From Xanthomarina sp. F1114 (GTDB taxonomy: Bacteria > Bacteroidota > Bacteroidia > Flavobacteriales > Flavobacteriaceae), in contig NZ_JAPMLL010000008.1 in NCBI RefSeq assembly GCF_026410255.1, positions 1-64,000 on the forward strand: a DNA stretch of 64,000 nucleotides, written 5' to 3'. Shown here one piece after another: positions 1 through 64,000 of the stretch. Every line of letters starts with the position of its first letter. Position 1 is the first letter of the stretch. The notes under the pieces are model-generated. The model was given only the letters and a program-made list of their open reading frames with translations. It made no database searches and had not been told where the DNA came from. The position numbers and the translations under genes were made by a program.

Positions 1-1760
1 AGTGGATCGTAACCATTCATATAATAAGTAGAAAAATAATTGAAGGTAATCCCTGTTTGTAAAAATAAGGCCTTCTTGAAAAAATGATTGGAGTAGTATA
101 GTGTGTTTCTTGTTACAAACTCTGGTACATTAAACACTTCATTGTCGTCTTTTACAGTTTGATAAACTATGGTGTTATCTAGAGCAAACTTTTTATACCT
201 AAACTCTTTTTCTAACTTGATGTTTAAATAGCTAATAGATTTATCACTTTGAAAAGGCTTGACAAAACCTGTATCTGTTTCCTTTTTAAAGTAGGCATAA
301 TCGTTTATTGTAGTCATGCCTACAGATAGATTGGCAATTTTATTAGATTTTAGTGCAAATTCTATATTTTGGGTCTTTACATTATTAAAGTCTGTTTGCC
401 AATTGTAATTTTGATAAACACTTTGGTATAAAAGGAAGTTATAATTAGGAGTTTGGGAGTTATGCTTTATTCTTGCACTAAAGGCAATATCCTTAGTAAA
501 TTGATATGAGGCTGCTCCTTCTATAAAGTTACCAGCAAAATCTCCAGATAGATTTAAACCAAAGTCTGCTTCAATATGAAATCCCTTAATGTCTTTAGAA
601 TAAGCCCCACCAATAGCCACTACATCTCCTAAAAGTCTATTTGTTATTAATGTGTTGTTAATATAGGTTACTTTATCGTATCCGTAATTATAGTTATTAT
701 AATCAATATGAAATTCGAGATTACCCAAGATATTATTACTATAATTGGCATAAGCTTGTGCATAAAAATTCTCGAGTGTTACCCGATCTCTCAAGCCTGA
801 TGATTGAAATGCTTTTCCAAAATAATCGTTTTGCTTACTTTGATTATATTCATAATACTTATCTTCAAAAGAAAGGATATTTCCAATACTCAATTTATTT
901 TTAGTTAAGGAATCTGTATCTTTTAAAATTTTGAAACTATGATCAAGATGAAACCTCTTCCCTTTTAACATGCTTTCTGCATCTTCAAAATTAACGGCTA
1001 AAACAGATCTATCTTTAAACTCTTCGTTTCCTGATTCAAAATATGGCACATTACTATCTTGGAGTCCTCCATTTTCTTCATTTAACAAATCTTGCATCAC
1101 AACATGTGCGTTTGCTATATATCTATTATTTTTAGTTTTGTAACTAGTCGTAAACCTAAAATTTCCTGTGCTGGTTAAGGCGTGTTGATATTTTCCTAAA
1201 GAGCGCAAACCTTTATATGCAATTGAGAAGTTAAATTGCTTGGAGGTATTAACAGTAAAAAAGGCATCGACTTGCTGCCCTTGTGTAAATGCTGTTTTAT
1301 AATAAAGATCTGTAAAAGGTGTAGGCACATGGTAATAGTTGACATCTTCTATTTCCATATAATTAAAATGTCTAGCTCGCGCGCCAAATAAAGGCATAAG
1401 CTTGTTATCGTCAAAATTATAAATTAATGTATTATAAGACTGACCTACGTTAGAAAAGGCCATTAAATTAAAATTGTCTTTTCGAAGATAATTAAACTTA
1501 TATTCCTTTTTAACTGTTAGAGAGGTATCGACAATAGTTGTGTCTCTAGTATGCGAGATAATTAAATATTGTTCAATTTTAGCATCCTTATTTACAAGTC
1601 CCTTATTACTAGTGCTTTTTGAAGAGCCTCTATTAAAAGAATCTTCATTAGTGTTTCCTCTAATAATACTTCCTTCTTCCTTATTAATAGTAGGTGTAAT
1701 TTGAGAAAACCCAATATTGACAAAAGCTAATAAAAAAAATGCTAAAAATATTCTCCTCAT
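1..1760 (-). CDS. Putative porin (Porin_10-type outer-membrane barrel), 3' end beyond window
   Basis: The reading frame is open from an ATG at 1760 leftward to the window edge (about 586 codons, no stop), so the C-terminus is missing. The protein starts MRRIFLAFFLLAFVNIGFSQ, a classical signal peptide ending before Gln. After a low-complexity N/S/K stretch come long runs of alternating aromatic/polar strands (for example NFHIDYNNYNYGYD-like and FNYFSTYYMNGYD-like segments), as expected for a large outer-membrane beta-barrel. The pattern resembles the Bacteroidota 'putative porin' family (Pfam Porin_10) as I remember it, often next to rnhB as here. Family assignment is from recall, without a profile search. 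It is divergent from rnhB with a 178-bp AT-rich spacer. Confidence 0.75.
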   Translation of the reverse strand, partial: MRRIFLAFFLLAFVNIGFSQITPTINKEEGSIIRGNTNEDSFNRGSSKSTSNKGLVNKDAKIEQYLIISHTRDTTIVDTSLTVKKEYKFNYLRKDNFNLMAFSNVGQSYNTLIYNFDDNKLMPLFGARARHFNYMEIEDVNYYHVPTPFTDLYYKTAFTQGQQVDAFFTVNTSKQFNFSIAYKGLRSLGKYQHALTSTGNFRFTTSYKTKNNRYIANAHVVMQDLLNEENGGLQDSNVPYFESGNEEFKDRSVLAVNFEDAESMLKGKRFHLDHSFKILKDTDSLTKNKLSIGNILSFEDKYYEYNQSKQNDYFGKAFQSSGLRDRVTLENFYAQAYANYSNNILGNLEFHIDYNNYNYGYDKVTYINNTLITNRLLGDVVAIGGAYSKDIKGFHIEADFGLNLSGDFAGNFIEGAASYQFTKDIAFSARIKHNSQTPNYNFLLYQSVYQNYNWQTDFNNVKTQNIEFALKSNKIANLSVGMTTINDYAYFKKETDTGFVKPFQSDKSISYLNIKLEKEFRYKKFALDNTIVYQTVKDDNEVFNVPEFVTRNTLYYSNHFFKKALFLQTGITFNYFSTYYMNGYDP

Positions 1761-1938
1761 AATTATTTTTTAGACCTTGCAGGAGCTAAGATGTTTTTAA
1801 ATTTGTACAGTTATATTGGATTCAAATAAACAGATAGTAAATAATTTTTGTCAAAAATAGAAAATATCTTTTTGGATTTTATTTATTATAGACAATATTA
1901 CAATTAATAATAACGTCTTATTCTTAAGATTTATATAA

Positions 1939-2538
1939 ATGCTAAAATTTAATTATTCAAACTTCCCCCTAGAATGTGGCACAGATGAAGCTGGTAGAGG
2001 CTGCCTATGTGGACCTGTAACAGCTGCTGCCGTGATACTACCTTCAGGTTTTAAGAGTGATATTTTAAACGATTCGAAACAACTTTCTGAAAAAAACAGA
2101 AATCTTTTAAGACCTTATATCGAAGAGCATGCCTTGGCGTTTAGTGTAGCTCACGTTTTTCCTAAGAAAATTGATAAAATAAACATTCTTAATGCGTCTA
2201 TACTTGCCATGCATGAAGCAATAAAGAAGTTAAAAATAACACCCGAGTTTATTATAGTTGATGGAAATAAATTTAGGCCATACCAAGATATTCCTAGTAA
2301 AACTATTGTAAAAGGAGATAGTAAATATCTTTCTATTGCTGCCGCTTCTGTTTTAGCAAAAACGTATAGAGATGATTATATGAAAGAAATTCATCAAGAA
2401 TTTCCTATGTATAATTGGCAACAAAATAAAGGCTACCCTACCAAACAGCATAGGCTTGCCATAAAAAATCATGGTATTACGGATTATCACAGAAAATCTT
2501 TTAGGCTGTTACCAGATCAATTAAAATTAGAAGTATAA
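1939..2538 (+). CDS. rnhB: Ribonuclease HII
   Basis: This enzyme cleaves the RNA strand of RNA-DNA hybrids, including single ribonucleotides misincorporated during replication. The 199-residue length is normal for the family. The acidic active site is visible: Asp16-Glu17 in GTDEAGRG, Asp108 in IIVDGNK and Asp127 in VKGDSKY. The conserved helix [14 protein letters not shown] follows. The ATG at 1939 places the DEAGRG motif at the usual distance from the N-terminus. The next gene starts 30 bp downstream with its own -7 element, so co-transcription is possible but not required. Confidence 0.97.
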
Positions 2539-2543
2539 CTTAT

Positions 2544-2551
2544 TATATTTG
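2544..2551 (+). promoter_or_regulatory. Bacteroidota -7 promoter element
   Basis: TATATTTG matches the Bacteroidota -7 consensus TAnnTTTG, 17 nt before the ATG of the downstream lipoprotein gene. No clear -33 TTG is present at the expected distance, because that region lies inside the end of rnhB. Confidence 0.45.
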
Positions 2552-2568
2552 CACAAACCCTCAAGTAA

Positions 2569-5004
2569 ATGAAAGGAATATTTTATTTCATCTTAATCGC
2601 TTTATTAATTACAAGCTGTAATACCAATAATAAATATAGTAAACCTTCAGATTTTATTGCTGAAAACACATCGGTTGTAATAAAAATTTCCGATTTAGGA
2701 AGTGTGAAAAACAATATTACCAACAATCAGTTTTTACAAAAACTATCAAACTTAGGTGCTTATTCTACAGTTTCAAACAAAATAGCTCTCTTAAATTATT
2801 TTAACACCAATAATGAACTGCTATTATCTTTCTCAAAAGATACTAAAGATAGTCTTCAGTATACCATTATAACACCATACTCAAAAAATCTGTTTTCTGT
2901 AGACTCACTTCCCAATCATAAAATAGAAACTATTAAGTCTAACACTCACGATGCTATAACCAAAACTACGGTAGATAATAATGTGATGTTTAGTATTATT
3001 AAGGATAGTATATTTATTGGATCGTCTGAATTAGAATTATTAAAAAAGTCTTTAATAAAAAAGAAAGAGCCATCAGAATTGGCAGAACTATTAAATACGG
3101 CCGATAAAGATAGTCCTCTATCTGTTTTGATTCAAGAAAACTCTAATTCTTTGAATTCGTTTTTTTTGAATGATTCTATAAGTCATATTAAATGGACTAA
3201 CTCCTTATTATTAGATATCGATTTAAAACAGGACGAAATTTTGTTTAATGGAATAGTAAAAGCAACGGATTCTACAAAAAGTCTAATTAATGTATTTAAA
3301 AACACTATTCCTCAAGAAAATAAATTAGCCAAAATTACACCTGCCAATAGCGATGGTTTTCTGAGTTTTACTTTTAATAATTATGCTAATTTTAAAGCGA
3401 ATCTAAAAAACTATCAAGTAAGAGATACTATAATTACAGAAACTCCCCTGTTTGATAATATTGTTGAAGTGGGTGTTATTTTTGAAGGCAAGCAAGAAGC
3501 TGTTGTATTAAACTCTTTAGACGAACTATCAACTGGAGATGCACTTTTAAACGATCAAAATTTTGTAGAAAGCTACAGACAGGTCGACATCTATAGTTTT
3601 AGCAAACCCGATTTGTTTAAAAGAAGTTTTTCTCCATTTATACAGTTTAATCAGGCTAACTTATATTGTATATTAGATAACTATTTTGTTTTTGCAAACT
3701 CTATAGAGATGCTTCAGAACATTATTGCCAGTTATCAAAATAATACAACCATAGGAGAAAGGTCTTATTTTGAAGCTGTAAAAGAAAATCTAAGCGATGA
3801 GTCTTCCTTATTATATGTCATGGCTCCAAATACTCTAAACCATAAATTAGAACAACTTCTTCGGGAAGAGTTTTCATTAAAGCTAGATAAATACAATACG
3901 TCTGCCGTTCAATATATTTACGACACTAATTTTGCTCATGTAAATGCTGTGGTTAAAAAGAGTAAAACCAAGGCGGTAGAGAATTCGGTAACCGAAGAAT
4001 TCAATATAAAAATTACCAACGACTTATTAAATACGCCACATTTTGTAGTAAATCATGAAACAAACCAAAAGGAAATTGTACTTCAGGATGTAAAAAACAA
4101 CTTGTATTTAATATCGAATACAGGTACACTTATCTGGAAAAAGCAACTTGATGGTGCTATTCTAGGGAAAATAGAACAGATAGACATGTACAAAAATGGA
4201 AGGCTACAACTAGCTTTTGCAACTTCAAGTAGAGTCTATGTTATAGACCGAAATGGAAAAGATGTGTCGCCATTCCCGTTAAAATTTAACGATAAAATTA
4301 CTCAACCTCTTTCCGTTTTCGATTATGACAATAATAGAAATTACAGATTATTAGTTACACAGGGTAAAAATATTCTTATGTACAATCAATTAGGGAATAC
4401 AGTAAAAGGTTTTAAGTATAGTAAAGCTGAAAGCGATTTGATACATCAACCTCAACATATTAGAATAGGCAGAAAAGACTATTTGCTTTTAAAAACTTCC
4501 AACAAACTTTATATTCTAGACAGAACAGGAAAAACACGAGTAAAACCTAAAAACAATTATTCCTACTCTAATCAGGCTGTTTATTTATACAACAATAAAT
4601 TTATTACAACATCTAAAGACGGTAAATTAATTACTATAGACGTAAAAGGAAACACGTCTGCGCAAAGCCTTCAATTAACAGATATGCACAACATTGTTAG
4701 CACGAGTAAAACTCTTGTTGCACAGTCTGAGAATAGGTTGACTATAAAAGGTAAGACACTAGAGATGGATTATGGTAATTATACAGAGCCGGACATATTT
4801 TATATTAACGATAAGATTTATGTTTCTATAACCGATTTACAAGCTAAAAAAATATATCTGTTTGACAGCCAAGCTAAATCTATAGCGAATTTTCCAGTTT
4901 ACGGTAATTCTAAAATAACTTTAGACAATATAGATAAAGATAGAAATTTAGAATTTGTAACAAAGGGTGATAATAATGCCATTATTATTTATCAAATAAA
5001 CTAG
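2569..5004 (+). CDS. Large lipoprotein with C-terminal beta-propeller-like region, function unknown
   Basis: This 811-residue protein has a lipoprotein signal with lipidation at Cys17 (LLITSC). Residues about 25-460 look like a DUF3352-like repeat of periplasmic alpha/beta units (phrases such as DFIAENTSVVIKISDL and LYCILDNYFVFANS). Residues about 480-811 contain recurring short strands such as LYLISNTGTLIWKKQL, VYVIDRNGKDVSPFPL, LYILDRTGKTR and IYLFDSQAKSIANFPV, the pattern of a PQQ/WD-like beta-propeller. It probably sits in the outer membrane or periplasm as a scaffold or binding protein. I do not recognise a catalytic motif. The DUF3352 comparison is from memory. Confidence 0.7.
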   Translation: MKGIFYFILIALLITSCNTNNKYSKPSDFIAENTSVVIKISDLGSVKNNITNNQFLQKLSNLGAYSTVSNKIALLNYFNTNNELLLSFSKDTKDSLQYTIITPYSKNLFSVDSLPNHKIETIKSNTHDAITKTTVDNNVMFSIIKDSIFIGSSELELLKKSLIKKKEPSELAELLNTADKDSPLSVLIQENSNSLNSFFLNDSISHIKWTNSLLLDIDLKQDEILFNGIVKATDSTKSLINVFKNTIPQENKLAKITPANSDGFLSFTFNNYANFKANLKNYQVRDTIITETPLFDNIVEVGVIFEGKQEAVVLNSLDELSTGDALLNDQNFVESYRQVDIYSFSKPDLFKRSFSPFIQFNQANLYCILDNYFVFANSIEMLQNIIASYQNNTTIGERSYFEAVKENLSDESSLLYVMAPNTLNHKLEQLLREEFSLKLDKYNTSAVQYIYDTNFAHVNAVVKKSKTKAVENSVTEEFNIKITNDLLNTPHFVVNHETNQKEIVLQDVKNNLYLISNTGTLIWKKQLDGAILGKIEQIDMYKNGRLQLAFATSSRVYVIDRNGKDVSPFPLKFNDKITQPLSVFDYDNNRNYRLLVTQGKNILMYNQLGNTVKGFKYSKAESDLIHQPQHIRIGRKDYLLLKTSNKLYILDRTGKTRVKPKNNYSYSNQAVYLYNNKFITTSKDGKLITIDVKGNTSAQSLQLTDMHNIVSTSKTLVAQSENRLTIKGKTLEMDYGNYTEPDIFYINDKIYVSITDLQAKKIYLFDSQAKSIANFPVYGNSKITLDNIDKDRNLEFVTKGDNNAIIIYQIN

Positions 5005-5052
5005 TTAAATTAAGGTTTGCACTTATTACCAAAACAACAAATAGTTTAAAAA

Positions 5053-5062
5053 TGTTAACTTT
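5053..5062 (+). promoter_or_regulatory. TGTTAACTTT upstream motif (variant copy)
   Basis: TGTTAACTTT lies 71 nt before the lipoprotein gene at 5134. It differs by one base from the TGTTAACCTT element found upstream of the ECF sigma gene and three exported-protein genes. Its function is unknown. Confidence 0.3.
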
Positions 5063-5133
5063 ATATAATCTATTCTATTAAAAGGCACGTACATTATAAT
5101 GAACCAACGTACAATCAAAAAAAATTATTAATT

Positions 5134-5769
5134 ATGAAAAAGCACATTTTAACCTTATTTTGTTTATCGTTAATATTCGTTACTAATACCAGTTGCGATA
5201 ATGATGATGAAGGCACGACACCCGAACCTGTAATAACAGCCACTAATTATATTTATGAAGGCGACTTGCGTGGGTTTTATCTAACAACAGAAATTGCACA
5301 ACTTAATGCAGACATTGATATTTGGAATCAAGTTCCAGAAAATGATCCTGGTTATGAAGAAGCTCAAGAAAACATTGAAATTGCCAACCTTCAGATAGGT
5401 GAATACGAAAGTGAAATGTCTACCATTCCAACTCCAGACTCAGCTTTTTTAATTCCAAAACCAATTTTACCTCCGGTTCCTACTCCTTCTCCTTGTGTTT
5501 GTTATTATCTCTATAATTCTATAGAGAATATTGTGTTATTACCTGGAACAGACCAGATAAGTATTTCAATCTATTCTTATAATGATGAATCTAATATTGT
5601 AAACACAGATAGTAACACGCCAATAGAGGATATTCCAGGATCCAAAAACAATGGAAGATATCAACCTTTCACTTTCGAGCAACCTGGATTTGTTGGAGAA
5701 GCCTTTATTGTGGTCCAAAGCGATTCGGACAGCTATACTATTCACGTCAATTTTGAAAAATTGCCATAA
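5134..5769 (+). CDS. Small hypothetical lipoprotein
   Basis: This is a 211-residue protein. MKKHILTLFCLSLIFVTNTSC is a lipoprotein signal with Cys21 as the likely lipidated residue. It is followed by DNDDEG, an acidic tag resembling the Bacteroidota lipoprotein export signal for surface display. A proline-rich stretch with a CVC motif lies near residues 110-125, and the C-terminal half is strand-rich. I recognise no family. It ends 41 bp before an intrinsic-terminator-like hairpin that touches the next gene's start codon. Confidence 0.7.
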   Translation: MKKHILTLFCLSLIFVTNTSCDNDDEGTTPEPVITATNYIYEGDLRGFYLTTEIAQLNADIDIWNQVPENDPGYEEAQENIEIANLQIGEYESEMSTIPTPDSAFLIPKPILPPVPTPSPCVCYYLYNSIENIVLLPGTDQISISIYSYNDESNIVNTDSNTPIEDIPGSKNNGRYQPFTFEQPGFVGEAFIVVQSDSDSYTIHVNFEKLP

Positions 5770-5772
5770 ATA

Positions 5773-5804
5773 TTGGAAAAACAAGCTATTCGCTAAAATA
5801 TTTG
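5773..5804 (+). promoter_or_regulatory. Possible promoter for the CHAT gene
   Basis: TTG at 5773-5775 and AATATTTG at 5797-5804 give a near match to the Bacteroidota -33/-7 promoter, with a spacer of 21. The first base of the -7 element is A instead of T. Transcription would start near 5810, so the whole leader would be the hairpin at 5811-5833. Confidence 0.35.
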
Positions 5805-5810
5805 TAAATT

Positions 5811-5839
5811 AGTCTTCAGTTATACTGAAGACTTTTTTT
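5811..5839 (+). terminator. Intrinsic-terminator-like hairpin abutting the CHAT start codon
   Basis: AGTCTTCAG pairs perfectly with CTGAAGACT around a 5-nt loop, and a run of T follows up to 5839. The ATG of the next gene begins at 5840. It should terminate the lipoprotein transcript, but it also forms the immediate 5' leader of the CHAT gene. Confidence 0.8.
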
Positions 5840-8599
5840 ATGAATTTGCCCCTATTTTTATTAGCTATATTATGGTCCGCAAACCTAGCTATTGCTCAAA
5901 ACACAATAGATTCTACTTACTACAGCAACATAACAACTTTATACGGGAAAGCCTTTCAACACTTATATTCTAATCAAGATTCTGCTTTCTATTATTTTGA
6001 CAAAATTAATACCGAAGCTATTAAACATGAAGATATTGAAAGTTTAATAAGTAGTCTTAGCGCTTCAAATAAAACAGCTGCCCATTTTTACAACCTTGAG
6101 AGATTAAAGCTTAATTTAAAGCAATTGGATTCTATTGTTTTAAAAAATGATGTAGAGTTACGAAAAACAGATAACTATTTAGTTTATATAAATAACATAT
6201 ATTTTGACAAAGGGATCTATTATTTTACATTAAACGATTATGAAAATGCAAGAAAATCTTATCAGGCCATTATCAGCTCTATCGAAGCCTTAAAAGAGAA
6301 CGAACTCAATGTGTACTTAATAGATTTATTAACCAGCGCTTACAGTTATATAGCTAAAATGTATGTGAATGATGAAAAATACGAACTTGCAAAAGACTAC
6401 TACACAAAAAACATTCATTATTTAGAAACTAAAAAGGCTGATGATATTATTAAAATAAACAGAAACTATAGTCTTCTTGCCGAAGTATTAAAACTTCAAA
6501 ATCAGTTAGATGCTTCCAATCTCTACTTTAAAAAGTCTTTGGAATATAATTTAAATAATCAGGGCAATTCAAGTAGTATTATTACTGAAGCTAATCATTT
6601 ATTAGAAAACTATTTAAGCAAATCTAAAACGGATAGCGCCTTTTATTACTTGAAAATAATTAAAGACCATCTTTCAGAGAATCACCCAATTAAAAATAGA
6701 TATTACGAAGCTAAAGCCAAGATTTATAACGCTACAGGTGAATATGAGTTAGCACAGGCCGAATTACAGAAAGCCCTGGAATTTATTAAACAAAAATGGC
6801 AAAACAAACCACATAACGAAGTAGCCGAAATTTACAATACCATTGGAAAGCTACACTTCAAATTTAATCAACCCGAGAAAGCTCTTGAATCTTATAACTT
6901 AGCTATTTCGCAGTTTCCCTTAGACAAAACAAATTCTACCATAAATGAAACTACAATCTTAAAAGTTCTTAAAAACAAAGCAGATGTTTTAAATAGCAAA
7001 CAACTTTATGTTGATAATATCTTAACCGTAAATCAGGCATTACAAACTTTAGATCTATTAAAACCAACATTTAAAAGCAATGAAGACAAGTTGTTTTTAA
7101 TGGAAGATGCCTTTCCTATTTTCGAGTCTGGAATGGAAGCTACGTATAATTTATACAATAATACCAAGCAAGATTCTCTAATTGACAGAGCTTTTTATTA
7201 TTCGGAAAAAAGTAAAAGTGTCTTATTATTAGATGCTCTTCTTAGTACCAGAGCTACAAAGTTTGCCAACATTCCTAAAGATATTATTGAAAAGGAACAG
7301 GTTTTAAAATCTCAAATCAATTATTTAGAAAAGAAACTAAACAAATCTAAAACCAATACTTTAGAAAATGAGTTATTTGAAACAAAAAGAACTTATAGAG
7401 AATTAATAAACACAATTGAGACTAATTATAAAAGTTATTACGATTTAAAATACAGTCAAGATGTAATTTCCATAAGTGATTTTCAAAAATTCTTAAAACC
7501 TAAAGAAGCCCTACTGTCTTACTTTTATGGAAATAAAGCTATATATATAATAAGTGTTTCAAAAAACTCAAAGACCATTCAACAATACAAGTTAAATCCT
7601 GCTATAAAAAATGAAATAATTTCTATATATAGTATGCTTAACAATCCAACGTCTGATCTAGAAGTGTTAAACAAAAAAACAAATGACTTATATAAAAAAT
7701 TAGTCGTACCAAGTTTAGAAGGTCTTTCAGGAAAAAAACTAATTGTAGTAACCGACGGCTTATTGAATTATGTCCCTTTTTCCAGTTTATCTACAGATGG
7801 AGATTCAAATTATTTAATAGAAAAGCATGCTATTAGTTATGCTAATTCAGCTACTTTATTAAAGCAACTCTCAGAAAAAGAAAATACTAATAATAAAGTT
7901 TTGGCTTTTGCTCCTAGTTTTGAAGCTTCATCTTATAACAATCTACTTCCATTACCTCATAATCAAAATGAGGCGGAAGATATATTAAATTACTTCGACG
8001 GAAAAACATTAATAAAAGAACAAGCAACGCTTCAGAATTTCAATTTAGAAAGTAAAAATTATGGCTTATTACATTTTGCAACGCATGCCATTTTAAATGA
8101 TGAAGTTCCCGAATATTCATATTTAGCCTTTGAACCCAATAATGCGGAAACTAATTTGTTATATGTAAGTGATTTGTACAATTTAAACCTCAACTCCAAT
8201 TTAGTTACTTTAAGTGCTTGCGAGAGTGGCATAGGTAATTTAAAGCGTGGAGAAGGTTTTATAAGTTTAGCTAGAGGGTTTTACTTTAGTGGAGCTTCTA
8301 GTATATCCAGTACTTTATGGAAGATTAACGATGGGTCAGCTTTAAAGATTATGGATGTTTTCTATAAAAATCTATCAGAAGGAAAATCAAAAAACTTAGC
8401 CCTACAGCAGGCTCAAGTATCATATATAAAAGATAATAATCAAAACTCCTTAATACATCCTTATTACTGGTCTGGTTTTGTTATTTCTGGAAAAACTGCA
8501 GCTATTACATCTCCTACTAATTTATGGTGGTATGTATTTGGAATTGGGGCTCTTGTTATCTTAGTTATTTCTATAAGGAAATTTAAAAAGACTACTTAA
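5840..8599 (+). CDS. Exported TPR-CHAT protein, caspase-like putative protease with C-terminal membrane anchor
   Basis: This 919-residue protein starts with a signal peptide (MNLPLFLLAILWSANLAIAQ). Residues about 100-460 are helical TPR-like repeats with A/Y/F-rich pairs (for example YELAKDYYTKNI and EKALESYNLAISQFP). A coiled linker around residues 480-530 follows. The C-terminal third is a CHAT domain (caspase HetF-associated with TPRs). The expected catalytic dyad is present: His749 in LLHFATHAIL and Cys794 in VTLSACESGIG, followed by the typical FISLARGF and STLWKI elements and HPYYWSGFVISG. A single membrane segment (about 895-912) and a basic tail (RKFKKTT) end the protein, predicting a periplasmic protease domain anchored in the inner membrane. 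It converges on the sigma/anti-sigma operon, and the 3' ends overlap by 8 bp. Substrate and activity are inferred. Confidence 0.9.
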   Translation: MNLPLFLLAILWSANLAIAQNTIDSTYYSNITTLYGKAFQHLYSNQDSAFYYFDKINTEAIKHEDIESLISSLSASNKTAAHFYNLERLKLNLKQLDSIVLKNDVELRKTDNYLVYINNIYFDKGIYYFTLNDYENARKSYQAIISSIEALKENELNVYLIDLLTSAYSYIAKMYVNDEKYELAKDYYTKNIHYLETKKADDIIKINRNYSLLAEVLKLQNQLDASNLYFKKSLEYNLNNQGNSSSIITEANHLLENYLSKSKTDSAFYYLKIIKDHLSENHPIKNRYYEAKAKIYNATGEYELAQAELQKALEFIKQKWQNKPHNEVAEIYNTIGKLHFKFNQPEKALESYNLAISQFPLDKTNSTINETTILKVLKNKADVLNSKQLYVDNILTVNQALQTLDLLKPTFKSNEDKLFLMEDAFPIFESGMEATYNLYNNTKQDSLIDRAFYYSEKSKSVLLLDALLSTRATKFANIPKDIIEKEQVLKSQINYLEKKLNKSKTNTLENELFETKRTYRELINTIETNYKSYYDLKYSQDVISISDFQKFLKPKEALLSYFYGNKAIYIISVSKNSKTIQQYKLNPAIKNEIISIYSMLNNPTSDLEVLNKKTNDLYKKLVVPSLEGLSGKKLIVVTDGLLNYVPFSSLSTDGDSNYLIEKHAISYANSATLLKQLSEKENTNNKVLAFAPSFEASSYNNLLPLPHNQNEAEDILNYFDGKTLIKEQATLQNFNLESKNYGLLHFATHAILNDEVPEYSYLAFEPNNAETNLLYVSDLYNLNLNSNLVTLSACESGIGNLKRGEGFISLARGFYFSGASSISSTLWKINDGSALKIMDVFYKNLSEGKSKNLALQQAQVSYIKDNNQNSLIHPYYWSGFVISGKTAAITSPTNLWWYVFGIGALVILVISIRKFKKTT

Positions 8600-9311
8600 G
8601 TTCTTTTAGAAGCTTTTCAGCTTTGTCCTTATTATAAGTGTAATTAGTAATTAAATCTTCTAAATAAGTTTTTGCCAGATCTTTATCTTGCGCTTTAACA
8701 GCTATCAATGCTAAATACCAAGTCGATTCTGCTTCAAAACCCTGATTTTCCTGAACCACCTGGGCAAATAAGTTTTTCGCTTCCTCAGAGTTATTAAGCC
8801 CTAAAAAAGCTTGTGCTTTATAAAAATTGATATAGTTTTCTTTTGCTTCTTTAGGAATAGCATCAAACTTCTCAATAGCAATCTGGTAGTTTTTAGTTTC
8901 GTAAGCAACAAACGCTTCTCTTTCTATAGACTTAGCATCATCGCTTCTTGTAATGGTATAAACCGTGTTTGGATAAGCACTAAAATTAGTATCGTATAAA
9001 CTATTATAATTGGTGTTAAAAAGAGTGTTGTATCCAAACCATCCAATTAATAAAGCTATTGAAGCTGCAATAGCAAGGTTTCTATGGTTAAAAATGGTGG
9101 TTTTTGGTTTATCTAATTGATTTTCAAAACCTTGAAGTTTCTTTTTTAATCTATCTGTATGGGTGCTTTTAATAGCTTTTTGTAAATCTTCCTCTAACTT
9201 AAATTGAGCTTTAAAATCGGGATCTGTTTCCAGTAAATTTTGGAATAGAGCCTCTTGCTCAGCTGTTAAACTGTTAGAGAAATAATGATATAGTAAATCT
9301 TGATTGTTCAT
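8592..9311 (-). CDS. Membrane-anchored TPR protein, putative anti-sigma factor
   Basis: This is a 239-residue protein. Residues 1-75 (MNNQDLLYHYFSNSLTAEQEALFQNLL...) resemble the short cytoplasmic helical domain of Bacteroidota anti-sigma proteins. One membrane segment lies at about 78-95 (LAIAASIALLIGWFGY), and residues about 125-239 form two to three TPR-like helix pairs (YETKNYQIAIEKFDAIP; AFLGLNNSEEAKNLFAQVV). Basic residues precede the membrane segment, so the TPR part should face the periplasm. The gene starts 5 bp after the stop of the ECF sigma gene, so the two are surely co-transcribed. The anti-sigma role is inferred from gene order, topology and N-terminal resemblance. Confidence 0.8.
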   Translation of the reverse strand: MNNQDLLYHYFSNSLTAEQEALFQNLLETDPDFKAQFKLEEDLQKAIKSTHTDRLKKKLQGFENQLDKPKTTIFNHRNLAIAASIALLIGWFGYNTLFNTNYNSLYDTNFSAYPNTVYTITRSDDAKSIEREAFVAYETKNYQIAIEKFDAIPKEAKENYINFYKAQAFLGLNNSEEAKNLFAQVVQENQGFEAESTWYLALIAVKAQDKDLAKTYLEDLITNYTYNKDKAEKLLKELK

Positions 9312-9316
9312 TTTTA

Positions 9317-9886
9317 TTATTGGTTGCTATTAATTCTTTCCTTTAAGGTTTTCATACATCTGGACTTCGCACTTTTTACAACATTTTCGCTTGTGTATTC
9401 GCTAGCCTCAATAATATCCTTTATACTATATCCTCTATAATAGAATAAGGTTAACAGTTCTTGACATTTTTTTCCTAGAGTTCCAAAATATTTCTTTAAT
9501 AAAACTTGCTCTGTAGTTAGCTCTCCTTGATCTAAATCTAAATTTGAATCCACAAGTTCTTCCTTTTCTCTAATAAGAGATAAATCGAAATCTGGATTTA
9601 TGGTCTTATTATTCTTTTTCATCTTATCAAAAATTAAATACTTTCCTATACTAAATAAATACGTAGAGATAGAACTTGTAAACTCCTCTATTTTCCCCTG
9701 CATCACATTATTATAAAAAATTATATAGGCATCTTGATAGACATCTATAACATCTTCTTGTGGTAGATGGTATTTTCTAGCAAAATTTATAAACTTGTCC
9801 CTATTGTCTTCGTATATTCTTTTAAAGAGCAAATCGGAGCCTTGTTTTAAATCTTCAATAGTTATGTTCTCTTGAACTCTATGCAT
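9317..9886 (-). CDS. ECF-type RNA polymerase sigma factor
   Basis: This is a 189-residue sigma-70 family protein with the two-domain layout of group IV (ECF) factors. Region 2 is around residues 20-95 (DVIDVYQDAYIIFYNNV, FSIGKYLIFDKMKK), then a linker, and region 4 is at about 130-185. Its helix-turn-helix is YRGYSIKDIIEASEYTSENVVKSA. The ATG at 9886 is the only plausible start. It forms an operon with the membrane TPR protein directly downstream, the usual sigma/anti-sigma arrangement. The TGTTAACCTT element sits 19 nt upstream of the start codon. Confidence 0.93.
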   Translation of the reverse strand: MHRVQENITIEDLKQGSDLLFKRIYEDNRDKFINFARKYHLPQEDVIDVYQDAYIIFYNNVMQGKIEEFTSSISTYLFSIGKYLIFDKMKKNNKTINPDFDLSLIREKEELVDSNLDLDQGELTTEQVLLKKYFGTLGKKCQELLTLFYYRGYSIKDIIEASEYTSENVVKSAKSRCMKTLKERINSNQ

Positions 9887-10237
9887 TTAATATCCTAAAT
9901 TATAAAAGGTTAACATAATCCTGCTAAATTAACTTTTTTTAAGCATAAGACATTCATTTTTCTTACAGATCTAAGTATTTCATTAAAATTTATACACACC
10001 CTAGTTTTCTAATATCAAAACATGACCTAGATGATATACGTTAAAAAATTTATGCTATAAGATGTTTACCATCTATTAAAAACCACACTAATAAGTGTAA
10101 GACAAAAGTAATATCTAGTCTATTTACAAACTAGAATACTAGATTCAAACCTGAAAACAATAGTCAAATTTTACAATTTGGAACGCTCACAGATTAACAT
10201 GAGTTATAACATTATAAACTATTTAAAAGCCATATAT
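9887..10237. other. Intergenic region between the sigma operon and a divergent lipoprotein gene
   Basis: This 351-bp AT-rich region must hold the promoter of the minus-strand sigma operon and that of the plus-strand gene. It contains TGTTAACCTT (minus strand, 9915-9906). Small hairpins AGATG/CATCT near 10060 and ACACT/AGTGT near 10088 are visible, both without T-tracts. No reading frame of convincing quality is present. Confidence 0.5.
9906..9915 (-). promoter_or_regulatory. TGTTAACCTT motif upstream of the ECF sigma gene
   Basis: The element is an exact copy of the 10-mer found before the genes at 11924, 12636 and 13345. It ends 19 nt before the sigma ATG. That is too close for a normal -35 box with the start codon downstream of +1, so it may be an operator or activator site instead of a core promoter element. 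Confidence 0.4.
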
Positions 10238-11152
10238 ATGAGAACTTTATTGAAACAATCCTTTTTAACACTTATTATTTTACTTTCTCTTTTTAATTGT
10301 AGCACAGACGATGATGGAGAAGATATAATAACACCACCAGAAAACACTAGGTTAAAAACGTATAGTTTTAATTCTAATGAATATTTAGTAACCTATAATA
10401 CGGATGGTTATGTTTCTGAATACCGTAATTCACCAGATACTCCTGGAAACATAGTTTATAATTCAGACAATAAAATAATTCAATTAGGAGTCCAGAGTTT
10501 TAACTATAATTCTCAAGGACGAATTTCTGAAATTACAATGCCAGATACTGCAACTTACAGTAATCAAAAAACAAATTTAACTTATAATAATGATGGGTTA
10601 ATTGCCCATCAAACCCTGAGCTATGTTAATAACAGTGGAGAAACTAAAAATATGCAGAGATTATTTGAATATAACGCGAATAAAGAGTTAATATCTATTA
10701 CCGAAAAGTATATATCTGACTCCGTATATTCGCGTAATCTTATAAGCTATGACTCCAATGGGAATGTTTCTCAGGTTATTAATTATTACAGTCATGATGA
10801 CGTTTTATATTCATATCTCCAAGACTATACTTTTGTGTATGACACTAAAAAAAACCCATCAAAACTATTACTTAGCGATTGTGGTGTTACATCTAATTTC
10901 TCGTTGTATAATATGATTTCTCTTTCTACAACGAATTTTTTTGGTAATTATACACTTTTTAGATTAAGTTATTTTAGCAATAATAACGTTATCTCTAGCG
11001 AATACTCCAGCGATTTTGGGTCTTCAAATAATAGCGTCTATACCTATGTTTATAACGACAAGGACTATCCAACATCTGTTGAAATTTACAATACTTATTC
11101 AAATGGTTCTAATTCTACCCATTATAGAACCTGGACCTACGAAACCTATTAA
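10238..11152 (+). CDS. Lipoprotein with YD/RHS-like beta-strand repeats, function unknown
   Basis: I place the start at the ATG at 10238, not the upstream TTG at 10178, because MRTLLKQSFLTLIILLSLFNC is then a proper lipoprotein signal with Cys21. The acidic tag STDDDGED follows. The 304-residue product contains short repeats of the type 'YNSDNKIIQL / YNSQGRISEI / YNNDGLIAHQ / YNANKELISI / YDSNGNVSQV', with spacing of about 20-45 residues. This resembles YD or DUF4595-like strand repeats seen in Bacteroidota surface lipoproteins. It is probably displayed on the outer membrane. No enzyme motif is visible. Confidence 0.75.
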   Translation: MRTLLKQSFLTLIILLSLFNCSTDDDGEDIITPPENTRLKTYSFNSNEYLVTYNTDGYVSEYRNSPDTPGNIVYNSDNKIIQLGVQSFNYNSQGRISEITMPDTATYSNQKTNLTYNNDGLIAHQTLSYVNNSGETKNMQRLFEYNANKELISITEKYISDSVYSRNLISYDSNGNVSQVINYYSHDDVLYSYLQDYTFVYDTKKNPSKLLLSDCGVTSNFSLYNMISLSTTNFFGNYTLFRLSYFSNNNVISSEYSSDFGSSNNSVYTYVYNDKDYPTSVEIYNTYSNGSNSTHYRTWTYETY

Positions 11153-11923
11153 AGATGTAATAAGCCTTTTTTAAGACCAACATTTGTCTTTAGGTTATGT
11201 TGTTATCAACTTTTAATCATTCAAATTAATCATCAATAATTAAGAAACACATTTTCATGAAACATTCAATAAATAAAAAATGTATGAGCATCCAGAGAAT
11301 TGATAGTATTCAAACCATTAAAATTGTTTTTCTTTATTTTCTAACGGAACAATATCTTGCAAAGTGAAGACAATTTATTATAAATAACTTTTCTTTATCT
11401 TAGACACAAAACGTCTTCAATAAAAACCTCATTTTTCAAGTTACACTCAAGTCTTACCTATTGGAGAGCATGAAGCTTAAGTGTTTTCTACTAAAAATAC
11501 GAGTCAAACTAAAAGTTAGTTCTCCATAAAAATATGCTCTAAGAGATGTTTATTGGGGTATAAATTAGGTACTGGATTTTAGACATAAAATTCCTTTGAA
11601 GGTAGTACAACAGAAATTAAAGCAAATAAGCCTCCAGAGCACGTTTTTATAGAACCATAGTTATTAATAGGGAATAAGGTTTAAGCAACTTAACAAGAAT
11701 TAAAAATTCTATAAAAACAATACTCTTTTAAAGGCACTTTTAATCAAGCTAATACAATTCTTATCTACTCTGGGTTATATTGAACATCATGCGCTCTCAG
11801 ATAACAAGCAACACCTCTTTAATCTCGTATTTCACAAAAATAATACAAGTTGGAAACCTCTATTTATGTCCTTTCTTTTAACCAGATGTTAACCTTCCAT
11901 TTAAAATTTTATTAAAAGAAAAC
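11153..11923. other. 771-bp stretch without a recognisable gene
   Basis: All six frames are broken by frequent stops. Short open patches exist, for example a 36-codon ATG frame at 11257-11367, but none looks like a real protein. The last 40 bp hold the TGTTAACCTT element of the next gene. The stretch could be a decayed gene or a non-coding RNA locus, and I cannot tell which. Confidence 0.5.
11887..11896 (+). promoter_or_regulatory. TGTTAACCTT motif upstream of the small barrel gene
   Basis: This exact copy of the shared 10-mer ends 27 nt before the ATG at 11924. That spacing would suit a -35 position for a very short leader. Confidence 0.4.
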
Positions 11924-12484
11924 ATGAATAACTTTAAAATAATTAAAAACATGACATTACCAAACTACAATTCAATTAAAAACAAGATTGCATTTTTAAC
12001 CTGCGCCACCATGCTCTTATTTGGTCTTCAAGCCCATGCCCAAATCTCTATTGGTGGTGGTATTGGATACAACGGGGAAATTTCTGGTCCAGGGATAACA
12101 GGTAAAGCTGAATTTGGCATTACTGAAGAGATTGCCATTTCTCCAGGAATAACTTACTTCTTTGGCAGCAAATTATATGGATATAATAGAAATTTATTAG
12201 CTGTAGATGTAAATGCACTCTATTTCTTTGAAATTATAGAAAGCAAATTACAAATTTACCCGCTGTTAGGTGTAAATTATTCTAATTACAAAACAGGTGT
12301 CTCTTCTTATTATGGATACTACTATGGATCGAGCAAAGTGAGCGATAATGCATTTGGCGCAAATATTGGAGCTGGTGCAAAATATTCGTTTTCAGAAAAA
12401 TTAAGTGTCTATTTAGAACCTAAATATGTGGCAAGCGAATTTGACCAGGTAGTCGTTAATGCTGGTATTTTGTTTCAGTTATAA
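11924..12484 (+). CDS. Small outer-membrane beta-barrel protein
   Basis: This is a 186-residue protein. A second in-frame ATG at codon 10 could also be the start. The signal peptide ends at LQAHAQ. The mature part alternates strands and glycine-rich turns (ISIGGGIGYNGEISG, FGITEEIAISPGITYFF, YPLLGVNYSNYKT, AFGANIGAGAKYSF, LYLEPKYVAS-like) and ends in VVNAGILFQL with aromatic/hydrophobic alternation, as in OmpA/OmpX-like 8-strand barrels (OMP_b-brl). Its role could be adhesion or envelope stability; no specific function can be read. An intrinsic terminator follows at 12541. Confidence 0.8.
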   Translation: MNNFKIIKNMTLPNYNSIKNKIAFLTCATMLLFGLQAHAQISIGGGIGYNGEISGPGITGKAEFGITEEIAISPGITYFFGSKLYGYNRNLLAVDVNALYFFEIIESKLQIYPLLGVNYSNYKTGVSSYYGYYYGSSKVSDNAFGANIGAGAKYSFSEKLSVYLEPKYVASEFDQVVVNAGILFQL

Positions 12485-12540
12485 GCTTATATCCCATATC
12501 GTAATTAAACTACTTATTTTATTTGAATTAGTCTTCAAAA

Positions 12541-12579
12541 CAGAAAAATCAAACTTAAAGTTTGGTTTTTCTGTTTTTT
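12541..12579 (+). terminator. Intrinsic terminator after the barrel gene
   Basis: CAGAAAAATCAAAC pairs with GTTTGGTTTTTCTG around TTAAA (one G-T pair), followed by a T-run ending at 12579. Confidence 0.85.
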
Positions 12580-12588
12580 GTTAACCTT
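12579..12588 (+). promoter_or_regulatory. TGTTAACCTT motif upstream of first collagen-like lipoprotein
   Basis: This exact 10-mer overlaps the end of the preceding terminator T-run and lies 47 nt before the ATG. The surrounding leader (including TATAAATCAATAAAAA near 12610) is repeated almost unchanged before the paralogous gene at 13345. Confidence 0.45.
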
Positions 12589-12635
12589 TTATAATTAAAA
12601 ACATAAAAGTTATAAATCAATAAAAATTTAAAATC

Positions 12636-13232
12636 ATGAAAACAATTTTAAAAGCAAAGTATTTAGTATTAGCCTTATTTGTAGCTTTTAGTTTTGCATG
12701 CTCGCCAGAAGATGGCGAACCAGGACCTCAAGGTCCAGCTGGAATCGATGGCGTAGATGGTGCCGATGGTACGGATGGTACGGATGGTACGGATGGTAAT
12801 GCAAACGTAATTTACTCAAGTTGGTTTGGCCCAGATGGTCAAACATTTATTTCTAATGGTTATATATCCTATGCTGAGTTTGAGGTTAATGTTCCAGAAC
12901 TAACAAACGATATCATTAACAATGGTGTTGTTTTAGTCTATGCAAAACTTAGCAATTATGTTCCCGAGGTTTGGCCTGAAGGACATATTGCTCAATTGCC
13001 AATTACGATAGGCGGTGGTACCACAGATCATTTTTACACCTATTATGTTGAGGAGTCTAATATTAATATTCGTTATCGTCGAGACGGACCTCAACCTGAG
13101 TGGATATTTTCATCAACAAATCGTTTTAGATATGTACTAATTCCAGGAAATACTGGTGCAAGAGTACAACAAATAGACTACTCAAAAATGACTTATGAAG
13201 AAGTTATAAATCATTTTAATTTAGAGTTATAA
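12636..13232 (+). CDS. Collagen-like-repeat lipoprotein (paralogue 1)
   Basis: This is a 198-residue protein. The lipoprotein signal MKTILKAKYLVLALFVAFSFAC places lipidation at Cys22. Residues about 27-57 are a run of Gly-X-Y triplets (GEPGPQGPAG, then DGADGTDGTDG), a collagen-like stalk rich in Asp-Gly. The C-terminal ~140 residues form a strand-rich domain ending in YSKMTYEEVINHFNLEL. Such proteins are common cell-surface lipoproteins in Flavobacteriaceae, function unknown. The gene at 13345 has the same layout and a related C-terminus (YEEVINHF versus KEAVMHEL), so the pair arose by tandem duplication. Confidence 0.8.
   Translation: MKTILKAKYLVLALFVAFSFACSPEDGEPGPQGPAGIDGVDGADGTDGTDGTDGNANVIYSSWFGPDGQTFISNGYISYAEFEVNVPELTNDIINNGVVLVYAKLSNYVPEVWPEGHIAQLPITIGGGTTDHFYTYYVEESNINIRYRRDGPQPEWIFSSTNRFRYVLIPGNTGARVQQIDYSKMTYEEVINHFNLEL
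12765..12797 (+). repeat. 9-bp tandem repeat in the collagen-like coding stalk
   Basis: GATGGTACG is repeated three times perfectly with a partial fourth copy, encoding Asp-Gly-Thr. Copy number could vary by slippage without breaking the frame. Confidence 0.85.
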
Positions 13233-13245
13233 AACAACTTTTATT

Positions 13246-13276
13246 AAAGTCTGAAATTAACCCTTCAGACTTTTTT
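13246..13276 (+). terminator. Intrinsic terminator after collagen-like paralogue 1
   Basis: AAAGTCTGAA pairs with TTCAGACTTT around an 8-nt loop, followed by a T-run. Confidence 0.85.
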
Positions 13277-13284
13277 CTACTTTT

Positions 13285-13294
13285 TGTTAACCTT
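13285..13294 (+). promoter_or_regulatory. TGTTAACCTT motif upstream of second collagen-like lipoprotein
   Basis: This exact copy lies 50 nt before the ATG, in a leader that repeats the architecture seen before 12636. Confidence 0.45.
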
Positions 13295-13344
13295 CTAAAT
13301 AAACTAACATTAAACCTATAAATCAATAAAAACTTAAAAAAATT

Positions 13345-13971
13345 ATGAAAACAATCCAAACAACAATGTCAAAATCCAAGTATGTATTATTGGCTCTTTT
13401 AGTCGCTTTTAGTTTCTCTTGCTCTCCAGAAGATGGCAACGATGGTGCACAAGGTCCAGCTGGAATGGATGGAACTGACGGGGCAGATGGTAATGCGAAT
13501 GTGCAAACTTTTATTTTTAATTCACCTTCCTGGAGAGCGAGTGGTTCTGGAATGAAACTAAACTTGACAGATGTACTGACAGACTATGTAATAGAAAACG
13601 ATGTGATACTTACTTATGTAAAATTTCCAGATTCTGAAGAACCTAGTATTGTTCCTGGGAAAGTATTTATAGGAGGGGGTTTTAAGGACATGTTAGTGTC
13701 TTATGGTACTTCTACTAACACAGGATTTCCAACTCCTCAACATTTAGGTCTCGTTTGTTTCGAGGAAAACGGAAACCACACTCCAAATGCTAATTTGCCT
13801 GCTGTTGAATGGGTTAAAGTTATTATTATAGAGTCTACTAACACCACTACCACAGAGGGCAATGGTCGCGTTATGAGTGGTAAAGAAGCCGTAATGCATG
13901 AATTACAAAGTGCTGGTATTGATATAAATAATTACGACGTTGTTTGTAGCTATTACGGCATTGCAAATTAA
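13345..13971 (+). CDS. Collagen-like-repeat lipoprotein (paralogue 2)
   Basis: This 208-residue protein has a lipoprotein signal ending in LVAFSFSC (Cys26 from the first ATG; an ATG at codon 8 is an alternative start). SPEDG and about eight Gly-X-Y triplets (DGAQGPAGMDGTDGADG) follow, fewer than in the upstream paralogue. The C-terminal domain is strand-rich and ends in a helical segment KEAVMHELQSAGIDINNYDVV. It shares leader, signal and tag with the gene at 12636 and has its own terminator, so each copy is a separate transcription unit. The function is unknown, presumably on the surface. Confidence 0.8.
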   Translation: MKTIQTTMSKSKYVLLALLVAFSFSCSPEDGNDGAQGPAGMDGTDGADGNANVQTFIFNSPSWRASGSGMKLNLTDVLTDYVIENDVILTYVKFPDSEEPSIVPGKVFIGGGFKDMLVSYGTSTNTGFPTPQHLGLVCFEENGNHTPNANLPAVEWVKVIIIESTNTTTTEGNGRVMSGKEAVMHELQSAGIDINNYDVVCSYYGIAN

Positions 13972-13990
13972 AAATCCTTTTTGCCTCATT

Positions 13991-14022
13991 AAATCCGAAG
14001 TTAAACGCTTCGGATTTTTTTT
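13991..14022 (+). terminator. Intrinsic terminator after collagen-like paralogue 2
   Basis: AAATCCGAAG pairs with CTTCGGATTT around TTAAACG, followed by a T-run. Confidence 0.9.
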
Positions 14023-14083
14023 ATAAACAACATTCAACTTTTTCTCTTGAAATGATTAGTATTGCATACTCAATTATCAGACC

Positions 14084-15133
14084 ATGATTTCTAGAAAAAA
14101 TGCTTCCATATCCAAATGTATCATCCATAAAGTGGGTAACAAACACAACAATACCAAAAATGCTTTTTCTGAAAAAGAAGTCCATTTTGACGAAGCCAGT
14201 TACGAACTGATGCTACCGTTTTTATTAAGACCTTTTGGTTCTGTGGTGCAATCTTACAGATTTAATCATCATGCTGATATCTCTTTAAATGAAATTAACA
14301 CCTACAGCGCTCAAATGTTTAATGAAGATGACACCTTTATTGAAACCTCAAAACACATTGTCAAACACTTGTTCGAACAATCTAATTCGGCACAAATAAA
14401 AACCGGCGATGTTTTGGTAGTGATGTTTGAAGGCATTGAATTCAATGAAATAACCACCAATGCCTTAGGAATTTTTAAAATTGAAAGCAAAGTCAATTTC
14501 TTTCAAACTTATTTAGAGAACAATAGTTATGACGTCTTGGTTCAAAAAGGAATCAGTTCTAAAAGAGTAGATAAGGGTTGCTTAATATTAAACCAAACAG
14601 ATACAGAAGGTCCCATTATTTTAAGTGCAGACAATAACAATTACGATGCACAATATTGGACCAACCACTTCTTAAATATTAAATATGCTGATGATGCCAA
14701 TAGCCATACCCAACAGTATATTGAGTTATGCAAAGATTTTTCTGAAGAGGTTTTAAAGATATCTTACGGCAACCAAGAACAGAATACCTTTTTAGCTAAA
14801 ACCATCGATTTTTTTAAAGAAAATGAAACCGTAAATGTGGAGCGCTTTAAAGATGAGATTTTTGAAGAAGACAAACACAAAACTTTATTCGAGGATTATA
14901 AAAAAACCTTCGAAGGAGAACAAGACCTCGTTATAAGGAATCAATTTGATGTAGCTGAAGCAGTTGTTAAAAAAGAAAAGAAAAAGATTAAAACCGATAT
15001 TAAACTAGACACCAATATTCAAATCAAATTAGATATTGATGCTCCGGAAGCTTCGAGCGAATATTTAGAACGTGGTTACGACGATGAGAAAAAAATGCAC
15101 TATTATAAAGTGTTTTTTAATACTGAAGGTTAA
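14084..15133 (+). CDS. Nucleoid-associated protein, NdpA/YejK family
   Basis: This 349-residue protein matches the family layout. An N-terminal stretch contains 'IHKVGN...' (residues about 10-20), and the centre carries LVQKGISSKRVDKGCLIL. The C-terminal half is helical (DFSEEVLKISYGNQEQNTFLAKTIDFFKENETVNVERFKDEIF) and ends in an Ig-like strand region (IQIKLDIDAPE...YYKVFF). E. coli YejK/NdpA is found on compacted DNA. The stop is followed after 2 bp by the ATG of a transporter gene, so the two are translationally coupled. Assignment is from recall of the family pattern. Confidence 0.75.
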   Translation: MISRKNASISKCIIHKVGNKHNNTKNAFSEKEVHFDEASYELMLPFLLRPFGSVVQSYRFNHHADISLNEINTYSAQMFNEDDTFIETSKHIVKHLFEQSNSAQIKTGDVLVVMFEGIEFNEITTNALGIFKIESKVNFFQTYLENNSYDVLVQKGISSKRVDKGCLILNQTDTEGPIILSADNNNYDAQYWTNHFLNIKYADDANSHTQQYIELCKDFSEEVLKISYGNQEQNTFLAKTIDFFKENETVNVERFKDEIFEEDKHKTLFEDYKKTFEGEQDLVIRNQFDVAEAVVKKEKKKIKTDIKLDTNIQIKLDIDAPEASSEYLERGYDDEKKMHYYKVFFNTEG

Positions 15134-15135
15134 TA

Positions 15136-16101
15136 ATGAAAATAAAGGTCGATAAGTTTGTTATTGCCATTGCCCTTACTGTTTTTATAGCTTATATTTT
15201 TCCAAGCTTTGGCAGTAAACAAAGTGCTATTCCTTTCGATTTAATTGGAACTATTGGGATTTCGCTAATTTTCTTCTTTTACGGTTTAAAATTAAGCCCT
15301 AATAAAATTAAAAGTGGTTTAAAGAATTGGAAATTACATTTGCTAGTCCAATTAACTACCTTTTTAATATTTCCGCTTATTATAATTCTTTGTAAACCTC
15401 TAATATATAACGAAGAAACAGAGCTACTATGGCTTTCGTTTTTATTTTTGGCAGCTTTACCTTCCACAGTATCTTCTTCGGTTGTTATGGTCTCTATAGC
15501 AAAAGGTAATATTCCTGCCGCTATATTTAACGCTAGTATTTCAGGTCTTATAGGGATTGTAGTTACACCTCTTTGGATGGGTTTATTTTTAGATCAAACT
15601 ACAGCAAATTATAATATAACATCCATATATTCATCACTCATCATCCAAATTTTAATTCCAGTAATTTTAGGAATACTCTTGCAGAAATATTGGGGTGAAT
15701 TTGCCATTAAATACAGAACCCAATTAACACTATTCGACAAGTCGATTATTTTACTTATTGTTTATAAAAGTTTTGCCGAAGCTTTTTACGAAGATATTTT
15801 TAACTCGATACGTATTCGCGATTTACTCTTGCTTTTTACATTAGTAATTATACTATTTTATGTAGTGTACTTTATCACTGGTTTTATCTCTAAAAAACTC
15901 CACTTTTCTACTGAAGACCGCATTACAGCCCAATTTTGTGGAACAAAAAAATCGCTTGTACACGGTACTGTGTTTGCCGAAATTCTTTTTCCAAGTACCA
16001 TGTCCGTTGGTTTTATGTTGCTTCCCTTAATGATTTTTCATGCCGCACAAATATTTATAGTTAGCGTGATTGCAACAGGTTTGGCTAAGAGAGACCATTA
16101 G
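15136..16101 (+). CDS. SBF-like (bile acid:sodium symporter family) membrane transporter
   Basis: This is a 321-residue integral membrane protein with nine to ten hydrophobic segments. The segment order and motifs (IGISLIFFFYGLKLSP near residue 45; ALPSTVSSSVVMVSIAKGN near 108-125; AQFCGTKKSLVHGTVFAEILFP near 265-285) fit the SBF-like/YfeH branch of the bile acid:Na+ symporter superfamily. The substrate cannot be read from sequence. It is coupled to the upstream NdpA-family gene. A short hairpin covers its stop codon, and a perfect 24-bp palindrome lies 25 bp downstream. Confidence 0.85.
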   Translation: MKIKVDKFVIAIALTVFIAYIFPSFGSKQSAIPFDLIGTIGISLIFFFYGLKLSPNKIKSGLKNWKLHLLVQLTTFLIFPLIIILCKPLIYNEETELLWLSFLFLAALPSTVSSSVVMVSIAKGNIPAAIFNASISGLIGIVVTPLWMGLFLDQTTANYNITSIYSSLIIQILIPVILGILLQKYWGEFAIKYRTQLTLFDKSIILLIVYKSFAEAFYEDIFNSIRIRDLLLLFTLVIILFYVVYFITGFISKKLHFSTEDRITAQFCGTKKSLVHGTVFAEILFPSTMSVGFMLLPLMIFHAAQIFIVSVIATGLAKRDH

Positions 16102-16126
16102 ATTACAAAATCTATGTGACTTAATA

Positions 16127-16150
16127 AATTTTGATTTCGAAATCAAAATT
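16127..16150. repeat. Perfect 24-bp palindrome
   Basis: The left arm AATTTTGATTTC is followed directly by its exact reverse complement, centred on TTCGAA. It lies 25 bp after the transporter stop and 30 bp before the TspO-like gene. It could be an operator or a hairpin terminator, but no clean T-run follows on either strand. Confidence 0.8.
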
Positions 16151-16180
16151 GTAATTTAGACTTCGTATTAAAAGTTTTGT

Positions 16181-16987
16181 ATGAGAAAAGCACTTCAAGT
16201 TAGTAATATCATTGCCTTAGTTTTAACTATTGTTCTTAATTATTTATCTAATACAGGAAAAATAAACAACACGACTATTGGTGAAGTATCAAAGCAATTA
16301 AACTCTTTATTCACCCCTGCAGGTTACACGTTTTCAATTTGGGGATTTATCTATTTATTACTTATTGGTTTTGTCATATATCAAAGTAGAAGCCTATTTA
16401 TTAAGATAAAGTCTAATAATGATTTTATTCTAAAAACAGGATGGTGGTTTGTTATTTCATGTATAGCAAATAGTGCTTGGATTGTTAGCTGGTTGTATGG
16501 ATATACAGGTCTTTCTTGCCTATTTATATTCTTACTGCTTTTTTCATTGCTTAAAATAGTTATCAATAATTCCATGGAACTTTGGGATGCTCCAATAACA
16601 GTTATTGTTTTTGTCTGGTGGCCTTTTACCATTTATAGTGGATGGGTAACGGTTGCGAGTATAGCAAATGTTTCGTCTTACTTAGTTAAAATAAATTGGG
16701 ATGGTTTTGGAATTTCAGAAACCCACTGGACTATTATAATGATTCTAATTGCCACCGCAATTAACCTTGTTATCACATGGAAACGAAACATGCGAGAATT
16801 TGCTCTGGTGGGAGCTTGGGCCTTAATTGGTATAGCTATGGCTAATAAAACCGACTACAACTTGGTTTTTTATACAGCTATAATTGCAGCTTTAATTTTA
16901 ATAATAAGTAGTTCTATACACGGTTTTAAGAATAGAGAAACTAATCCGTTTATTAAATTCAAGCAATATATTACCAGAAATACTTAA
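16181..16987 (+). CDS. TspO/MBR-related tryptophan-rich membrane protein
   Basis: This 268-residue protein has about seven to eight membrane segments and many Trp residues. The motif LNSLFTPAGYTFSIWGFIYLLLIGFVIYQ near residues 40-70 is typical of tryptophan-rich sensory (TspO/MBR-like) proteins. Aromatic pairs at SIWGF, GWWFVIS, WIVSWLYGY and VWWPFTIYSGW lie where tetrapyrrole- or light-responsive members have them. It is longer than the canonical 5-TM TspO (about 160 residues), so it belongs to an extended branch. Ligand and function are unknown. It converges on the T9SS gene, with 24 bp between stops. Confidence 0.75.
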   Translation: MRKALQVSNIIALVLTIVLNYLSNTGKINNTTIGEVSKQLNSLFTPAGYTFSIWGFIYLLLIGFVIYQSRSLFIKIKSNNDFILKTGWWFVISCIANSAWIVSWLYGYTGLSCLFIFLLLFSLLKIVINNSMELWDAPITVIVFVWWPFTIYSGWVTVASIANVSSYLVKINWDGFGISETHWTIIMILIATAINLVITWKRNMREFALVGAWALIGIAMANKTDYNLVFYTAIIAALILIISSSIHGFKNRETNPFIKFKQYITRNT

Positions 16988-17011
16988 TCCACAGACTTAA
17001 AAAACCAGATA

Positions 17012-18574
17012 TTATTCAACAATAAATCTTTTCGCTTTTAATAAGCTATCTTTTTTGATTACTAGTATATATTGACCAGTAGACAAGTCAGAAACATTTA
17101 GTTCCACCTCATTATTTATGAGTTCATGATGAGATTGTAAAACTTGTTGCCCATGTATATTATATACTTTTATATCAATTTCAGAATTAGCAAATTGATT
17201 ATCTCCTGGAAATTGTAAGTATATCATATCTGTTGTAGGGTTTGGGTATATAGAGAACAATTTGGTATTTAAACTTATTGCATCTACATTAAGCACTTCT
17301 ACGTCTAGATAATCGGGAATATTGTTTCCATTTAAGTCGTCGTCAGTTACATCTCCATTACCATTATAATCTTCATCCATCGTAATTACGCCATCTCCAT
17401 CATCGTCCATGTCTAAATGATTTGGTATTCCATCATTGTCTGTGTCTAAAAATGCTGGGGGATTTGTCATATTTCCACTTCTGCCACCAAAAACAATTTC
17501 ATATTCAGAAATTACTGTATCACCATCGTCGTCGTCATCCAAATAGTTTGGAATTCCATCTCCATCTGTATCGTCGTCTGCTAGATTCCCATTTCCATTG
17601 ACATCTTCCATGCCATTTGGAATTCCATCATCTTCCTGATCATTATTACAATCAATAAAGGAAACCGTTAGATCAAAGACGGCATTATCCGTTTCTGGGT
17701 TTACAATTACGGTAAACGCATTATTTCCGGCGCCTATTGAAACTTCACCTGATATTGGCAAATTGGTTGAATCCAAAATATTAACCGTATTTATTGAAGG
17801 ATCTAAATTAAATAAACTTAAGATTTCATTTTTATAATCATCAATATTAAAAAGTTCAGATTGATTGTTATCAACATCGCAAACAACAACGTTAAAAGCT
17901 GAAGAAGGTTTAAAACGCCAAGCCTCATTTGTAGCTTCCCATTGCCCATTATTTCTTTCTGGAGGAGCAATACCTAACGAGCTAAATGTATTTACCCATT
18001 GTATTCCAACAATTGCTCTCCCACCATTCCAATTTTCGCAAATTGGTTTGTTTTTTATAGAAATATCAATAATTCCAGATGTTTCATGCAGAACAACTTG
18101 AGATGTGGCAAGTAAACTATTGCATGCAAATAGAGGAATGTCTTCATAAAAAATATAGAAACGTCTGTTTGGAGCTTCACCAGAAACCCCATAATAAACG
18201 CCTCCCTCAGAAGAGGCTACACTGTTATCCATATCATGATAAACTCCAAAAATAGCTGGACTTGGTAAATTTAATGAAGGAATTAAACTGGTTTCATTTA
18301 TATTCCAATTATTAATAGTATTAGCTAATGAAGCATCAAAAACAATAACACCATTAGAACCTATCACTACTTCATGTAAATAAGTTGTAGTATAAAACTC
18401 AAAGCCAAAAGGAAGCGTAATTGTTGGGGAATAAACATCATCTTCACTAAAAAAAACAACATTTTGTTCTTGAAATTCTTGATACGGAATAGATTCCACC
18501 GTGTAATAATACGATTGAGAAAAAACTATTGTAGAAAATAATAGACTAAAAATTGAAATGTAAAATTGTTTCAT
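17012..18574 (-). CDS. Secreted T9SS protein with thrombospondin-type-3 Ca2+-binding repeats
   Basis: This is a 520-residue protein with a signal peptide ending near Gln20 (IFSLLFSTIVFSQS). Residues about 50-220 form a strand-rich domain including PFGFEFYTTTY and VIGSNGVIVFD, resembling the N-terminal domain of many Bacteroidota surface proteins. Residues about 315-425 are Asp-rich calcium loops (DTDGDGIPNYLDDDDDGD, DTDNDGIPNHLDMDDDGDG). The last ~80 residues are a type A sorting domain: SIYPNPTTDMIYLQF ... VYNIHGQQVLQ ... LSTGQYILVIKKDSLLKAKRFIVE. It is therefore secreted and surface-attached through the Por system. It is not an obvious enzyme; adhesion is a guess. Confidence 0.9.
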   Translation of the reverse strand: MKQFYISIFSLLFSTIVFSQSYYYTVESIPYQEFQEQNVVFFSEDDVYSPTITLPFGFEFYTTTYLHEVVIGSNGVIVFDASLANTINNWNINETSLIPSLNLPSPAIFGVYHDMDNSVASSEGGVYYGVSGEAPNRRFYIFYEDIPLFACNSLLATSQVVLHETSGIIDISIKNKPICENWNGGRAIVGIQWVNTFSSLGIAPPERNNGQWEATNEAWRFKPSSAFNVVVCDVDNNQSELFNIDDYKNEILSLFNLDPSINTVNILDSTNLPISGEVSIGAGNNAFTVIVNPETDNAVFDLTVSFIDCNNDQEDDGIPNGMEDVNGNGNLADDDTDGDGIPNYLDDDDDGDTVISEYEIVFGGRSGNMTNPPAFLDTDNDGIPNHLDMDDDGDGVITMDEDYNGNGDVTDDDLNGNNIPDYLDVEVLNVDAISLNTKLFSIYPNPTTDMIYLQFPGDNQFANSEIDIKVYNIHGQQVLQSHHELINNEVELNVSDLSTGQYILVIKKDSLLKAKRFIVE

Positions 18575-18738
18575 AGTAGTAGGTTAGAAGTTATTATTGG
18601 CTGTAAATTCTACATCTCTAATAACATGTTGTTAGTATTTATCTTTTAAATCTACAAAAAAAACATAAAACAGAATAAAACAACTTGTTATTTTGGTTTT
18701 CCAACTACTATTTTCAAATTAATAAAACCAAGGACGGT

Positions 18739-19458
18739 TTAAAAACCACTACTCACTGAACTCTGTATTTCTGCTTCAAACAATTGCAAAAAGTGTTTCA
18801 GTAATTTTTCTTTAACTTCAGCTTCATTCACTTCTTTTTTACCAAGCTCCACATTTAAAGAGGTCACTGCTTTTCCACGAATTCCACAAGGAATCATATT
18901 ATCAAAATAACCCAGATTGGCATTTACATTTAAAGCAAAACCGTGCATGGTTACCCAGCGTGAAGCACGAACACCCATAGCACAAATTTTTCTAGCAAAA
19001 GGCGTATCTACATCTAGCCACACTCCTGTTTCTCCTTTGCTGCGTTCGGCTTTTAAACCGTATTCTGCTAAAGTAAGAATAATCATTTCTTCCAATAAGC
19101 GAAGGTATTTATGGATGTCTGTAAAAAAATTTTCTAAATCTAATATCGGGTAGCCTACAATTTGTCCGGGACCATGATACGTAATATCTCCTCCTCTATT
19201 TACTTTATAAAAACTAGCACCTTTAGCTTTAAGTTGTTCCTCATTAATAAGCAGATTACTCATATCGCCACTCTTCCCTAAAGTGTAAACATGTGGGTGT
19301 TCTACAAAAAGAAAATAATTAGAAGTTTCTATACACGTATTCTCACGTCTATTGCTAAACTTGATGTCTATAATTCTTTTAAATAAAGATTCTTGGTAAT
19401 CCCAGGTATCTTTATAGTCTCTACTTCCTAAATCCTGTAGTTCAATTTGCTTATTCAT
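18739..19458 (-). CDS. lipB: Octanoyl-[acyl-carrier-protein]:protein N-octanoyltransferase
   Basis: It transfers octanoate from ACP to lipoyl domains, the first step of lipoate synthesis. With the ATG at 19458 the protein has 239 residues. The signature RGGDITYHGPGQ is at 88-99, the catalytic Lys157 in ARKICAMGV and Cys191 in IPCGI. An upstream TTG (19467) would add three residues, but it falls inside the predicted -7 promoter element, so I prefer the ATG. No lipA neighbour is present. A YqaE-type gene on the same strand lies upstream. Confidence 0.96.
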   Translation of the reverse strand: MNKQIELQDLGSRDYKDTWDYQESLFKRIIDIKFSNRRENTCIETSNYFLFVEHPHVYTLGKSGDMSNLLINEEQLKAKGASFYKVNRGGDITYHGPGQIVGYPILDLENFFTDIHKYLRLLEEMIILTLAEYGLKAERSKGETGVWLDVDTPFARKICAMGVRASRWVTMHGFALNVNANLGYFDNMIPCGIRGKAVTSLNVELGKKEVNEAEVKEKLLKHFLQLFEAEIQSSVSSGF

Positions 19459-19464
19459 CGACGA

Positions 19465-19472
19465 CAAAATTA
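19465..19472 (-). promoter_or_regulatory. -7 promoter element of lipB, near-leaderless
   Basis: TAATTTTG on the minus strand fits TAnnTTTG and ends only 6 nt before the preferred lipB ATG. The mRNA would start at or next to the start codon. Confidence 0.55.
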
Positions 19473-19584
19473 CACTTTTTTGAAGAAAAAAATCAGGATT
19501 TAAAAATCAAAATTCGTCATCAATAACATATTTTTCATCTTTGGTATTAAGATGACGACTCTTTACTGTGGCTGAAACAAAAAA

Positions 19585-19743
19585 CTAATTTTTCGGATTA
19601 TTCAAAATCACCAAAGCTGCTATTACTCCGGGAACCCAGCCACAAAGCCATAATAAGAAAACAATAAGAATAGAACCACATCCTTTACCTATAACGGCTA
19701 AAGGAGGACAAATAATAGCAAGAATAACACGCCAAAAACTCAT
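19585..19743 (-). CDS. YqaE/Pmp3 family small membrane protein
   Basis: A 52-residue protein reads from ATG at 19743 to TAG at 19585: it starts MSFWRVILAIICPPLAVIGK and continues GCGSILIVFLLWLCGWVPGV. Two membrane hairpin segments with the family signature 'CPPLAV...G...N..L..LGWIPG' are visible. Pmp3/YqaE proteins are small hydrophobic proteins linked to membrane potential and salt or cold stress in other organisms. It stands alone between lipB and lysS. I found it by translating the minus strand. Confidence 0.92.
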   Translation of the reverse strand: MSFWRVILAIICPPLAVIGKGCGSILIVFLLWLCGWVPGVIAALVILNNPKN

Positions 19744-19862
19744 TTAATTTAATTTTTACTCTTCTAAGGTTTTTAATTTTTAAGAAGAATTGATTGATGA
19801 TTTATACCTATTAGTACAGAAATCAACTAATTTGTTACAAGAATATTTTCCAATATAATAAA

Positions 19863-19893
19863 TTGATATCCTAACTAATAGTAATTATCTTTG
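19863..19893 (+). promoter_or_regulatory. Promoter of lysS
   Basis: TTG at 19863-19865 and TATCTTTG at 19886-19893 match the Bacteroidota -33/-7 pair with a 20-bp spacer. The lysS ATG is 31 nt further on. Confidence 0.6.
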
Positions 19894-19924
19894 TTGCTTC
19901 AAAAATATTACAATTTCAATATAT

Positions 19925-21619
19925 ATGTCGCAATTATCAGAACAAGAGTTAGTACGTAGAGAGAAGCTCTCAAAATTACGCGAATTAGGCATCAATCCTT
20001 ATCCAGCAGATTTATTTCCTTATAACCACACTTCCAAACAGGTGAAACAGGATTTTTCTGAAGGTAAAAAGGTAATTATTGCCGGTCGTTTAATGTCTCG
20101 TAGAATTCAAGGAAATGCTAGTTTTGCTGAACTTCAAGATAGCGAAGGTAGAATACAGGTCTACTTTAACAGAGATGAGATTTGTTCTGGAGACGACAAA
20201 ACAAAATACAATACCATTTATAAAAAGCTTTTAGATATAGGAGATTTTATAGGTGTAGAAGGAGAATTGTTTACTACCAAAGTAGGAGAAAAAACAGTGA
20301 AGGTAAAAGATTTTACTATTTTAAGTAAGGCCCTTAGACCATTGCCGCTTCCAAGGACTGATGCAGACGGAAAAGTGCATGATGCATTTACAGATCCTGA
20401 GTTACGTTACAGACAACGTTATGCTGATTTAGTGGTGAATTCGCACGTAAAAGAGGTGTTTATTAAAAGAACCAAGCTTTTCAATGCCATGCGTGATTTC
20501 TTTAATGACGCAGGTTATTTTGAAGTAGAAACCCCTATTTTACAGCCAATACCTGGAGGTGCAGCCGCAAGACCATTTGTAACGCACCACAATAGTTTGG
20601 ACATTCCTTTATACATGAGAATTGCCAACGAGTTATATTTAAAGCGTCTTATTGTTGGTGGTTTTGAAGGTGTTTATGAGTTTTCTAAAAACTTCAGAAA
20701 TGAAGGTATGGACAAAACCCATAATCCAGAATTTACAGCTATGGAAATCTACGTGGCTTATAAAGATTATAACTGGATGATGGATTTCTGTGAACAATTA
20801 TTGGAACATTGTGCTACAGCTGTAAACGGAACAACCAAAGCCATTTTCGGCGAGCACGAAATAGACTTTAAAGCACCTTATGCCAGAGTAACTATGGCAG
20901 ATTCTATCAAGCATTTTACAGGGTTTGATATTACTGGTAAAACCGAGGATGACATTAGACAAGCTGCGAAAGACTTAGATGTTGAAGTTGACAATACCAT
21001 GGGAAAAGGCAAGCTGATTGATGAAATTTTTGGAGAAAAATGTGAAGGTAATTACATCCAACCAACTTTTATAACAGATTATCCAAAAGAGATGAGTCCG
21101 TTATGTAAAGAACATAGAGACAATCCAGAATTAACCGAGCGTTTTGAGCTTATGGTTTGTGGGAAAGAAATAGCCAATGCGTATTCAGAGCTTAACGATC
21201 CTATTGATCAACGGGAGCGTTTTGAGCATCAATTAAAATTGGCAGCAAAAGGAGACGATGAAGCAACCGAGTTTATTGATCACGATTTTCTTCGTGCCTT
21301 AGAGTACGGGATGCCTCCAACATCTGGAATGGGAATTGGAATGGACAGATTAATTATGTTTTTAACTAATAATCAATCTATTCAAGAGGTGCTGTTTTTC
21401 CCTCAAATGAGACCAGAGAAAAAGCCCTTAGCAATTAGTGAAGATGCCAAAGCTGTTTTAGAAATATTAAATAAAGTTGAAAAAATAGATTTAAACGACT
21501 TGAAAGGACAATCTGGTTTATCTAACAAAAAATGGGATAAGGCTATTAAAGACTTAACCAAAAACAAAGTTGCCAAAGTTGAAAAAACGGATGATGGTTT
21601 GTTTGTGGAACTAATCTAA
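19925..21619 (+). CDS. lysS: Lysine--tRNA ligase (class II)
   Basis: It charges tRNA-Lys in the cytoplasm. The order is an OB-fold anticodon-binding domain (residues about 45-150, VIIAGRLMSRRIQGNASFAELQDSEGRIQVYF), then the class II catalytic core. Motif 2 is FSKNFRNEGMDKTHNPEFTAMEIY near 255-275, and motif 3 is GMPPTSGMGIGMDRLIMFLTN near 460-480. At 564 residues it is longer than the usual ~500. The last ~65 residues (AKAVLEILNKVEKIDLNDLKGQ...KWDKAIKDLTKNKVAKVEKT) are an additional small helical, winged-helix-like tail, which I believe is common in Bacteroidota. A strong terminator follows. Confidence 0.97.
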   Translation: MSQLSEQELVRREKLSKLRELGINPYPADLFPYNHTSKQVKQDFSEGKKVIIAGRLMSRRIQGNASFAELQDSEGRIQVYFNRDEICSGDDKTKYNTIYKKLLDIGDFIGVEGELFTTKVGEKTVKVKDFTILSKALRPLPLPRTDADGKVHDAFTDPELRYRQRYADLVVNSHVKEVFIKRTKLFNAMRDFFNDAGYFEVETPILQPIPGGAAARPFVTHHNSLDIPLYMRIANELYLKRLIVGGFEGVYEFSKNFRNEGMDKTHNPEFTAMEIYVAYKDYNWMMDFCEQLLEHCATAVNGTTKAIFGEHEIDFKAPYARVTMADSIKHFTGFDITGKTEDDIRQAAKDLDVEVDNTMGKGKLIDEIFGEKCEGNYIQPTFITDYPKEMSPLCKEHRDNPELTERFELMVCGKEIANAYSELNDPIDQRERFEHQLKLAAKGDDEATEFIDHDFLRALEYGMPPTSGMGIGMDRLIMFLTNNQSIQEVLFFPQMRPEKKPLAISEDAKAVLEILNKVEKIDLNDLKGQSGLSNKKWDKAIKDLTKNKVAKVEKTDDGLFVELI

Positions 21620-21642
21620 GAATATCATTTAATTATATATTT

Positions 21643-21675
21643 AAGGAACTGCAGAGATGTAGTTCCTTTTTTTTT
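21643..21675 (+). terminator. Intrinsic terminator after lysS
   Basis: AAGGAACT pairs with AGTTCCTT around a 10-nt loop, followed by a long T-run. Confidence 0.9.
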
Positions 21676-21825
21676 AATGTATTTTATGGAGTTGCTTTTT
21701 CTAAAAATTTTACTAGCTAACCAAAAATATGTACTTTAGAGACAACTAAGTCTCGGTGCATTTTATTAATTTACAGATAAATAACTACTAGAATCATATC
21801 GTTACTTTTTTATAATATTAACTGT

Positions 21826-22761
21826 TTGAAAAACTTAATCTTTATATTTCTAATCATACTTTGGGCTTGTAATAAAGAAAACGAACCCAATAACAACGTA
21901 GAAACTTCTCATATTAGTTATTTTGGTTTTACTTTAATAGATACTTATTGGGATGATCCAACAGACTCGAACACAAAAACAAACTACTTAAATGAGGTTT
22001 CTGATTTCTCAAATATAGCCGATATACTTGTTCTTGGTCCTTCAGATAATATTATTGAAAGTCTAAATCAAATGAATGCTGTAGATGTTAAAAGTATTTT
22101 ACATCTGTCCGATCTGTTTTTTGAAGTAACCGGTACCAATAGTCCTTCTGGCTTGAAGTACAGTTTGCGTTTGGACTTTGAGTCCAGATGGGACAAATTT
22201 GTACAAACTAATAATCTTCAAGACAACAAAAATTTAGTCCAAGCTTTTTATATAGGCGAAGAACCTACATGGAATGGCATAAGTTTTAACGAGTTACAAA
22301 TGGCTTCAAGCCTTATAAAGTCAAGTATTCCTGATATTCCTATTCTTATAATTGAAGCCTACCCAGTTATTGAACAATTAGAAGTTCCTGGTTCTATAGA
22401 TTGGGTTGGGTTTGATCATTATGCTGTAAAAGACCCAGAAAACAATCCGCAGTTTTTAAATGAATTCCATCTTTTAAAATCTAAACTTTCCAACGAGCAA
22501 CAAAAAATTGTGCTTGTAATGGATACACATTATATACCTTCTTTGCACGGAACTTATGGACATATAGCTCTGGAGGACATGGCGGATGTGGCAAACAGTT
22601 ATTATAATTTAGCTAAGAAAGAACCCAAAGTTATAGCTATTTTAGGGTATTTTTGGCCTAGTGGATTTGATAATCTTGAGGCTATTGGCGCAAGAAATAT
22701 GCCTTTGTTTATAAAAGAAAACTACATACGGATTGGCAAAGAAATTACTCTAAAAAAATGA
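21826..22761 (+). CDS. Lipoprotein with glycoside-hydrolase-like TIM-barrel features
   Basis: This 311-residue protein starts at a TTG (21826). No in-frame ATG precedes it, and the resulting MKNLIFIFLIILWAC is a good lipoprotein signal (Cys15). The body alternates strands and helices in TIM-barrel fashion. AFYIGEEPTWNGIS (near residues 140-155) places Glu residues after a strand, and DWVGFDHYAVKDP and KIVLVMDTHYIPS resemble clan GH-A strand ends. A glycosidase role is only a possibility. The TGA stop overlaps the ATG of the LysR gene (ATGA), so translation is coupled. This suggests that the lipoprotein, the regulator and the downstream exporter share a pathway. Confidence 0.65.
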   Translation: MKNLIFIFLIILWACNKENEPNNNVETSHISYFGFTLIDTYWDDPTDSNTKTNYLNEVSDFSNIADILVLGPSDNIIESLNQMNAVDVKSILHLSDLFFEVTGTNSPSGLKYSLRLDFESRWDKFVQTNNLQDNKNLVQAFYIGEEPTWNGISFNELQMASSLIKSSIPDIPILIIEAYPVIEQLEVPGSIDWVGFDHYAVKDPENNPQFLNEFHLLKSKLSNEQQKIVLVMDTHYIPSLHGTYGHIALEDMADVANSYYNLAKKEPKVIAILGYFWPSGFDNLEAIGARNMPLFIKENYIRIGKEITLKK

Positions 22762-23639
22762 GATACAAGCTAAACATATTTATAAAAGTAGCTCAGCATT
22801 TAAGCTTTACTTTGGCCTCTAAAGATTTAAACTTATCTCAACCAGCAGTCTCTAAAACCATTGCTAAATTAGAGGAAGATTATAATACCACTTTTTTTAA
22901 CAGATCTAGAAATTCTATTTCTTTAACAAACGATGGGAAGATTTTTCTTGATTATGCCTATAAAATCACCAAGTTATTTGAAGAACTTGAACACAGTTTT
23001 TTGTTTCATGAAGATCATGAAAATTTAGAATTTCATTTAGGTTTAAGCACTACTATTGCCACTTATGTTATGCCAAGGGTTTTAGCTAAAATTCAACAAA
23101 ACGCACCTAATATCACATTTCATATAACTAGCAGCAATACGAAAGAAATTGAACAAAAAATTCTTGATCAGAAATTAGAATACGGTATTGTTGAAGGAAA
23201 ATCTTCCAATCAGCTTTTAAAATATACTAAGTTTATAAATGATGAAGTTGTTCTAGTTACAAGCGCACATAACCCGAATAGTAAAAATTCTGTAACTAAA
23301 AAAGAATTATCCCAACTTCCATTTGTAAGTCGGGAATTAGGTTCTGGAACTCGGGATATTATAGAGGATATTCTAAAGAAACATCAGGTTGAAAAATTAA
23401 ATCATGTTATAACTCTAAATAGCACAGAAGCTATTGAACAATATTTAGAATATTCTAATACTTATGCCCTGCTTTCTGTACATGCTATTACTGAAAAACT
23501 GATTCAAAATAAACTAAAAATTGTTGATATTAAAAACATCAGTTTTGAACGCGATTTCTATTTTGTTTGTAGAACTGGTTATCAATCGCAAAAAATGGAT
23601 TTACTCAACAAACTGATTAAAACCAATTATAACTTTTAG
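22758..23639 (+). CDS. LysR-family transcriptional regulator
   Basis: This 293-residue protein has an N-terminal winged helix-turn-helix (residues 1-60, HLSFTLASKDLNLSQPAVSKTIAKLEEDYNTTFF) and a periplasmic-binding-protein-like effector domain (about 90-290, including PFVSRELGSGTRDIIEDIL). The last pattern is typical of CysB/YeiE-like regulators. It starts inside the stop of the preceding lipoprotein gene and precedes a YeiH-type exporter by 77 bp, paralleling the yeiE-yeiH pair of E. coli (established as a LysR and UPF0324 neighbour pair). It probably controls that exporter through AGTTATA-type sites in the gap. Confidence 0.93.
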   Translation: MRYKLNIFIKVAQHLSFTLASKDLNLSQPAVSKTIAKLEEDYNTTFFNRSRNSISLTNDGKIFLDYAYKITKLFEELEHSFLFHEDHENLEFHLGLSTTIATYVMPRVLAKIQQNAPNITFHITSSNTKEIEQKILDQKLEYGIVEGKSSNQLLKYTKFINDEVVLVTSAHNPNSKNSVTKKELSQLPFVSRELGSGTRDIIEDILKKHQVEKLNHVITLNSTEAIEQYLEYSNTYALLSVHAITEKLIQNKLKIVDIKNISFERDFYFVCRTGYQSQKMDLLNKLIKTNYNF

Positions 23640-23670
23640 TTATACCACATCACTATAAATATTGCTTTAG

Positions 23671-23680
23671 AGTTATAACT
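23671..23680. promoter_or_regulatory. Candidate LysR operator
   Basis: AGTTATAACT is a 10-bp perfect palindrome just upstream of the predicted -7 element of the exporter gene. A half-site AGTTATA also occurs near 23638. The T/A-rich dyad fits LysR-type binding sites. Confidence 0.4.
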
Positions 23681-23686
23681 TATTTC

Positions 23687-23694
23687 TAATTTTG
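23687..23694 (+). promoter_or_regulatory. -7 promoter element of the YeiH-type exporter
   Basis: TAATTTTG fits TAnnTTTG. TTG at 23662-23664 is a loosely spaced -33 candidate (22 bp). The ATG follows 22 nt later. Confidence 0.5.
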
Positions 23695-23716
23695 CTCCAT
23701 AATAAAATCAAGAATC

Positions 23717-24640
23717 ATGAAGCGCAATATTCAAATAGCTGTATTTTCTCTAATTATAATTTTAGCAGCCTTAAATATTATCAATAGTCCTGTTGCTCTT
23801 ATCTTAGGATTTCTTTTCACCTTAACTTTAGGACATCCATTTCCTATTAAGTCTAAAAAAGCCATTAGTTTTCTATTAAAAGCTTCGGTAATTGGTTTAG
23901 GTTTTGGAATGTCTCTAACCGAAACTATAAAGACCAGTAAGGATGGTTTCGTTATTACAGCCCTATCCATTTTTTTAACAGTAAGTATTGGATTATTACT
24001 TATTAAAGTACTAAAAATAGACAAAAAATTAGGCTTTTTAATGACTTCAGGAACGGCCATTTGTGGGGGAAGCGCTATTGCAGCAATTTCTCCAGTTATT
24101 AAAGCGGACAGCAAAACTATAAGTGTAGCTATAGGAGTGGTCTTTTTATTAAACTCTATTGCCTTATTAATATTCCCTTCTCTCGGACATGTTTTTAATC
24201 TGTCTCAAACACAGTTTGGAACCTGGTGTGCTATTGCTATTCACGATACAAGCTCTGTAGTTGGCGCAGCTTTAGAATTTGGAGATAAAGCATTACAAAT
24301 TGCTACCACAGTAAAATTAGCAAGAACCTTATGGATTATTCCTTTATCCTTTTTTGCTATGGCCTTATTTAAAAGTAAAGACCAAAATATTAAGATTCCG
24401 TATTTTATTTTAGGTTTTATAGCTGCTATGTTAATTAATAGCTATGGATTAATACCTGAGATAGTTTCTGTAAATATTGTTGACATATCAAAAAGACTTT
24501 TAGTTATTACTTTATTCTTGGTGGGTGCTAGTTTAACATTTAAAGATTTAAAAGAAACAGGTTTTAAACCTGTGTTATTCTCCACCATACTTTGGGTATT
24601 TATCAGTATTTTTTCTTTAGTTTTTATAATTAACTTTTAA
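23717..24640 (+). CDS. YeiH-type (UPF0324) putative sulfate/anion exporter
   Basis: This 307-residue protein has about ten membrane segments. Family hallmarks are visible: KASVIGLGFGMSL, GTAICGGSAIAAISPVIKAD and WCAIAIHDTSSVVGAALEFG, near residues 50, 115 and 175. The UPF0324/YeiH family is thought to export sulfite- or sulfate-type anions or sulfonates; the substrate here is not known. Position behind a LysR regulator is a recurring arrangement and suggests induction by a small metabolite. Confidence 0.92.
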   Translation: MKRNIQIAVFSLIIILAALNIINSPVALILGFLFTLTLGHPFPIKSKKAISFLLKASVIGLGFGMSLTETIKTSKDGFVITALSIFLTVSIGLLLIKVLKIDKKLGFLMTSGTAICGGSAIAAISPVIKADSKTISVAIGVVFLLNSIALLIFPSLGHVFNLSQTQFGTWCAIAIHDTSSVVGAALEFGDKALQIATTVKLARTLWIIPLSFFAMALFKSKDQNIKIPYFILGFIAAMLINSYGLIPEIVSVNIVDISKRLLVITLFLVGASLTFKDLKETGFKPVLFSTILWVFISIFSLVFIINF

Positions 24641-24791
24641 CATCGGTAAAACGAAAAATTTGGATAATAATTAAGATTAAGGCAGATAACTCTATAAGTA
24701 GTAAAGTCTTAAATATATTTTTATTATCTTAATAACACTTTAATATATTGATGTAGAAGTTCCTTTTAAAAAATTATCAAAAACAATAATC

Positions 24792-25322
24792 ATGAAACTA
24801 TCTGGAGTATTTATAGTATTATTTCTTAGTTTAAATTCTTTTTTTGTATCGGCGCAAACTATAGATTCTAATAAATCTGTAGTAAACTTTAAAATTACTG
24901 GAGGAGCTATATTTAATGTTAAAGGGACATTCACAGGCATGCAAGGCGATTTTAACTTTAACGAAACAGATCTTAATAACTCTAGTTTTAATATCTGTAT
25001 AGATGCACAATCTATCGATACAGATAACTCTAAACGAGATGCAGATTTACGCTCTGCCGATTTTTTCGATGTTGAAACTTATTCAACTATTTGTTATAAA
25101 TCGGATAGCGTTACCAAAACAAGTAACGGTTATAGTACAACAGGAAGTTTAACTATTCGAGGGGTAACCAATACTGTAACTATTCCATTTACTTTTAAAG
25201 ACAATAGGTTTGAAGGCGATATTGAAATTGAACGACTTGATTATAATATTGGGGAGGATTATGGAAGTTTTAGAGTTGGTAAAACAGCATCCGTAACTAT
25301 TATCTGTGTAGTAAAACCTTAA
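24792..25322 (+). CDS. YceI-family lipocalin-like periplasmic protein
   Basis: This 176-residue protein has a signal peptide ending at FFVSAQ. The mature part shows the YceI pattern: SVVNFKITGGAIFNVKGTFTGMQGDFNFNETDLNNSSFNICIDAQSIDTDNSKRDADLRSADFFDVETYSTICY, then GSLTIRGVTNTVTIPFTF and VTIICVVKP. YceI proteins bind isoprenoid-type lipids in a beta-barrel. It stands alone. A bidirectional terminator separates it from the converging amidinohydrolase gene. Confidence 0.93.
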   Translation: MKLSGVFIVLFLSLNSFFVSAQTIDSNKSVVNFKITGGAIFNVKGTFTGMQGDFNFNETDLNNSSFNICIDAQSIDTDNSKRDADLRSADFFDVETYSTICYKSDSVTKTSNGYSTTGSLTIRGVTNTVTIPFTFKDNRFEGDIEIERLDYNIGEDYGSFRVGKTASVTIICVVKP

Positions 25323-25400
25323 TATATATTTTTGATATAGTAGAACGTAGAGTAAAAAACAGATTCTAATATTCGAAATTCGATTTCTAACAAACTAAAA

Positions 25401-25426
25401 AAGGTCTTCAAATGAAGACCCTTTTT
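25401..25426. terminator. Bidirectional intrinsic terminator
   Basis: GGTCTTCA pairs with TGAAGACC around AA, with an A-run on the left and a T-run on the right. It serves both the YceI gene and the minus-strand DDAH-family gene. Confidence 0.88.
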
Positions 25427-25452
25427 AAAATTTATTATCTAAAACCATAGTT

Positions 25453-26367
25453 TTAATCTCTAATTAAAGGTAAGGTAGAACAACGTAATAAACCTTCTTG
25501 TTTAGCTATTTCAGCGTAAGGAACTTCTTCTACGGTTATTCCATTCTCTCTTAACCATGTATTTAATCTGGTGAAATTCTTTTCAGAAATAACAACATCT
25601 TCAGCTATAGAAAACACGTTGCTATTCATATGATACATTTCATCTCTTGTAATGTGAAATAGATTCTCTTTTCCAATTAAATCTACTAAATACATATAGT
25701 CACTTTCTTCTCTAAAACCACTTTTATAGATAATGGCTTTATTTTTTCCTACAGGTTGAAAACAACAATCTAAATGTAGGGCATTATCTCTGGGTTCAAT
25801 TTTAGATTTTACCAAATCAAACTCTTTAACAATTTTATTTGGGAATAAGTCCTTAATATATTCCACACCTTTCATATTTGTTCTAGCAGTTATATAATTT
25901 TTATAATCACTGCCTTTATAGGTTCCAATAAAAATATGATCGTTGTAAAGCATAACATCTCCACCTTCGATATGAACTTCTTCTGGGGGTCTCACTACTT
26001 TTTCTGGATCTATTTTATCAATAATATATTGAATTGCGTCTAACTCCTCTTCTCTATTTGGAAGAATATTGGCCTTAACAAACACATCGTCAATTACAAA
26101 AGCAATATCTCGAGTAAAAATCTGATTACAGTCTTTAATTAGCTCTGGTCTATACACTTTTATGTTATATTTCTCAAACACCTTTTCTACGGCCTCCATT
26201 TCTTTAACCATATCTTCTTCTACAGGATAAGTTCCTGCTTTAATATGCTCTAAAGATTTTGGGTCGTAAGCTTCATCTTCTGTTGGCGTTGGACCATTAC
26301 TTTTAGCTGTTCCTAGTACAACAGCTCTTAATCTTGATGTTTCGTTATTTACTTTAAGTTTTATCAT
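25453..26367 (-). CDS. Dimethylarginine dimethylaminohydrolase / arginine-deiminase family enzyme
   Basis: This 304-residue guanidino-group-modifying enzyme has a pentein fold. Catalytic elements are visible: Asp87 in FTRDIAF, EGGD at 134-137, His198 in ALHLDCCF and nucleophile Cys296 in GLLRCSTLPL. The family hydrolyses arginine-like guanidines (DDAH gives citrulline plus dimethylamine), but several penteins share these motifs, so the exact substrate is open. The ATG at 26367 is 7 nt from a -7 element. It is downstream of gltA but separated by a terminator. Confidence 0.85.
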   Translation of the reverse strand: MIKLKVNNETSRLRAVVLGTAKSNGPTPTEDEAYDPKSLEHIKAGTYPVEEDMVKEMEAVEKVFEKYNIKVYRPELIKDCNQIFTRDIAFVIDDVFVKANILPNREEELDAIQYIIDKIDPEKVVRPPEEVHIEGGDVMLYNDHIFIGTYKGSDYKNYITARTNMKGVEYIKDLFPNKIVKEFDLVKSKIEPRDNALHLDCCFQPVGKNKAIIYKSGFREESDYMYLVDLIGKENLFHITRDEMYHMNSNVFSIAEDVVISEKNFTRLNTWLRENGITVEEVPYAEIAKQEGLLRCSTLPLIRD

Positions 26368-26374
26368 AATCTTG

Positions 26375-26382
26375 CAAACTTA
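26375..26382 (-). promoter_or_regulatory. -7 promoter element of the DDAH-family gene, near-leaderless
   Basis: TAAGTTTG on the minus strand fits TAnnTTTG and ends 7 nt before the ATG. Confidence 0.5.
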
Positions 26383-26427
26383 ATTAATTTATTATTACGT
26401 AACTCCTATTATCTTATATGAATAAAA

Positions 26428-26458
26428 AAAAGCTTCATTAATTAAAAATGAAGCTTTT
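26428..26458 (-). terminator. Intrinsic terminator after gltA
   Basis: AAAAGCTTCAT pairs with ATGAAGCTTTT around a 9-nt loop. Read on the minus strand, a T-run follows. Confidence 0.88.
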
Positions 26459-26476
26459 ATATAATTCAAAAGTGTA

Positions 26477-27763
26477 TTATCTTTTATCGATGTCTTTAAA
26501 ACTTCTTAAAGTTTCTCCAACATAAATTTGACGTGGACGACCAATAGGTTCATTATTCAAACGCATTTCTCTCCATTGAGAAATCCAACCTGGTAAACGG
26601 CCTAAAGCAAACATTACTGTAAACATGTCTGTTGGTATTCCCATAGCTCTATATATAATTCCTGAATAGAAGTCTACATTAGGGTATAATTTTCTTTCCA
26701 CAAAGTACGGGTCTTGTAAAGCTTCTTGTTCTAAAGCTTTAGCAATATTTAAAATAGGATCTTCCACACCAAGATCGTTTAGTATTTCGTCTGCAGCTTT
26801 CTTAATGATTTTAGCTCTAGGATCGAAATTTTTATAAACTCTGTGTCCAAAGCCCATTAATCTAAATGGATCTTCTCTATCTTTTGCTTTAGCCATGTAT
26901 TTAGCTGTATCTCCACCATCTTCGTTAATAGCTTCTAGCATTTCTAAAACTGCTTGGTTTGCACCACCGTGAAGTGGTCCCCAAAGTGCAGAAATTCCAG
27001 TAGAAAGAGATGCAAATAACCCCACATGAGAAGAACCAGCAATTCTTACTGTAGAAGTAGAACAGTTTTGCTCATGATCTGCATGAAGAATTAATAATTT
27101 ATCCAAAGCATTAATAACAATTGGATTAAATTTATACTCTTCATTTGGTTGCTTAAACATCATTTTTAAGATGTTTTCTACATATCCTAAATTTTTATCA
27201 CCGTAATCTAATGGTAAACCATTCTTTTTTCTAAAAGTCCATGCCACTAATACTGGGAATTTACCAAGTATTTTAACAATGGCTTTATACATATCGTCTT
27301 CAGATTTTACATTTACTGAAGATGGATTAAACGCTGTTAATGCACTTGTAAGAGATGCAATAACTCCCATTGGGTGTGCCGATTTTGGAAAGGCATCAAC
27401 AATTTTTCGCACGTCTTCATCTACTACAGATTGTGCTTTGATATCTGAATGAAATTTTTCTAATTGTTCTTTTGTCGGTAATTCTCCAAAAATTAAAAGA
27501 AAAGCCACCTCTAGGAAATCAGCTTTTTCAGCAAGTTCTTCAATAGAATATCCTCTATACCTTAAAACTCCTTTTTCACCATCTAAAAACGTAATGGCAC
27601 TTTGACAAGACCCCGTATTTTTATATCCTGGATCTAAAGTTATAACACCTTCTGTGGTGCCTCTTAAGTCTTTAATATCTATGGCAACCTCATTTTCAGT
27701 TCCCACAATTATTGGGAATTCGTATGTTTTACCTTTAACTTCTATTGTAGCTTTATCTGACAT
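26477..27763 (-). CDS. gltA: Citrate synthase (type II, hexameric-type length)
   Basis: It condenses acetyl-CoA and oxaloacetate in the TCA cycle. The 428 residues match E. coli GltA. Catalytic elements include LHADHEQNCSTSTVRIAGSS (His near 232), WGPLHGGANQAVLEML and MGFGHRVYKNFDPRA (His near 306), and the acidic residue in YPNVDFYSG (near 363). The N-terminal strand domain (ATIEVKGKTYEFPIIVGTENE) is the one present in NADH-sensitive Gram-negative enzymes. It is monocistronic, with terminators on both sides. Confidence 0.97.
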   Translation of the reverse strand: MSDKATIEVKGKTYEFPIIVGTENEVAIDIKDLRGTTEGVITLDPGYKNTGSCQSAITFLDGEKGVLRYRGYSIEELAEKADFLEVAFLLIFGELPTKEQLEKFHSDIKAQSVVDEDVRKIVDAFPKSAHPMGVIASLTSALTAFNPSSVNVKSEDDMYKAIVKILGKFPVLVAWTFRKKNGLPLDYGDKNLGYVENILKMMFKQPNEEYKFNPIVINALDKLLILHADHEQNCSTSTVRIAGSSHVGLFASLSTGISALWGPLHGGANQAVLEMLEAINEDGGDTAKYMAKAKDREDPFRLMGFGHRVYKNFDPRAKIIKKAADEILNDLGVEDPILNIAKALEQEALQDPYFVERKLYPNVDFYSGIIYRAMGIPTDMFTVMFALGRLPGWISQWREMRLNNEPIGRPRQIYVGETLRSFKDIDKR

Positions 27764-27887
27764 ATATTGTAAAAATATTATTATAAATTATTGTACTTTT
27801 TAACTTCACGAATTTACGAAATATATCACGATTTATAAAGCACTTAACAAAGGTTTTAACAATAAAAACATTGGTAAAATTGATAGT

Positions 27888-27924
27888 AAAAAAGAAAGCG
27901 ATTATCAAATATTCGATAATCGCT
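27888..27924 (-). terminator. Intrinsic terminator after eno
   Basis: AGCGATTATC (27897-27906) pairs with GATAATCGCT (27915-27924). On the minus strand it is followed by TTTCTTTTTT. Lies between the eno stop and gltA start. Confidence 0.88.
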
Positions 27925-27964
27925 AAAAAAACTCTTTTTTTTATACTCTAATTAAAGACTATTA

Positions 27965-29275
<1,311 letters not shown>

Positions 29276-29336
29276 TTAAATTATAAATTTTAAGCTACCT
29301 ATCCTCTTAATTACTAAGACTTCTCTAGGTAAAGAT

Positions 29337-29371
29337 AAAGCCCCAAAGAAGTTGGTCTTCTTTGAGGCTTT
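29337..29371 (-). terminator. Intrinsic terminator after carA
   Basis: AAAGCCCCAAAGAAG pairs with CTTCTTTGAGGCTTT with one mismatch around a 5-nt loop. The T-tract on the minus strand is short (CTTTATCTTT). Confidence 0.75.
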
Positions 29372-29375
29372 GAGA

Positions 29376-30479
29376 TTATTTGTTTTTTATATTTTCTATA
29401 AACTGATCAAACAGATAAGAAGAATCATGTGGACCAGGACTAGCTTCAGGGTGGTATTGTACCGAAAAGCAATTTTTATTTTTAATACGAATACCCGCAA
29501 CAGTATGGTCGTTTAAATGAACATGGGTAATATCTATATCCGGATGATTCTCAGTTTCTTCTTTATTAATAGCAAATCCATGATTTTGAGAAGTAATTTC
29601 TCCTTTACCAGTAAGCAGATTTTTTACCGGATGATTAATCCCTCTATGTCCATGGTGCATTTTATAAGTAGAAATTCCATGTGTTAACGCAATAATTTGA
29701 TGTCCTAAACAGATACCAAATAAAGGCAGATTTCTATCTAAAATTTCTTTAGCTAAAGTTTGTGCTGTTTTTAATGGTTCCGGATCTCCTGGCCCATTTG
29801 ATAAAAAGTAGCCATCTGGATTAAAAGCACTCATCTCTTCAAACGTAGCATTGTATGGAAACACTTTAATATAGGCATCTCTTTTTGCTAAATTTCTAAG
29901 AATATTTGTTTTAATTCCTACGTCTAAAGCTGCTACTTTATAAGTTGCATTTTCGTCTCCATAATAGTATGGCTCTTTAGTTGAAACCTGAGAAGCCAAC
30001 TCTAAACCATCCATCTTTGGTACCTCTGCTAATTGCCTTTTTAAGCCCTCCAAATTATCAATTTCCGTAGAAATTACGGCATTCATTGCTCCATGTTCTC
30101 TAAGATAACTAACTAGAGCTCGTGTATCTACATCGGAAATGGCAAATAGGTTGTTTTCTTTTAGAAACTCTTCAAGTGAAGCATCTGCTGCATCTCGCGA
30201 ATAGTTATAACTAAAGTTTTTACAAATTAAACCAGAAATCTTAATGGAATCTGACTCTACTTCATCCTTCTGGGTTCCATAATTACCAATATGTGCATTG
30301 GTAGCAACCATTAACTGTCCATAATACGAGGGATCAGTAAAAATTTCTTGATACCCAGTCATGCCTGTATTAAAGCAGACTTCACCAAAAGCTGTTCCGG
30401 AATTTCCAATGGCTTTCCCGTGAAAAATAGTACCGTCGGATAAAAGAATTATCGCTTTTTGTCTTTTATTATATTTCAT
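29376..30479 (-). CDS. carA: Carbamoyl-phosphate synthase small (glutaminase) subunit
   Basis: It hydrolyses glutamine and channels ammonia to CarB for pyrimidine and arginine synthesis. The N-terminal domain (residues 1-150) carries ILLSDGTIFHGKAIG and FNTGMTGYQEIFTDPSYYGQ. The class I amidotransferase domain has nucleophile Cys in LFGICLGHQ (near 258) and the His/Glu pair in VQYHPEASPGPHD (near 345-350). The 367-residue length is typical. carB is not in the window, so the subunits are encoded apart. Confidence 0.97.
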   Translation of the reverse strand: MKYNKRQKAIILLSDGTIFHGKAIGNSGTAFGEVCFNTGMTGYQEIFTDPSYYGQLMVATNAHIGNYGTQKDEVESDSIKISGLICKNFSYNYSRDAADASLEEFLKENNLFAISDVDTRALVSYLREHGAMNAVISTEIDNLEGLKRQLAEVPKMDGLELASQVSTKEPYYYGDENATYKVAALDVGIKTNILRNLAKRDAYIKVFPYNATFEEMSAFNPDGYFLSNGPGDPEPLKTAQTLAKEILDRNLPLFGICLGHQIIALTHGISTYKMHHGHRGINHPVKNLLTGKGEITSQNHGFAINKEETENHPDIDITHVHLNDHTVAGIRIKNKNCFSVQYHPEASPGPHDSSYLFDQFIENIKNK

Positions 30480-30548
30480 TGCCTTTTAATGAGATTCCCA
30501 CCAACAAATTTCAGGCCGACAGGAATAAAGTTTTGCAAAATTGCATAA

Positions 30549-30582
30549 AAAAAAGGATAAACTAAAATGTTTATCCTTTTTT
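30549..30582 (-). terminator. Intrinsic terminator after the small exported-protein gene
   Basis: AAAAGGATAAAC pairs with GTTTATCCTTTT around TAAAAT, with A/T runs on both sides. It serves the minus-strand gene that ends at 30612. Confidence 0.85.
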
Positions 30583-30611
30583 ATATTTTCTTTAATGAAC
30601 ACCTTTTAAAA

Positions 30612-31313
30612 TTAAAGCGTATTATAGTATCCAAATATTTTTTTAAGGTCGGTTATATCCTTAAAACTTAAATCATTATCCTTAGCGTATTGTTTTAGAA
30701 TATTCTTTTTATCAGCTTCAACCATTTTTAAAATAGACGATCTCTTAAGTTTTATTAGCTTAAGGTTTTCGTTATCTGTAGTATAAAAATATTTTTCCTT
30801 AATAATCATTGAATCGTCAGTTGTTTTCTGTTGCGTCAATGGATTAAACATACCTTCTTTAATTCCTATTTCATGTTTTCTTAAAATAGTAGTGGACTTT
30901 GTAACTACTAATTCTTCGAAGTAAGAGTTTCTTTGGAATTCAGCATCTAGATAACGTTTAAATGTTCTACCATCAATAACCACTTTTTCGATATTACCTG
31001 GATTAAAGGCTAAAATAGAATCTTCGGAGAACTTAGCTTCAAAACGTTCCATTTGAACATTGTAATTAACGCTTCTAAATTTGTATGCCTTATTGTTCTT
31101 TGCATAAATTAAGGCAGTTGTATTATTCCATGAATCAAATAAATATGGAGAGCCTTTTAATTTGGAGTTTCCCTTAACATTTTTAATCCAAACTCCAGTA
31201 CTGGTAAAGTTAGCACTAGAATTATTAAAATCGTTCCCACTAGAGACAGCTACAGATTGAGCAAATGTAAAGTTTACCGTTAAGGCAAGTAAAAAAATAA
31301 GAAATTTATTCAT
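30612..31313 (-). CDS. Exported hypothetical protein
   Basis: This 233-residue protein has a signal peptide (MNKFLIFLLALTVNFTFAQ). No lipobox or membrane segment follows. The middle is strand-rich (GVWIKNVKGNSKLKGSPYLFDSW, AYKFRSVNYNVQMERFEAKFSED). The C-terminal ~50 residues are charged and helical (KRSSILKMVEADKKNILKQYAKDNDLSFKDITDLKKIFGYY). I recognise no family. It lies between rplQ and carA with a terminator on each side and its own -7 element, so it is an independent unit, not part of the alpha operon. Confidence 0.75.
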   Translation of the reverse strand: MNKFLIFLLALTVNFTFAQSVAVSSGNDFNNSSANFTSTGVWIKNVKGNSKLKGSPYLFDSWNNTTALIYAKNNKAYKFRSVNYNVQMERFEAKFSEDSILAFNPGNIEKVVIDGRTFKRYLDAEFQRNSYFEELVVTKSTTILRKHEIGIKEGMFNPLTQQKTTDDSMIIKEKYFYTTDNENLKLIKLKRSSILKMVEADKKNILKQYAKDNDLSFKDITDLKKIFGYYNTL

Positions 31314-31334
31314 TTTGTTTAAAATTTAGAAGTG

Positions 31335-31342
31335 CAAATATA
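31335..31342 (-). promoter_or_regulatory. -7 promoter element of the exported hypothetical gene
   Basis: TATATTTG on the minus strand fits TAnnTTTG, 21 nt before the ATG. The upstream part of this promoter overlaps the rplQ terminator hairpin. Confidence 0.5.
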
Positions 31343-31343
31343 A

Positions 31344-31377
31344 AAAAAGGATAGACTTTATTAGGCCTATCCTTTTT
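31344..31377 (-). terminator. Intrinsic terminator of the ribosomal-protein operon
   Basis: AAAAAGGATAG pairs with CTATCCTTTTT around a 12-nt loop, with a T-run on the minus strand. It closes the rpsL-to-rplQ cluster. Confidence 0.88.
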
Positions 31378-31407
31378 ATTTTCTGTTAATTAACAAAAAC
31401 TTAACTA

Positions 31408-31887
31408 CTATTCTTCTTCGTTAGAAGCTTTAGTTTCTGTTGCAGGAGCTGTAGTTTCTGCTGGTTTAGAACCACCTCTTCTACTTCTTCTTGTTGTTTT
31501 CTTAGCCGGTTTATTAGCGTTATAGATTTCGTTGTAATCAACAAGTTCTATCAATGCCATATCTGCATTATCACCTAAACGGTTACCAAGTTTAATAATT
31601 CTAGTATATCCACCTGGTCTATCTGCTACTTTAGGAGCTACATCTCTAAACAATTCTACAACAGCTTCTTTTTGTCTTAAACGAGACATTACAATACGTC
31701 TGTTGTGAGTTGTATCTTCTTTAGATTTTGTAATCAATGGCTCTACAAATTGTCTTAAAGCTTTTGCTTTAGCTACTGTAGTATTAATACGTTTGTGCTC
31801 GATTAAAGAACAAGCCATATTAGCTAACATTGATTTTCTATGAGCAGTTTTTCTACTTAAGTGATTTACTTTTTTTCCGTGTCTCAT
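31408..31887 (-). CDS. rplQ: 50S ribosomal protein L17
   Basis: The core is residues 1-120, beginning [34 protein letters not shown], the L17 signature. At 159 residues it is longer than the E. coli protein (127). The extra tail is low-complexity ([23 protein letters not shown]...) and typical of Bacteroidota. Last gene of the cluster, followed directly by its terminator. Confidence 0.98.
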
Positions 31888-31990
31888 GACATTTGTTATT
31901 GGACATCATCTTGCTACCATATCCATTTAAAGGAGAGCAAATTATGTGTCGTTAATACTATTTGTTTTGAAAAAAATAGATACTCTTAAA

Positions 31991-32006
31991 ATTGTAAAGT
32001 TACAAT
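31991..32006. repeat. Small palindrome downstream of rpoA
   Basis: ATTGTAA and TTACAAT flank AG, 11 bp after the rpoA stop in the 129-bp rpoA-rplQ gap. It could be a processing hairpin; no T-run follows. Confidence 0.4.
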
Positions 32007-32016
32007 CCTAATTTTT

Positions 32017-33009
32017 CTAGTCTTTATCTAATTTATATTTTGAAAGATCCATTCCAAAGTTTAAACCTTTTACACTTACTAGTTCTTCTAGCTCAGTTAA
32101 AGATTTTTTACCGAAGTTACGGAACTTCATTAAATCATTTTTATTAAATGAAACCAAGTCTCCTAATGTATCAACTTCTGCTGCTTTTAAACAGTTAAGA
32201 GCACGTACTGAAAGATCCATATCAACTAATTTAGTTTTCAATAGTTGTCTCATATGAAGAGATTCTTCATCATAAGTTTCTGTTTGTGCAATCTCATCAG
32301 CTTCAAGAGTTATTCTCTCATCTGAGAATAACATAAAGTGATGGATTAATGTTTTAGCTGCTTCCGTTAAGGCGTCTTGTGGCGTAATAGAACCATCAGT
32401 AATAATTTCGAAAACTAATTTTTCATAATCAGTTTTTTGTTCTACACGATAGTTTTCTATACTGTACTTAACGTTTTTAATTGGAGTATAAATAGAATCT
32501 GTAAAGATAGTTCCAATTGGTGCAGAAGCTTTTTTATTTTCTTCTGCTGGTACATATCCTCTACCTTTTTCGATAGTAATCTCCATGTTAATATTTACTT
32601 TAGGATCTAAATTACAGATTACTAATTCCGAATTTAATACTTGGAATCCCGAGATAAATTTTTGAAAATCACCAGCTGTTATTTGATTTTGTCCTGAGAT
32701 AGAGATAGAGATAGACTCGCTATCTACATCTTCTATCTGTCTTTTAAAACGAACTTGTTTTAAATTCAAGATCATTTCAGTAACATCTTCAACAACACCT
32801 GCAATGGTAGAAAATTCATGATCTACACCTTCCATTCTAACTGAAGTGATTGCAAATCCTTCTAAAGAAGAGAGTAAAACTCTTCTTAAAGCATTTCCAA
32901 TTGTTAATCCGTAACCAGGTTCTAAAGGACGAAATTCGAATTTCCCTTCAAAATCGGTTGAATCAATCATGATTACTTTGTCGGGTTTCTGAAAATTAAA
33001 TACTGCCAT
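32017..33009 (-). CDS. rpoA: RNA polymerase subunit alpha
   Basis: This is the assembly platform of RNA polymerase. The N-terminal domain (residues about 15-230) includes [29 protein letters not shown], the dimerisation and beta/beta' contact region. The C-terminal domain (about 255-320) contains [49 protein letters not shown], the UP-element and activator-binding helix-hairpin-helix. The length of 330 is normal. Lies between rpsD and rplQ as in most bacteria. Confidence 0.99.
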
Positions 33010-33030
33010 ATTTGCGATTTGTATCAGTTA

Positions 33031-33636
33031 TTATTTAGAGTATAATTCAACGATGAATTGTTCGTTAATATTCACTGGAATTTGAATTCTAGCTGGTATA
33101 GCAACGTAAGTTCCTTGCTTTAATTCATTATTCCATGTAATCCATTCGTAAACCTGACTTGAATTAGCTAAAGATTTTTCGATAGCTTCAAGAGATTTAG
33201 ATTTTTCTCTTACAGCAACAACGTCTCCAGGTTTTAACTGGTAAGATGGTACATTTACTATACCTCCGTTTACTGTAATATGTCTATGTGATACTAATTG
33301 TCTTGCGCCATTTCTAGAAGGAGAAATTCCCATTCTGTAAACCACGTTGTCTAATCTAGACTCACAAAGTTGTAACAACGTTTCTCCTGTAAGTCCAGGA
33401 GCTGCAGTTGCTCTTTTAAACATGTTTCTGAATTGTTTTTCTAAAACACCATAGGTGTATTTAGCTTTTTGCTTTTCCATTAATTGGATTGCATATTCAG
33501 ATTTTTTTCCACGACGTTTGTTTGCACCGTGTTGACCTGGAGGATAATTTCTTTTTTCAAAAGACTTATCTTCTCCGTAAATAGCTTCACCGAATTTTCG
33601 GGCTATTTTTGTTTTAGGACCAGTATATCTTGCCAT
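33031..33636 (-). CDS. rpsD: 30S ribosomal protein S4
   Basis: A primary 16S rRNA binder and, in E. coli, the repressor of the alpha operon. The 201 residues include [39 protein letters not shown] and the S4 RNA-binding domain ([31 protein letters not shown] near 95-125). The N-terminal region lacks a zinc-type Cys cluster. A 170-bp gap separates it from rpsK and contains an internal promoter. Confidence 0.99.
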
Positions 33637-33737
33637 TGTTTGATTTGTTTAGAGAGTGGTTATGAATTAAGGTCTTAATCTTATCCTTCGATACCCGTTA
33701 GTCTCTCATTAATACTTGTTAATATTTTTTCAGTTTG

Positions 33738-33766
33738 CAAATTTACGTATAAAAAACTAATATCAA
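33738..33766 (-). promoter_or_regulatory. Internal promoter upstream of rpsD
   Basis: On the minus strand TTG (33766-33764) and TAAATTTG (33745-33738) are spaced by 18 bp, matching the Bacteroidota consensus. It would give a transcript rpsD-rpoA-rplQ with a leader of about 95 nt. That leader contains the inverted repeat ATTAAG/CTTAAT and distal GAGAG/CTCTC arms, where S4 feedback could act (inference). Confidence 0.55.
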
Positions 33767-33806
33767 CTATATAAAACAGTTGATATTAATTATTTACAAA
33801 TATAAA

Positions 33807-34190
33807 TTATACTCTTCTTCTTTTAGGAGGGCGACATCCGTTATGTGGTAATGGCGTAACATCGATAATTTCTGTTACTTCTATACCTGCATTATGGATA
33901 GATCTAATAGCAGATTCTCTACCATTTCCTGGGCCTTTAACGTAAACTTTAACTTTCTTTAATCCAGCTTCAGATGCAACTCCTGCTGCATTTTCTGCTG
34001 CTAGTTGAGCTGCGTAAGGGGTATTCTTTTTAGAACCTCTAAATCCCATTTTCCCTGCTGAAGACCAAGAAATTACGTCTCCTTTTTTATTTGTAAGCGA
34101 GATAATAATGTTGTTAAAAGAAGCTGTTATATGTGCTTCTCCTACAGATTCAACAATTACTTTACGCTTTTTTGTACTTGACTTTGCCAT
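33807..34190 (-). CDS. rpsK: 30S ribosomal protein S11
   Basis: Platform protein near the mRNA exit. The 127 residues carry the S11 signature: [44 protein letters not shown] and [46 protein letters not shown] at the C-terminus. Located between rpsM and rpsD. Confidence 0.99.
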
Positions 34191-34295
34191 AGTATTCTAG
34201 TTTGTAGTTGTTAGTTTTTAGTTGTTAGAATCCTAAACATTGCAATTTCAAACAGATTCATCTAACGCTAAATTCTAATGACTAATGTCTATTAA

Positions 34296-34670
34296 TTATT
34301 TAGTTGCCATTTTTTTGTTAGCAACAGTTTTTCTTCTACCTTTTCTAGTTCTAGAATTGTTCTTAGTACGTTGTCCACGTAATGGAAGTCCAACTCTATG
34401 ACGGATACCTCTGTAACATCCAATATCCATTAATCGCTTAATGTTTAATTGGGTTTCAGAACGTAGTTCTCCTTCAATAGTGAAAGAACCAACAGCTTCA
34501 CGAATACCATTGATATCCTCATCTGTCCAATCTTGAACTTTTGTACTTTCTTCTACTTTAGCTTGTGCTAAAATATCTTTTGCTCTACTTCTACCTATTC
34601 CATAGATATAAGTTAGGGAGATAACTCCTCTTTTGTTTTTTGGTATGTCTACACCTGCAATTCTTGCCAT
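34296..34670 (-). CDS. rpsM: 30S ribosomal protein S13
   Basis: Head protein that bridges to the large subunit and contacts P-site tRNA. The 124 residues begin [34 protein letters not shown] and end in the basic tail [28 protein letters not shown] 105-bp gap to rpsK contains AT-rich direct repeats of the type GTTGTTAG but no strong hairpin. Confidence 0.99.
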
Positions 34671-34672
34671 AA

Positions 34673-34789
34673 CTACCCTTGTCTTTGTTTGAATCTAGGA
34701 TTCTTTTTGTTAATCACGTAAAGTCTTCCTTTTCTGCGCACGATTTTACAATCTGCACTTCTCTTTTTAACTGATGCTCTTACTTTCAT
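34673..34789 (-). CDS. rpmJ: 50S ribosomal protein L36
   Basis: A 38-residue protein from ATG 34789 to TAG 34673: it begins [20 protein letters not shown] and ends [15 protein letters not shown]. It is the L36 signature with a single Cys (Cys14); the other zinc ligands (Cys/His) of the four-ligand form are replaced, so this is a zinc-free (C-) version. Two base pairs separate it from rpsM. Confidence 0.97.
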
Positions 34790-34841
34790 CTGTTCTTGTT
34801 ATTAGTTTAAAATTTTAAGACTTGCTTAAAACCTTATCTTA

Positions 34842-35057
34842 TTAATATCTATAAGTTATTCTAGCCTTAGTCAAATCGTAAGGACTCATTTCTAATTTCA
34901 CCTTATCTCCAGGTAACAATTTAATGTAATGCATACGCATTTTTCCAGAGATATGTGCTGTCACAATGTGACCGTTTTCTAGTTCAACACGGAACATAGC
35001 ATTAGATAATGCTTCTATAATTGTTCCATCTTGTTCTATTGCTGCTTGTTTTGCCAT
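34842..35057 (-). CDS. infA: Translation initiation factor IF-1
   Basis: An OB-fold protein that binds the A site of the 30S during initiation. The 71 residues [20 protein letters not shown]... [42 protein letters not shown] match the family throughout. It lies between secY and rpmJ, with no adk or map gene in between. Confidence 0.99.
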
Positions 35058-35068
35058 AGTATTATAAA

Positions 35069-36415
35069 TTAAGCGACTGCTTTTCTATTTTTACCTGTTT
35101 TCATCAAGCCATCATAGTGTCTATTTAACAAGTAAGAATTTACTTGCTGCATAGTATCTATTGCAACTCCAACCATAATTAGTAACGACGTTCCTCCGAA
35201 AAACAAAGCCCATCCTGATTGCACACTCATTAACTTTACTATAATTGCTGGGAACACAGCTATTAAAGCTAAGAATATAGAACCTGGTAAGGTTATTTGA
35301 GACATAATTTTATCTAAATATTCTGAAGTTTCAGAACCTGGACGAATACCAGGAATAAAACCGCCACTACGTTTCAAATCGTCTGCCATTTTGTTTGTTG
35401 GAACCGTAATTGCTGTATAAAAGTATGTAAATACTATAATTAATAAAGCAAAAACAAGGTTATACCAAAATCCAAAGATATCAGCAAAGTTTGTTTGCAT
35501 CCATTGACCTGCACCAGTATCTTTTAAGAAGGATGTTCCACCTATTAAACTTGGTACAAACATAATAGCTTGTGCAAAGATAATCGGCATTACTCCAGAT
35601 GCATTTAACTTTAATGGTAAAAATTGTCTTGATCCAAACACATTTTTCTCATAGCCTCCAGAAGCTGTTCTTCTTGCGTATTGTACAGCAACTTTTCTAA
35701 CAGCCATTACTAACATAACCGAAGCTAAAATAATAACTAACCAAATTACTAATTCAAAAAGAATTAACATCACGTTATTTCCTTCTAATCTAGAAGAAGC
35801 GTTTTGTAAAAATGCTTTTGGTAAGGTTGCTATAATACCAACCATAATTAATAAAGAGATTCCGTTTCCAATACCTTTATCGGTAATTTTTTCTCCTAAC
35901 CACATTGCAAAAATACAACCTGTAACTAAAATTACAATCGAAGAAAAATAGAATACACCACCAGTTCCTAATAAAAAGGCACTTTGTGGAATACCAAATG
36001 CAGTTGGTAAACTTGCTAAATATCCTGGTGCTTGCACCAAACAGATAGCTATAGTTAGCCAGCGCGTTATTTGCGTTATTTTCTTTTGACCACTAGCTCC
36101 TTCTTTTTGTAGTTTCTGTAAATAAGGAATAGCAATTCCCATTAACTGAACAACAATAGAAGCAGAGATATAAGGCATAATTCCCAATGCAAAAACAGAA
36201 GCGTTAGCAAAAGCTCCTCCTGTAAATGCATTTAATAAACCTAATAAACCAGATTCTGTATTGCTTTGTAAATTCTCTAATTGAGCAGCATCAATACCTG
36301 GTAAAACTATCTGAGCGCCAAAACGGTAAACTAATAACAGACCAAGTGTTACAATGATTCTGTTTCTTAATTCCTCTATTTTCCAAACATTCTTAAGTGT
36401 CTCTATAAATTTCAT
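35069..36415 (-). CDS. secY: Preprotein translocase subunit SecY
   Basis: Channel subunit of the Sec translocon in the inner membrane. The 448 residues have ten membrane segments. Recognisable parts are [28 protein letters not shown] (TM1), the plug region after it, SMQ-like pore elements, [18 protein letters not shown] and [31 protein letters not shown], with the cytoplasmic loop [18 protein letters not shown]. Situated between rplO and infA. Confidence 0.98.
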
Positions 36416-36429
36416 GCGCTTGTTTGTGA

Positions 36430-36882
36430 TTATAAAGTTACAGTTTCTCCTCCTGCAGCTTCAATCGCAGCTTTTGCTGAAGCGGTAAACTTATGAGCAG
36501 ATACTTTTAATTTAGCTTTTAATTCTCCTCTTCCTAAAATTTTAACTAGTTCGTTTTTACCAGCTAAACCTAAAGTTACAAGTGTTTCAAAATCTATAGT
36601 ATCTTTAATTTTCTTTTCGTCAACTAAATGTTGTAAGGTATCAAGGTTAATTCCTTGATATACCACACGGTTCATATTTGTAAATCCAAATTTAGGAACT
36701 CGTCTTTGAAGTGGCATTTGCCCTCCTTCGAAACCTAATTTTTTAGAATATCCAGAACGAGATTTCGCTCCTTTATGACCTCTTGTTGCAGTGCCTCCTT
36801 TACCAGTTCCTTGACCACGTCCAATACGTTTTCCCTGGTTTTTTACTGAACCTTCTGCAGGTTTTAAATTACTTAAATCCAT
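36430..36882 (-). CDS. rplO: 50S ribosomal protein L15
   Basis: The 150 residues begin MDLSNLKPAEGSVKNQGKRIGRGQGTGKGGTATRGHKGAKSRSGYSKKLGFEGGQMPLQRRVPKFGF, the long Gly/Arg-rich extension that reaches into 23S rRNA. The globular domain ends in AHKFTASAKAAIEAAGGETVTL. Normal length; sits between rpmD and secY. Confidence 0.99.
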   Translation of the reverse strand: MDLSNLKPAEGSVKNQGKRIGRGQGTGKGGTATRGHKGAKSRSGYSKKLGFEGGQMPLQRRVPKFGFTNMNRVVYQGINLDTLQHLVDEKKIKDTIDFETLVTLGLAGKNELVKILGRGELKAKLKVSAHKFTASAKAAIEAAGGETVTL

Positions 36883-36896
36883 TTTTCAGTGTTATA

Positions 36897-37079
36897 TTAT
36901 TCTGTTTCCTCTACCGAAACTAAATGTGAAACTTTAGCAACCATACCAAGGATATTTGGTGTGGCGTCGTGCTCTACGACTTGCCCAATCTTCTTAAGAC
37001 CTAAGGCCTCTAAAGTGCGCTTTTGTCTTAATGTGCGTTTGATTGCGCTTCTAACTTTTTTTACTTTTATTTTTGCCAT
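36897..37079 (-). CDS. rpmD: 50S ribosomal protein L30
   Basis: The 60-residue protein MAKIKVKKVRSAIKRTLRQKRTLEALGLKKIGQVVEHDATPNILGMVAKVSHLVSVEETE shows the L30 pattern with the basic RQKRTLEALGL helix. It lies between rpsE and rplO with 12- and 14-bp gaps. Confidence 0.98.
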   Translation of the reverse strand: MAKIKVKKVRSAIKRTLRQKRTLEALGLKKIGQVVEHDATPNILGMVAKVSHLVSVEETE

Positions 37080-37091
37080 CGTTTTCCTGTA

Positions 37092-37616
37092 TTAACCTTT
37101 AAAAACTTTTTCTAATGATATACCTCTCTCACGTGCAATAGTTTGTGCACTTCTTAACTGTAGTAATGCATCGAATGTTGCTTTTACAACGTTATGTGGG
37201 TTCGAAGAACCTTGTGATTTAGATAATACATCATGTACACCAACAGCCTCCAATACGGTTCTAACAGCTCCACCAGCAATAACTCCAGTACCTGGAGCTG
37301 CAGGAATGATATTTACTCTTGCACCACCGTATTTTCCTTTTTGTTCGTGTGGAATGGTTCTCTTAGCTAAAGGAATGCGAACTAAATTTTTCTTAGCATC
37401 TTCAACAGCTTTTGCTATTGCACTAGCTACGTCTTTAGATTTTCCTAAACCTTGTCCTACAACACCTGCTTCATCTCCAACCACTACAATTGCTGAAAAA
37501 CCAAATGCTCTACCTCCTTTAGTTACTTTTGTAACTCTTTGTACACCAATTAAACGATCTTTAAGATCTAATCCACTTGGTTTTACTAACTCTGCGCTTT
37601 TGTATTTCTGATACAT
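37092..37616 (-). CDS. rpsE: 30S ribosomal protein S5
   Basis: Decoding-fidelity protein on the solvent side of the 30S. The 174 residues include the double-stranded-RNA-binding-like N-domain ([44 protein letters not shown]) and the C-domain ([51 protein letters not shown]). The residue region linked to spectinomycin resistance (VTKGGR) looks wild type. Confidence 0.99.
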
Positions 37617-37622
37617 AATTTC

Positions 37623-37979
37623 TTAGAATTTAAGTCCTGCTTCTCTAGCTCCGTCGGCTAATGATTTTACTCTCCCGTGATATAAATATCCACCTCTATC
37701 AAAAGAGATAGTGTCTACACCCGCCTTTAACGTTTTCTCAGCAACTGCTTTACCTACTAAGGCTGCAATTTCCGATTTTGTACCTTTTGCAGAACTAATG
37801 TCTTTATCTCTAGAAGATGCTGCACTGATAGTTTTACCAGATTCGTCATCTATAACTTGAGCATATATTTCTTTATTACTTCTAAAAACAGCTAATCTTG
37901 GTCTAGTTTCAGTTCCTGAAACTGCTTTTCGAACTCTGTTTTTAATTCTTAATCGTCTTTCGTTCTTTGTCAATGCCAT
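37623..37979 (-). CDS. rplR: 50S ribosomal protein L18
   Basis: A 5S rRNA-binding protein. The 118 residues [60 protein letters not shown]... [26 protein letters not shown] carry the complete signature. Spaced by 6 and 10 bp from rpsE and rplF. Confidence 0.99.
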
Positions 37980-37989
37980 AACTTACTTA

Positions 37990-38532
37990 TTAAGCTGATT
38001 TACCTGCTTTTCTTCTTAATACTTCACCTACAAACTTAATTCCTTTACCTTTATAAGGCTCTGGTGGTCTGAAGCCACGTATTTTGGCAGCAACTTGACC
38101 AACTAATTGTTTGTCCGAAGATGTTAATTTTATAATTGGATTTTTTCCTTTTTCAGAGATGGTTTCAACCGTCACTTCTTTTGCAACTTCTACAACTATG
38201 TTGTGAGAAAATCCTAAGGCTAAATCTAATTTCTGTCCTTGGTTAGATGCTCTATAACCTACACCTATCAATTCTAATTGTTTTGTCCATCCTTCTCTAA
38301 CACCGTCTATCATATTACTGATAAGAGATCTGTATAATCCGTGTTTAGATTTAAATGTTTTTAAATCTGAAGGGCGTTCTACAACTACCTTTCCTTCTTC
38401 AATTTTTATTGATACATCAGAAAATTCTTGAGTTAATTCCCCTAATTTTCCTTTTACTGTAACAATATTATCGTTTATATCAACCGTAACTCCTTCCGGA
38501 ATTGTTATTGGGCTATTACCTATTCTTGACAT
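37990..38532 (-). CDS. rplF: 50S ribosomal protein L6
   Basis: Two-domain protein near the factor-binding site. The 180 residues start MSRIGNSPITIPEGVTVDINDNIVTVKGKLGEL and end with the RNA-binding signature IRGFRPPEPYKGKGIKFVGEVLRRKAGKSA. Standard length and position between rpsH and rplR. Confidence 0.99.
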   Translation of the reverse strand: MSRIGNSPITIPEGVTVDINDNIVTVKGKLGELTQEFSDVSIKIEEGKVVVERPSDLKTFKSKHGLYRSLISNMIDGVREGWTKQLELIGVGYRASNQGQKLDLALGFSHNIVVEVAKEVTVETISEKGKNPIIKLTSSDKQLVGQVAAKIRGFRPPEPYKGKGIKFVGEVLRRKAGKSA

Positions 38533-38550
38533 GTCTTATTCGATTTTTTA

Positions 38551-38949
38551 TTAGTGAACGTAACAAAGTACTTCTCCACCTACATTAGCACTTTGAGCTT
38601 GCTTACCTGTCATAACTCCGTGAGAAGTAGAAACAATGGCAATACCAAGACCGTTTAAGATTCTAGGTAGTTCTTTAGAACTTGAGTACTTACGTAAACC
38701 TGGTTTAGAAATTCTGTGTATCTTTTTAATTACAGGCTCTTTGGTTTCCTTATTATACTTAAGAGCTATTTTAATAGTTCCTTGTACAGTATTGTCCTCA
38801 AACTTGTAGCTTAAAATATATCCTTGTTCGAATAATATTTTAGTAATTTCCTTTTTTAGATTAGATGCAGGAATCTCAACCACTCTGTGGTTAGCTCGGA
38901 CAGCATTTCTAATTCTAGTTAAATAATCCGATATTGGATCTGTATTCAT
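38551..38949 (-). CDS. rpsH: 30S ribosomal protein S8
   Basis: Central-domain binder of 16S rRNA and, in E. coli, repressor of the spc operon. The 132 residues [45 protein letters not shown]... [41 protein letters not shown] are complete. A 69-bp gap separates it from rpsN. Confidence 0.99.
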
Positions 38950-39018
38950 AGTTATTAAATTTCGGAAATGGTTTTCAACAGTATTGTTAAACCTAAATCC
39001 AGTTTATAATTGGTTTTA

Positions 39019-39288
39019 TTACCAGCTTGCTTTTTTAACCCCAGGTATTAACCCTTGGTTAGCCATTTCTCTAAATGTTACACGAGAAATTCCAAATGTT
39101 CTCATATAACCTCTAGGTCTACCTGTTAGTTTACAACGATTGTGCATACGTACAGGAGATGCATTTTTTGGTAACTTTTGTAATGCTTCGTAATCTCCAG
39201 CTTCTTTTAAAGCTTTACGTTTCTCAGCATATTTTGCTACTGTTTTTGCTCTTTTTACCTCGCGGGCTTTCATTGATTCTTTAGCCAT
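39019..39288 (-). CDS. rpsN: 30S ribosomal protein S14
   Basis: The 89 residues [89 protein letters not shown] correspond to the longer, zinc-free form: the CxxC pairs of the short zinc-binding S14 are absent. Two bases separate it from rplE. Confidence 0.99.
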
Positions 39289-39291
39289 ATC

Positions 39292-39843
39292 TTAATTCTT
39301 TTGAAAAGGTAATCCTAATTCTGTTAATAATGATTTCGCTTCTTTATCTGTTGCAGCCGAGGTTACAAATGTAATATCCATTCCTGAAATTTTATTTACC
39401 TTATCGATATCAATTTCTGGAAAAATAATTTGTTCTGTAATTCCTAAATTGTAATTTCCTCTACCATCAAATCCTGAAGCTTTAATTCCATTAAAGTCTC
39501 TAACTCTTGGTAATGCCGAAGTAATTAAACGATCTAAAAATTCGTACATTCTCTCTCCACGTAAAGTAACTTTTGCGCCAATTGGCATTCCTTTACGTAA
39601 TTTGAATGATGCAACGTCTTTCTTAGAAATAGTTGCAACGGTCTTTTGTCCGGTTATAGTTGTTAACTCGTCAACTGCGTGATCTATTAACTTTTTATCA
39701 GCTACTGCTGCTCCCACTCCTCTAGATAATACTATCTTTTGAAGTTTAGGCACCATCATGATATTTTTATAACCAAATTCTTCTGTAAGAGCTGCAGTTA
39801 TTCTGCTTTTATACTCTTCTTTAAGTCTAGGTGTATATGCCAT
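39292..39843 (-). CDS. rplE: 50S ribosomal protein L5
   Basis: A 5S rRNA-binding protein that contacts P-site tRNA. The 183 residues include [39 protein letters not shown] and [41 protein letters not shown]. Lies between rplX and rpsN. Confidence 0.99.
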
Positions 39844-39845
39844 AA

Positions 39846-40157
39846 CTAAATTACTTCATTAGATTTTTTTGAAAATCTTACTTTTTTATCGCCTTCCATT
39901 CTGTATCCAACTCTTGTTGTTTCTCCTTTTGAAGTTAACAACGATAAGTTAGAAATTTGAATAGCTGCTTCTTTTTCTACGATTCCACCTTGAGGACTTT
40001 GTGCACTTGGTTTAGTATGTTTCTTAACCATGTTAATTCCCTCAACAATCGCCTTGTTCTTATCTGTTAATACTTTAAGTACTTTTCCTTCTGAACCTTT
40101 ATGGTCTCCAGCAATTACTTTAACGGTATCTCCTGATTTTATTTTAAACTTTGTCAT
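39846..40157 (-). CDS. rplX: 50S ribosomal protein L24
   Basis: Assembly initiator at the exit tunnel. I place the start at the ATG at 40157 ([29 protein letters not shown]), which aligns with other L24 proteins. An ATG at 40169 adds four residues and overlaps the rplN stop as TAATG, so it cannot be excluded. The C-terminus [34 protein letters not shown] is complete. Confidence 0.96.
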
Positions 40158-40168
40158 TTTGTTTTGCA

Positions 40169-40537
40169 TTAAAGCACTTCAGGTGCTAATGATACAATTT
40201 TCATGAATTGTTTATCACGAAGTTCTCTTGCAACAGGACCAAATACACGTGTTCCTCTCATTTCGCCCGTTGGGTTTAATAAAACACATGCGTTATCATC
40301 AAATCTAATATAAGATCCATCTGGTCTTCTTACTTCTTTCTTTGTACGTACTACAACTGCAGTTGAAACGGCACCTTTTTTAATGTTTCCATTAGGTGTA
40401 GCGTCTTTAACTGAAACAACAATTTTGTCTCCAACAGATGCGTATCTTCTTTTAGTACCTCCTAGAACACGTATTGTTAATACTTCTTTTGCTCCAGTGT
40501 TATCGGCTACTTTTAATCTTGATTCTGTTTGTACCAT
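40169..40537 (-). CDS. rplN: 50S ribosomal protein L14
   Basis: Contacts 16S rRNA helix 14 at an intersubunit bridge. The 122 residues [89 protein letters not shown]...[23 protein letters not shown] are the full family signature. Confidence 0.99.
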
Positions 40538-40539
40538 AA

Positions 40540-40797
40540 TTATTTAGCTCTTTCAATTATTTCAACTAGTCTCCAACATTTAGATTTACTCATAGGTTTA
40601 GTTTCCATGATTTTAACTGTATCTCCAATATTGCAATCGTTTGTTTCGTCGTGTGCTACGTATTTCTTCGTTTTCAACACGAACTTTCCATACATAGGGT
40701 GTTTTACTTTTTTAACTTCAGCAACCACAATTGATTTCTGCATTTTGTTACTAGTAACTATCCCTATACGTTCTTTTCTTAAATTTCTTGTTTCCAT
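40540..40797 (-). CDS. rpsQ: 30S ribosomal protein S17
   Basis: The reading frame is open to an ATG at 40821, but that would overlap rpmC and add eight residues unrelated to S17. The ATG at 40797 gives [85 protein letters not shown], 85 residues with the standard OB-fold pattern. Confidence 0.97.
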
Positions 40798-40810
40798 CTT
40801 TTCGGCAGAA

Positions 40811-41002
40811 TTATTGTACATCTCTTTTAGTTAATTCAGTCGCAATTCTCGCTACGTCTCTTCTTGCAGAACGCAATTGAATTGGGTTCTCTAAAGGAGA
40901 AATTGTATGAGCCATTTTTAAATCTACATAGCTCTTTTTAGTCTCACTAAGTTTCTCTTGTAACTCAGCTACAGATAATTCTTTAATTTCTGATTGTTTC
41001 AT
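40811..41002 (-). CDS. rpmC: 50S ribosomal protein L29
   Basis: Exit-tunnel protein where trigger factor and SRP dock nearby. I use the ATG at 41002 ([63 protein letters not shown], 63 residues). A GTG at 41032 would run into rplP and add ten residues foreign to the family. Confidence 0.97.
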
Positions 41003-41015
41003 AATATCAAATAAA

Positions 41016-41435
41016 TTATGCTTCGTAATCACGAGCGATTATAAACTTAGTTTTAACTGGTAGTTTTTGTGCTGCTAAACGTAAAGCTTCTTTAGCTACG
41101 TCTAATGGCACGCCACCGATTTCAAATAATATTCTACCTGGCTTAACGGTTGCTACCCAGTATTCAACGGCACCTTTACCTTTACCCATACGTACTTCAA
41201 GAGGTTTCTTTGTAATTGGCTTATCCGGGAAAATTTTAATCCAGATAGATCCTTCTCTTTTCATGAAACGTGTAGCGGCAATACGAGCTGCTTCTATTTG
41301 ACGAGCTGTAACAAAGCTTGTGTCTAATGATTTTATCCCAAAAGTTCCACTTGATAAACGGTGTCCTCTTCCAGAGTTCCCCTTCATTTTTCCCTTTTGT
41401 TGCTTACGAAATTTTGTTTTTTTAGGCTGTAACAT
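41016..41435 (-). CDS. rplP: 50S ribosomal protein L16
   Basis: Needed for A-site tRNA positioning. The 139 residues begin [106 protein letters not shown]. The conserved Arg region around MGKGKG is present. Standard position between rpsC and rpmC. Confidence 0.99.
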
Positions 41436-41455
41436 TTTTCTTGTTCTTTAAAAAA

Positions 41456-42178
41456 TTACTTTCTACGACGAGGTTTGTTAGTATTACTTCCAGATCCTCG
41501 TCCACCTTTTCCTTGCTTCTTAGATAACCCAACAAGAGGAGAAAGTTCTCTTTTACCATAAACTTCACCTTTCATGATCCATACTTTAACCCCTAATCTA
41601 CCATAAGTAGTGTGGGCCTCAACTAAAGCATAATCAATATCGGCTCTGAATGTTGATAATGGAATACGTCCTTCTTTATAATGTTCGCTACGTGCCATTT
41701 CAGCTCCGTTTAAACGTCCACTAATTTGAATTTTTATTCCTTCTGCATTCATACGCATAGTTGCAGCGATAGCCATTTTGATTGCGCGTCTGTAAGAAAT
41801 TCTATTTTCTATTTGACGTGCAATACTTGAAGCTACTAAATGCGCATCTAGTTCTGGTCTTTTAATTTCAAATATGTTTATTTGAACTTCTTTACCAGTA
41901 ATTTTCTTAAGCTCTTCTTTTAACTTGTCTACCTCTTGACCTCCTTTACCAATAATGATACCTGGACGTGCAGTGGTGATAGTAACGGTTACAAGTTTAA
42001 GAGTTCTCTCGATAATTACTCTTGAAACACTAGCTTTCGATAGACGTGCGTGAACGTACTTTCTGATCTTATCGTCTTCGGCAAGTTTGTCACCATAATC
42101 GTTTCCTCCGTACCAGTTAGATTCCCATCCTCTGATAATTCCTAAGCGATTTCCGATTGGATTTGTTTTTTGTCCCAT
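41456..42178 (-). CDS. rpsC: 30S ribosomal protein S3
   Basis: Part of the mRNA entry helicase. The 240 residues begin [24 protein letters not shown], carry the KH domain core [32 protein letters not shown] (near 70-100) and end in a basic tail [21 protein letters not shown]. Located between rplV and rplP. Confidence 0.99.
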
Positions 42179-42187
42179 ATCTCTATC

Positions 42188-42595
42188 TTAACTTTGTGTG
42201 TTATTGTTAGCTCCAACCACAATTGTTACGTGGTTAGAACGTTTTCTAATTCTGTGTGCGCGACCTTGAGGTGCTGGACGTAATCTTTTTAACATAGATC
42301 CTCCGTCAACTCTAATCTCTTTTACAAATAATTCAGCTTCCTCAATACTTGCATCTTCATTTTTAGCTTGCCAGTTTGCAATTGCAGACAATAGCAATGT
42401 CTCTAAACGATTTGATGCTTCTTTTTGACTGAACTTCAATATATTAAGCGCTTTTTCTACTTTTTCGCCTCTTACTAAATCGGCTACTAAACGCATTTTT
42501 CTTGGTGATGTAGGACAGTTATTAAGTTTAGCGAAAGCAATATGCTTTTTCTCTTCCTTAATCGCGTCTGCCATTTGTTTTTTACGACTTCCCAT
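42188..42595 (-). CDS. rplV: 50S ribosomal protein L22
   Basis: Lines the exit tunnel; its beta-hairpin takes part in nascent-chain stalling. The 135 residues carry [54 protein letters not shown] and the hairpin region [27 protein letters not shown]. An N-terminal extension of about 20 residues ([19 protein letters not shown]) precedes the core; the downstream ATG at codon 8 is an alternative start. Confidence 0.98.
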
Positions 42596-42601
42596 AGCTT
42601 A

Positions 42602-42880
42602 CTACTTTTTACCTTTGTTTTTAGCACCTGCATGACCTCTAAAAGATCTTGTTGGTGAAAATTCTCCTAATTTATGTCCTACCATATTCTCAGTTACATA
42701 TACTGGAACAAATTGACGTCCGTTATGTACTGCAATAGTTTGTCCAACAAAATCTGGAGTTATCATCGAGGCTCTTGACCAAGTTTTGATAACTGATTTC
42801 TTTCCAGATTCTACATTGGTTAGAACTTTTCTCTCTAGTTTATAATGAACGTAAGGTCCTTTTTTTAATGATCTTGACAT
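42602..42880 (-). CDS. rpsS: 30S ribosomal protein S19
   Basis: Head protein bound to S13. The 92 residues [92 protein letters not shown] are the complete signature. Confidence 0.99.
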
Positions 42881-42886
42881 GACTTA

Positions 42887-43711
42887 TTATTTCTTTCTAC
42901 GTTCTACAATATATTTATTACTCGCCTTTGTTTTAGAACGGGTTCTATAACCTTTAGCAGGTACACCATTTCTAGAACGTGGATGACCACCAGATGACTT
43001 ACCTTCTCCACCACCCATTGGATGATCTACCGGGTTCATAACTACTGGTCTTACTCTTGGTCTTCTTCCTAACCATCTTGTTCTACCTGCTTTACCAGAT
43101 ACTAACAATTGATGATCTGAGTTAGACACAACTCCTATTGTAGCCATACATGTTGTTAACACTAAACGTGTCTCACCCGATGGTAATTTGATAGAAGCAA
43201 ATTTTCCATCTCTTGCCATTAATTGAGCAAAGGTTCCAGCACTACGAGCCATAACAGCTCCTTGACCTGGACGCAACTCTACACAAGAGATAATAGTTCC
43301 TAAAGGGATTTTACCTAATGGCATAGCGTTACCAATTTCAGTAGCAACATCGTCTCCAGAGACAACTGTTTGACCTACTTGTAAACCGTTTGGTGCAATA
43401 ATGTATGCTTTTTCGCCATCTTGATAATTCAATAAAGCAATAAAAGCTGTTCTGTTTGGATCGTATTCGATAGATTTAACTTCCGCTGGAATTCCAGTTT
43501 TGTTACGTTTAAAATCGATAATACGATACTTTTTCTTATGACCTCCACCAATATAGCGCATGGTCATTTTTCCTTGACTGTTTCTACCACCAGATCTTTT
43601 ATTCGGAACGAGTAAACTCTTTTCCGGCTTATCAGTAGTTATAGCGTCATACCTATTAACTACTCTAAATCGCTGTCCTGGTGTGGTTGGTTTTAATTTT
43701 CTTACTGACAT
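42887..43711 (-). CDS. rplB: 50S ribosomal protein L2
   Basis: Central protein of the peptidyl-transferase region. The 274 residues start [71 protein letters not shown] and end with RGVVMNP-type motif [55 protein letters not shown], containing the conserved His in the [10 protein letters not shown] loop. Confidence 0.99.
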
Positions 43712-43721
43712 TTGTCTTTAA

Positions 43722-44012
43722 TTACATGTTAGTGTATAAATCAATCATTTCACCTTCCGCCAGTTGTACAATTGCTTTTTTAACTGCATTTGTTTTACCA
43801 TGTTGAACCCCAGTTTTTGTAAACTTGGTTTTTCTATCTGGACGGACATTTATAGTACGAACTTTTTCAACAGAAACTCCATAAGCAGCTTCTACTGCTT
43901 TTTTAATTTCTACCTTGTTCGCCTTGGTATTCACCGCGAAAGTATAGCAGTTTCTTAACTCGCTATCTGCAGTCGCTTTTTCTGTGATAATAGGTTTAAT
44001 TAAGATATTCAT
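43722..44012 (-). CDS. rplW: 50S ribosomal protein L23
   Basis: Exit-tunnel docking site for trigger factor. The 96 residues MNILIKPIITEKATADSELRNCYTFAVNTKANKVEIKKAVEAAYGVSVEKVRTINVRPDRKTKFTKTGVQHGKTNAVKKAIVQLAEGEMIDLYTNM show the family pattern, including the Glu in KPIITEKA and the basic tip loop. Confidence 0.99.
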   Translation of the reverse strand: MNILIKPIITEKATADSELRNCYTFAVNTKANKVEIKKAVEAAYGVSVEKVRTINVRPDRKTKFTKTGVQHGKTNAVKKAIVQLAEGEMIDLYTNM

Positions 44013-44019
44013 CTGTTTC

Positions 44020-44649
44020 TTATTTACTTAAATTCGATTCAATTCCTTCTAAAGAGCTCTCTAAAAGCACAATTTGATTTGCATTTAAAATCTTGTAAGT
44101 GCTTAATTCTGAACTATTTATAACTTCAGAGCCTTTTAAATTGCGTGAGGACAAATATACATTATTATTTGACCCACCCAACACAAAGAGAGATTTTTTA
44201 TTGTCTAGCTTTAAAGCAGTTAAAACTGCCATAAAGTTTTTAGTCTTTGGAGATTCAAAATTGAAATCTTCTAAAACTACTATTGACTTCTCATTTGCTT
44301 TAATACTCAAGGCCGATTTTCTAGCTAAACGCTTTAAGTTTTTATTTAATTTAAAGCTATAGTTTCTTGGTCTAGGACCAAAAATACGTCCACCACCTTT
44401 AAAAACACCAGACTTAATAGATCCAGCTCTTGCTGTACCTGTACCCTTTTGTTTTTTAATTTTACGCGTACTACCAGAAATCTCAGCTCTTTCTTTCGAT
44501 TTGTGAGTTCCTTGTCTTTGGTTAGCTAAATATTGTTTAACATCCAAATATACAGCGTGGTTATTAGGCTCAATAGCAAAAACAGCATCCGAAAGGTCTG
44601 CCTTTCTTCCTGTTTCTTTTCCGTTTATATCTAAAACTGCTACTTTCAT
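44020..44649 (-). CDS. rplD: 50S ribosomal protein L4
   Basis: In E. coli this protein also represses the S10 operon. The 209 residues carry the tunnel extension around [66 protein letters not shown] (residues about 50-115). The C-terminal half is shorter in conserved motifs but normal for Bacteroidota. Its ATG overlaps the rplC stop by one base (TAATG). Confidence 0.98.
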
Positions 44650-45263
44650 TATTTCTGAATAATTACATAAGAATTTTTATGACCAGGTACACAACCTTTA
44701 ACCACAAGTAAGTTCTTTTCTGGAACTACCTTTAAAACTCTTAAATTTTCAACTTTTACTTTATCGGTTCCCATGCGGCCACCCATCTTCATTCCTTTAA
44801 ATACTCTTGCAGGATATGAAGCAGCACCAACAGAACCTGGAGCTCTCCCCATACTTTGTTGACCGTGTGTTCTTTCAGAACCAGCGAATCCGTGACGTTT
44901 TACAACCCCTTGGAACCCTTTTCCTTTAGAAACCCCAGACACATCTACAAATTCTCCTTCACTAAAGAAGTCTACAGAGATGGCATCACCTAATTTGTAC
45001 TCCTCATCAAAACCTTTGAATTCAGCGATTTTGCGTTTAACAGAAGTTCCTGCTTTTTTAGCGTGACCTAGGTCTGCCTTAGTAGCACTTTTTTCTGTCG
45101 CGTCATCGAAACCAAGTTGAACAGCTTTATAGCCATCAACCTCTTCAGTTCTGACTTGGGTAACGATACATGGTCCAGCTTCGATTACTGTACATGGAAC
45201 ATTTTTTCCATTCTCATCGAAAATGCTGGTCATACCGATTTTTTTTCCTATTAACCCAGACAT
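44649..45263 (-). CDS. rplC: 50S ribosomal protein L3
   Basis: Early-assembly protein with a loop near the peptidyl-transferase centre. The 204 residues begin [37 protein letters not shown] and contain [67 protein letters not shown] 246-bp structured spacer separates it from rpsJ, by far the largest gap inside the cluster. Confidence 0.99.
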
Positions 45264-45284
45264 AATTGTTATTTATTATATTAT

Positions 45285-45339
45285 GGACAACTCGCGATTT
45301 GTCCTGCTTATTTTTTTATGGATGATTCGCGACTCATCT
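45285..45339 (-). repeat. Two related TCGCGA-centred hairpins upstream of rplC
   Basis: On the plus strand hairpin 1 (45285-45304) is GGACAA / loop CTCGCGAT / TTGTCC. Hairpin 2 (45320-45339) is GGATGA / loop TTCGCGAC / TCATCT. The loops share TCGCGA while both stem arms differ in a compensatory way (C-G to T-A, A-T to G-C). In rplC orientation each is followed by ATAA(A/T)A(A/T)AATAA, so the unit of about 35 bp is duplicated. They end 22 bp before the rplC ATG. Confidence 0.75.
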
Positions 45340-45347
45340 CAAAAATA

Positions 45348-45377
45348 TTCAAGGCCGAAAATACTTTCAGCCTTGAA
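45348..45377 (-). terminator. Attenuator-like hairpin between rpsJ and rplC
   Basis: Read on the minus strand, TTCAAGGC pairs with GCCTTGAA, then one U-G pair, then GAAA with TTTC closing a GTAT tetraloop: 13 pairs in total. It is followed by ATATTTTT. A partial terminator or attenuator inside the operon is plausible. An RNA-processing stem is the alternative. Confidence 0.6.
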
Positions 45378-45479
45378 ATGTATTTATCCGTTTTTCCTTA
45401 ACCAATCGTTAAGGACATGTTTATACTCGCGAAATCAGCGATCTCTTTATCGAAGGAAATTCAATTTGAGATATCTTCC

Positions 45480-45491
45480 CGATAGCTATCG
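45480..45491. repeat. CGATAGCTATCG palindrome
   Basis: This is a 12-bp perfect palindrome preceded by CC and followed by AGA, 18 bp after the rpsJ stop. I recall CCCGATAGCTATCGGG-type palindromes as recurrent intergenic elements in Flavobacteriaceae genomes; this copy would be a slightly degenerate member. Confidence 0.5.
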
Positions 45492-45509
45492 AGACTCGCA
45501 GGTAGCTAC

Positions 45510-45815
45510 TTAAACCTTGATCTCTACCTCTACACCACTTGGCAACTCTAATTTCATTAGAGCGTCAATTGTTTTAGAAGAAGACGAGTAGATATCTAAT
45601 AATCTCTTGTAAGAGCTTAATTGAAATTGTTCTCTCGCTTTCTTGTTAACGTGCGGTGAACGTAATACAGTGAAAATTTTCTTGTGAGTTGGTAAAGGGA
45701 TTGGTCCAGTTACAACAGCTCCAGTACTTTTTACTGTTTTTACAATCTTATCAGCAGACTTGTCCACTAGGTTGTGATCGTAAGACTTTAATTTTATTCT
45801 GATTTTTTGACTCAT
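45510..45815 (-). CDS. rpsJ: 30S ribosomal protein S10 (NusE)
   Basis: Head protein and, as NusE, partner of NusB/NusG in antitermination. The 101 residues [101 protein letters not shown] are complete. It lies 11 bp after fusA, joining the str and S10 segments. Confidence 0.99.
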
Positions 45816-45826
45816 TTTCTTAAATT

Positions 45827-47953
45827 TTAAGCTTCTACGCCTTTAGCTGCTTTAATTACTTCTTCAGAAATACTTGAAGGAGTTTCAGCATAGTGTGAAA
45901 ATTCCATTGTTGATGTTGCACGTCCTGAAGACAATGTTCTTAATGTTGTTACATATCCAAACATTTCAGATAATGGCACAGTTGCTTTTACAGTTTTTGC
46001 TCCAGCTCTATCTCCCATATCGTTTACTTGTCCTCTACGACGGTTTAAATCTCCTACTATATCACCCATATTTTCTTCTGGAGTAATTACCTCTAGTTTC
46101 ATGATAGGTTCCATAATTACAGCCTTAGCAGCTTTTGCCGAATTCTTAAATCCAAGCTTAGCAGCCAATTCGAATGATAGTTGATCTGAATCGACATCAT
46201 GATAAGAACCATCTTTCAATGTTACTTTCATAGAGTCTACTTCGTAACCTGCTAATGGACCGTTTACCATTGCCATTTTGAATCCTTTTTCAATTGAAGG
46301 GATAAATTCTTTAGGAACGTTACCACCTTTAATTATAGATTCAAACTGAAGTCCAGTTACACCTTCATCAGCTGGTTCAATTGTAAATACAATATCAGCA
46401 AACTTACCACGACCACCAGATTGTTTCTTATAAACTTCTCTATGATCTGCAGCTTGTGTAATAGCTTCTTTGTATTCTACTTGTGGTTGACCTTGGTTTA
46501 CTTCTACTTTAAATTCGCGACGTAAACGGTCAACAATAATATCTAAGTGAAGCTCACCCATTCCAGAAATAATAGTCTGTCCTGAAGCTTCGTCTGTTCT
46601 TGCAGTAAAGGTTGGATCTTCTTCAGATAATTTAGATAAAGCCATTCCTAACTTATCCACATCTGCCTTAGTTTTTGGCTCCACAGCAATACCAATTACT
46701 GGATCTGGGAAGTCCATAGATTCTAAAACAATAGGATGTTTCTCGTCAGACATGGTATCTCCAGTCTTAATATCTTTAAATCCAACTGCTGCTCCAATAT
46801 CTCCTGCTTCAATAAAATCTAAAGCAATTTGTTTATTAGAGTGCATTTGATAGATACGAGAAATACGTTCTTTTTTACCTGAACGGTTATTAAGGATGTA
46901 TGATCCTGCATCTAAACGTCCTGAATAAGCACGGAAAAATGCTAAACGCCCCACAAAAGGATCTGTAGCAATTTTAAATGCTAAGGCAGCAAAAGGCTCC
47001 TTTACACTTGGCTTACGTCTCTCTTCTGCACCTGTGTCTGGGTTTGTACCCACAACACTTTCTCTATCCATTGGAGAAGGTAAGTAACGACATACAGCAT
47101 CTAATAAGAATTGTACCCCTTTATTTTTGAACGATGATCCACATACCATAGGAATGATAGCCATATCCATTACAGCAGCTCTAAGTGCATTATGCACTTC
47201 TTCTTCTGTAATAGAATTTTCATCTTCCATGAATTTTTCTAGTAAGTCTTCATCATAACCAGCAACTTCCTCGATTAATAAAGCACGGTACTTACGTACT
47301 TCGTCTTTCATATCTTCAGGAATATCTACCACATCAAATGTAGAACCGTAGTTCTCATCGTGCCATACAATTGCTCTGTTTTTTACTAAATCTACAATAC
47401 CTTTAAAATCGTCTTCTTCACCAATATTTAAAACAATTGGTACAGCGTTAGATTTCAACATATCTTTTACTTGTTGACAAACACCTAAAAAGTCAGATCC
47501 TTGACGGTCCATTTTATTAACGAAACCAATTCTTGGAACTTTATAGTTATCTGCTAGTCTCCAGTTAGTTTCAGATTGTGGCTCTACACCATCTACTGCA
47601 CTAAATAAGAAAACCAAACCATCAAGTACACGTAACGAACGGTTTACCTCTACGGTAAAATCTACGTGACCTGGGGTGTCAATAATATTAAAGTGATAAT
47701 CTTGAGCATCTGCTGTTGGCTTCGCGTTTTCCATTGGAAACGTCCAGTCGCAAGTTGTTGCAGCCGAAGTAATGGTAATACCTCTTTCTGCTTCTTGCTC
47801 CATCCAGTCCATTGTAGATGAACCCTGGTGGGTTTCACCCATTTTATGATTTACTCCTGTATAAAAAAGAATTCGCTCAGTTGTAGTTGTTTTACCAGCA
47901 TCAATATGAGCTGCAATTCCAATATTTCTTGTTAATTTTAAATCTCTTGCCAT
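45827..47953 (-). CDS. fusA: Elongation factor G
   Basis: GTPase that drives translocation. The 708 residues start [33 protein letters not shown] (P-loop near 17-25), with [12 protein letters not shown] (G3) and NKMDRQGSD (G4). Domain IV contains [11 protein letters not shown] and the domain V end has [44 protein letters not shown]. Only one fusA is in the window; tuf is absent from this operon, as usual in Bacteroidota. Confidence 0.99.
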
Positions 47954-47956
47954 CTG

Positions 47957-48433
47957 TTAAAATCTAAAGTGTGAGAATGCTTTGTTAGCTTCTGCCATTT
48001 TATGAGTATCTACGCGTTTCTTAACTGCTGCTCCTTCTTCTTTAGCTGCTGCTAAAATTTCAGAGGCCAAACGTTGAGCCATAGATTTTTCGTTTCTTTT
48101 ACGCGCATAACCAATAAGCCATTTCATGGCTGTTGATACTTTTCTATCTGGACGAATCTGCATTGGAATCTGGAAGGTAGCACCTCCAACACGACGGCTA
48201 CGTACTTCTACGTGAGGCATCACATTAGATAAAGCATCTTTCCATAATTCTAAAGCTGTCTTCTCTTCGTCTGTTTTCTTTTCTTCTACAATATCAATAG
48301 CATCGTAGAATACTTTAAAAGCTACTGACTTCTTACCGTCCCACATCATCATGTTCACAAAACGTGTAACTAATTGATCATTAAATCGTGGATCTGGTAA
48401 AAGCGGTCTCTTTTTTGCTGCTTTTTTTCTCAT
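47957..48433 (-). CDS. rpsG: 30S ribosomal protein S7
   Basis: Nucleates assembly of the 30S head and, in E. coli, represses the str operon. The 158 residues begin [47 protein letters not shown] and end [21 protein letters not shown]. Three bases separate its stop from the fusA ATG. Confidence 0.99.
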
Positions 48434-48457
48434 GTCTTCTTCTTAAGTTTTCTTAAA

Positions 48458-48832
48458 TTAACTCTTAGGGCGTTTAGCTCCGTATTTAGATCTACGTTGT
48501 GTTCTACCTGCAACACCTGCTGTGTCTAAGGCACCACGAACGATGTGATATCTAACTCCCGGTAAATCTTTTACCCTTCCACCTCTAACCAATACTATCG
48601 AGTGCTCTTGTAGATTGTGTCCTTCTCCTGGAATGTAAGCGTTTACTTCTTTACCATTTGTTAACCTTACTCTCGCTACTTTACGCATTGCTGAGTTAGG
48701 TTTTTTTGGTGTTGTAGTGTAAACACGAGTACAAACTCCACGTCTTTGAGGACAAGAATCTAAAGCAACCGATTTACTCTTCTTGGTTATTTTGGTTCTT
48801 CCTTTTCTTACTAATTGTGAAATTGTTGGCAT
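48458..48832 (-). CDS. rpsL: 30S ribosomal protein S12
   Basis: Decoding-centre protein. The 124 residues [103 protein letters not shown]... retain the Lys in TTPKKPNSA and the Lys in GGRVKDLPG, the positions altered in classical streptomycin resistance, so the allele looks sensitive. First gene of the cluster, behind a consensus promoter. Confidence 0.99.
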
Positions 48833-48858
48833 ATATTTTCTATAATATTTTACAAATA

Positions 48859-48872
48859 CCTCTTATTAGAGG
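48859..48872 (-). promoter_or_regulatory. Leader hairpin of the str operon
   Basis: CCTCT pairs with AGAGG around TATT, located just after the predicted transcription start and before the rpsL ATG. It may stabilise the mRNA or be a feedback site. Confidence 0.45.
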
Positions 48873-48876
48873 GGTG

Positions 48877-48907
48877 CAAAGGTAGAATTTTATTTTAATT
48901 TTTCAAA
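48877..48907 (-). promoter_or_regulatory. Consensus promoter of the str-S10-spc-alpha cluster
   Basis: On the minus strand TTTG (48907-48904), a 19-bp spacer and TACCTTTG (48884-48877) match the Bacteroidota consensus TTTG-N19-TAnnTTTG exactly. The rpsL ATG follows 44 nt later. Confidence 0.85.
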
Positions 48908-48983
48908 TCTTAAGAGATTAATTTTCAATTATTATGCTATTTTTTTTTCATAGTTCCTCCTTCATTTTTATAAAGTTAGAAAC

Positions 48984-49006
48984 TAACACCATATATACTG
49001 GTGTTA
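48984..49006. repeat. Perfect inverted repeat TAACACCA / TGGTGTTA
   Basis: Two 8-bp arms are separated by 7 nt (TATATAC), roughly midway between the rpsL promoter and the divergent Omp85-like gene. Without a T-run it looks more like a protein-binding dyad than a terminator. Confidence 0.6.
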
Positions 49007-49168
49007 AAAACCCAATAAAAACAAGGATAACTCGTTATAATTTTCAAAAATAAGTCGTAAAAATTAATACCCTATCGAAATTCTATATATGCTAAAAAAT
49101 ATTTCTTTAGAAGATATGTCAAAATTACTTTTTAGCTTAGTTTTACAAATCTAACAGTTTTAAACACG

Positions 49169-50878
49169 GTGTTAAAAAAACCATTCCTTTTCTTTACCAT
49201 ATTAAACATCTTATTTGTCCTTTTTTCTAAACAGGCATATGGGCAAGAATTGTACTTAAAATTACAAGGGAAAGATAGTATAGAAACCCAAGTTATAGAT
49301 TCTATTAAATACAAAAAACGGTTTAAGGATTTCAACTCTTTAAACACAGAACTCGCTTCTTTTAAAAATAAGTTAGACCAACTGGGTTATATAGAACACA
49401 AACTAGAAAATACAGAGAAAACAGATTCTTTAATAACAGCGACCTTTTATTTATACAAAAAATACCACAGCCTAAAAATATTTTATGATGCGAAACTGGT
49501 TTCAAAAAATATACTTACAAAAATTTCCAAGCAGGTCTATGATGATTATTTTATAATTCCTTTGAAGGATACTGAAAAAAGTCTGACTTATATAAATTTA
49601 AAACTATCAGAACTTGGAGACCCATTCCATCAACTCAAGCTATCTAATATTATTTTAAATAAAACTTCAAATGACATCCAGGCCAAACTGATGACTTCAG
49701 AAAAAGTAGAAAAAAGACATATTGATAAGATTATAATTAAAGGTTATGAAAAATTCCCGAAATCTTATTTAAAATATTTTCTAAAAATAAAAGAGAACCA
49801 GCTTTTCAATTTAACAGAAATTAAAAAACAAGTCACTAATTTAAACCAACTCCCATTTGCCAGTCAATTAAAAGATCCAGAAGTTTTATTTACAAAAGAC
49901 TCTACAAACTTGTATTTATTTTTAGAAAAAGTAAAAAGCAATAATTTTGATGGTTTTATAGGTTTTGGTACAAATGAAGAAACCAGCAAATTAGAATTTA
50001 GTGGGTATCTTAATTTAGAATTAAACAATAACCTTAATTATGGAGAGTCGCTTAGTTTGGTTTATAAAAGTGATGAAAACGAACAAAAGACCTTTCATGT
50101 CCAGTTAAACTTACCTTACCTTTTTGGAACTCCAATTGGTGCAGAATTAGAATTACGGCTTTTAAAAAGAGACTCCTCTTATTCTACGGCCGATCAAAAT
50201 GCTAAAATTTTCTATCAATTAAATCCTAAAAATAAGTTATTTGCGGGTATCAGATCCATTCAGTCGAACAATTTATTGGACTCTATTAACAGAAATCCTA
50301 ATATTCAGGATTATAAAACTGTATTTTACAATTTGAGGTACCAATATTTAAAAAGGCAAAAAAACCAACTTCTTTTTAACGTAAAAACCCTATTCGACCT
50401 CCAATTAGAAACGGGAAAAAGAGACTTTAACAAAACCAGCACCAAACAGTATCAATTTAATTTAGACGCCTTTAACATCTTTAGTCTCAACCAAAAGAAC
50501 CATATTTATTTAAGAGTTCAAGGTTATAGTCTTTTTTCGGACACTTATTTTGAAAACGAATTGGCTCGATTTGGTGGCATTAACTCCATAAGAGGATTTG
50601 AAGAAAACAGCCTTTCCGCCACGTTATTCGGGGTTTTTAACACGGAATACAGATATGTATTTAACAACAGTTTATACGCACATACCATTATAGATTTTGC
50701 CTACTTAGAAAATAAGCTAGTAGAACAGAAGGAAAAGCTCTATAGTTTTGGCTTCGGATTTGGCCTAACTACCAAAGCTGGCCTACTAAAATTTAATTTT
50801 GCAAATGGCAAAACGGAGGCTCAAAGCTTTAAATTCTCAAATTCTCAAGTACACCTGAGCTTAACAGCCTATTTTTAG
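49169..50878 (+). CDS. Omp85/BamA-like outer-membrane protein with POTRA-type N-terminus
   Basis: This is a 569-residue protein that starts at GTG (49169), with no better in-frame ATG upstream. The signal peptide is LKKPFLFFTILNILFVLFSKQAYGQ. Residues about 30-260 form two to three POTRA-like units (HIDKIIIKGYEKFPKSYLKYFLKIKENQLFNLTEIKKQVTNLNQLPF). The rest is a 16-strand-type barrel: FDGFIGFGTNEETSKLEFSGYLNLELNN, the L6-like motif RFGGINSIRGFEENSL, and a final strand ending in Phe (VHLSLTAYF). It is shorter than BamA and lacks five POTRAs. A role in protein or lipid insertion is inferred. Confidence 0.85.
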   Translation: MLKKPFLFFTILNILFVLFSKQAYGQELYLKLQGKDSIETQVIDSIKYKKRFKDFNSLNTELASFKNKLDQLGYIEHKLENTEKTDSLITATFYLYKKYHSLKIFYDAKLVSKNILTKISKQVYDDYFIIPLKDTEKSLTYINLKLSELGDPFHQLKLSNIILNKTSNDIQAKLMTSEKVEKRHIDKIIIKGYEKFPKSYLKYFLKIKENQLFNLTEIKKQVTNLNQLPFASQLKDPEVLFTKDSTNLYLFLEKVKSNNFDGFIGFGTNEETSKLEFSGYLNLELNNNLNYGESLSLVYKSDENEQKTFHVQLNLPYLFGTPIGAELELRLLKRDSSYSTADQNAKIFYQLNPKNKLFAGIRSIQSNNLLDSINRNPNIQDYKTVFYNLRYQYLKRQKNQLLFNVKTLFDLQLETGKRDFNKTSTKQYQFNLDAFNIFSLNQKNHIYLRVQGYSLFSDTYFENELARFGGINSIRGFEENSLSATLFGVFNTEYRYVFNNSLYAHTIIDFAYLENKLVEQKEKLYSFGFGFGLTTKAGLLKFNFANGKTEAQSFKFSNSQVHLSLTAYF

Positions 50879-50998
50879 GATGATTTTAACGTAAAATGCC
50901 GTCATTTTTAAAAAAAATCAAAATTTTAACCCTTAAATATTGTTTAATTAACTTTTTATTATGATTTTTGGCGTAGACTAATTCAAATAAAATATAAA

Positions 50999-53900
50999 AT
51001 GAAAACAAAGTTTAGTGGAATTTTAACGCTATTCCTAGCGTTTGTTGTGCAATTTACGTTTGCACAGGAAAAAACAATTTCAGGAACTGTGTCCGATGAA
51101 AACGGGTTACCTCTTCCTGGAGTTAATATTATTGTAAAAGGTACGACAAATGGTACTCAGACAGATTTTGATGGTAATTACTCCATCGTTGCTAGTACTG
51201 GAGATGTCTTATCTTACTCATTCGTTGGGTACACATCTAAAGAGATGACTGTTGGCGCTGCTAGCAGAATTAGCTTTAGTATGACACCGGATGTTACTGC
51301 AATTGATGAAGTTGTTGTTACAGCTCTTGGTATTAAAAAGGAAGAAAGAAGTATTGGGTATTCTGCTCAAAACCTGAAATCTGACGATTTAAACGAAGTT
51401 CCTGTAACAAACGTCGTTGACGCTTTATCAGGTAAAGTAGCTGGTGTAAACATTAGTAAATCTTCTGGAGATGTTGGTGCATCTACACGTATTACTATTA
51501 GAGGGGTTTCTACTATTTTCGGAAACTCACAACCTCTTATTGTAGTAGATGGTGTAGTAATGAACAACTCTACTTTTGGTGCAAACACTGGTACAGATGT
51601 ACCTAACGGTCTTGCAGACATTAACCCTGAAGATATTGAGACCTTAAACGTTCTTAAAGGTGGTGCTGCTACATCTCTTTACGGGATGAGAGGTACTAAC
51701 GGGGTAATTGTAATTACAACTAAGACTGGAAAACAAGGTGAAGCTTTAGGTATTACTCTATCGAGTAATGTAAGTTTCTCTAACCCTTATATCTTCCCTA
51801 ACTATCAAAACTCTTATGGTCAAGGTTTAAACCAATCATACTTTGAGTTTAAAGATGGTTTTGGATATGACGGTGGTGCTGCTTCTGGAGATGGTGGAAC
51901 AGACGAGAGTTGGGGACCTGCTTTAGATGCTGGTTTTAACTTTGTTCAATTCCAATCTTTAATTGACAATCCAGACAATCCACAAGCATTACCATGGGTA
52001 TCTAACCCAGATAGTGTTAAGAACGATTTCTACAACACGGGATTATCAACAAGTAACACCTTATCCTTAAACGGTTCTACAGATAAAGCTTCTTATAGAG
52101 TATCTATGGGATTAACTGATGCTGAAGGGATTGTTTACAATACAGATTTAAAGAAATACAATATTTCTGGTAACGTAAACTTCGATTTAGGAGAAAGATG
52201 GTCTGCAGGAGTTTCTGCTATGTATGTTAAGAGTTCTTCTGAAAACAGAAACGCTGTTGGATATGGAGATCCAGATAACCAAATTGGACAATTAGTATGG
52301 GGTGCAAGACAAGTTGATTGGAGTGCCTTAAGAGATTGGAAAAACCTTCCAATGATCGAAACTAACGTACCTGGTATCTATACACCATTAAACTGGAACT
52401 TAAGTTTTAACAATAACCCTTTCTGGGCATTAGATAATAACTTACACCCATGGGAAAGAAACAGATGGGTAGGATCTATTAACTTAGGTTATGAAATCTC
52501 TGATAAATTAAGCATCTCTGGTTCTACAGGTATTGACTACTTTGATGACCAAAGAGAAACTCAACGTTCTTTTGGAACAGCTGATAACCGTAATGGATTC
52601 TATCAAGTTGTTAACAGAAACAACTACGAGGTAAACACACAGGCTATCTTAGCGTATAACACAAAACTAGGATCTAGTGAAGACTTTGGTTTAAACTTAA
52701 GTTTTGGTGGTAACGTAATGAGACAAAACTATAGATTGATGGCAGGTACTGCAGAACAATTGGTTTTAGACAAATTATTTAATTTATCTAACTCTGCTGG
52801 AGCTCCAATTATTCAACAGTCGTCGTCTAAAAGAGCCATTAACAGTTTATTTGGAACTGGACAATTAAGCTATAAGAACTACGTATATTTAGACTTTAGT
52901 GGACGTAATGACTGGGCGTCGGTACTTCCAAAAGACAACAATAGTTTCTTTTACCCAGCTGTATCTTTAAGTTTAGTTGTAAGTGATATGTTTAATTTAG
53001 ACAAAAACACAGTTTCTTTCTTAAAATTAAGAGGTGCATGGGCACAAACAGGTAGTGCAGGTCCATTAGGTCCATACAACGTATCTCCAACTTATTCTTT
53101 AAGTAACTCTCCATTAAATGGTGCAGATCCAACAGCTTTATTAGGTGCAGTTTTATGGAATGCTGACATTAAGCCACAACAAGAAACTGAATTTGAGATT
53201 GGTATTGATGCCAGATTTTTCCAAAACAGATTACGTTTAGACTTTTCTTACTACGACAAAGAAGCAACAGATGTAATTTTACCTGTTGATGTTTCCGCAG
53301 CGTCCGGATATACTAACGTATGGGATAACGCAGCAACCATTTCTAACAAGGGTATTGAGTTAGTATTAGGTGCTGATATTATTAGAAGTGCAGAAGCTGA
53401 TGGCTTTAACTTTGGATTAGATATTAACTTTGGTAAAAACGATAACATGGTTAGCAATATTGCTGGAGACGCTGTTAATTTATCTGATGGAGGTTTATGG
53501 AACGTAAACACTCAAGCTAGAAATGGTTATCCAATTGGTGCTATCTACGGACCAGCTTTTGCACGTTCTGAGAGTGGCGCAATTATCTACGACAACGGTT
53601 TACCTGTTATTGCTAGTGAATATAAAGTACTTGGAAACTCTCAAGCCGACTGGGTTGGAGGTTTAGCTCTTAATGCGTCTTACAAAGGATTTAGATTTAG
53701 AACTTTATTTGATGTTAAGAGTGGAGGAGAAGTTTATTCTCAAACAAACACTTGGGGTATGTTAGCTGGGGTTTTAGAAGAAACTATACCTGGAAGAGAA
53801 ACTGGTGTTATTGGAAATGGTGTTATGTCTGACGGAAACGGTGGATATGTACAAAACAACGTTGTTCAAACAGCACAAGCTTATTACTCTTCAGCATTTA

Positions 53901-54178
53901 GCCAAAACGTAGCTGAGTCTTCTGTATTCGATGCGTCTTTTGTTAAATGGAGAGAACTTTCTATCGGGTATACAATTCCATCTAAACTATTCAATAACAT
54001 AGCAATCGAATCAATTGATTTAGGTGTGAACGTAAGAAACTTAGCTGTTCTATATAAAAATGCACCTCATATCGATCCTGAAACAGGTTTTGGTACAGGT
54101 ACAGGGCAACAAGGTTTAGAGTACGCTCAAACGCCTTCAGCAAGAAATATAGGTTTCAGCGTAAATGTTAAATTTTAA
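50999..54178 (+). CDS. SusC/RagA-family TonB-dependent outer-membrane transporter
   Basis: This is a 1059-residue protein. Its signal peptide ends at FTFAQ. A carboxypeptidase-regulatory-like domain follows (TISGTVSDENGLPLPGVNIIVKGTTNGTQTDFDGNYSI, residues 25-100), then the plug with the SusC signature (ALGIKKEERSIGYSAQNL; ITIRGVSTIFGNSQPLIVVDGVVMN; GGAATSLYGMRGTNGVIVITTK). The barrel ends in YAQTPSARNIGFSVNVKF with a terminal Phe. It takes up a large ligand together with the SusD-like lipoprotein encoded 13 bp downstream. Ligand unknown; no sigma/anti-sigma or enzyme gene is adjacent. Confidence 0.97.
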   Translation: MKTKFSGILTLFLAFVVQFTFAQEKTISGTVSDENGLPLPGVNIIVKGTTNGTQTDFDGNYSIVASTGDVLSYSFVGYTSKEMTVGAASRISFSMTPDVTAIDEVVVTALGIKKEERSIGYSAQNLKSDDLNEVPVTNVVDALSGKVAGVNISKSSGDVGASTRITIRGVSTIFGNSQPLIVVDGVVMNNSTFGANTGTDVPNGLADINPEDIETLNVLKGGAATSLYGMRGTNGVIVITTKTGKQGEALGITLSSNVSFSNPYIFPNYQNSYGQGLNQSYFEFKDGFGYDGGAASGDGGTDESWGPALDAGFNFVQFQSLIDNPDNPQALPWVSNPDSVKNDFYNTGLSTSNTLSLNGSTDKASYRVSMGLTDAEGIVYNTDLKKYNISGNVNFDLGERWSAGVSAMYVKSSSENRNAVGYGDPDNQIGQLVWGARQVDWSALRDWKNLPMIETNVPGIYTPLNWNLSFNNNPFWALDNNLHPWERNRWVGSINLGYEISDKLSISGSTGIDYFDDQRETQRSFGTADNRNGFYQVVNRNNYEVNTQAILAYNTKLGSSEDFGLNLSFGGNVMRQNYRLMAGTAEQLVLDKLFNLSNSAGAPIIQQSSSKRAINSLFGTGQLSYKNYVYLDFSGRNDWASVLPKDNNSFFYPAVSLSLVVSDMFNLDKNTVSFLKLRGAWAQTGSAGPLGPYNVSPTYSLSNSPLNGADPTALLGAVLWNADIKPQQETEFEIGIDARFFQNRLRLDFSYYDKEATDVILPVDVSAASGYTNVWDNAATISNKGIELVLGADIIRSAEADGFNFGLDINFGKNDNMVSNIAGDAVNLSDGGLWNVNTQARNGYPIGAIYGPAFARSESGAIIYDNGLPVIASEYKVLGNSQADWVGGLALNASYKGFRFRTLFDVKSGGEVYSQTNTWGMLAGVLEETIPGRETGVIGNGVMSDGNGGYVQNNVVQTAQAYYSSAFSQNVAESSVFDASFVKWRELSIGYTIPSKLFNNIAIESIDLGVNVRNLAVLYKNAPHIDPETGFGTGTGQQGLEYAQTPSARNIGFSVNVKF

Positions 54179-54191
54179 TAAAAAGAAAAAG

Positions 54192-55607
54192 ATGAAAAAA
54201 TATAATAAAATTTCTTTGTTGTTATCTTTATTCTTAGTTCTCGGACTAACAAGTTGTGATAAAGATTTCGATGAAATTAATAAAGACCCGAACAATCCAA
54301 CACAAATTAATGTGGATTTGGAATTGGGGTATATACAAAGAACATTGGTTAATACCCTCAATGATTACTTTTTAGCTGGAGAAGCTTCAGATGCTTGGGT
54401 ACAACATTTATCTAAGCCTGTTTATAACGATGCAGACAGATATTTCCCTAGAATTGGTGTAATAGACCGTACTTGGGTAAATTTATATGCCAGTGTAATT
54501 AACGAAGCACAAGACATGTATGACTTAGCTGGAGAAGCAGATAATCAAGTTGTACAAGGAGTTTCTTTAACTTTGCAAGCAATTGCATTCCAAACCTTAG
54601 CTGATTTTTATGGAGATATTCCAGTATCTGAAGCTAACCAAGGTGGTGCAAATCCATTCCCTGCTTACGATACTCAAGCTTCAGCTTATACGCAGATTTT
54701 GGGCATGTTAACTAATGCGAATACTTTATTAAGTGGTAATGGTTCTATTTCTGCGAGTCAAGATTTAATCTATGGTGGTAATGTTGCTAAATGGAAAAAA
54801 TTAGCTGCTTCAGTTAAGTTTAGAGCTATGATGAGAATTTCTGATACGCCTCAGTTTGATGCAAGTGTATTACAAACTTTAGCTAATTCAGGAAACTTAA
54901 TTACAAACCAAGCAGACGACGCGTTTATCTCTTACCAAACTGAAAACTCTCCTAACACAAACCCTTTTTACAATATTGTACTAACGGGAAGACAAGGAGA
55001 ATGGTGTATGGGAGAAGCACTAGTTGATTTTATGGTTGCAGAAGGTGACCCAAGATTAGCAGTTTATGCTAACCCATTGGATGATGGTACGTATCGTGGT
55101 AAGCCAGCCGGTTATATTAACCCAGGACAGGCTGGATTTGCTCCAGGAACTGTTTCTGAAGTTGGTGACGCTTATTTAGCGGCAGATGCACCACAGTATA
55201 TTTTATCTGCAGCACAAATAAACCTATTATTAGCTGAAGCAGCTTTTGAAGGTTATATTGGAGGAAGTCCAGCAGCATATTTCCAAGCTGGTGTTGATGC
55301 TTCTTTAGCAATTAACGGTTTACCAGCTGGTTCATATACTCCCGCATACCTAGGCTACCAATCAATTGCTGAGCAGTTATGGGTATCTACATTTATGCAA
55401 GGTTCTGAGGCGTGGAACGAATGGAGAAGAACAGATATTCCTGTGTTAACTCCTGCCGTAGATCCTCAACCAGGTGTAAATAGTGTACCAACTAGATATA
55501 CTTACCCTACTAGTGAGCAGTCTTTAAATTCTGCTAACCTTAATGCTGCAATAGCAAACCAAGGTGCGGATGCATTGACTACAAAACTTGATTGGGACAG
55601 AAATTAA
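54192..55607 (+). CDS. SusD/RagB-family substrate-binding lipoprotein (SusD-like_2 type)
   Basis: The start is the ATG at 54192, giving MKKYNKISLLLSLFLVLGLTSC with Cys22 lipidated; the frame opens earlier at 54165, but that start would sit in the SusC end and add nine residues of AT-rich linker. The 471-residue protein shows DFDEINKDPNNPTQIN, an N-terminal tag of the SusD-like_2 branch, TPR-like helices (QGVSLTLQAIAFQTLADFYGDIPVSEA) and the end motif LWVSTFMQGSEAWNEWRRTDIPVL. It forms the lid of the SusC transporter. Binding specificity is unknown. Confidence 0.96.
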   Translation: MKKYNKISLLLSLFLVLGLTSCDKDFDEINKDPNNPTQINVDLELGYIQRTLVNTLNDYFLAGEASDAWVQHLSKPVYNDADRYFPRIGVIDRTWVNLYASVINEAQDMYDLAGEADNQVVQGVSLTLQAIAFQTLADFYGDIPVSEANQGGANPFPAYDTQASAYTQILGMLTNANTLLSGNGSISASQDLIYGGNVAKWKKLAASVKFRAMMRISDTPQFDASVLQTLANSGNLITNQADDAFISYQTENSPNTNPFYNIVLTGRQGEWCMGEALVDFMVAEGDPRLAVYANPLDDGTYRGKPAGYINPGQAGFAPGTVSEVGDAYLAADAPQYILSAAQINLLLAEAAFEGYIGGSPAAYFQAGVDASLAINGLPAGSYTPAYLGYQSIAEQLWVSTFMQGSEAWNEWRRTDIPVLTPAVDPQPGVNSVPTRYTYPTSEQSLNSANLNAAIANQGADALTTKLDWDRN

Positions 55608-55625
55608 TAAAAAAAAATAAAAAAA

Positions 55626-56453
55626 ATGAAAACTAAATATTTTACAAAAATCATGATTCTGGCTTTGATGGTATCCATATTTTCTTGTGACACCGATGAT
55701 CAGGCAGAAGTTTTAAATGATGCAAATACAGCAGGTGCCTTAGTATCAGTTAGTGCAACCCCTAATAGTTCTATATTGGGACAGCCTGAGCCAGGAGTAG
55801 ATTTAGATGACGCTCTTGTGGAAATAACAAATGCCTATTTAAATATGACTGTTAGTTCGGTTAACGGAAGTATGGATAATATTTCTAAAATTCAAATTGT
55901 AAAGTCATACAACGGAGGAGAAGAAGCTGTTGCTGGAGAAAGCACCACTTTACCTTTTAACCTAGAAATAGATAACTTAACAGATTTATTATCTGGAACA
56001 GGTGTTGTTGAAGATGATTTAAGAATTGGTGGAGTACTATTATTAAGAACAAAGGTGTTTACAACCGATGGAAACGTATACTACTATAGTACAGGTATGG
56101 GTAATTACAGTATGGTTGTAAACTGCTCATCTAATTTAGCAGGACTTTATTACAACCCTGCTGTTCCTGCTGCTTGTAATGCAGATAACCTGGCTACCGT
56201 AACAGAAGTATCCCCAGGTAGATATTTTGTATCTAGTATGTCTGATTATAATTTTGTACCAGACATATGTATCGGTTTTTATATGATTGACGTATGTGGT
56301 GTATTAACTTATGACGGTGGTGACTTAGAGGACAATGGATACTCAGGTGCTCCTGGGCATGGAATTGTTAATGCTGATGGAAGTTTTACCTTTACAGCTT
56401 ATCTTGATGCAGCCTCATACGAAGGAACAAGTACTTATGTACCAGTACCATAA
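55626..56453 (+). CDS. SusCD-associated hypothetical lipoprotein
   Basis: This 275-residue lipoprotein (Cys21 in VSIFSC) carries an acidic DTDD tag after the lipidated Cys. Strand-rich sequence throughout; a Cys pair in NCSSNLAGLYYNPAVPAACN (near 165-185) and one in DICIGFYMIDVC may form disulfides. It starts 18 bp after the SusD stop, so it belongs to the same operon. Related proteins accompany SusCD pairs in Bacteroidota and may act as a surface-exposed accessory binder. I recognise no enzyme motif. Confidence 0.7.
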   Translation: MKTKYFTKIMILALMVSIFSCDTDDQAEVLNDANTAGALVSVSATPNSSILGQPEPGVDLDDALVEITNAYLNMTVSSVNGSMDNISKIQIVKSYNGGEEAVAGESTTLPFNLEIDNLTDLLSGTGVVEDDLRIGGVLLLRTKVFTTDGNVYYYSTGMGNYSMVVNCSSNLAGLYYNPAVPAACNADNLATVTEVSPGRYFVSSMSDYNFVPDICIGFYMIDVCGVLTYDGGDLEDNGYSGAPGHGIVNADGSFTFTAYLDAASYEGTSTYVPVP

Positions 56454-56477
56454 TTTTAATTTAAAAAAACAGATAAA

Positions 56478-57359
56478 ATGAAAAACATATTTAAAACGCT
56501 AAGTATAATTCTTACAACCACTGTATTGTTCTACTCTTGTAGCGAAGATGATGTTACAGGTGCGAGTATGATAAACTATACGAGTCCAACCGTGACATTA
56601 ACCACTGCAAGTACAAATGTGGTTGTTGATGAGAGCGCGATAGACCCAGACACAGGACATGTGATAGCCGTTTCGGCTTCAATTCCTGAACCAGTGATGG
56701 CAAATCTATATATTTACCTTGAACAAACTGGAGGAACAGCAGGTTCTGGCGACTATAGCATCAATGGTCCTATTGAAATTAAAGCAGGAACTACAACAGG
56801 ATCTACTTCGGTAACAATCTATCAAGATTGTGAAAGTGGTGTAGAAGGAGACGAAACATTAACTATTGCTAATGTTAGTCCTACTACTAATGCGAATGTA
56901 ACTCCATTTTCTATGGATATTTCAATTGAAAATGACTATGTAAATGACGTTATTGAATTTGAATTTGATTGGTCTGGAGAGTACACTTACACTTCTGATG
57001 TGCCATCTGAGGTAACTATCGATTTCTGTGAGTCAGATTTAGATTTCGTACTAGCGGATGCTAATGGAAATGCTTTAGGATACATTGCAGGAACTGCATC
57101 TTGTCCGGAAGCAGGAGGATTTGGAGGATTACCTGATGGTGATTATATTATCCTTGCTGAAGTTTACAGCAGTCCATTTAGTGCAGAAGGTTTAAATGTA
57201 CCAATGCCTATCTCAGTTAGCTACGATCAATGTGGTTTCTCTGGAGGAAGCTTCGTTAATGAAGTCTTAAATACTGATACACTTGCTGGAGACGTTATTC
57301 CAATTGCAACTGTAACCGTATCTGGAGGATATAACTACACAGTTACTCCTTGGGAATAG
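56478..57359 (+). CDS. SusCD-associated hypothetical lipoprotein, Calx-beta-like N-terminal domain
   Basis: This 293-residue lipoprotein (Cys21 in VLFYSC, then SEDD) has residues about 35-150 patterned like a Calx-beta or Ig-type domain (TLTTASTNVVVDESAIDPDTGHVIAVSASIP...GTTTGSTSVTIYQDCESGVEGDETLTIANVSPTTNANV). The C-terminal part is strand-rich and contains four Cys (DFCESDL, TASCPEAGG, YDQCGFSGG). Last gene of the SusCD operon; an intrinsic terminator follows. Probably a surface-exposed binding protein. Confidence 0.7.
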   Translation: MKNIFKTLSIILTTTVLFYSCSEDDVTGASMINYTSPTVTLTTASTNVVVDESAIDPDTGHVIAVSASIPEPVMANLYIYLEQTGGTAGSGDYSINGPIEIKAGTTTGSTSVTIYQDCESGVEGDETLTIANVSPTTNANVTPFSMDISIENDYVNDVIEFEFDWSGEYTYTSDVPSEVTIDFCESDLDFVLADANGNALGYIAGTASCPEAGGFGGLPDGDYIILAEVYSSPFSAEGLNVPMPISVSYDQCGFSGGSFVNEVLNTDTLAGDVIPIATVTVSGGYNYTVTPWE

Positions 57360-57382
57360 ATAACATGTTATAATAATAACTA

Positions 57383-57413
57383 AAAACCACCTCTTCCGAG
57401 GTGGTTTTTTTTT
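57383..57413 (+). terminator. Intrinsic terminator of the SusCD operon
   Basis: AAAACCACCTC pairs with GAGGTGGTTTT around TTCC, followed by T to 57413. The T-run runs straight into the -7 element of rlmB. Confidence 0.92.
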
Positions 57414-57414
57414 A

Positions 57415-57422
57415 TACCTTTG
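57415..57422 (+). promoter_or_regulatory. -7 promoter element of rlmB, near-leaderless
   Basis: TACCTTTG fits TAnnTTTG and ends 4 nt before the rlmB ATG. The -33 region lies within the terminator hairpin of the previous operon. Confidence 0.6.
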
Positions 57423-57426
57423 ACAC

Positions 57427-58161
57427 ATGGAAAAGAGCACACAAATATTTGGATTACGAGCCATAATTGAAGCAATAAATTCTGGGGAAACTATAGAGAA
57501 AGTTTTTCTTCAAAAAGGCTTACATGGCGATTTATACAACGAACTAGATACTTTGGTTCGAAAGAAAAATATTTCTAGTTCCTATGTTCCTGTTGAAAAA
57601 CTAAATAGGTTAACGGATAAAAACCATCAAGGTGCTATTGCTCAAATCTCGCCGGTAAGTTTCCATGATATTGAAGATTTAGTTCTAAATGTTATTGAAT
57701 CTGGACAGACTCCCTTGTTTCTACTCTTAGATCAAATAAGCGATGTTAGAAATTTTGGAGCCATCATTAGAACAGCAGAATGTACTGGTGTTCATGGTAT
57801 TATTATTCAGAAAAAAGGTGGCGCTCCCGTTAATGGAGATACTATAAAAACAAGTGCAGGGGCCGTATTTAAAGTCCCTCTTTGTAAAGTAGACCATATT
57901 AAAGATGCTATGTTCTATTTACAAGCCTCTGGAATAAAAGTGATAGCAGCAACCGAAAAAACCGAAAATACCATTTACGATGTGTCCTTTACTGAACCTT
58001 GTGCTATTATTATGGGCTCGGAAGGCCGAGGTATCAATCCATCTGTATTGAAATTAGTGGACGATAAGGCAAAGCTTCCTCTCTTAGGAGACATAGAATC
58101 TTTAAACGTTTCTGTGGCCTGTGGCGTTATGCTCTACGAAGTACTTAGACAAAGACGCTAA
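57427..58161 (+). CDS. rlmB: 23S rRNA (guanosine-2'-O)-methyltransferase, RlmB/TrmH family
   Basis: A SPOUT methyltransferase with the usual 244 residues. The N-terminal substrate-binding domain (IFGLRAIIEAINSGETIEKVFLQKG) is followed by the catalytic domain: LLLDQISDVRNFGAIIRTAECTGVHGIIIQ (Asn/Arg motif 1, near 108-135), IIMGSEGRGINPSVLKLVDDKAKLPLLGDIESLNVSVACGVMLYEVLRQRR (motifs 2-3 forming the knot). RlmB methylates G2251 in E. coli; close TrmH relatives modify other guanosines, so the exact base is inferred. Confidence 0.95.
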   Translation: MEKSTQIFGLRAIIEAINSGETIEKVFLQKGLHGDLYNELDTLVRKKNISSSYVPVEKLNRLTDKNHQGAIAQISPVSFHDIEDLVLNVIESGQTPLFLLLDQISDVRNFGAIIRTAECTGVHGIIIQKKGGAPVNGDTIKTSAGAVFKVPLCKVDHIKDAMFYLQASGIKVIAATEKTENTIYDVSFTEPCAIIMGSEGRGINPSVLKLVDDKAKLPLLGDIESLNVSVACGVMLYEVLRQRR

Positions 58162-58213
58162 TATAAGAATTGTGTTTTAAGCTGGTATCCGTCTAAAAGT
58201 TTAACTGAAAAAA

Positions 58214-59032
58214 TTACTCCTTATTCGGTTTATAGGTGTAACGAATAGTTGCCCTGCCCTCCTGCTCCACTATAACTTCATTTTCAGAATTCTGGACATT
58301 TTCAGCATCTATTTCAATATTTACTCGAGGCTTGGTTTCAGCTTCAGAATCAGTCCTCGTTTCAGTTTCCAGGGTTTCAATAAAGTTGCCATTTTCGTCA
58401 AAATGTTTTAAAAACGGATCCTCTTCTTCATTATAATCAGCCTCTTCCCAAGCATATTTTTTAGGACTAGCAATTTGCTTTTTAAAAATAATAGCAAATA
58501 ATAGACCTGTAACTAAACCAGCCGTATGTCCTTCCCAAGAAACACCTTCTTTAATAGGTAATACATACCAAATCATACTTCCATATAGGAATACCACTAA
58601 TAAAGACAGAGCAATTAAGCGATAATGCTTAGCAAGAATGCCCTTAAAAAATGTAAAACTTACCAATACATAAATTAAACCACTGGCTCCAATATGGTAA
58701 GATGGTCTCCCTATGCTCCAGGTAATTAGTCCGGACAGTAGGATGCCATAAAATAAAACCTTCCAGGCAATGGGTTTATAAAAATAAAACAAAGCGGCTG
58801 TTAGCACAAACAAAGGAATGGTGTTATGGTAGAGATGAGTTATTCCAGAATGAATAAAAGGACTAAAAACAACACCTCGAAGTCCTTTTAGCGTTTGTGG
58901 ATATATTCCTAATTTTGTGAAGTCTAAACCAAAACGAATTTCAACCCAAAAAACCAGCCATATTAGCAGTACAAAAAAGATAGGTGCTAAAATTACGCTA
59001 TTTGAAAATTGAAAATGCTCGTCAGATTTCAT
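58214..59032 (-). CDS. Rhomboid-family intramembrane serine protease
   Basis: This 272-residue protein has six membrane segments between residues about 12 and 185. The catalytic dyad is present: Ser117 in HIGASGLIY and His169 in WEGHTAGLVTG, plus the HLYHNTIPLF loop (near 66-75), where other rhomboids have HxxxN. The C-terminal ~85 residues are cytoplasmic, acidic and Glu/Asp-rich (EEADYNEEEDPFLKHF; EAETKPRVNIEIDAENVQ). Substrates unknown. It converges on rlmB. Confidence 0.93.
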   Translation of the reverse strand: MKSDEHFQFSNSVILAPIFFVLLIWLVFWVEIRFGLDFTKLGIYPQTLKGLRGVVFSPFIHSGITHLYHNTIPLFVLTAALFYFYKPIAWKVLFYGILLSGLITWSIGRPSYHIGASGLIYVLVSFTFFKGILAKHYRLIALSLLVVFLYGSMIWYVLPIKEGVSWEGHTAGLVTGLLFAIIFKKQIASPKKYAWEEADYNEEEDPFLKHFDENGNFIETLETETRTDSEAETKPRVNIEIDAENVQNSENEVIVEQEGRATIRYTYKPNKE

Positions 59033-59191
59033 AGTTAAATTTAAAGTAATTATAACAAATAAACGACCATAAATGGGATTCGTGATAAATTGTCAGTATG
59101 GCCTCAATAATTAGAAATTATAACATGAAGCATGCCCCATAAACTGTAACCAGATATTACAAATTATAAACCATAACGATTGCATACTGCC

Positions 59192-59218
59192 TCCGTAGTG
59201 AATCCGTAGTGAATCCGT
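59192..59218. repeat. Short tandem direct repeat
   Basis: TCCGTAGTGAA occurs twice in perfect tandem, followed by the partial third copy TCCGT. Confidence 0.8.
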
Positions 59219-59247
59219 GCCAAATAAATTATAACTAAGTTCCCTCC

Positions 59248-59263
59248 CCCGAAAGAAATCGGG
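59248..59263. repeat. CCCGA/TCGGG hairpin
   Basis: CCCGA and TCGGG flank AAGAAA. Similar in kind to the CCCGATAGCTATCG element near rpsJ and possibly from the same family of intergenic palindromes. Confidence 0.5.
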
Positions 59264-59419
59264 AAGTTAAAGACAGGCGGACAGACAAAATCTATAAGTA
59301 TAGCGGTCTTGATTCTTTTATGGAAAATAAGTGATTTCAAGATCTAAGACGCATGAAATCCCGGTCTTTATTCTGATCTATACTCTGAAACAAAAATCAA
59401 TAATTAATAATGAGATAAG

Positions 59420-59451
59420 ATTCTTGCTTTCGCAGGAATTTGGTAATTTTA
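59420..59451 (+). promoter_or_regulatory. Hairpin and -7-like element upstream of rarA
   Basis: ATTCTTGC pairs with GCAGGAAT around TTTC (59420-59439, one wobble). TAATTTTA at 59444-59451, one base off TAnnTTTG, ends 4 nt before the rarA ATG. Confidence 0.4.
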
Positions 59452-59455
59452 CATT

Positions 59456-60733
59456 ATGAATGAGCCATTAGCAGAACGATTAAGACCCAAAACTTTAGAA
59501 GACTATATTAGTCAGACACATCTAGTTGGAGAAAATGGCGCTTTAACCAGGCAAATTAAACAAGGCTTGATTCCTTCTATGATACTTTGGGGTCCACCAG
59601 GAATTGGTAAAACCACCTTGGCACATATTATTGCCACGGCCTCTGGAAGGCCATTTTACACCTTAAGTGCCATAAGCTCTGGTGTAAAAGATGTACGAGA
59701 AGTTATTGAAAAAGCAAAATCTAGTGGTGGCCTTTTTACAACCAAGAATCCGATATTATTTATTGACGAAATACATAGATTTAGCAAATCTCAGCAAGAC
59801 TCTTTATTACAAGCTGTAGAAAAAGGATGGGTAACTTTAATTGGAGCCACTACTGAGAATCCAAGTTTTGAAGTTATTCCAGCACTTTTATCGCGTTGTC
59901 AGGTTTATATACTGAATTCTTTTAGTAAAACGGATTTAGAAGCACTTTTAAAGCGCGCTATAGAAAAAGATGTACATATCTCTAAAAAAAACATAAACCT
60001 AAAGGAAACAGAGGCTCTATTACGACTTTCTGGAGGCGATGCCAGAAAATTATTGAATATTTTTGAATTGATAGTCAATTCTGAAACTGCAGATAGCATT
60101 ATTATTACTAACGAATCTGTTTTACAGAAAGTTCAAAATAACACGGTTCGTTATGACAAAACCGGAGAACAGCATTACGACATAATTTCAGCTTTTATAA
60201 AATCTATTCGTGGCAGCGATCCAAATGCAGCTGTATATTGGTTAGCCAGAATGATTGAAGGTGGAGAAGATGTAAAGTTTATTGCTAGAAGATTACTTAT
60301 TCTGGCAAGTGAAGATATTGGCAATGCCAACCCTACGGCTTTAATTATGGCTAATAATACCTTTCAAGCTGTGTCTACTATTGGCTATCCAGAATCTCGA
60401 ATTATACTTAGTCAGTGTGCCACATATTTGGCCTGTTCGGCTAAAAGTAATGCAGCTTATGAAGCTATTAATACCGCTCAGCAATTAGTAAGACAAACTG
60501 GAGATTTATCTGTTCCTCTAGCCATTAGAAATGCGCCAACAAAACTTATGAAAGAATTGGGTTATGGCGAAGACTATAAATACGCTCATAGCTACACTAA
60601 TAATTTTGCTGAGCAAGAGTTTTTACCAGAAGAAATAAAAAACACCAAGCTTTACAATCCTGGAGCTAACTCGAGAGAAAACATCCATCGCGAATTTTTA
60701 AAACAACGCTGGAAAGACAAATACAACTATTAA
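59456..60733 (+). CDS. rarA: Replication-associated recombination protein A (RarA/MgsA, AAA+ ATPase)
   Basis: A clamp-loader-like AAA+ ATPase acting at stalled forks. The 425 residues carry [25 protein letters not shown], Walker [10 protein letters not shown] (near 45-53), Walker [11 protein letters not shown], sensor [10 protein letters not shown] and the C-terminal tetramerisation domain ([66 protein letters not shown]). Its stop overlaps that of the converging gene by 4 bp. Confidence 0.97.
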
Positions 60734-61560
60734 AGTTTGATATTTAATTTGGTATTCTTCTCTCCTTTTTCAGTGTTTTCTGAAAGAATCCACGAACCAT
60801 CTTCTTTATACACCATGGCATTTTTACCTTGAACCATAAAAGCTTCCGGGTTTCTAGTGCTTAGTAAAACCATAACTACTTTAGACGATTTATCAACCAA
60901 CTGATAGCCTTTATCTGTTTTTTGAGCAAATAATAAGGTTTCTTGAGTTGTAGAAACTGTATCCGCACCTTCTAAATTATTTGGTGCTGGCGCAGTTACA
61001 ATAACATCTGCATCCGTTTGGGAATTGTTCTCTTCCTTTAAGCTAGCTATTTCTTTCTTTAAGTCTTCAATCTCTTGTTTACTGGCTTGGTTGGCAGAAC
61101 TCCCCATAGCCAAAATAGCTTCGTTTGGAGTGTATTTATAATTCAATGCCTGAACATGTAAAAAGGCATCTCGCAATGCTTTATTATATGCAACAGCATA
61201 CTTCTTTTCGAAACTAAAACCTTCTTCAGAGAGATAAACAATCTCCTTGTTGCAGTTTTTTAATTGGATCTTCATTTTCGTTTTAAACAGACTAGGATCC
61301 TTAATAACATCTGCTTTTAAAGCCAAGCATGGATTAAACCTCAAGTCTTGAGGGAAAGTATCGTCTTCTTTTAAAGCAGTAAAACCATATTTATTAAATA
61401 AAAAATGTGAAATTGAATTTAGCTGATACTGATCGGCTTCAGATAAAAAATCATATTTATCAGGGACAATTACGTATTTATAATCGTTGACGCTTTGTTG
61501 TGCAAATGCAGAAAAAGATGAAATTACAAAAAGCGTAATTATAAGAAGGTTTTTTAACAT
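60730..61560 (-). CDS. Exported hypothetical protein
   Basis: I place the start at ATG 61560, which gives the signal peptide MLKNLLIITLFVISSFSAFAQQ; an upstream TTG would spoil it. The 276-residue product has a periplasmic alpha/beta N-terminal region (YKYVIVPDKYDFLSEADQYQLNSISHFLFNKYGFTAL), a central acidic coiled-coil stretch (KQEIEDLKKEIASLKEENNSQTD, near 165-190) and a C-terminal strand region (KGYQLVDKSSKVVMVLLSTRNPEAFMVQGKNAMVYKEDGSWILSE). I do not recognise a family. It has its own -7 element. Confidence 0.75.
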   Translation of the reverse strand: MLKNLLIITLFVISSFSAFAQQSVNDYKYVIVPDKYDFLSEADQYQLNSISHFLFNKYGFTALKEDDTFPQDLRFNPCLALKADVIKDPSLFKTKMKIQLKNCNKEIVYLSEEGFSFEKKYAVAYNKALRDAFLHVQALNYKYTPNEAILAMGSSANQASKQEIEDLKKEIASLKEENNSQTDADVIVTAPAPNNLEGADTVSTTQETLLFAQKTDKGYQLVDKSSKVVMVLLSTRNPEAFMVQGKNAMVYKEDGSWILSENTEKGEKNTKLNIKL

Positions 61561-61583
61561 GTTGAGTGACTTTTTAATTCGTG

Positions 61584-61591
61584 CAAAGATA
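61584..61591 (-). promoter_or_regulatory. -7 promoter element of the exported hypothetical gene
   Basis: TATCTTTG on the minus strand fits TAnnTTTG, 23 nt before the ATG at 61560. It overlaps the 3' end of no gene on the plus strand but touches the end of the upstream nucleotidase gap. Confidence 0.5.
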
Positions 61592-61599
61592 GCCAAGTT

Positions 61600-62289
61600 T
61601 TACAAAAACAATTTTAATTCGTTTAGATTATTTATCTGTTTAACAGGATGCTTTATGCTTGTTTTTAAATAATTAAAATGAATGGCCTCCATTCCAAAAT
61701 CTATAGCACCTTGAATATCGGCTTCTATATTGTCTCCAATCATGACACTCGTTTTTGGACTGGCATTTACTTTTTTTAAAGCGTGATTAAAGATTATAGG
61801 ATTTGGCTTCTTTACGCCCACTTCTTCAGAATGTGTAACCGATTTAAAAAAATGATGGATCTTAGAATTTCGAAGTTTACTCTCTTGGGCTTCTTGAAAT
61901 CCGTTTGTTATAATATGTAATTGGTACTTTGGTTGCAAATAACTCAAAATGTCTAAAGCATCAGAAAACAAATGGTTGAAGGAGCTTAAATAGGTAATAT
62001 AATCTTCAGACAGCTTGTTAATTAAGGTACTATCTGCTTGAAAAGATATTTTTTTAAACGTGTCGTCTAATCTATTATAGCGTAAAGATTCCTTATCTAT
62101 TTTTTCCTCTCTATACAGTTTCCAATAATCCAGATTAATAGCTTCGTAATGATTTAAGAAATCCTCCAAATCTATAGCTACATTGTACATTCTAAATATT
62201 TTATCGAAAGTTAGTGCCGAGTTTTTATCAAAATCCCAAAGGGTATGATCTAAATCGAAAAAAACATCTTTAATTCCTTCCATCTTCAT
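61600..62289 (-). CDS. YjjG-type HAD nucleotidase
   Basis: This 229-residue HAD hydrolase shows the nucleophile motif FFDLDHTLWDFD (Asp12, Asp14), cap helices (residues about 20-95), motif II in LHIITNGFQ, motif III Lys in EVGVKKPNPIIF and motif IV IGDNIEADIQGAIDFGMEAIHFN. This is the YjjG pattern (pyrimidine 5'-nucleotidase with house-cleaning activity), although HAD specificity is hard to read from sequence. ATG codons at 62289 and 62283 are both possible starts. It overlaps the end of the upstream deacetylase-like gene by 20 bp, so they are co-transcribed. Confidence 0.88.
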   Translation of the reverse strand: MKMEGIKDVFFDLDHTLWDFDKNSALTFDKIFRMYNVAIDLEDFLNHYEAINLDYWKLYREEKIDKESLRYNRLDDTFKKISFQADSTLINKLSEDYITYLSSFNHLFSDALDILSYLQPKYQLHIITNGFQEAQESKLRNSKIHHFFKSVTHSEEVGVKKPNPIIFNHALKKVNASPKTSVMIGDNIEADIQGAIDFGMEAIHFNYLKTSIKHPVKQINNLNELKLFL

Positions 62290-63580
62290 GTCCTGATTCT
62301 AAAATAATATTAAACAATTCTTTATATCCTTTCCATCTGTCCACATCGCTAAAGGTATAATTATGAAAGATGGGGACAAATTCACCATTTACTTTCTTTA
62401 CTTCATTAATTACTTGATTTAAGGCTTTTTTCTTATCTAATAGCGACTGATTTTTTAATAAAGAATAATCCAGCACATGGTAAGATGTTATCTTTAAAGG
62501 TGTTTTAATTTCGTAATCTAAGTCGTAAAAGTAAAAAGGAGTACATGTTCCTGCCCTAAAACCAGCCTGGTTAATATAGCCCATGGTATAATCTTCAAAA
62601 ATTTCCAATTCAACTAAGTTTCTATAAGATTCTGGTAAATTTAATTTAGAGAACGACTGTCTAGTGGCTGTTAAAGAGCTGTTCAAAATTGCTTCCATTC
62701 GTTTTTTCTCCTTTTTAAGAATGGCTTTATCATCTAAAGCAAAGTAGGACACTTTTAGACCCACCTGGCAATAATCTGCTACCTGTTTGATTAGTGTAAT
62801 AAACTTCTTTTTTTGGGCATCTACCCCTTTATCGTACGTAGAATAATCGCCAATTAAAAAGAAAAACAAGAACTTATAATTGGAGTGTTTCTGTTTATTA
62901 ATAATATATTTAAAAGTATCATAGGTATCTCTTTTCAATCCAAAAAGCACCAGGTATCTATAATACAGTTTTTTAAAATTAAAATTCAAAATATCTTTAG
63001 CCGTTCCTCCCAGCGTCCTCATTATCCCTTTTAATTTAAAATTATAAGCTGAGGGTACATCGATAATAGGTTTTACTGAATAGGTTCTTTCTGGAAACTG
63101 AAAATCCGGATAATTTTGTTCTAGGACTTTTCTAAATTTAAAAGCCCAAATATCTATCACTGGTTGATGTAAAAAATGGTGTTCTAAGGCCAAACTTTCT
63201 TGAGCTGTAAACCGACCATATTCATCTTTTACATGCGGCAAATACTCTTCGTATCTACTAAGTAAATAAAAGCTAGCCGAAAATATATCGAAAGGGATAG
63301 CACTTTTTTCACCTGTATAAAAAAAGCATTTGGTTTCTTCCCAGTCTTGAACCTGGATTTCAACGTCTGAAATGCCCTGCTCAAAAAGAATGTCGTGGCT
63401 TCTTACAAATATCTCATTGCTTAAAGGCTGTCTGGTATAAGACATTTTTAGACTATCGTGGGCAATAAAGTCTTCTATAGTAGTCGTAAATTCCACAGGA
63501 ATACCCAATATTCTAGTAAAGATTTGTTTAAAAGAATATTTTAATCGCGGTGATATTTTATGTGTATAAACTAATAACAT
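62270..63580 (-). CDS. Polysaccharide-deacetylase-like protein with DUF7033-type N-terminus
   Basis: The start is the ATG at 63580 (MLLVYTHKISPRLKYSFKQIFTRILGIPVEFTTTIEDF); a TTG at 63592 lies inside the predicted promoter. The 436-residue protein has an N-terminal domain with FDIFSASFYLLSRYEEYLPHVKDEYGRF, typical of the DUF7033 region, then a deacetylase-like fold (RTYSVKPIIDVPSAYNFKLKG; FFFLIGDYSTYDKGVD; VGLKVSYFALDDKAILKKEKKRMEAIL; GYINQAGFRAGTCTPFYFYDLDYE). The 'RAGT' and terminal FHNYTFSD elements match known members. The usual catalytic Asp-His triad is not clear by eye, and the N-terminal D in 'IDVPSAYN' is the best candidate. Confidence 0.8.
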   Translation of the reverse strand: MLLVYTHKISPRLKYSFKQIFTRILGIPVEFTTTIEDFIAHDSLKMSYTRQPLSNEIFVRSHDILFEQGISDVEIQVQDWEETKCFFYTGEKSAIPFDIFSASFYLLSRYEEYLPHVKDEYGRFTAQESLALEHHFLHQPVIDIWAFKFRKVLEQNYPDFQFPERTYSVKPIIDVPSAYNFKLKGIMRTLGGTAKDILNFNFKKLYYRYLVLFGLKRDTYDTFKYIINKQKHSNYKFLFFFLIGDYSTYDKGVDAQKKKFITLIKQVADYCQVGLKVSYFALDDKAILKKEKKRMEAILNSSLTATRQSFSKLNLPESYRNLVELEIFEDYTMGYINQAGFRAGTCTPFYFYDLDYEIKTPLKITSYHVLDYSLLKNQSLLDKKKALNQVINEVKKVNGEFVPIFHNYTFSDVDRWKGYKELFNIILESGHEDGRN

Positions 63581-63589
63581 GTATAAGAG

Positions 63590-63597
63590 CAAATTTA
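63590..63597 (-). promoter_or_regulatory. -7 promoter element of the deacetylase-like gene
   Basis: TAAATTTG on the minus strand fits TAnnTTTG and ends 9 nt before the ATG at 63580. Confidence 0.5.
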
Positions 63598-63684
63598 AAA
63601 TTTAAAACTCCAAAGACATAATAATTGTATTTTTTTTGACATTTACTTTATATGGGCACGTAGGAGGTTTGTAATTTGAAGTTT

Positions 63685-64000
63685 TCACAACAGGGATTCG
63701 TCTGCAAAGCTAAAATAGGCTTTTTCTGTTACGATTACGTGGTCTAAAACTTTTATATCCAAACTTTCTCCAGCCAGTTTTAACTTTCTGGTTATTTGCT
63801 TGTCGGCTTCACTAGGTTTTAAAGTTCCAGATGGATGGTTATGTACTAAAATAAGACCTGTAGCTCCCACTTCTAGAGCATTTTTAAGCACCAAACGTAC
63901 ATCGACCAGTGTTCCCGTAATGCCACCTTTGCTCAGTTGGTTTTTTTGAATAATTTTATTCGAATTATTTAAATATATAATCCAGAACTCTTCGTGTGGC
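63685..64000 (-). CDS. radC: RadC/JAB-domain DNA-processing protein, N-terminus cut by the window edge
   Basis: The frame is open to the right edge. The visible 105 residues include EEFWIIYLNNSNKII, SKGGITGTLVDVRLVLKNALEVGATGLILVHNHPSGTLKPSEAD and DIKVLDHVIVTEKAYFSFADESLL. The HNHPSG motif with a downstream Asp and the upstream Glu form the JAMM metal-binding site. Originally linked to DNA repair in E. coli, its biochemical role remains debated. Only the C-terminal MPN domain is seen; the helix-hairpin-helix N-terminus lies outside the window. About 90 bp separate it from the deacetylase-like gene. Confidence 0.95.
   Translation of the reverse strand, partial: PHEEFWIIYLNNSNKIIQKNQLSKGGITGTLVDVRLVLKNALEVGATGLILVHNHPSGTLKPSEADKQITRKLKLAGESLDIKVLDHVIVTEKAYFSFADESLL

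Follow-up and report, generated by a model that had tools for sequence, protein, structure and literature searches.

Results

Genes at the locus

The window, a stretch of 64,000 nucleotides from Xanthomarina sp. F1114, carries a gene for a TPR-CHAT protein facing an operon that encodes an ECF sigma factor and a membrane protein with TPRs. The features around these genes are as follows.

5053..5081, + strand: predicted sigma-dependent promoter, TGTTAACTTT-N14-ATTAA, of the lipoprotein-CHAT operon
5134..5769, + strand: small lipoprotein-like gene, 211 aa, directly upstream of the CHAT gene
5840..8599, + strand: TPR-CHAT protein gene, 919 aa, product predicted to be exported and membrane-anchored, dyad H749/C794
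8592..9311, - strand: predicted transmembrane anti-sigma, N-domain ~1-70, TM 79-97, periplasmic TPR 129-238
9317..9886, - strand: ECF sigma factor, 189 aa, above the TIGR02937 cut-off
9887..9915, - strand: predicted autoregulated promoter, TGTTAACCTT-N14-ATTAA, of the sigma/anti-sigma operon

The three open reading frames, the His749/Cys794 dyad and the predicted topologies were all as described in a first-pass annotation of this DNA, judged by ORF coordinates, residues and hydropathy. The CHAT protein matched Pfam PF12770 at 204 bits (cut-off 24) with TPRs alongside, and a residue check placed His at 749 and Cys at 794; by profile and dyad it is a member of this family, with predicted peptidase activity. 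Both dyad residues were retained in 121 of 121 aligned CHAT proteins. Since CHAT proteins without a sigma neighbor also had an invariant dyad, its conservation does not point to an anti-sigma substrate in particular. A crude hydropathy scan found hydrophobic stretches at the N terminus (1-19) and the C terminus (892-915). The family of the lipoprotein-like gene was present in 8 loci, and a Pfam scan of its product gave no match. More generally, genes directly upstream of CHAT often encoded secreted proteins or lipoproteins that differed from locus to locus; a Pfam subtilase domain was present in two.

The CHAT and TPR genes are convergent, with an 8-bp overlap. A crude hydropathy scan gave the TPR protein a single transmembrane segment at 79-97, and its TPR matches fell under Pfam cut-offs. 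Its AlphaFold model (pLDDT 89.9) has N-terminal helices at 3-11, 17-29, and 31-66, a transmembrane helix at 76-97, and TPR helices at 129-238; in a fold search with this model, TPR chains filled the match list. Supporting the first-pass proposal that this protein is an anti-sigma factor, a profile of its N-domain matched trypsin-type proteins encoded beside ECF sigma factors (98.6%, E 9.8e-16), in an alignment that extended into the transmembrane segment. The iterated profile additionally picked up a FecR-type protein (locus L072, FecR by Pfam) and RskA-type proteins; in a comparison with the RskA_C type, the N-domain matched weakly (50%). The N-domain thus looks like a modular anti-sigma domain, judging by profile similarity, common to the trypsin-type proteins beside ECF sigma factors, and the TPR protein probably restrains the sigma factor, presumably by binding it. 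The juxtamembrane stretch that follows the transmembrane segment reads YPNTVYTITR in the window and PDPGLPTTM in other loci, with patchy conservation; it could be a candidate recognition or cut site, for which we make no claim.

The sigma factor scored 57 bits against TIGR02937 (cut-off 42.9). Since its 48.7 bits against TIGR02985 lie under the cut-off of 126.4, it was not filed in that Bacteroidetes subfamily.

Conservation of the gene trio

The co-occurrence of the three genes on which the first-pass annotation built its case proved to be conserved in Bacteroidota. Among the loci collected, 64 carried the trio of CHAT, TPR anti-sigma, and ECF sigma, with convergent, co-directional, and divergent gene arrangements, and the sigma gene adjoined the anti-sigma gene in 62 of the 64 (the exceptions being L143 and L162). 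The orientation of the proteins was also consistent. Hydropathy predicted a C-terminal transmembrane segment in 64 of 65 CHAT proteins, and hydropathy and charge predicted one N-in segment in 62 of 64 anti-sigma proteins, which places both TPR parts in the periplasm, on the same side of the membrane, as had been proposed.

A profile of the TPR anti-sigma identified 31 loci, 17 of which had a CHAT gene within ~9 kb, compared with about 1.4 expected if genes were evenly spread. Of the 25 proteins behind this profile (A2), 21 came from CHAT-linked loci, which means that the 31 loci were not chosen wholly without regard to CHAT; the linkage counts also include related genomes, which are not independent. 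No CHAT gene lay within ~9 kb in the other 14 loci, and 4 of the 13 genomes holding such loci had no CHAT gene at all. Starting from the sigma factor, CHAT was nearby for 16 of the 20 best non-self matches and for 3 of the next 20. Starting from CHAT (a capped list, the best 80 of 571), the full trio was found in 29 loci and was not seen in 51, some of which end at contig edges. Distances for the periplasmic part of the anti-sigma remained correlated with those for the CHAT domain after controlling for sigma (0.315, p 0.002), and the correlation for the CHAT TPR part was weak (0.154); the anti-sigma N-domain gave 0.244 as well, though it should not meet CHAT. Together, these data support the three genes as one conserved module in Bacteroidota.

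Promoter motif and predicted regulon

A two-part motif, TGTTAACYTT-N13-15-ATTAA, precedes both the sigma and the CHAT operons; because it was read off the window and genus relatives, its sites at these two operons are present by construction. The genome held 13 sites, compared with 1 in a reversed control, mostly upstream of genes for exported proteins (called by eye from their N termini). Of 31 genomes searched, four carry a close orthologue of the sigma factor, and the motif was abundant in these alone; genome G008, whose sigma factor is 63% identical, had a single site. The TGTTAACTTT element was also found upstream of the orthologous operon in three other loci (L045, L046, and L047). Further sites and candidate regulon members lie downstream in the window.

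11887..11915, + strand: two-part motif upstream of the beta-barrel gene
11924..12484, + strand: predicted outer-membrane beta-barrel protein, regulon candidate (Pfam OMP_b-brl 4.6e-9)
12579..12593, + strand: variant site TGTTAACCTTTTATA, lacking ATTAA at the usual spacing, before a collagen-like lipoprotein gene
12636..13232, + strand: collagen-repeat lipoprotein, regulon candidate (Pfam Collagen 1.8e-4, below cut-off)
13285..13313, + strand: two-part motif upstream of the second collagen-like lipoprotein gene
13345..13971, + strand: second collagen-like lipoprotein, regulon candidate, no Pfam match

The motif at the beta-barrel gene also precedes similar genes in G003 (L255) and G004 (L256), and the two collagen-like lipoprotein genes share 74% identity over 140 nt near the 5' end of the second. 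Given the motif before the CHAT operon and its distribution, CHAT is probably within the regulon of the sigma factor, in a positive feedback, and the trio appears to control its own genes together with a set of envelope proteins. The first-pass annotation had suggested an envelope-stress or a programmed response; the predicted regulon favors the envelope. No toxin-like or pore gene was seen beside the motif sites, where a minority of the proteins were scanned, leaving programmed cell death unsupported.

Discussion

Linkage, predicted topology, the intact dyad, the anti-sigma-type N-domain, and the shared motif together support a model in which the trio is a protease-gated, self-amplifying envelope sigma switch, to which we assign a probability of roughly 0.55. 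The cytoplasmic N-domain of the anti-sigma would hold the ECF sigma factor, with its TPR domain facing the periplasm, and the exported TPR-CHAT protein would be tethered to the same membrane face via its C-terminal transmembrane helix. An envelope cue, perhaps sensed through the CHAT TPRs or the co-encoded lipoprotein, may then lead the CHAT cysteine protease to make a site-1 cut in the periplasmic part of the anti-sigma, after which release of the sigma factor would fall to an M50 protease of the RseP type and to cytoplasmic proteases. Once free, the sigma factor would drive transcription of genes for exported proteins and of both operons, its own and that of the lipoprotein and CHAT. Within this model, cleavage of the anti-sigma by CHAT is likely, a scaffold or output role being less probable. 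Against the model stand the invariant dyad of CHAT proteins lacking a sigma neighbor, the loci with an incomplete trio or with a TPR anti-sigma but no CHAT nearby, the weak correlation for the CHAT TPR part and the one seen for the N-domain, and the single motif site in G008; a CHAT operon inside the regulon would equally suit an output role.

Several of these observations bear on other readings. That CHAT is instead an output is less probable, though it deserves weight: the sigma factor would switch on the lipoprotein-CHAT operon, CHAT would act on envelope proteins other than the anti-sigma, for example the variable secreted protein encoded just before it, and another protease or a ligand would release the anti-sigma. 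The motif of the sigma factor before the CHAT operon, the variable secreted and lipoprotein genes upstream of CHAT (including the two with subtilase domains), and the 14 of 31 TPR anti-sigma loci with no CHAT nearby would all suit such a role. However, Csx29 is reported to cut an anti-sigma (accessible text of PMC10028731), the distances for the CHAT domain correlate with those for the periplasmic part of the anti-sigma, and in DdvA, discussed below, the CHAT domain sits inside the anti-sigma chain, which places CHAT on the signaling side. Alternatively, CHAT may be a sensor or scaffold that alters the state of the anti-sigma through TPR-TPR pairing and makes no cut. As this would require, both partners contain TPRs and are predicted to share one face of the membrane, but a pure scaffold is expected to lose His and Cys in some lineages and neither residue was lost in the 121 proteins; we consider this unlikely. 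An accidental or hitch-hiking association of genes with unrelated functions might account for the rarity of CHAT near the lower-ranked sigma matches (3 of 20) and for the 51 of 80 CHAT-selected loci without a whole trio. It is highly improbable in view of the several layouts, the shared promoter motif, and the 17 of 31 linked loci, and we reject it on the linkage counts.

Beyond the single locus, and more tentatively than for the switch model itself, the trio may represent a Bacteroidota class of protease-gated ECF switches that pairs one anti-sigma domain with varied proteases in the periplasm, either a caspase-like TPR-CHAT protein that docks on a TPR anti-sigma as a separate chain or a trypsin domain built into the anti-sigma. 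Such an envelope response would amplify itself, with CHAT acting as its site-1 protease and the variable upstream secreted protein as the cue or substrate of CHAT; the whole would be a CRISPR-free, periplasmic version of the Csx29-Csx30-sigma logic. Only 6% of Bacteroidetes ECF sigma factors are reported near a standard class I anti-sigma, and control of the others is left open in the accessible text of that report (PMC7406223). For one class of these, the trio offers a testable answer in the form of genes, catalytic residues, a promoter motif, and a predicted set of regulated genes. In the accessible text of open-licence papers, we found no account of CHAT being genetically linked to an ECF sigma and TPR anti-sigma in Bacteroidota.

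Comparison with known systems

The CHAT model aligned with the DdvA structure at Z 24.9 (rmsd 12.0, 591 aligned) and the TPR part of the anti-sigma model at Z 12.7. We take DdvA (PDB 8rot, 8rw5) to be the Myxococcus xanthus protein by its name. After phmmer with the window CHAT domain alone gave 0 matches against PDB sequences at E up to 1, a CHAT profile was used, and DdvA was its best match (E 2.8e-6) with His and Cys aligned. DdvA, a chain of 991 residues, is the anti-sigma of DdvS (PDB titles, PMC4374960), and it shares with the trio a transmembrane anti-sigma, the TPR-CHAT fold, and the aligned dyad. Unlike DdvA, which is one chain, the trio encodes anti-sigma and TPR-CHAT in two separate genes, and its CHAT protein has a predicted signal peptide and C-terminal anchor of its own; across the mapped genes of the 64 trio loci, no ORF matched both the CHAT and the anti-sigma profile. 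DdvA appears to unite in a natural fusion the two proteins that the trio keeps apart.

As in DegS-RseA-sigmaE (PMC10028731, in its accessible text), a periplasmic protease is proposed to start anti-sigma breakdown, and one M50 protease gene is present in the genome; unlike DegS, CHAT would perform this step as a cysteine protease rather than an HtrA-type serine protease. The Dma anti-sigmas of Bacteroides likewise have an ECF partner, an N-terminal anti-sigma domain, and one transmembrane segment, but a disordered tether and beta-barrel in place of TPRs, and the accessible portion of that paper (PMC13088901) makes no mention of CHAT. EACC2-caspase systems also place a caspase-like protein beside an ECF sigma and a TPR protein, there a DUF1822 TPR protein, a comparison made by description only from part of PMC8195603.

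The best structural match of the CHAT model was Csx29 (7y83_D; Z 32.9, rmsd 10.1, 537 aligned). The Craspase system (Csx29, Csx30, and CASP-sigma) resembles the trio in its TPR-CHAT fold, its ECF sigma, a sigma inhibitor as partner, and motifs pointing to autoregulation (PMC10028731, accessible text). In contrast, no CRISPR part was found with the trio, its CHAT protein is predicted to be exported and membrane-bound, and its inhibitor is a one-TM TPR protein. In agreement with the first-pass annotation, which saw no CRISPR component, Cas1 was absent from the whole genome, PADLOC gave no match for five window proteins, and no spaced repeat array was found in window positions 1-20000; a name-level look for Csx30 in Pfam, NCBIfam, and PADLOC (the last on the five window proteins) found no match. 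Phage defense was set aside on the same PADLOC result, and type III-E membership was rejected, the CRISPR parts not having been found. The Csx29 parallel drawn by that annotation therefore holds for fold and logic and fails for membership, and the trio, predicted to be periplasmic, may be viewed by analogy as a CRISPR-free relative of the type III-E caspase-sigma switch. If the switch model is true, the logic of type III-E CRISPR, in which a caspase cuts an inhibitor and a sigma factor is released, exists without CRISPR and on the opposite side of the membrane.

Predicted proteins of the trio

The CHAT, TPR and ECF sigma genes of the window lie together behind a lipoprotein-like gene, as follows.

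5134-5769, + strand: lipoprotein-like gene, 211 aa, 70 bp upstream of CHAT
5840-8599, + strand: CHAT gene, 919 aa (Pfam PF12770, 204 bits, cut-off 24)
8592-9311, - strand: one-TM TPR gene, predicted anti-sigma, 239 aa
9317-9886, - strand: ECF sigma gene, 189 aa (TIGR02937, 57 bits, cut-off 42.9)

The convergent CHAT and TPR genes overlap by 8 bp, and Aureibaculum, Olleya and Algibacter are among the nearest named CHAT loci to the window. Residues 749 and 794 of the window CHAT are His and Cys, as the first-pass annotation had proposed for the catalytic dyad, and both were retained in 121/121 CHAT proteins with or without a sigma neighbour (matches >400 aa; shorter fragments excluded). The export signal and C-terminal anchor claimed there likewise agreed with hydropathy across the trio loci, where 64/65 long CHATs have a C-terminal TM and 64/65 an N-terminal hydrophobic stretch. 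The predicted CHAT structure (pLDDT 90.0, pTM 0.86) had Csx29/TPR-CHAT chains as its top fold matches (7y83_D, Z 32.9, rmsd 10.1, 537 aligned; 8eey_B, Z 32.5), followed by separases; DdvA, an anti-sigma presumably of Myxococcus xanthus, stood among TPR chains of similar Z (8rot_A, Z 24.9, rmsd 12.0, 591 aligned).

The predicted structure of the TPR protein (pLDDT 89.9) places three helices ahead of the TM, and the proposed topology of one TM with the N-terminus inside was recovered by hydropathy in 62/64 anti-sigmas of trio loci. A profile of its N-region matched the N-terminal regions of seven proteins collected for this comparison, the gene of each directly following an ECF-like ORF (98.6%, E 9.8e-16), and the alignment extended into the TM. 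By Pfam, six of the seven have a predicted periplasmic trypsin with the serine motif GNSGG kept (L197:586-1608, L198:839-1873, L199:594-1685, L200:900-1988, L201:1044-2132 and L202:243-1319); neither feature was found in the seventh, L203. Judged by sequence, these six are predicted anti-sigmas with a built-in protease, each combining an anti-sigma-type N-domain, a TM and a trypsin. The iterated anti-sigma profile also recovered proteins of FecR (L072) and TonB_C (L061) type, and likeness of the N-region to the RskA_C type was weak (50%). We infer that the TPR protein binds the ECF sigma.

Linkage and gene order

CHAT, anti-sigma and sigma almost certainly form one signalling unit. Linkage was assessed in three samples, drawn by sigma, by CHAT and by A2, a profile of 25 TPR anti-sigmas. 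For the sigma sample, 60 genomes (the window's own among them) were searched and 8.5-13 kb taken around matches; CHAT was nearby in 16 of the 20 best non-self matches and in 3 of the next 20. In one of the 16, L057, the second gene differs. The order there (L057:656-6953) is ECF sigma, a 383-aa protein with a mid-chain TM and no Pfam match, a 390-aa exported-looking protein and CHAT. Among CHAT-selected loci from named genomes (best 80 of 571 confirmed), 29 held the whole trio and 51 did not, some being cut short by contig ends.

The A2 sample comprised 31 matches at E up to about 2e-21 from a 119-genome class sample, excluding the window genome's own matches and two TPR-part-only matches (G154, G117); it is not fully blind to CHAT because 21/25 A2 rows stem from CHAT-linked loci. 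CHAT lay inside the fetched stretch at 14/31 loci and, by coordinates, at or past its edge in genomes G159, G123 and G060 (contig C51); larger stretches of G159 and G060 C51 contain a long ORF at the expected place. In this class sample the co-occurrence held up, with 17/31 loci CHAT-linked and 14/31 without, against 1.42 expected within 10 kb under an even spread (0.92 within 6.5 kb). Four of the 13 genomes lack any CHAT, and the remaining nine carry 27/31 loci. G060 and G143, which belong to one family, account for 12 and 8 of the 31 loci respectively and have 29 and 17 CHAT matches; the module is greatly expanded in both. Four consecutive CHAT genes occupy L157:11-12106, and no sigma match was found within that fetched stretch.

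Of the six CHATs in the window's own genome, three are immediate neighbours of a sigma/anti-sigma pair, and one more lies within the same cluster. A fifth may belong to the sigma/anti-sigma pair ending contig C32 (L085), because this end, joined to the start of contig C3 (L007: lipoprotein, 651-aa protein, CHAT), is similar to the clusters found at L161, L164 and L165. The 651-aa protein resembles the protein preceding CHAT in L161, and the two contig ends are probably a single cluster broken by an assembly gap.

Gene order among the 64 trio loci took three main forms: CHAT convergent to anti-sigma-sigma, as in the window; sigma-anti-sigma-CHAT, all in one direction; and a divergent pair with at least one other gene, often for a secreted protein, before CHAT. 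Other orders were rarer, and linkage kept despite such rearrangement argues for one functional unit. The gene directly upstream of CHAT is often small, secreted or a lipoprotein, and the family of the window's 211-aa lipoprotein-like gene is present in 8 loci. Pfam assigned a subtilase to two secreted proteins directly before sigma-linked CHATs (L048:792-2180 and L089:3807-6443), and a secreted protein before another (L049:10976-12373) has both ends in common with the L048 protein; this arrangement is possibly a two-protease cascade. A cysteine-rich protein with the motif CNL[SG]ACKG[AE]CC is encoded upstream of CHAT in six loci, in five as immediate neighbour (L008:14894-15463, L050:10517-11095, L053:2037-2708, L102:4751-5338, L113:5775-6353, L121:5301-5876).

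Predicted promoter and regulon

Upstream of sigma, four species of the genus, among them that of the window, share a block with TGTTAACCTT, and TGTTAACTTT lies upstream of their lipoprotein-CHAT operon. TGTTAACYTTNTATA has 3 copies genome-wide, all within the window (reversed control 0). The two-part motif TGTTAACYTT-N13-15-ATTAA, the promoter motif that the window sigma is predicted to recognise, has 13 copies in the genome (reversed control 1). Ten precede genes for lipoprotein-like, other exported-looking or outer-membrane-like products, and the others lie before sigma, before a small membrane protein and without an ORF close by. At the sigma promoter (window 9887-9915) the ATTAA half, the presumed -10, overlaps the annotated ATG, and the sigma start codon may therefore be further downstream. 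Tandem collagen-like lipoprotein genes (window 12566-13492) have duplicated coding starts (74%) and promoter regions (81% identical), and both carry the TGTTAACCTT element.

The motif was searched in 30/59 relatives. Genomes G003, G004 and G005, of the same genus and with a close sigma orthologue (89-92% identical), hold 7, 8 and 7 sites, against 1, 2 and 1 in the reversed controls. Counts in the other 27 run from 0 to 3, the maximum being in G018, with a sigma 61% identical; G008, with a sigma 63% identical, has 1. G001 and G002, of the same genus but without a close sigma orthologue, have 1 site each (controls 1 each). Counts in the four close-sigma genomes differed from those in the 27 by rank test (p 3e-4). 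Among the targets shared by two or more genomes are sigma and the lipoprotein-CHAT operon, as well as the beta-barrel, an exported protein with WG repeats and a small membrane protein. The motif distribution and these recurrent targets thus make it very likely that sigma directs transcription of both its own operon and that of CHAT.

Proposed mechanism

We propose that the neighbouring periplasmic CHAT protease would cut or trigger the anti-sigma, that an M50 protease (one gene in the genome) would complete sigma release, and that freed sigma would raise CHAT in positive feedback; we put the probability of this full mechanism at roughly 0.55. In 58 non-redundant trios, with sigma controlled for, distances of the anti-sigma periplasmic part correlated with those of the CHAT domain (0.315, p 0.002). 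Since the correlation was weak for the CHAT TPR part (0.154) and was seen with CHAT for the anti-sigma N-domain as well (0.244), this co-variation mildly supports contact between the periplasmic part and CHAT. Alternatively, CHAT may be an output of the system, a reading with which the presence of its operon within the predicted sigma regulon is also consistent. The TPR anti-sigma loci without a nearby CHAT also count against CHAT gating.

Comparison with known systems

The best PDB sequence match of a CHAT-domain-only profile was DdvA (E 2.8e-6), with Csx29 chains ranking behind. Like the window family, DdvA has His and Cys at the catalytic columns of the CHAT profile, and the TPR part of the anti-sigma model matches DdvA 112-281 at Z 12.7, a value that repeats can reach by chance. 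DdvA is titled a transmembrane anti-sigma factor in the PDB, and its inactivation in M. xanthus yields active DdvS according to PMC4374960; DdvA thus resembles a CHAT-anti-sigma fusion, differing from the window system in that one protein apparently joins two that are encoded separately here. In type III-E CRISPR, as described in PMC10028731, Csx30, which restrains an ECF sigma, is cut by the protease Csx29, and three motifs within the locus suggest autoregulation. CRISPR parts were not found by a genome-wide search for Cas1 or by PADLOC on five window proteins; the window system differs from type III-E CRISPR in this respect and in its proposed site of action, the periplasm.
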